Shown here piece after piece: positions 1 through 17,785 of a DNA stretch of 17,785 nt. The stretch's first letter is position 1. The number at the start of each line of letters is the position of its first letter. The notes under the pieces were generated by a model. The model was not told the DNA's origin. It did not search any database and saw nothing but the letters and a program-made list of their open reading frames with translations. This DNA is from Terfezia claveryi (lineage: Eukaryota > Ascomycota > Pezizomycetes > Pezizales > Pezizaceae), in contig WHUX01000594.1 in assembly GCA_015179025.1 (NCBI GenBank), positions 1 to 17,785 of the forward strand, written 5' to 3'. Made by a program: the position numbers and the translations under genes.

Positions 1-767
1 TGCAAACGCACATAAAGTGGCAATACCCCTGAGATCCGAGCTCACCATATGTCGGAAGCATCTTGAGTGGTAAGCATAGGTACTGCCTGTGGTAAGCGAG
101 TCTGAGGCATGCCGTGCTCTCGTGCAAGGTACTCACAGTTGCATATTGACAAGTTAAGCATCCGGTGAACAGGCCATATGTCAAGTTCAGGGTAATGAGC
201 TCACCAAGCCTCATTTTTCTCATACTCGAGGGGGGGCGGAACGTATATACAAGCGACCGCTGGCTTACCTTAATCCTGATTTCAGACTGTTCAAAAATGA
301 ACCTTTGAGATTGATTTTGATACTGTAGGGGTGTTTCCCATCGGCCTTATGATCCCCAAGCGCTCCTCACCGTGACGGCTTGATAGGGTTACCCTCAGTT
401 GTCCAGCCTGCCGCAAATTTCGGAGGTCCATAGGAGTTGAATTGAGAGCTATGACGAGACAAGAGGAAGAGCTTATCAGTGGGAAAGAGATCTAGCGACC
501 AGCAGAAGGGAAGCCACTCGATGTCAGCACGCAGCTCTATGTATGTATAGGCAGCTGCCTGCCGCAACTCACCGAACACCGTAGATGTACAAAGCCTAGC
601 TAGACACGAGAGCAAAAAAGCTAGTCATTTCTTCCAACCCGTGCTAGATACTAATCCTTGATCACGTCTCTGCCATCAACCTTTCAATTCAACAGTACTC
701 AGTTCCTCAAATAATTAGCTAATTAGCTACACAGATTGCAGGCCCTCCTCTAGATTCCATACGCCCC
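1..767. other. No firm gene; intergenic
   Basis: I see no convincing gene here. The stretch has ordinary composition with a short G run near 231-238 and AT-rich sequence (repeats of ctaattag) near 711-728. A minus-strand reading frame at 367-615 is listed separately as a weak candidate exon. Confidence 0.4.
367..592 (-). CDS. Possible exon of an unrecognised protein
   Basis: On the minus strand a frame stays open for about 75 codons and ends in TGA at 367-369. Its translation has a balanced, globular-looking composition, including the segments ELRADIEWLPFCW and SSQFNSYGPPKFAAGWTTEG. There is no good ATG. The frame begins just after a pyrimidine-rich stretch with CTAG that could be a splice acceptor, and a GTGAGG near its end could be a donor, so it may be an internal exon. 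I recognise no domain, and chance openness is a real alternative. Confidence 0.2.
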
Positions 768-1206
768 TATGCCCTATTGCCTATACCCTATCCCCCTCCC
801 CTATCTTCCCTATGCCTCATGTCCTATGCCCTAATTCCTTCTCTATTTCCTTCCCTATTTCCTTCCCTATGCCCTATTCCATTCGCTGTGTCCTATTTCC
901 CTTCCCTATGCCCTTTCCCTTCCTATGCCGCCCTGCCCCTATTCCGTCCCTTGTCCAATTTCCTTCCCTATGCCCTATTGCCTATACCCTATCCCCTCCC
1001 TATCTTCCCTATGCCTCATGTCCTATGCCCTAATTCCTTCTCTATTTCCTTCCCTATTTCCTTCCCTATGCCCTATTCCATTCGCTGTGTCCTATTTCCC
1101 TTCCCTATGCCCTTTCCCTTCCTATGCCGCCCTGCCCTATTCCCGTCCCTTTGTCCAATTTCCTTCCCTATGCCCTATTCCCTTCCTTATTCCTTTCCCT
1201 ATTCCC
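768..1206. repeat. Pyrimidine-rich tandem repeat, about 200-base unit, 2.2 copies
   Basis: Unit 1 (768-968, 201 bases) and unit 2 (969-1168, 200 bases) are nearly identical, differing by a few single-base C or T indels, and a third unit starts at 1169 and fades by 1206. Each unit is itself built of short words such as ttccctatgccc and ccttccctatttcc, so a short C/T-rich repeat has been amplified and then duplicated as a block. The plus strand is almost free of G. Several long reading frames through it (rich in Met, Pro, Ser, Phe, Tyr) are artefacts of this composition. A weaker stretch of the same type lies near 3370-3440. Confidence 0.9.
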
Positions 1207-1447
1207 GACGCCCGTCAAGATCGAGTTCCTCGGGAGAAGGATTTCGAGGGGAACAGCTTTAAGCAATATGAGCGGGGGGTTGCTCAGGGTGTGTAAACCT
1301 CATGAAAGTCTGTATGCCGGTTCTGAGTCTCGTTGAGCGAGAATCCATGGTTTAATAAGTGCGTTTAGCATCAGGAAAAGAAGCATCGTGCTATGAGCCT
1401 GATGGATCCAACTTTTCGGATCTGGAGATGAGGAGTGATCAATACAC
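1207..1447. other. Unrecognised sequence upstream of the first LINE insertion
   Basis: This non-repetitive segment lies between the pyrimidine repeat and the LINE insertion. It appears to continue at 2206 once the LINE is removed. Nothing in it codes convincingly: the reading frame from 1359 enters the LINE only by chance. Confidence 0.4.
1434..1447 (+). repeat. Target-site duplication, left copy (LINE at 1448)
   Basis: AGTGATCAATACAC (14 bases) occurs here and again at 2192-2205, exactly flanking the LINE fragment. This fixes both ends of the insertion. Confidence 0.95.
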
Positions 1448-1889
1448 AGACCGGACCGCAAACCTCCAGTCGCATTTGGGGGAATTCACAGGCCAAGAAC
1501 GGATAGTTACAGAAGGGGGTCTCCGGGCGTCCTCTAAAGCCGTGAGGAAGGAAGCGAGAACCAGAGCAGGACATGGTATGAGAAGGACGGAATGGAACCG
1601 CCAAGCCCTTTCAGCCTACACTTGGCTACTATCGAATAGAGGTCCTCAGAAAAGCTGGCTCCACCATATCGGTAAAGCAGACTCAGCAGTATGCGCATGC
1701 GGACATCCCACCGAGACAGGCGAGCATATCGTCTTCGAGTGCCCACGCTTCGACCATTACCGGAGAACACTATTGGGGGAAAAAAGCAACTGGGAGGATC
1801 TCGACAAACCGGAATGGAGAAAGGAGGGGGAGGAAATGTATGAGGCCACGGAGGCTTTTTTCGGGCTCTTATTCCGAGAGCTCACTTAG
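1448..1889 (+). pseudogene. LINE ORF2 C-terminus with zinc-knuckle motif (fragment)
   Basis: This is the C-terminal end of a LINE reverse transcriptase polyprotein; the endonuclease, reverse transcriptase and most or all of any RNase H domain are missing. A cysteine/histidine cluster of form C-x-C-x8-H-x4-C is visible in CACGHPTETGEHIVFECP, the type found after the RT/RNase H part of many LINE ORF2 proteins. It is followed by a conserved tail, WEDLDKPEWRKEGEEMYE then EATEAFFGLLFRELT, shared with the copies near 10000-10700. The apparent ATG at 1359 lies in host sequence before the insertion, so the first ~30 codons of that frame are not LINE. It cannot transpose by itself. Confidence 0.88.
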
Positions 1890-2129
1890 TACACAGCTTA
1901 ATTTTTGTTTATTACGAGTCCCCTTTGTCTACAGTTCTGATTTCAGTCACATATATTCATAGTTTCACAGCCGGTCCAGGAGGCGAGCTCAGTCAGGCTT
2001 TCGAGTCATCGGCTAAGTCCGTTAGTGACAGCACGGGGCAGCCTCTCTTTTTCCTTTTATTGTATCTAGTTTGCGCGGGTCTGGCAGATTAACTTGCCTT
2101 ACCCTTGAATCCACCGGGCTTCCGCGTGG

Positions 2130-2162
2130 CTCCTCATAGCCCCCTACGGGGCTGCATAGGAG
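2130..2162 (+). other. Conserved LINE 3'-terminal RNA hairpin (copy 1)
   Basis: CTCCT pairs with AGGAG and AGCCCC pairs with GGGGCT around a short loop. The hairpin sits 12 bases before the poly(A) tail. The same structure occurs in six LINE ends in this window with compensatory changes, so it is likely recognised by the element's reverse transcriptase. Confidence 0.8.
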
Positions 2163-2191
2163 TACTGAGTATTTAAAAAAAAAAAAAAAAA

Positions 2192-2205
2192 AGTGATCAA
2201 TACAC
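2192..2205 (+). repeat. Target-site duplication, right copy (LINE at 1448)
   Basis: Perfect second copy of AGTGATCAATACAC directly after the poly(A) tail. Confidence 0.95.
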
Positions 2206-2520
2206 GTTGGATTGATATTTATAGGTGACACTCGAGTGTAGGAGGTATCGAGTTTTATGATGTGAGGTGCCGTCAGCCCACATTATCGCGAAATGTCCAT
2301 CGACCGGACCCGCGTTTAGCCTGTGACTCCTCACTACTGTGTTAGGGTTGTTAAGCATGGCCTTCACGATGGACAGTGGTTACTGCAAAGTGAGTTGCCG
2401 AGCAGTGGTCAGGGCTGAGTGATATACCCCTGGGCCCGATAGTATGGATGCGGGCACCTGTCTCCAGGTAGCACTTTGTGTATGCGAACTGAGGTTGAGG
2501 GTACAAAGGGGAAGCCCGAC
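2206..2520. other. Unrecognised non-coding sequence
   Basis: No supported gene. GC content is balanced and the sequence is not repetitive. With the two LINE insertions removed, 1207-1447, 2206-2530 and 2611-3224 form one continuous sequence that I cannot identify. Confidence 0.4.
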
Positions 2521-2610
2521 TAACAGTTAACACCCGGGTCCTCATGACCCCCTGATGGGGCCGCATAGGAGTAACAAGTATTTAAAAAAATAAAATAAAA
2601 TAACAGTTAA
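2521..2610 (+). mobile_element. 70-base LINE tail insertion with 10-base TSD
   Basis: TAACAGTTAA at 2521-2530 is repeated at 2601-2610. Between them lie only the LINE 3' hairpin (about 2538-2571) and an A-rich tail (2581-2600, with interspersed T). It belongs to the subfamily with GGGGCCGCATAGGAG and AACAAGTATTTAAA, shared with 15743-15850, and differs from the 2130 and 10412 copies. It carries no coding sequence. Confidence 0.92.
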
Positions 2611-3224
2611 AGGGGTTACTCATTCTTTCTGAGATCCCCAGCCCGTACGGAGGAGTTCAAAAGCAAGCGAGGGTCGATACAGAGCCGGTAGTCTTAGAAG
2701 GGAAAAAGGCTGCCGGGCACGTACCTAGGTCTGGCGGGGGATGAGGTAAGTTAGAGGCCGAGAAGGACAGCATGGATAGGCAAAGGAATGCTACGGCCTA
2801 CCGGCTGGGATTCGTCAGGCCTTCAGGCTTCACCAAAACACACACGCGATATGGACCAACAGATCAATCAAGGGGTTGGCTTACATAGTTACGGATCGGG
2901 ATCCACAGAGAGCTGGACAAACATGATCGGGAGGGCGGAGGATCCCTATGCGGCAGCATCCAGAACGCACTGCTGGAAATGTGTGTGGATTGGGGATGGG
3001 AAGGGTACAGCTGCAGCTGCTAAGTATGTACTGCTGTATATAAGGTATGGTACAGCGTATGCTTAGGGAGATGAGAGAAGTGGTGCGAGAAGGTGTGGGA
3101 GACGCTGCATGACGGGAGGGGGGAGGCTGGCTAAGGGGAATAAAAGGCCTTTTCTTTACTTCTGTATGTAACGTAGACTTTCTCCTATGGAGGTGAGACC
3201 TTGGGGTTAGAGGATCTACCGGAC
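2611..3224. other. Unrecognised sequence; no reliable gene
   Basis: A 92-codon frame at 2788-3066 starts with ATG but has no recognisable motif and low-complexity alanine runs, so I do not call it a gene. The stretch may be an old decayed element. Confidence 0.35.
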
Positions 3225-3303
3225 TTGAGCCGGATTTTTTTTTTTTTTAATAATTATGACTCCTATGCGGCCCCATTAGGGGGGCCATGAGGAGTTGAGC
3301 CGG
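3225..3303 (-). mobile_element. 61-base LINE tail insertion, reverse orientation, 9-base TSD
   Basis: TTGAGCCGG at 3225-3233 is repeated at 3295-3303. The 61 bases between (3234-3294) are, on the minus strand, the LINE terminal hairpin (3260-3294), a short AT-rich spacer and a poly(A) tail (a T run on the plus strand, from 3235). The insertion is truncated exactly at the base of the hairpin, making it the shortest LINE copy in the window. Confidence 0.9.
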
Positions 3304-3529
3304 GGATGCAGTCTCTCGTCATAGGTTAAATCAATCTGAATACGAGTAATGATTTATTAAAAAAAATTTCCCTTTGACCTATTTTTTTCCACCTTCCCTT
3401 TGCTTTATTTCCTTCCCTTAGCCCAATTTCCTTCCCTTGGCTACGCCATTTTTTTTTTTGGGGGGAGCTAAACCATATTTCCAACACGCTATCCCCCACA
3501 CCCCCTATACCCTAATACCAAAGCATGAT
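3304..3529. other. AT- and pyrimidine-rich spacer
   Basis: Contains A runs (3359-3366), T runs and pyrimidine words (ttccttccctt) like those of the 768-1206 repeat. No gene seen. Confidence 0.5.
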
Positions 3530-4245
3530 TCATTCATCTTTCACGCTCTCCAACCACTTCCACACCTTTTCGCACGAAAGTCTGAGATGCGATGAAAGTT
3601 GCTCGAGCTCTTGCATATTCGGGATCACCTGTTTCCTTGCCAGATTCTGCACTCCTCCTTTCCAGTATCTCTCCTCATCTGACGCACCATCTTGCATATC
3701 ACGCTGTAGACGCTCAGCTGCCAACCTCTCTATCTCCGCTCTTCGTTGAACCTGCCGTTGAAAGAACGCACTTCTGCGGGTTTGGCGGGAGAAATGTTGG
3801 ATTGAATTTGCCTCCGTGGCTAGCATCCTGCGCCCCGGATGCTGGGGCATGCCACGTTGTTGAAGATTGTTTGCGTTACTAAGTGGTATGTTACTACTAC
3901 GAGGAAAATGATTGCCAAAATAGGCCCTGGGGAAGACAATGCTTACTGGGATGCCCTCTCAATGTGACCGAGTCGTGGATAGAATGGCAGTGGTGCCAGT
4001 TGTGTATGCCTCTGGGCATGGCGCGCATCAGGTCCCAAGTGGTCCCGACCTGTGAAAGGCACAGCCTTGTACTTTGGCTTGTGTACTGCTGGCATGCGTT
4101 GCGGTTGCAATGGGGCCAGAGCCTGGAGTGGGGGGTGCATCGGCGGGGGTGCTGGGGGTCGCACAGGGGGGAAGGTGGCCCCGGCGGAAGAGGAGTTTGG
4201 ATCGACTGCTGGTTGCGGGCTTGTGGCAGCTGCAGCCATATACAT
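3530..4245 (-). CDS. Hypothetical protein, Pro/Ala-rich N part and coiled-coil-like C part, in two frames
   Basis: I do not recognise this gene. On the minus strand the first segment (4245 down to about 3947) reads from ATG through a Pro/Ala-rich stretch (for example TFPPVRPPAPPPMHPP). The second (about 3926 down to a TGA at 3530-3532) reads a charged, helix-prone stretch (RQVQRRAEIERLAAERLQRD) and ends WKWLESVKDE. The two frames differ. They would be joined by removing 20 bases (3927-3946) that start GTAAGC and end CCCCAG, but 20 bases is far below the size of fungal introns, so a frameshift or pseudogene is as likely. The opposite-strand frame at 3883-4317 is a Trp/Cys/Gly-rich shadow. Confidence 0.45.
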
Positions 4246-4988
4246 TTGGGTGACGCCGTGGAAGAGGTAACTGTGACCGTTGCATGTTGTCTGGGTTTTT
4301 GCTGTGTTTCGTTTTAAAAAGCCTCACCCGGGACAACTATGAACAGAATGTGCCCGAGGCAGCGAAGCCAATTGGTGAGGTGTGGTGGTGGGGAATCGGA
4401 TGCTAGTACCACGAGGCTAGAGGAACTTCGTGAACTGCTTTTCCAAGGATTTCTCGACCTAGGTGGGTAAGTAACTAGGTACAATGCAATTGTAGGTGCA
4501 AATGTTGAAGGGCACTGGAGTGAGTGTGAACATACGAAAGATGATTTCCAGAGATGAATCGCTGTGCATGCAAGAGTCCGCAACGCCTGGGGTCCTCAGT
4601 TGTTGACTGCCTGGTCTCGAGTTGAGTGAGTCCAGGCACGTTCTGTGAACTACAGTTCGTGTGGTGACTCAGGAGTAATTTGGGAGGAAAACAAAAGGGC
4701 AACCAAGCCGTTACGCCTGCGCCATAAAGCTTATTTAACTTCGGCAGAGATTGATCAGCACTATTTGGGTACTCCAAGTCGAGAGCCCTAAATCCATGCG
4801 CAAGCAAATATCTACTGCAGTAGTCATGGAACAAGCCATGATTATCACGGAAGCCTTAAATCTCACTGAGGTCCTCGAAACGGTAGACTTCACACTTCAA
4901 TAACCCCTTTCAGTGACAAGCCTCTTCTTGTAACTGTGGATATCTGCTGTTGGTTGGTAAGGACTTCATTCCTTCCCGCATACAAGCA
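4246..4988. other. No reliable gene
   Basis: A minus-strand frame of 119 codons (4475-4834) begins with ATG and has natural composition, but it shows no motif, splice support or neighbour support. Another minus-strand frame ends at 4314. I leave both uncalled. The upstream end of the 3530-4245 gene may lie here. Confidence 0.35.
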
Positions 4989-5081
4989 GCCGGTGTAGTG
5001 TAATTGGTAACATACCAGAGTCTAGAATTAGACGTGCACCTCAGCGGTGTGGGGATCTTGGTTCGAATCCAGGTGCCGGTA
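4989..5081 (+). tRNA. tRNA with intron; apparent anticodon CTA
   Basis: The A box (TAGTGTAATTGG, 4996-5007) and B box (GGTTCGAATCC, 5060-5070) match the Pol III consensus. The acceptor arm GCCGGTG pairs with TGCCGGT, with three G-U pairs, and A5081 is the discriminator. The D stem GTGT/ACAT, invariant T8, A14, G18G19 and A21, and the T arm CTTGG/CCAGG with loop TTCGAAT all fit. The anticodon stem CCAGA pairs with TGTGG with one mismatch. T33 is at 5021 and positions 34-36 (5022-5024) read CTA. An intron of about 21 bases (about 5026-5046) follows position 37, and TCTA around the anticodon can pair with TAGA in the intron, as is usual in nuclear pre-tRNAs. CTA would read the amber codon UAG. 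G32 and the stem mismatch are unusual, so it could be a degenerate tRNA. Confidence 0.75.
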
Positions 5082-5106
5082 TTTTACTTTTTGCACTTTT
5101 TTCTGT
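5082..5106 (+). terminator. Pol III terminator T runs
   Basis: TTTT directly follows the discriminator base, and two longer T runs follow within 25 bases, as expected for RNA polymerase III termination of the tRNA. Confidence 0.7.
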
Positions 5107-5879
5107 GTCCTTCCGTTCGGGGGATAGGATGCATGCCCTGGCTGCAAGAGACAAGGCGAGATGGAGTTCCGATGGCACGAGACTAGTTCCGATAGACCCT
5201 CATCTACAAAGTATTACGCAAGTTATGTTAGCTGAGATGCGTAGACTTGGTTCAATCGAAGTTCCACCCCAGACTACTCTCAGCAATGGCTCAAACCTTT
5301 GGTACACGGTGCCATCACCTGACAGTCATAGTTCCTCTGACTGAAGTCTGTAGTGACTGCATAAAGTGTCGACATTCGTGTTAGGCCTTCGCAGTCCCCA
5401 CGCGGGAGGGGGGAGGACTCTTTTTGGCTGAAATGCATAACTTCCATGTCCTCCTGGATGAGCCAAACAGCAGCCAGAGCTCATTTATTTATTACTCTCT
5501 TATTAGAATTCTGAGATCATCAGGCAAGAGAAAGAGTCATGTGATTGGGAGTCCGCAGCAGAGAGCTCCGCCGATGTTGTCTCGGTATTGTTTCGATGAT
5601 GTTGTTTCGATGTCTGGGGTGGTGAAGGCCTAATGCCGTCGATCGTGTGGATACTTTTATACACCCACTGCCCTATTAGGCTTGGCATCCATCCGTGTCC
5701 CGTGCCCTCCTTCTAAGCCATCGATCGTATCATACACATAAGTCACGAGTGCAGGTAACTACAGCTGGTTCTCTTGAGCCTATCCACGATCCCCAATTCT
5801 GAGCTTACACGGTATCATTCCTCCTCATATCAAGTCCATCCTCGAGCACTACCTCATAATCTGCAACAGGCTTACTTTC
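5107..5879. other. Intergenic; no reliable gene
   Basis: Short frames (for example 5105-5344, and 5503-5688 on the minus strand) lack motifs or splice signals. The last part is presumably the promoter and leader of the gene starting at 5880/5916. Confidence 0.4.
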
Positions 5880-6619
5880 ATGTCCCTGCGACGCATAACT
5901 GCCAATATCTCAAAAATGGATATTCTCCTTGCCCTTGCAGCAGGGGTCGTGATGTTCTCGTACTTCGTCCCTACGGTTGAGGCTTACAATCCTAAAGAAC
6001 AGGGTAAGTATGCCTTCATGACTTATCGTTGTGATGGACACAGCTGATTATTGTAGAAACTAGTAAACGGCCTGCGTCGCAGCAGCTCGAGTCACGCCGG
6101 GCAGGTCATATGCTTGGTGATTACCCACGGCAGAGACAACCACCTATTACGGATAGAGCCATCGGCCCACTAGCAGATGTAAAGAAGGAAGAGGGTTTCG
6201 AAAACAAAGTTGGGAATGACTTAGAAGAGCAGAGTTCATGCGACATTTCAAAGGAGGAAAGAGTCCTTGTACCGGAGGCGGAGCTTGCCACCGGATCTCT
6301 GATGCTGAGAAGCCTCAGACATCGGAATCTACTCCAACAGCTAGGGGTGGGGAGTCGTGCAAGATATGGGCCACGAGCCCCGCGTCAACGGCCTCGACAT
6401 CCAGCACTTCCGCCATCTACCATGCATCATGCCCCTCTGTTTCTGTACAACCACGATTCCCGTATCCCTCCTACCGCTATTGCAAGATCAAGTCTCAATG
6501 AGCAAGAATTGCTCCAGACGGTGGCCCCTCATAGTGGCCTCGTACCTTCGGATCCTCCACCGGCTGCGATTGCAGCTAACAACACCCCCAACTGGAGAAG
6601 GCCGGGGATTGTCCATTAG
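5880..6619 (+). CDS. Small spliced gene for a probable secreted protein
   Basis: Exon 1 starts at ATG 5880 or the in-frame ATG 5916 and ends at 6003. Exon 2 runs 6057-6619 (TAG). The 5916 start gives about 216 residues, the 5880 start about 228. I prefer 5916 because the protein then begins with a typical signal peptide: MDILLALAAGVVMFSY, then FVPTVEA with a plausible cleavage after VEA. The rest is polar and rich in Arg, Pro and Glu, with no recognised domain, so it may be exported or anchored and partly disordered. From about 6238 a second frame (frame 1, to 6501) is also open with natural composition, and frame 1 carries the long ORF downstream. The 3' structure is therefore uncertain, and the two may be one gene with an unresolved intron or a frameshift near 6450-6661. 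Confidence 0.55.
6004..6056 (+). other. Spliceosomal intron, 53 bases
   Basis: GTAAGT donor at 6004, branch-like sequence CTGAT near 6044 and TTGTAG acceptor ending at 6056. It joins exon 1 in phase 1 to the open frame downstream without a stop. Confidence 0.75.
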
Positions 6620-6635
6620 AAACTCCGTCTTACGG

Positions 6636-6661
6636 AGAAATTGTGTCGTATTTCTCCTCTA
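6636..6661 (+). other. Likely splice acceptor before the long ORF
   Basis: A pyrimidine-rich run ending TCCTCTAG at 6661, with CTTAC about 30 bases upstream, resembles an intron 3' end. I could not identify a donor that joins it in frame with confidence; GTATCC at 6462 works in frame 1 but is a weak donor. Confidence 0.4.
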
Positions 6662-6735
6662 GCGCATGCAACTCACTCACGAAGGATCATATCCATGACC
6701 GGGTCCGAGCAAACCAATTTCCTCAGCGGCAGCTT

Positions 6736-8967
6736 ATGAACCCTCGCCCCCATCAAGAACCTGATACCTGTCATGTAAACATCATCAACCCGATAACTCA
6801 ATATCCTCCAGGTCAGCTTGGCGTACCCCGCTTCCTCGAGAATTCCCATGATGGTTATAATGATCGACTGGGGTTAGCGTTCCATCCTCCATTGGTGATA
6901 GGCTTCAGCCGCAATTCAAGGACTGAGCGAGGGCATGCCCGTATCCCACCCCAAGTAATAGATTACCGTGGGTCTGGAGGTCCAAGTTTGGTCATACCAA
7001 ATGATTCACTACCTACGCCACCGAGTAGCTTTGAAGCCTCCGCCTGGGAAAGGCACTCATATACCAGGACCAAGACAAACTCACCTGGTACCAGGTCAAG
7101 AAATTTTGATGCCTCTGTCTGGGAAAGCTACTCGTCCACCAGGCGTCGTAGCAACGTGAATACGATTGCCTTTTCCCGCACAGTATCTGATCCTATAATC
7201 CGCGAATTGCCAAACCAAGAAACACCTGCTCAAACCAATCATCTTGCTCCGGCAACAGCATGTCAATCGGAACCTAATGCATCTTCAAGATCCAGGGATT
7301 ACGTTGTCCAAAGAGACCTTACAGCCGACCAAGATAGTGAAGGCAGTTCTTCCGGGTCCTCCAACCCCGGCCTACCTAGGTCCATTGCCTCTTTCCTTGG
7401 GCTACCATTCGCCGACAAAGGGGCCGAAAGCTCTTCTCCTGAGGCCACCAAACCCAGCTTACGTAGAGCAAGCCCCTCTTCCCTTGGACTACCATCGGTA
7501 CAAGGGAACTTTGATAGACCTCCCCCTTTCGAGCTCTCCGCCACTTCATCCGGCCTTCTATACTTGCCTAGTGAACTGACAGGGACTGACTATGTTACCG
7601 TTCGCCAACATCATACACGAAGGGCAGCTCAAACTCTCCCTGATAATCAACCCCCGGCTAGCCTACAAAATGACAAACTCCTCACGCAATTACAGCAGTT
7701 CGCTACCGGCAATGCCATCATTGAGGGTGCGACAAGTACATCCCCTTCAGGTATCCCGCGTCTTGTGACTATTATTGACCCAGTTTACGATGGTACAAGG
7801 ACCACCATGGCGAATATTGTCCAAACCCGTCCCGGCAAAGAGTTATTTCAGCCCAAATCGAGGAATCTACTCCGATGCAAGGAATTACGTGACCGTTATT
7901 ATCGAGAGATTCCAGAAACCGGGGGGCATGGTGCTAGGGGGCCTTCCTTGAGGGGAGGAGAAGCTCCGGATTATATGGCGATGGTACCGCTTCGCCCTCC
8001 TTGGATAAGAGGCCGGAGCATCGTAGACACCTTTGACCATGCCCACGCCAGTGCGTTGTCAACCGAAAATCTAATAAATCGGGAGGAAGAGCTTGTAGCT
8101 ATAGAGCATTCAATGGCGTCACTGGTCCCACCGCCTCACCAAGACCCCACACAAGAGCTTGTCAAAAGGGTGGAAAACTCACATGGAGAAATTGACTTTG
8201 AGTGGAAATTTACAGAACTTACATTCGAATTTTCTGCAGGGTCTGCCGTGACACTAAATTCCCAGCGAAACCCATCTCCGATCCCGTCCACTACCAGTAC
8301 ACTAAATTTGCCGGGAGATGTTTCTGATGCGGGATCGTCAGGACTAGATCAAGCAATACCCATCCCCCAATCCCCGCCAAGCAGTGAAGGGCGAATCCTT
8401 CTCACACCTCCTTTAGGCTCCTCAAGTCTTCCTACGCCTCCGCCCAGCTGGCGACTCCCAAGCCACCACAGTCCATCCCGCATTCCCGTTCCATGCGGTG
8501 GGGAAACTTATCACGGCCATCTTTCGCCACAAAGAAGGGTTGGATTGTCTTCCATCAAGCCGCCGTCTCCAACAAAGCCATCTACTCGGCTACCTACCGC
8601 ACCCAAGACCCCACCTCTAATATCGGAACCTACCATACGAAAGCTCCAGCAGCCATCCCCCCATGAAGTTCCATCTAGCCCAATTCACGCCGAAAATTCC
8701 TCCCTTGGTGAAATGGCATTTTCATTGGAGATCGACGAGATTGAACGTTGTCCAAAAAAAAGTTTGTCTCTTCCTTCATTCAACCGCCCAAAGAAATCCC
8801 GTAAGAGATTGACGGAGGAGTCACTCAGGGTATGGATCCTGAGGCAATGTTATCTAGCGAAATTGAATGCAGCGTATGAGGAAGTAGTGCATAAAGAAGA
8901 GGAGGTTGATCGAGAGGTTTTGATTGATTTGGAGGTGTTCATGGAAGATGGGGGGAGTTTCATTTGA
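6736..8967 (+). CDS. Long hypothetical protein, mostly disordered, Pro/Ser/Thr-rich
   Basis: Open from about 6580 to TGA at 8965-8967. The first in-frame ATG (6736) gives 743 residues. No known enzyme domain is visible. Most of the chain is Pro/Ser/Thr-rich and likely disordered (for example LPTPPSSFEAS). An internal duplication with a 25-codon period begins FEASAWERHSYTRT (codons from 7030) and FDASVWESYSSTRR (from 7105). A second short repeat, ASFLGLP and PSSLGLP, lies in the codons around 7390-7490. The C-terminus turns charged and helical (KSRKRLTEESLRVWIL, then YEEVVHKEEEVDREV). A strong acceptor (TTTCTCCTCTAG, ending 6661) with CTTAC upstream lies just before the ORF, so its first exon may be further upstream, possibly the secreted-protein gene. 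A scaffold or regulatory protein is possible but not shown. Confidence 0.6.
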   Translation: MNPRPHQEPDTCHVNIINPITQYPPGQLGVPRFLENSHDGYNDRLGLAFHPPLVIGFSRNSRTERGHARIPPQVIDYRGSGGPSLVIPNDSLPTPPSSFEASAWERHSYTRTKTNSPGTRSRNFDASVWESYSSTRRRSNVNTIAFSRTVSDPIIRELPNQETPAQTNHLAPATACQSEPNASSRSRDYVVQRDLTADQDSEGSSSGSSNPGLPRSIASFLGLPFADKGAESSSPEATKPSLRRASPSSLGLPSVQGNFDRPPPFELSATSSGLLYLPSELTGTDYVTVRQHHTRRAAQTLPDNQPPASLQNDKLLTQLQQFATGNAIIEGATSTSPSGIPRLVTIIDPVYDGTRTTMANIVQTRPGKELFQPKSRNLLRCKELRDRYYREIPETGGHGARGPSLRGGEAPDYMAMVPLRPPWIRGRSIVDTFDHAHASALSTENLINREEELVAIEHSMASLVPPPHQDPTQELVKRVENSHGEIDFEWKFTELTFEFSAGSAVTLNSQRNPSPIPSTTSTLNLPGDVSDAGSSGLDQAIPIPQSPPSSEGRILLTPPLGSSSLPTPPPSWRLPSHHSPSRIPVPCGGETYHGHLSPQRRVGLSSIKPPSPTKPSTRLPTAPKTPPLISEPTIRKLQQPSPHEVPSSPIHAENSSLGEMAFSLEIDEIERCPKKSLSLPSFNRPKKSRKRLTEESLRVWILRQCYLAKLNAAYEEVVHKEEEVDREVLIDLEVFMEDGGSFI

Positions 8968-9196
8968 AGAGATGTTGGAGGCGTTAAGGTGGCAGTGGAG
9001 GGCAGGGGTGGTTAGCGGGTATGTACAAAATCGAGGGGATAAACAGAATCTTACAATAGCGAGAGAGAATCTTACTCATGGATTATATATCTAGTATGAA
9101 GATTATGAAGTTGTCAGAACAAACATTGCGTGAACAGGAGGCCCACGCCAAGGGAAAATAACGCCGTCTCTATCAAGAATAGAATAGGTTGCTTAT
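8968..9196. other. 3' flank of the long ORF
   Basis: AT-rich, with no gene seen. It presumably holds the 3' UTR. Confidence 0.4.
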
Positions 9197-9243
9197 GGGT
9201 GTATTTAGTCTGGTTGCACTACCCCTTGCAGAGGGGGTGTATT
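9197..9243 (+). mobile_element. 29-base insertion starting TAGTCTGG, 9-base TSD
   Basis: The insert 9206-9234 starts TAGTCTGGTTGCACTACC and ends GCAGAGG. It is flanked by a perfect 9-base direct repeat, GGGTGTATT, at 9197-9205 and 9235-9243. A second copy of the same 29-base unit (26 of 29 identical) is at 13019-13047 with a different 9-base duplication. Confidence 0.85.
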
Positions 9244-9814
9244 AATACTTCCTGCCTGTGGGGCCGAAGCACGAATGCCCAGGCGCTAATGCAGTAATCG
9301 TATGGATTGTTTTGTGACTTGCTTGTTATTGGTTGGTCATTGAGTGGGACTTGGTTGGTCATTGGGTGGGGCGGGTGGGTCAGTGGATGGTCACAAGATT
9401 ATTCCTTTTTTTTTTCGCTAGTGGCGCTGATTAGCTTAAACACCTAAGGGTGGTGGAGACATCGAGCGTATTATATTTCATATGAGCGATTTTGTGATTG
9501 GCGCCATGCATGTCTGAAACGTTGCGCGAAACGTTAATGTTATTTAGGTTTGATGGCGGTGTCAACGTCAAAAGTTTAGTGGTAAAAACTTATGTGTTGT
9601 GTTCGTGGATAAGTATGATAGGTGTGGAATAGGAGAGTTTTCGTTACCCTGAGGTTGCTTCCAACCTTTTATTTTTCATGCGTCTAGTCTTTTTTTTTCT
9701 AGTTTTTTTTCTAATTGTGTATGATGAAACAAAGTGTACATTGCTTTTAGTAGTTAACTAGTATTATTATTGTTTATTTTTTTTGGAGGGGAGGTACTCG
9801 TAATTATACTATCT
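9244..9814. other. AT-rich non-coding stretch
   Basis: No gene seen. Contains an imperfect direct repeat of ggttggtcattgagtgggac (near 9332-9371) and several T runs between 9404 and 9782. Confidence 0.5.
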
Positions 9815-9819
9815 AGCAT

Positions 9820-10158
9820 ATGACGAGAGCGGGTATCCCAGGCGTCCAACCCCTGAGCCGTGCTAGCTCTAAATCATGTACATGCGGGCCGTTCCTCTCA
9901 ACCTACACATGGATGCAAACGAACAGAGGCCCACAAAGGAGCTGGCTACACCACATCGGCAAAGCGGAGTCACATCCCACTGAGACAGGAGAGCACATTG
10001 TCTTCAATTGCCCACGCTTCAATCGACACCGGAGAGATCTGCTGGGGGAAAAGAATAGTTGGGAGGACTTGGATAAGCCGGAATGGAGAAAGGAGGGGGA
10101 GGAAACATATGAGGCCACGGAGGCCTTTTTCGGGCTCTTATTCCGAGAGCTCACATAA
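9820..10158 (+). pseudogene. Chimeric LINE ORF2 relic (B joined to A)
   Basis: The 112-codon frame is not a natural gene. The first ~51 codons come from LINE copy B, the remainder from copy A, which happened to insert in the same frame at nearly the same point of the ORF. The join deletes the CxC half of the zinc-knuckle motif: the chimera runs HHIGKAESHPTETGEH where copy 1 has several more residues including CACG. The shared tail ends EATEAFFGLLFRELT with TAA at 10156-10158. Confidence 0.8.
9958..9973 (+). repeat. Target-site duplication, left copy (LINE copy A)
   Basis: GGCAAAGCGGAGTCAC, 16 bases, identical to 10486-10501. Confidence 0.95.
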
Positions 10159-10452
10159 TACACCCAATCATTACGAGTCCCCTTTGTTTTCAGTGCCTCA
10201 TTCCTTTAAGTTCAGCTAGTCTCCTTAGTTCTCAGTCTTCAGTTTCAGTTCACGGATATTTGAAGCGAGCCCAGTCAGGCTCTCGAGTCATCGGTCAGTC
10301 CGTTAATGACAGCATGGGGCTACGTTTCCTTTTTCTCGCTTTTGTATGTAGTCTGCGCGGGTCTGGCAGATTAACTTGCCTTACCCTTGAATCCACCGGG
10401 CTTCCGCGTGGCTCCTCATAGTCCCCCTTACGGGGCTGCATAGGAGTACTGA

Positions 10453-10485
<33 letters not shown>
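9974..10485 (+). mobile_element. LINE copy A, 512 bases, nested in copy B
   Basis: A 5'-truncated copy starting inside the zinc-knuckle codons. It ends with hairpin 10412-10446 and an uninterrupted run of about 28 A (10458-10485), followed at once by the 16-base duplication. The perfect duplication and pure tail make it the youngest-looking element in the window. It belongs to the same subfamily as 1448-2191 (GGGGCTGCATAGGAGTACTG before the tail). Confidence 0.93.
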
Positions 10486-10489
<4 letters not shown>

Positions 10490-10501
10490 AAGCGGAGTCA
10501 C
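10486..10501 (+). repeat. Target-site duplication, right copy (LINE copy A)
   Basis: Second copy of GGCAAAGCGGAGTCAC directly after the poly(A) run. It is also coding sequence of copy B. Confidence 0.95.
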
Positions 10502-10704
10502 CAGAGTGCGCATGCGGTCACCCCACCGAGACGGGGGAGCACGTTGTCTTCCAATGTCCACGCTTCAATCAAGCTCGCAACGTCCTTCTAGGGGATAGGA
10601 GGAGCTGGGAGGAGCTCGACAAACCGGAATGGAGAAAGGAGGGTGAGGAGACATACGAGGCCACGGAGGCCTTCTTCGGGTTGCTATTTCGAGAGTTCAC
10701 TTAG
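10502..10704 (+). pseudogene. LINE copy B ORF2 C-terminus (second half)
   Basis: This is the continuation of copy B's ORF after the nested insertion. With the last bases of the duplication it encodes CACGHPTETGEHVVFQCP, the intact C-x-C-x8-H-x4-C motif, and then the conserved tail to TAG at 10702. The differences from copies 1 and A (for example REFT instead of RELT) show that B is a separate lineage. Confidence 0.85.
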
Positions 10705-11053
10705 GAGGAGACATCGTTTTCTTTATTTTCAGTCCACAATTTCTATACAGCAGGTTACCACTTACGAGTCCCCTTTGTTTTCAAGTCCACAAGTTAGTCC
10801 TTTTAGTTCATCCTTTTCCGCGAGTCCTTCAGTGCTTTAGTTGGGGTGAGGCCCAGTCAGGCCTCCGGGTCATCGGCCAGTCCGTTCATGACAGCATGGG
10901 GCTTTACCTCTATCCGTGTACCTAGTTTGCGTAGGGGTTGGCAGATTAACTTGCCTCTCCCTTGAATCCACCGGATTTCCGTGTGGCTCCTCATAGCCCC
11001 CCTAACGGGGCTGCATAGGAGGATCAAAGTATTTAAAAAAAAACAAAAAAAAA

Positions 11054-11237
11054 CATAGCTGCATACATGGCTGCATACGTGCATTACTTAGATAGAAGCT
11101 TAGCTAGATACAATGTCGGGCTTCGCTCGAGGCTTGGCAGGGCCTATAAGGTCATATGCTGGCTAGATAGACTTAGGAAATACATGCTCCTTTCCCATCA
11201 CATCATCCTACAGGGGAGGACAAGTTGATGGGAGCTC
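11054..11237. other. Spacer, no gene seen
   Basis: A short direct repeat (gctgcatac) lies near 11060-11080. Nothing else is supported. Confidence 0.4.
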
Positions 11238-11583
11238 ATCGTTATCGAAGGATAGAGAGCACAATCAAAGAATGCTTTCCCACACATAACGGTGATTGCT
11301 CACATAAGGAAGGCATCAGCGACTTTTTTAACAATCACACAGTCGTTTCCAGAAGGTGGGTTTTTTTGATTTCTCAAGTATAGAGTGCGAGCTAATTAGT
11401 CGAGTCAGACATATCGTTATCGAAGGATAGAGAGCACAATCAAAGAAAGCTTTCCCACACATAACTGTGATTGCTCACATCAGGAAGGCATCAGCAACTT
11501 TTTGACAATTACACAGTCGTTTCCAAACGGTGAGTTTTTCTGATTTCTCATGTATAGAGTACGAGCTAATTAGTCGAGTCAGA
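11238..11583 (+). repeat. Tandem duplication, 175-base unit, 2 copies
   Basis: Unit 1 (11238-11412) and unit 2 (11413-11583) are about 90% or more identical. Both start atcgttatcgaaggatagag and end near gagctaattagtcgagtcag. No reading frame is shared, so it is probably non-coding. Confidence 0.9.
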
Positions 11584-11735
11584 AAGATGGTGCTCAAATT
11601 ACTATTTCAAGCTGGACGAGGTGTTTTTCCGAATTTCACCGTGGAGGTCGTGGAGGCTTTCAGAACCTGACGAGGCATGATTTAACTACGACAGCGGCAT
11701 ACCAAAGGACGAAACAGGTTACTTCATATTCGAAG

Positions 11736-12398
11736 ATGTCTATTCGACAGGCAGAGAAGAGATTAGGTTTTCGACTGCAATCCATTAAGGCGGTACCTGT
11801 TGATAAGTTTCTGGTAAAGCAAAGCTGTAAAGAGATGGATGCAATCAAGGAGAAGGTTTATGACCGGTTAGTTGAATATCTTGACATCGAAGGATATCCG
11901 ACGGAAGCGAGTGCGGATTTCAAGGAAGCCAAAGTTAGCGACTTGGTTTACAGTACGCTCGGTCCAATACTGGCAAGGTTTAAGCACAATACAGGACGGG
12001 ACATACTTTTGGAGAGGGAGAAAGATATCATCTCGGTGGACGGTGAGACGAGGAATCTGTGGTAATGGACCTGATTTCAGTGATGGAGGAAAAGTTTGTG
12101 TTGATTGTCGAGGCAAAGAGAGCATCTACCGGTCAGGCAATGAAGCAGTGTGTTTTGTCATTGAAGGATGCATGGGATAACAATGAAGGAGGTGAAGTGT
12201 ACGGGTTTGTTACATCAGGGAATCAATGGCGGATGTTTAAATTCGATGGTAAGTCTTTTGTCGCAACGGAGGAGTTTATGGTCTTGTTTGAGTCTATGAA
12301 GGAGGACAAAAAGAGATGGACGAAAAACATTTTCAGTTGTGGTGGATTGTGTATATTTTGCGTTGAATTGAGGAATCATCAAGGACAAGGTTGTTTAA
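11736..12398 (+). pseudogene. PD-(D/E)XK-nuclease-like protein, frameshifted
   Basis: The first segment (11736-12065) is frame 0 and contains MSIRQAEKRLGFRL and SADFKEAKVSDLVYSTLG. The second (about 12059-12330) is frame 2 and contains MDLISVMEEKFVLIVEAKR and EVYGFVTSGNQWRMFKFDG. The third returns to frame 0 (SVVVDCVYFALN), has TGA at 12369 where Trp would fit, and ends at TAA 12396. Asp at 12068-12070 followed by Glu-x-Lys (12110-12118, EAK) on adjacent hydrophobic strands is the arrangement of a PD-(D/E)XK core. I associate this type with hypothetical proteins of truffles, from memory only. Two compensating frameshifts plus a stop indicate a pseudogene. Frame 0 is also open upstream of 11736 to about 11573, with a Gly/Arg stretch, so the original start was earlier. 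Confidence 0.7.
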
Positions 12399-12615
12399 GG
12401 ATAGGTGATTGTAGTTTAGGTAGTGTAGGATGAGGATGTACTGCTCTCGTCTTCGTTATCCTCTTAGAACTGTAGGCACTCGAGTCCCAAAGGAGTTCTT
12501 TCCTGTGAAGTCTCTGCTCAATGAAAAATTCAATCTCTATGATCTCAAGTCTGATGTAAAGTCGCTTATCCCCCATTTCCTAGTCCGACGGGGTAAAACA
12601 ACCCCTGTTTTTGCG
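12399..12615. other. No reliable gene
   Basis: An 89-codon frame (12430-12699) runs through this stretch and into the repeat at 12616, so it is probably not a gene. Confidence 0.4.
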
Positions 12616-12648
12616 CTAGTCAACGTGCCAACCAGACTACTAGTCAAC
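12616..12648 (-). mobile_element. 15-base insertion of the TAGTCTGG family, 9-base TSD
   Basis: CTAGTCAAC at 12616-12624 is repeated at 12640-12648. Between them is GTGCCAACCAGACTA (12625-12639), whose reverse complement is TAGTCTGGTTGGCAC. The fixed TAG end lies directly against the duplication. Confidence 0.8.
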
Positions 12649-12744
12649 CGTGGTACCGCCAACCACATGTATCATGCGGTAGGGAGACTACCAAGATAGG
12701 ACTAGCTTAATCACAAAAAGGGTAGACTGGGAGATACCGGAAAA

Positions 12745-12772
12745 GGTATGGGCTAGTCTGGTTGGTATGGGC
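12745..12772 (+). mobile_element. 10-base insertion TAGTCTGGTT, 9-base TSD
   Basis: GGTATGGGC at 12745-12753 is repeated at 12764-12772, enclosing only TAGTCTGGTT. The duplication begins GG, the same bases that would follow in the 15-base copy, so the variable end may have joined by microhomology. Confidence 0.75.
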
Positions 12773-12859
12773 CAGAAAAGGACTATCTCAAAAAGGCAAC
12801 CATCCAATGATACCGAAAGAAGTAGTCAAAAATTCTGAATACCCATTGCGTGCTGCGGC

Positions 12860-12957
12860 GGTCTCCCATAGTCTGGCGGGCACCTAGTCTGGCTAGCACT
12901 AGCCTCTCGTAGACTAGTGCTAGCCAGACTAGCGGGGCACCCCTCGTAGGTCTCCCA
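12860..12957 (+). mobile_element. 80-base insertion starting TAGTCTGG, 9-base TSD
   Basis: GGTCTCCCA at 12860-12868 is repeated at 12949-12957. The insert (12869-12948) begins TAGTCTGGCGGGCACC, contains the perfect inverted repeat 12884-12932, and ends GGCACCCCTCGTA. It has no coding capacity and is the longest member seen here. Confidence 0.85.
12884..12932. repeat. Perfect inverted repeat, 19-base arms
   Basis: CTAGTCTGGCTAGCACTAG (12884-12902) and its exact reverse complement (12914-12932) are separated by 11 bases. As DNA it could form a cruciform and as RNA a strong hairpin. Both arms carry the TAGTCTGG word of the insertion family. Confidence 0.95.
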
Positions 12958-13009
12958 CCGCAGTAAATTGGCACTAAACCTGCTAGCGTAGTCATGATCT
13001 AGTGCCGAC

Positions 13010-13056
13010 AGTTAATTGTAGTCTGGTTGCACTACCTTTCGCAGAGGAGTTAATTG
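13010..13056 (+). mobile_element. Second 29-base insertion starting TAGTCTGG, 9-base TSD
   Basis: AGTTAATTG at 13010-13018 is repeated at 13048-13056. The insert (13019-13047) starts TAGTCTGGTTGCACTACC and ends GCAGAGG, matching the 9206-9234 insert in length and at all but three positions. The two target duplications are unrelated. Confidence 0.87.
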
Positions 13057-13057
13057 G

Positions 13058-13113
13058 TAGTCTGGTTGCTAAACCTGGTAGCGTAGTCGCTACCTCTTAT
13101 AATCTAGTGCGGC
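13058..13113 (+). repeat. TAGTCTGGTTG copy without clear TSD
   Basis: Starts TAGTCTGGTTGCTAAACC one base after the preceding TSD. It includes the small inverted repeat GGTAGCG/CGCTACC and resembles 12970-13007 (both contain ctaaacctg, tagcgtagtc and tctagtgc). I found no matching 9-base flank. Confidence 0.5.
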
Positions 13114-13331
13114 TCATATGTTCCAGACCTACTAGAGTAGTGACTGCCACCTTCAGTCCCATAACTCCAAGTGCGCTAAACCTAAGTTCTATACCACTAA
13201 GCCCATCAGGTTATTAATTTATGTTAACATTCTACCAATAATGCTGCATCCCCGCGTAACATTCTTAGCTGTGCCAGTATGTGCTACAGAATAATGCGAT
13301 TACTAGGATTAGTCGGATATTACTCCATACT

Positions 13332-13359
13332 GGTAGCCCGTAGTCTGGTTGGTAGCCCG
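13332..13359 (+). mobile_element. 10-base insertion TAGTCTGGTT, 9-base TSD
   Basis: GGTAGCCCG at 13332-13340 is repeated at 13351-13359, enclosing TAGTCTGGTT (13341-13350). The arrangement is identical to 12745-12772 but at an unrelated target. Confidence 0.75.
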
Positions 13360-13527
13360 CATAAGTGTAACCCACTAAAGGCTCAGAGCCAATTGCTAGC
13401 GTGCAACCTTGCCAAAAATAATAACGTATGCATGCATCAGGTACATATTCGTGATTTTTGTTGACGTCGCAGCTAAACTGCAGTCAGTTAGACGATAAGT
13501 AGGCTAGGCTGCTGCACAACCCATGCT

Positions 13528-13682
13528 CGTCACGTAGCCTCGTAATAACCAATCTGTTGTCTCTGGGGGGTCTGAACCAGATCGGGTAAGTTGGTAGTGT
13601 TGTCACATGTCCTTTCAGTTTGCGACGTCACGAATGCTACAAATAATAATGTATTAACCTGGTTCTACGAGGCTACGTCACG
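13528..13682. mobile_element. MITE-like element, ends TAGCCTCGTA, 141 bases
   Basis: TAGCCTCGTA (13535) and TACGAGGCTA (ending 13675) form terminal inverted repeats. CGTCACG at 13528-13534 is repeated at 13676-13682 and may be a target duplication of 7 bases (or GTCAC, 5 bases, if the ends include one more pair). It is non-coding. The right half (cacgaatgctac, tattaacctgg) is shared with 14181-14261. Confidence 0.65.
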
Positions 13683-14180
13683 CCATATGTTCGTGCTGAT
13701 TATTGTTGGTGTCACAGCTCATATGCACTATGCCATAGAAGGAAAATCTATCCGTATCATTACCACTGACCACAAGGGGCAGTGGCTACTGCAGTAGGCT
13801 TAGCTTGTTATCTGCACTAGATCAGAAGAGGTAGTGACTACGGTAATATGTTTCGCGCCATTGCCGCCTGTTAACTAAACCTGCCAGTCTCGGTGCCCTC
13901 CAGCTCCTTTATTTGTTGACGCTCTGCACTGCGATCCATCTTCTCCACCCTGTTCCTAGCAGTGTGTCAACTGGTCTTCCTGTCGAACATCCCGCGAAAT
14001 TAGCTAAAAAGTGATCGAACTTCTTTAGCTCCACCTTCATCGTTGGTACTTCTCCTGTTTTTCCATCCACAGGACCGCTTTTCCGTTTATCATCTCAATT
14101 TCCTCCTCCAATTTATCTTCCTCCTCTCTTAGCTGGCGTGAATTTCTAGAATTAAAACCAAAAGTCTTGGCAGACAACAC
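13683..14180. other. No gene seen
   Basis: Mixed, gene-poor sequence with short frames only (for example 13591-13797, which overlaps the MITE-like element). Confidence 0.4.
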
Positions 14181-14261
14181 TAGCCTCGTAGTAACTCTGG
14201 GGGTCACAAATCACGAATGCTACCACGAACACTACAATATATTAACCTGGGTACGAGGCTA
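14181..14261. mobile_element. Deleted second copy of the TAGCCTCGTA element
   Basis: TAGCCTCGTA at 14181-14190 and TACGAGGCTA at 14252-14261 enclose 61 bases related to the right half of the 13535 element. The copy appears internally deleted. No target duplication is visible. Confidence 0.55.
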
Positions 14262-14292
14262 GAGTTACCGTGCAACCAGACTAAGAGTTATC
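14261..14292 (-). mobile_element. 14-base insertion of the TAGTCTGG family, imperfect 9-base TSD
   Basis: AGAGTTACC (14261-14269) and AGAGTTATC (14284-14292) match at 8 of 9 bases and enclose GTGCAACCAGACTA, the reverse complement of TAGTCTGGTTGCAC. The mismatch suggests an older insertion. Confidence 0.6.
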
Positions 14293-14438
14293 ACAAATTA
14301 ATCAACGGTAAAAATGGTGCATAGCAATGGATTCAGCTGCAAAGCAGATGACAGTTGTATTGAAAGGCTTCTGAGCGAGGTTATCGCGGAGGCTTTGGAG
14401 GATGCAGCAGCGGTGGACTTATTGGTGCAGTGAAGCAG

Positions 14439-14462
14439 AGTGCGAGTGCGAGTGCGAGTGTG
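14439..14462 (+). repeat. GTGCGA-type microsatellite
   Basis: About four units of a six-base repeat, gtgcga, the last one degenerate. Confidence 0.8.
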
Positions 14463-14905
14463 AGAGCAAAAAGCGTATGCGAGCGCGAGCATATGAAGTG
14501 TTCGGTCAAGAGTAGACGGTCAATTGAGTCTATCAAGAGAAGCTTATTGATACATGGGTGCTCTGAGTGCTCGTATATAGCCACGAGATCAGAGTAAAGT
14601 AAGGAGATATCTATTACGCAGCTAGCGATAATATCATGCAAGGTAAACCCGTTGCGACAGATATTGTGGTCATGAGCAAGGAAAGTGAGGCATATGGAGT
14701 CATGAAGTACATGAAGAAGAAATAAGAAATAACGTAGGGGTCCTTAGCAAGGTAGCAAGTGTTCGCTAGGTATCAGCATAAGTTAATAACGAAGAGACTT
14801 AACTAGGTAAAGTAAGGAAAAAACCGTTATTTACAACAAGTTGCCATTCACGGTCGGGTATCGGGTAAGAGCAACGGCAAGGGAAAAGGCGGACGCCAGA
14901 TTCAA
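14463..14905. other. No gene seen
   Basis: Purine-rich sequence with no supported frame or repeat. Confidence 0.35.
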
Positions 14906-15189
14906 ATACCGAGTCCAGAAAATGCTCCACCGACACACAAGACACCGGAGCCAACACATTTACCGCCACTAGCCAGCACACCAGCAGTTTCAAAAATAAG
15001 AATGACTCCAACGTTTTTGAAGGAATGCGTTCCTTTACTGATGTGAGAAGAGGATTGCAAGGGATAGCCGAGGGTTTGGCGGACGTATTCTAATGAGGAG
15101 AATTTGAGGAGGAGCTTAGGTCATTCGCAGAACTGAAGGGGAGGATGACAAGGGAAGAGTGGGAAATAGTCGGGGAGTTCCTACTGTAA
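14906..15189 (+). pseudogene. Decayed coding relic, unrecognised
   Basis: One frame (from 14906) reads ENAPPTHKTPEPTHLPPL and ends TGA near 15043. From about 15021 another frame reads VRRGLQGIAEGLADVF, two adjacent stops, then GEFEEELRSFAELKGRM, and ends TREEWEIVGEFLL with TAA at 15187. The composition on both sides of the stops is protein-like, which suggests an old gene broken by a frameshift and stops. I do not recognise the family. It could be transposon-derived. Confidence 0.4.
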
Positions 15190-15334
15190 GCAGTTGCACC
15201 AATGTAGGACTCGTGGGACCGGCAGAGGCACAGAGCGTTATAGAGGAAATTCTAGGAGAGTATGACTGTGAGGGACATAGGAGGGTAGCAGGTTCGTGAC
15301 CTCACAACCAACTCCCCCAATAATAAACAACAGA

Positions 15335-15352
15335 CTGGTTCTACGAGGCTAC
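15335..15352 (+). repeat. Solo end of the TAGCCTCGTA element
   Basis: CTGGTTCTACGAGGCTAC is identical to the right end of the 13535 element (13659-13676). No partner end or target duplication was found nearby. Confidence 0.6.
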
Positions 15353-15727
15353 GGTAACTCTAATTATGCCAAGGCACCAGGGGCATAGTCGCATACCACT
15401 ACATAACCTGGCTAGTGGCGTCCTTGGCATCCGTAATCTTTCACAGCAAACGTTAGAACTTCTACGAGCCTCATGGTGCGGTAACCCCTTCTTGGCCTTG
15501 TCCTGCTTCTGCCACCACAACCTCCACCAAAACCCTCCTCCACTACACCCTCCTTCACCCTCCTTCACCATACCCTGCTCGCCTACACTTTCTCAGACAC
15601 ATTTTCTTTTTAAGTTCTCAGTTTGTCTCCTTACTCTCAAAGAGGAACACAAACGGACAGCAAGCACGCTCGGAGACGTGAACAGCCAAATAGCCGCAAG
15701 TGTAGCGATTCGATCAAAGCAACCAGT
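15353..15727. other. No reliable gene; pyrimidine-rich part
   Basis: A 155-codon frame (15366-15833) runs into the LINE tail and is therefore unlikely to be a gene. The sequence around 15515-15600 is C/T-rich. Confidence 0.4.
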
Positions 15728-15865
15728 AAGTGCCAAACCTAGCAGATTAACTTGCCTTGTCCTGAAGCCACCTGGGTTTCCGGGTGGCTCTTCATGGCCC
15801 CCTTGGGGCCGCATAAGAGTAACAAGTATTTAAAAAATACAAATGAAAAAAAGTGCCAAACCTAG
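15728..15865 (+). mobile_element. 108-base LINE tail insertion with 15-base TSD
   Basis: AAGTGCCAAACCTAG at 15728-15742 is repeated at 15851-15865. The insert (15743-15850) holds the end of the LINE 3' UTR (from CAGATTAACTTGCC), hairpin 15788-15819 and a degenerate A-rich tail. The hairpin stem has CTCTT/AAGAG and GGCCCC/GGGGCC where other copies have CTCCT/AGGAG and AGCCCC/GGGGCT. The insertion lies about 100 bases before the start codon of the next gene and landed in a pre-existing TAGTCTGGTTGG site (15863). Confidence 0.92.
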
Positions 15866-15873
15866 TCTGGTTG
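15863..15873 (+). repeat. TAGTCTGGTTG copy without clear TSD
   Basis: Lies in GTGCCAA...TTGGCAC, a small inverted repeat (15853-15877). The flanks share only AAACC, so any target duplication has decayed or the copy arose another way. Confidence 0.5.
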
Positions 15874-15893
15874 GCACAAACCTAGCCTCTAAC

Positions 15894-15918
15894 CATTTTA
15901 CTAACTCCGTTCCCACAG
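15894..15918 (+). other. Possible 3' end of a 5'-leader intron
   Basis: ACTAAC followed by a pyrimidine-rich stretch ending CCCACAG at 15918 is a good branch-plus-acceptor arrangement 35 bases before the ATG at 15954. No donor was identified. Confidence 0.35.
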
Positions 15919-15953
15919 ATACGGATCAGAAGTTAACCGGCCACTCCGGGAAC

Positions 15954-17785
15954 ATGTCGAAACCAACTGATGATTACAGTAGCCCCCCAAATCAACCGGA
16001 GGCCCCCGCAAAGTCTATTGACCTACATTCTACTGAAGTCCTCCTAAAATTTACAAGATCCTTTGTTCTGCGATGGCTGGAGGTCATTTCAGATGGCATC
16101 GAAATATTTGACGGCTTACAGGATGTTCAGTGTAAGCACCTGGAGGCATTATGCAAAGAGCTATTTGCAAATTATTGCGTATTTAGCGAGGCAGTAAAAT
16201 CGTGCCCTACATACCCACCCCTCGAAACAATACACAAGGGACCCATCTTCAATGTTGACTACCAGGCCTGGATACAATATCTACGATGTCCCAGATGGCC
16301 CGGTGAAAGTGCCCGGATGCAGATTATCAGAGATCGATGTTCCGTATTACTAGGTGAACTAGAAGAAGGTAGAACCATTCTAGAGGTGGTGGGGGTGGAG
16401 CAGCACACGGAGCATCAACCGACCAGACGCTGCTTGTCGAATTGGCATACAAGGAAGTTGATGGAGTCTGGGCTGCACGGGCAAAGCTCAAATTTGCTCA
16501 CAGTAAGCGGGACTATCACATATTGTGGCCTGCACTGACAGGTTATCCAGCGCACGACCAGAGGTTCCTGACCCCCACAGAGGAGTTACAATTTTACGGA
16601 TTTTCAGAAGAAAATGCACACAAGATGTTACTTGAAGCGGAGTTTGTTGAGGATGAGGACGATGCATATGAGATGGCATTAACCCATGTGCGGGCAAGAC
16701 AACAGATGAAGAGGTTTGGTTGGTTAGGTAAATTACCCTAGAAACCAATATAAAGTAGATCAAGCTCACGTCATTTTTAGAGACCACGGAGCAGCTTGTA
16801 GAGGCAGCGAGGGAAATTGGGATGTCTAGGCGGTTCTGCTCTGTCGTGGGCGATTCAGCCGAGTTTCAGTGGATTGCCTCCCAGCCGCTGTGGAAATTGA
16901 TCGTGGAAAACATTGAAGATGTACATCTATTCTATATGGCGTATGTATCATTTCCTACTGTAGACTACTGGATTCTGACTTCAAGAAAACAGCGTTCTCA
17001 AGATGTCGAGCAACCAATCAGAGGACAGCTCAGATATACAGGACCCCACCCAAGTCGGCAGCGCAAGCATCTTCCAACCCGACATATGGTCCACGCAAAC
17101 CCCTGAGAATCATGCCGGTATAGATGAGGACATGAATGAAGAAGAGTTTCCGCTACTGGAGTTAGCCATAACCGACCGGAGGGATGCTCCAGAGCAGTTT
17201 ATCACATTGTACAAAGGAGGGCTCAGCACTATGAAGCACTTCCTGTCATGGACATCAACTACGGAAGCTCGAAACGTCACAGAGATAGAATCGCCGCCAC
17301 CATCCGACTTCTGCACTTTCCCAGCCATCTACTTGACACCCCACAAGGAACTAGCAGAGTATCATGCAAACCTGCGCAGACGCATATCCGGACTCGGAAA
17401 TGACGATGTGGGAATTTTGACTATATACATAAGGCAATTCGAGCACGAGACCTTAGAAGGTGATACTTGGAAAAATGTAAGTAACCCTCATGAATAAATA
17501 ACCTGGCTCTGACGTGTGGAGTTTGTTTTTCTAAACCGCCTTTATAAACCCTTGCCCAAAGCATGGGATCAATGGACCAGGGCCCCGATCGTGAAGGGCG
17601 AGGTAGCCGGTCCGAATGCGTCAGTAAGTGTAACCATTTCAAGATGGCAGATAGCACATGCTAACCATTCTCCATAGTATACTGCGAATCAAAACTGGCA
17701 GGAGGTGAGGAGGTTAAATGTTTGGGATATACCGTCACCACTGCAATACCGCTTTCTTAGATGTTCTTATTCTCTCCTCGCAAAT
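15954..17785 (+). CDS. Multi-exon hypothetical protein, possibly ADP-ribosyltransferase-like (partial)
   Basis: The gene starts at ATG 15954 (MSKPTDDYSSPPNQPEA) and runs off the window end. Introns at 16728, 16941, 17477 and 17624 join open frames without stops. Frame 0 (to about 16353) and frame 2 (from about 16404) do not connect directly: either a 50-base intron (16354-16403, GTGAAC...GAGCAG, weak signals) or a frameshift near the G run at 16387-16395 explains it. The N part has helices (EVLLKFTRSFVLRWLEVI) and a C-terminal segment QLVEAAREIGMSRRF. The last third reads FITLYKGG (near 17198), AIYLTPHKELAEYHA (near 17323), then FVFLNRLYKPLPKAW. This order weakly resembles fungal proteins with an ADP-ribosyltransferase-like fold (Leu-Tyr-Arg/Lys-Gly strand, then Tyr-x-Thr-x-x-x-x-x-Ala), which is inference. 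No target or activity can be named. Confidence 0.6.
16728..16780 (+). other. Intron, 53 bases
   Basis: GTAAAT donor, CTCAC branch-like sequence near 16765 and TTTTTAG acceptor. It bridges GWL (phase 1) to ETTEQLVEAAREIG and avoids the TAG at 16739. Confidence 0.7.
16941..16992 (+). other. Intron, 52 bases
   Basis: GTATGT donor, CTGAC branch-like sequence near 16976 and AAACAG acceptor. It is the only acceptor tried that joins the upstream frame to the frame containing SSNQSEDSSDIQDPTQVG. Confidence 0.65.
17477..17521 (+). other. Intron, 45 bases
   Basis: GTAAGT donor, CTGAC near 17509 and TGGAG acceptor, phase 0. Without splicing the frame stops at TAA 17495-17497. With it the frame continues FVFLNRLYKPLPKAW. 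Confidence 0.7.
17624..17677 (+). other. Intron, 54 bases
   Basis: GTAAGT donor, perfect CTAAC branch sequence at 17661 and CTCCATAG acceptor, phase 0. It joins VAGPNAS to YTANQNWQEVRRLNVWD. This is the best-supported intron in the window. Confidence 0.85.

Follow-up and report, generated by a model that had tools for sequence, protein, structure and literature searches.

How can an insert of a few dozen bases or less, with only one recognisable end, come to lie between two copies of a target duplication of constant length? This question is raised by contig WHUX01000594.1 of Terfezia claveryi, which was analysed over a stretch of 17,785 nt (hereafter the window). Short inserts in it share the fixed end TAGTCTGG, which lies directly at a direct repeat of 9 bases.

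Inserts in the window

There are 12 copies of TAGTCTGG in the window, compared with 0.57 expected from shuffles. The seven inserts of the original prediction were all recovered at their places, with lengths of 29, 15, 10, 80, 29, 10 and 14 bp (Table 1), and the 9-base target duplications (TSDs) around them are perfect in six of seven cases, the insert ending at 14283 having 8 of 9 identical positions. The 29-bp insert at 9206 runs through the hairpin loop and the one at 13019 resembles it, while the 15-bp TAGTCTGGTTGGCAC is the commonest short form.

Table 1. Positions of inserts and TAGTCTGG ends within the window
Positions	Strand	Feature	Flanking duplication
5269..5276	-	isolated TAGTCTGG, TTG continuation absent	none
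9197..9243	+	29-bp one-ended insert 9206-9234	GGGTGTATT (9197-9205, 9235-9243)
12616..12648	-	15-bp insert TAGTCTGGTTGGCAC (12625-12639)	CTAGTCAAC (12616-12624, 12640-12648)
12745..12772	+	10-bp insert TAGTCTGGTT (12754-12763)	GGTATGGGC
12860..12957	+	80-bp composite insert	GGTCTCCCA
12885..12931	.	47-bp two-ended near-palindromic element inside the 80-bp insert (inverted repeat I10); TAGTCTGG ends at 12885 (+) and 12924-12931 (-)	
13010..13056	+	29-bp one-ended insert 13019-13047	AGTTAATTG
13058..13065	+	TAGTCTGG end	none recognisable nearby
13332..13359	+	10-bp insert TAGTCTGGTT (13341-13350)	GGTAGCCCG
14261..14292	-	14-bp insert TAGTCTGGTTGCAC (14270-14283)	AGAGTTACC / AGAGTTATC (8/9)
15863..15870	+	TAGTCTGG end	no 9-base duplication

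The 80-base insert does possess its perfect TSD but is not the single insertion it had been taken for; it combines two insertions, one nested in the other. As we read its letters, a one-ended 23-bp unit (TAGTCTGGCGGGCACC plus CCTCGTA) was probably split by the nested two-ended element, whose flanks, GCGGGCACC and GCGGGGCACC, are identical except for one extra G. The two ends of this nested element and the TAGTCTGG copies at 5269, 13058 and 15863 show no 9-base repeat with up to one mismatch. The copy at 13058 is a candidate for an older, or a longer and rearranged, element and that at 5269 may be a chance occurrence. What appears to be the 3' end of a LINE, including its A-rich tail, lies directly upstream of 15863, and a repeat of the element's own border flanks it. 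Another contig (C445) matches the window with 99.7–100% identity in five stretches, which together include all 12 sites; the inserts are common to both and neither an empty nor an altered allele occurs there.

Abundance and target duplications in the genome

The 72.6 Mb genome contains 5,960 copies of TAGTCTGGTTG, compared with 57 of the reversed control, and 2,885 copies of TAGTCTGGTTGGCAC, compared with 0. In a sample of 164 sites, an exact 9-base duplication accompanies 63 (1.5 on average after shuffling, at most 5) and one with at most one mismatch 84 (4.5 on average, at most 11), the null distribution coming from 200 shuffles of the left flanks among sites. The excess of flanking repeats that had been foreseen thus extends beyond the window, and about half of the sampled sites are without a duplication even if one mismatch is allowed. 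On 200 kb of contig C1, chosen regardless of the motif, the repeat is exact at 12 of the 40 TAGTCTGG sites and present with up to one mismatch at 17 of them. The longest repeat anchored at TAG measures 9 bases at 46 sites, 8 at 7 and 10 at 10, a sharp peak at 9; the exactness of the borders stems in part from the search design, by which copies with a cut-into duplication go undetected. No match to the 23-mer TAGTCTGGTTGGCACAASMCCCT was found in viral or prokaryotic sequence collections. None of the papers listed by the literature searches describes a comparable system, judged by titles and the beginnings of abstracts, and among the matches listed for the letters of the motif there were only unrelated subjects.

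Empty sites were to be expected in related strains, with one copy of the 9-mer. Paralogous repeats of the same genome can stand in for relatives, and several of them provide such clean sites, missing exactly the insert plus one 9-mer. Three of five queries were clean (window position 12754, C1:152134 and C1:65902); C1:152612 gave one near match (128765), its remaining copies being gapped at the border, and L089 gave no clear-cut empty site. In a second comparison, six exact insertions could be aligned against empty copies. At 12745..12772 the paralogs carry a single GGTATGGGC without insert, and the 80-bp composite is missing in the aligned paralogs. An origin by chance or as a tandem-repeat artefact has practically no probability left: it is refuted by the motif excess, by the excess of 9-base duplications over the shuffles and by the clean empty paralogs.

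Size classes of the one-ended inserts

Inserts with 9-bp repeats range from roughly 6 to 54 bp. The 64 insertions collected from the tiles, the window and the C1 list comprise 30 of up to 15 bp, one of 16–24 bp, 28 of 25–38 bp, one longer (the 80-bp composite) and four two-ended ones, so that a second full end is missing in 60. Thus, of the predicted fixed and variable ends, the fixed one stands; the other does not vary freely, its lengths clustering at up to 15 bases, with a peak at TAGTCTGGTTGGCAC, and at 25–38 bases, where many inserts stop just past the hairpin tip. Among 55 insertions with exact duplications, 45 have no full second arm and both 9-mers are intact. Exact 9-bp duplications flank an insert of only 8 bp (TAGTCTGG itself, L145) and even others of 6–7 bp (L089, L059).

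At seven exact 15-bp junctions microhomology amounts to 0, 0, 0, 0, 0, 1 and 2 bases, from which we conclude that the boundary at 15 is not set by pairing. The 29 one-ended inserts of 20–40 bp tend to fold back at their end, with a mean score of 2.29 compared with 1.37 when shuffled (largest value 1.95 in 300); 12 of them score at least 3 and four show no fold-back whatsoever. Moreover, about six inserts counted as one-ended finish in 2–8 bases that are like a second end, namely TA (L070, C1:92658, L105), GACTA (L049, L062) and CCAGGCTA (L034).

Two-ended forms

Two inverted ends had been thought to be absent from this family. This does not hold: 131 two-ended stretches have a gap of 0–30 bases (22–52 bp in total) and another 83 a gap of 31–61 bases, with no case in either control, and an exact 9-base duplication was found at 17 of the 32 two-ended loci read. 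In the 20 two-ended copies whose TSD is exact, size rises continuously from 23 to 54 bp and shows no gap at 30. The complete elements come close to perfect palindromes; as RNA, one 50-mer folds at -44 kcal/mol.

Arm types were compared in 84 two-ended sequences, 49 of the 50 listed with gaps of 0–30 bases (a duplicated locus was taken once) and, from the list with gaps of 31–61 bases, 35 of 50, the 15 omitted ones being incompletely listed, containing further internal copies or simply not taken. In 13 of 20 pairs the long arms are of the same type, compared with 4.6 when shuffled. This is expected of elements and not of random pairings, and contradicts a combinatorial pairing of unlike arms. 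Some mixed-arm cases (L073, L129) look like neighbouring one-ended inserts.

A scan of the 200-kb tiles, the window and five loci for two-ended elements between 20 bp and 12 kb long that have TAGTC ends and an exact TSD found none, and no same-site pair, with the full element in one copy and the scar in another, was seen. A loose scan for TAG alone returned two pairs (1,394 and 11,698 bp) with 12 of 20 end bases alike, which are unlike TAGTCTGG. Furthermore, position 3 of the TSD is T in 24 of 45 one-ended insertions but in 7 of 40 two-ended ones, both strands taken (Fisher 0.0007, post hoc and for one of many positions); in one-mismatch copies it is T in 4 of 19.

The combination of one fixed and one variable end recalls target-primed reverse transcription of a short RNA with 5' truncation, as in SINEs and LINEs. 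We consider this very improbable, for the duplication is fixed at 9, there is no poly(A) or simple tail, the two-ended forms are palindromic, the lengths are bimodal and Rfam, at its gathering threshold, shows only a tRNA in the window. The original prediction was therefore right in setting LINE truncation aside because of the constant 9-base duplication and the lack of poly(A), and in proposing a mobile family that is non-autonomous and has one fixed end.

Origin of the one-ended inserts

We tentatively favour, at a probability of about 0.45, the reading that the one-ended inserts are excision scars of hairpin micro-transposons, left by a staggered cut approximately 15 bases inside one end. 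A predicted DDE-type transposase would insert the hairpin-shaped element with a 9-bp duplication and later cut it out, the break in one strand falling exactly at the border of element and target and that in the other some 15 bases within the element. If the overhang were ligated directly to the opposite flank, both 9-bp copies would remain together with no more than 15 bases from one end, yielding the short class with its peak at TAGTCTGGTTGGCAC. If both overhangs were joined, a two-ended remnant of at most about 30 bases would result, for example the 23-, 25- and 30-bp forms. The class of 25–38 bases might arise if cleavage affects a single end, after which the palindrome left behind folds back and is opened a few bases beyond its tip.

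In favour of such scars stand the abundance of the ends, the constant 9-bp duplication, the clean empty paralogs, the two-ended forms with their type-matched long arms, the two size classes, the near absence of microhomology at the 15-bp junctions and the fold-backs of the longer inserts, with the P element and Muta1 as precedents; one-ended forms are far more numerous than two-ended ones of 23–54 bp. Several results speak against them. Among the loci examined no transposase with these ends was found, MULE excision is mostly precise when TSDs are present, no site pairs a full element with a scar, four of the 29 long inserts do not fold back and about six one-ended inserts finish like a second end. 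With two-ended copies as rare as 4 in 64, each surviving element would have had to leave many scars; the ceiling of about 30 predicted for joined overhangs is not visible among the two-ended sizes, and for this reason we rated the reading lower; pure scars do not predict the unequal T bias at TSD position 3; and a TSD of 9 bp contrasts with the 5–8 bp known for the P, hAT and KDZ relatives.

Alternatively, a transposase could join pre-cleaved or trimmed ends of 8–34 bp across a 9-bp stagger, which end joining then seals, similar to tagmentation. Such direct one-ended insertion is doubtful, though it has to be taken seriously. It accords with the 60 of 64 insertions that are without a second full end, with the exact duplications around inserts of only 6–8 bp, with the lack of TAGTC-ended elements in the tiles, the window and the five loci and with the position-3 bias that differs between one- and two-ended forms. 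Taken alone, it leaves unexplained why most copies retain two intact 9-mers yet nothing of a second end, and why the short class has a sharp ceiling at 15 bases; the long arms of two-ended forms, moreover, are assorted by type and not randomly paired. In a strict version, a natural tagmentation, a transposase carrying end fragments of 8–34 bp would make the 9-bp staggered cut and host end joining would complete thousands of tags that were never two-ended; we hold this to be rather unlikely.

A third route leads over deletion after insertion, in which slippage or cruciform processing during replication shortens palindromes of about 50 bp to one arm. Palindromes are prone to deletion, the full forms are near-perfect palindromes and the two-ended sizes form a continuum. 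But deletion should often spare part of the second arm, and this is hard to reconcile with the 45 of 55 exact cases without a full second arm and with whole 9-mers; the seven 15-bp junctions lack microhomology as well, with the caveat that deletions into the duplication would escape detection. We regard this route as quite improbable.

If the inserts are scars, the genome is a large archive of cleavage and repair events: close to 6,000 ends match at 11 or more bases, and they could reveal the geometry of the cut and the end-joining preferences of the predicted transposase. If they are direct insertions, a eukaryotic transposase would be able to install one short end alone. Repeat finders normally report insertions larger than 8–15 bp, and insertions of 8–15 bp with target duplications could pass for random indels. 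Each of these adds 17–24 bp and might thereby introduce codons, stops or binding sites.

Search for a transposase

Among the loci examined, no transposase bearing TAGTCTGG-type ends was found. MULE transposases gave 21 matches in the genome and five loci were examined (L029, L030, L031, L152, L153). None of the three loci with readable termini (L030, L031, L153) qualifies as a partner, the termini beginning with CGGACTGACTC, CGGGATGCTTCC and GAGAAAACC and not with TAGTCTGG; at L152 no TIR was found. Two of the MULE copies have a 9-bp TSD, TTGTTGAGG at L031 and AAGCCTAAG at L153. At L029 and L030 the long inverted repeats do contain copies of TAGTCTGG on either side, but at no terminus read.

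hAT transposases are abundant, with at least 150 matches, and the two near-identical copies examined have no flanking TAGTCTGG pair. KDZ gave 9 matches. The P-family model PF21787 gave none, neither here nor in any control genome, and the Merlin/IS1595 transposase PF12762 also had none in this genome, its control matching in one genome.

Comparison with known systems

From LINEs and SINEs the family is set apart by its constant TSD and the lack of an A-rich or simple 3' tail. The IESs of Paramecium have a TA target, undergo programmed somatic excision and lack a 9-bp duplication, which separates them from the inserts described here. They would be alike in being very short transposon remnants, some of them solo TIRs; according to passages of PMC3408717, IESs are such remnants of DNA transposons, excised by a domesticated transposase.

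With MULEs the family shares the TSD length, 8–10 bp there and 9 bp here. It differs in that MULE TIRs are long, typically 100–500 bp according to a passage of PMC3310237, and in that the three MULE termini read do not begin with TAGTCTGG. For the MULE Muta1, an excerpt of PMC5225508 describes excision that is about 90% precise when TSDs are present; where a construct lacked donor TSDs, as much as 13 bp of TIR was occasionally left behind. hAT elements have an 8-bp TSD, in contrast to the 7 sites at 8 and 46 at 9 found here, and passages of PMC12730594 place the TSDs of KDZ and hAT within 5–8 bp, not at 9.

As in TIR transposons and MITEs, the duplication has a constant length and empty sites hold one TSD copy; inverted ends are seen in the 131 and 83 two-ended stretches and are missing in 60 of 64 sampled insertions. 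Like MITEs and foldback elements, the family is non-autonomous and has a constant TSD, and its two-ended forms are palindromic with inverted ends. It differs from them in the size of the two-ended copies with exact TSD, 23–54 bp, and in the greater number of one-ended copies, which measure 6–38 bp.

Excision scars of the P element contain both TSD copies and part of one end, its TSD being 8 bp, and the TSDs of P-group relatives are within 5–8 bp and not 9. Scars of hairpin micro-transposons would, by this analogy, be P-element-like: both would stem from DDE-type two-ended elements, and the overhang of 17 in P would correspond to one of probably 15 here. For P, a passage of PMC10983969 describes a staggered cleavage by which element sequence is left protruding as a 3' extension of 17 nt. 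The differences are the TSD, 8 bp in P and 9 bp here, the size of the elements, here about 50 bp, and the number of one-ended copies, which here would amount to thousands if our sample is typical.

Distribution of the end motif and its 9-base duplications

In Terfezia claveryi, small elements with a fixed TAG end and palindromic, two-ended relatives have inserted into a 9-base staggered target. The window contains 12 copies of the end motif TAGTCTGG, where 0.57 would be expected. All seven inserts that the original prediction had assigned to a family with one fixed end and a 9-base duplication are present, six with a perfect duplication and one with 8/9. Genome-wide, TAGTCTGGTTG was found 2,935 + 3,025 times, compared to 32 + 25 for the reversed pattern; TAGTCTGGTTGGCAC and TAGTCTGGTTGGCACAA occur 2,885 and 1,616 times, with 0 in each control.

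Duplications were scored at 164 sites. Of these, 40 lie in tiles, 200 kb of contig C1 chosen irrespective of the motif; the window contributed 12, the surroundings of listed C1 places carrying TAGTCTGGTTG (the C1 list) 85, and twelve stretches picked from the list of two-ended forms 27. Each site had to be at least 20 bases from the left and 45 from the right edge of its stretch. Exact 9-mer repeats flank 63 of the 164, and 84 have a repeat with at most one mismatch. Shuffling the left flanks among sites gave means of 1.5 and 4.5 and maxima of 5 and 11 (200 shuffles). By source, the exact and the relaxed counts are 12 and 17 of 40 (tiles), 6 and 7 of 12 (window), 28 and 42 of 85 (C1 list) and 17 and 18 of 27 (two-ended stretches). 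The longest anchored repeat measures 9 bases at 46 sites, 8 at seven, 10 at ten, 11 at five, 12 at two and 6–7 at 17; at 77 none reaches 6. About half of the sampled sites have no duplication, several of which look like inserts with a decayed one; detection by intact 9-mers misses copies whose duplication is damaged. When tiles and window were scanned for exact 9-mer pairs without anchoring, TAGT came first among insert termini by a small margin (19 of 614), followed by CTCA (18) and GATG (17), with tandem repeats the source of at least some of these runners-up.

Empty sites and genomic setting

In several repeats a filled and an empty copy differ by precisely the insert plus one 9-mer (Table); two other repeat queries gave a less clear result. 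Aligning 15 copies of a dispersed repeat, and reading the borders off the alignment, revealed six insertions flanked by exact 9-mers, plus a decayed one in L146. The same target, CAAAAAGGC, was used twice, by differing inserts in L145 and L147. This repeat, roughly 250 bp long, is a frequent target of micro-insertions and exists in dozens of copies; scoring 40 of 197 candidates yielded 52 matches.

The genome comprises 72.6 Mb in 794 contigs, with C550 being the entire window. Near-identity to part of contig C445, seen in the five stretches compared, marks the window as a redundant or allelic contig. It holds one tRNA gene and LINE-like copies with A-rich tails; three of their 3' ends are similar, and an ORF in the first gives a weak zf-RVT match below the cut-off. 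A further LINE 3' end, read by eye, apparently landed in a TAGTCTGG copy and is bordered on either side by the repeat AGTGCCAAACCTAG. Together with the MULE, hAT and KDZ transposase matches, the tRNA gene and the LINE-like copies are in keeping with a eukaryotic, probably fungal genome.

Positions of inserts, empty copies and associated repeats
Feature	Location	Size	Remarks
Insert	window 12754	10 bp	missing in C1:5612-5781 and C1:177392-177558, each with a single GGTATGGGC
Insert	C1:152134	15 bp	missing in copy at 129288
Insert	C1:65902	34 bp	missing in copy at 65225
Insert TAGTCTCGATCA	C1:86057 (C1:86048-86077, tiles); L147	12 bp	exact 9-mers at both
Dispersed repeat, window copy	window 12675-12995		two exact insertions
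Dispersed repeat copy	L145		exact insertion, 8 bp
Dispersed repeat copy	L147		exact insertion, 12 bp
Dispersed repeat copy	L132		exact insertion, 12 bp
Dispersed repeat copy	L148		exact insertion, 11 bp
LINE-like 3' ends, A-rich tails	window 1703-2196; 9972-10478; 10518-11053
LINE 3' end, A-rich tail	window 15720-15876		at TAGTCTGG copy
Near-identical region	C445:841100-851900		to window 1-17785
MULE	L153 (C62:79000-82800), 710-3574	2,865 bp	70-bp terminal inverted repeats; 9-bp duplication AAGCCTAAG
MULE transposase match	L029 (C773:254000-260000)		inverted repeats >1.6 kb
MULE transposase match	L030 (C60:84000-89500)		inverted repeats >0.76 kb

Two-ended forms

The patterns TAGTCTGGTTG-N(0-30)-CAACCAGACTA and TAGTCTGGTTG-N(31-61)-CAACCAGACTA occur 131 and 83 times in the genome, and 0 times in the controls. 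Among 32 two-ended loci fetched outside C1, with the best pair per locus scored, 17 show an exact 9-bp duplication, one a duplication with one mismatch and 14 none, two of the latter being copies of one duplicated locus. Together with three on C1 (L036, L051, L071) this gives 20 exact cases, the shortest being 23 bp (L097, L106, L114) and 25 bp (two loci), the others 30, 31, 31, 32, 35, 37, 40, 41, 44, 46, 47, 48, 50, 50 and 54 bp. Many two-ended forms are near-perfect palindromes, and for one 50-mer the fold is a 23-bp stem closed by a 4-base loop. Where both arms are long, their sequence type matches in 13 of 20 pairs, against a shuffled mean of 4.6 (84 sequences). The system extends beyond TAGTCTGG, because a second family of ends, TAGTCTCGATC, is abundant (741 copies, 41 in the control) and TAGTCTCGATCA has inserted at two unrelated sites.

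Lengths of one-ended inserts and their possible origin

One-ended inserts form two size classes. Tiles, window and C1 list together supply 64 insertions whose duplication has no more than one mismatch: 30 measure up to 15 bp, one 16–24 bp and 28 25–38 bp, the remainder being the 80-bp composite and four two-ended forms; inserts of up to 10 bp are under-counted in the C1 list, as it was selected by TAGTCTGGTTG. The commonest length is 15 bp (11 cases in the full set of 75, ten of them TAGTCTGGTTGGCAC). Microhomology at the post-15 junction amounts to 0, 0, 0, 0, 0, 1 and 2 bases in the seven exact cases, which is no excess, and for the two shortest inserts (6 and 7 bp) the overlap with the target is 5 and 4 bases. 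In the longer class many inserts stop a few bases beyond the hairpin tip. The fold-back score of 29 inserts of 20–40 bp is at least 3 in 12 and zero in 4. Its mean is 2.29; shuffled tails average 1.37 and reach at most 1.95 in 300 shuffles. About six inserts classed as one-ended finish in 2–8 bases resembling the second end.

We tentatively read the one-ended inserts as excision scars of hairpin micro-transposons, left by a staggered cut about 15 bases inside one end (probability roughly 0.45). The enzyme, presumably a DDE-type transposase, would cut one strand exactly at the border and the other about 15 bases inside the element. Such a geometry would explain why both 9-mers are intact, why the second end is missing in most copies and why there is a ceiling at 15. 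For the long class a more speculative route would be needed, in which one end alone is cut and the palindrome folds back and is opened near its tip. P-element transposase reportedly leaves a 17-nt 3' single-stranded extension (PMC10983969). PMC5225508 describes up to 13 bp of terminal inverted repeat occasionally left by the MULE Muta1 in constructs without donor duplications, and about 90% precise excision with them. Against excision scars speak the lack of a transposase with these ends among the loci read, the rarity of two-ended copies and the sizes of the latter, which continue without a break at 30. No site was found in both the two-ended and the one-ended state among the loci examined. 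A post hoc comparison found T at duplication position 3 in 24 of 45 one-ended and 7 of 40 two-ended copies; this bias, if real, favours a separate process inserting one-ended copies directly. Because of the points against scars, the position-3 T included, direct insertion is kept as a rival, a less likely one that ranks behind excision scars.

Comparison with known transposons

A transposase bearing these ends was not found among the loci read; the transposase matches in the genome are to MULE, hAT and KDZ. From the 21 MULE matches, five loci were retrieved and the termini read at three (L030, L031, L153), none of which begins with TAGTCTGG; on these readable ends membership in MULE fails. L031 and L153 have 9-bp duplications. 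At L029 and L030 the matches lie between very long inverted repeats, both with internal repeats, and TAGTCTGG copies are found inside the inverted repeats of both. P element and hAT were rejected on duplication length (9 here, 8 there), Merlin as its transposase match is absent in the genome. By analogy, the micro-insertion system may behave like a transposon with terminal inverted repeats that leaves scars of the P-element type. What sets it apart from known transposons of this kind is its size (6–54 bp), the number of its copies and the fact that one-ended ones predominate.
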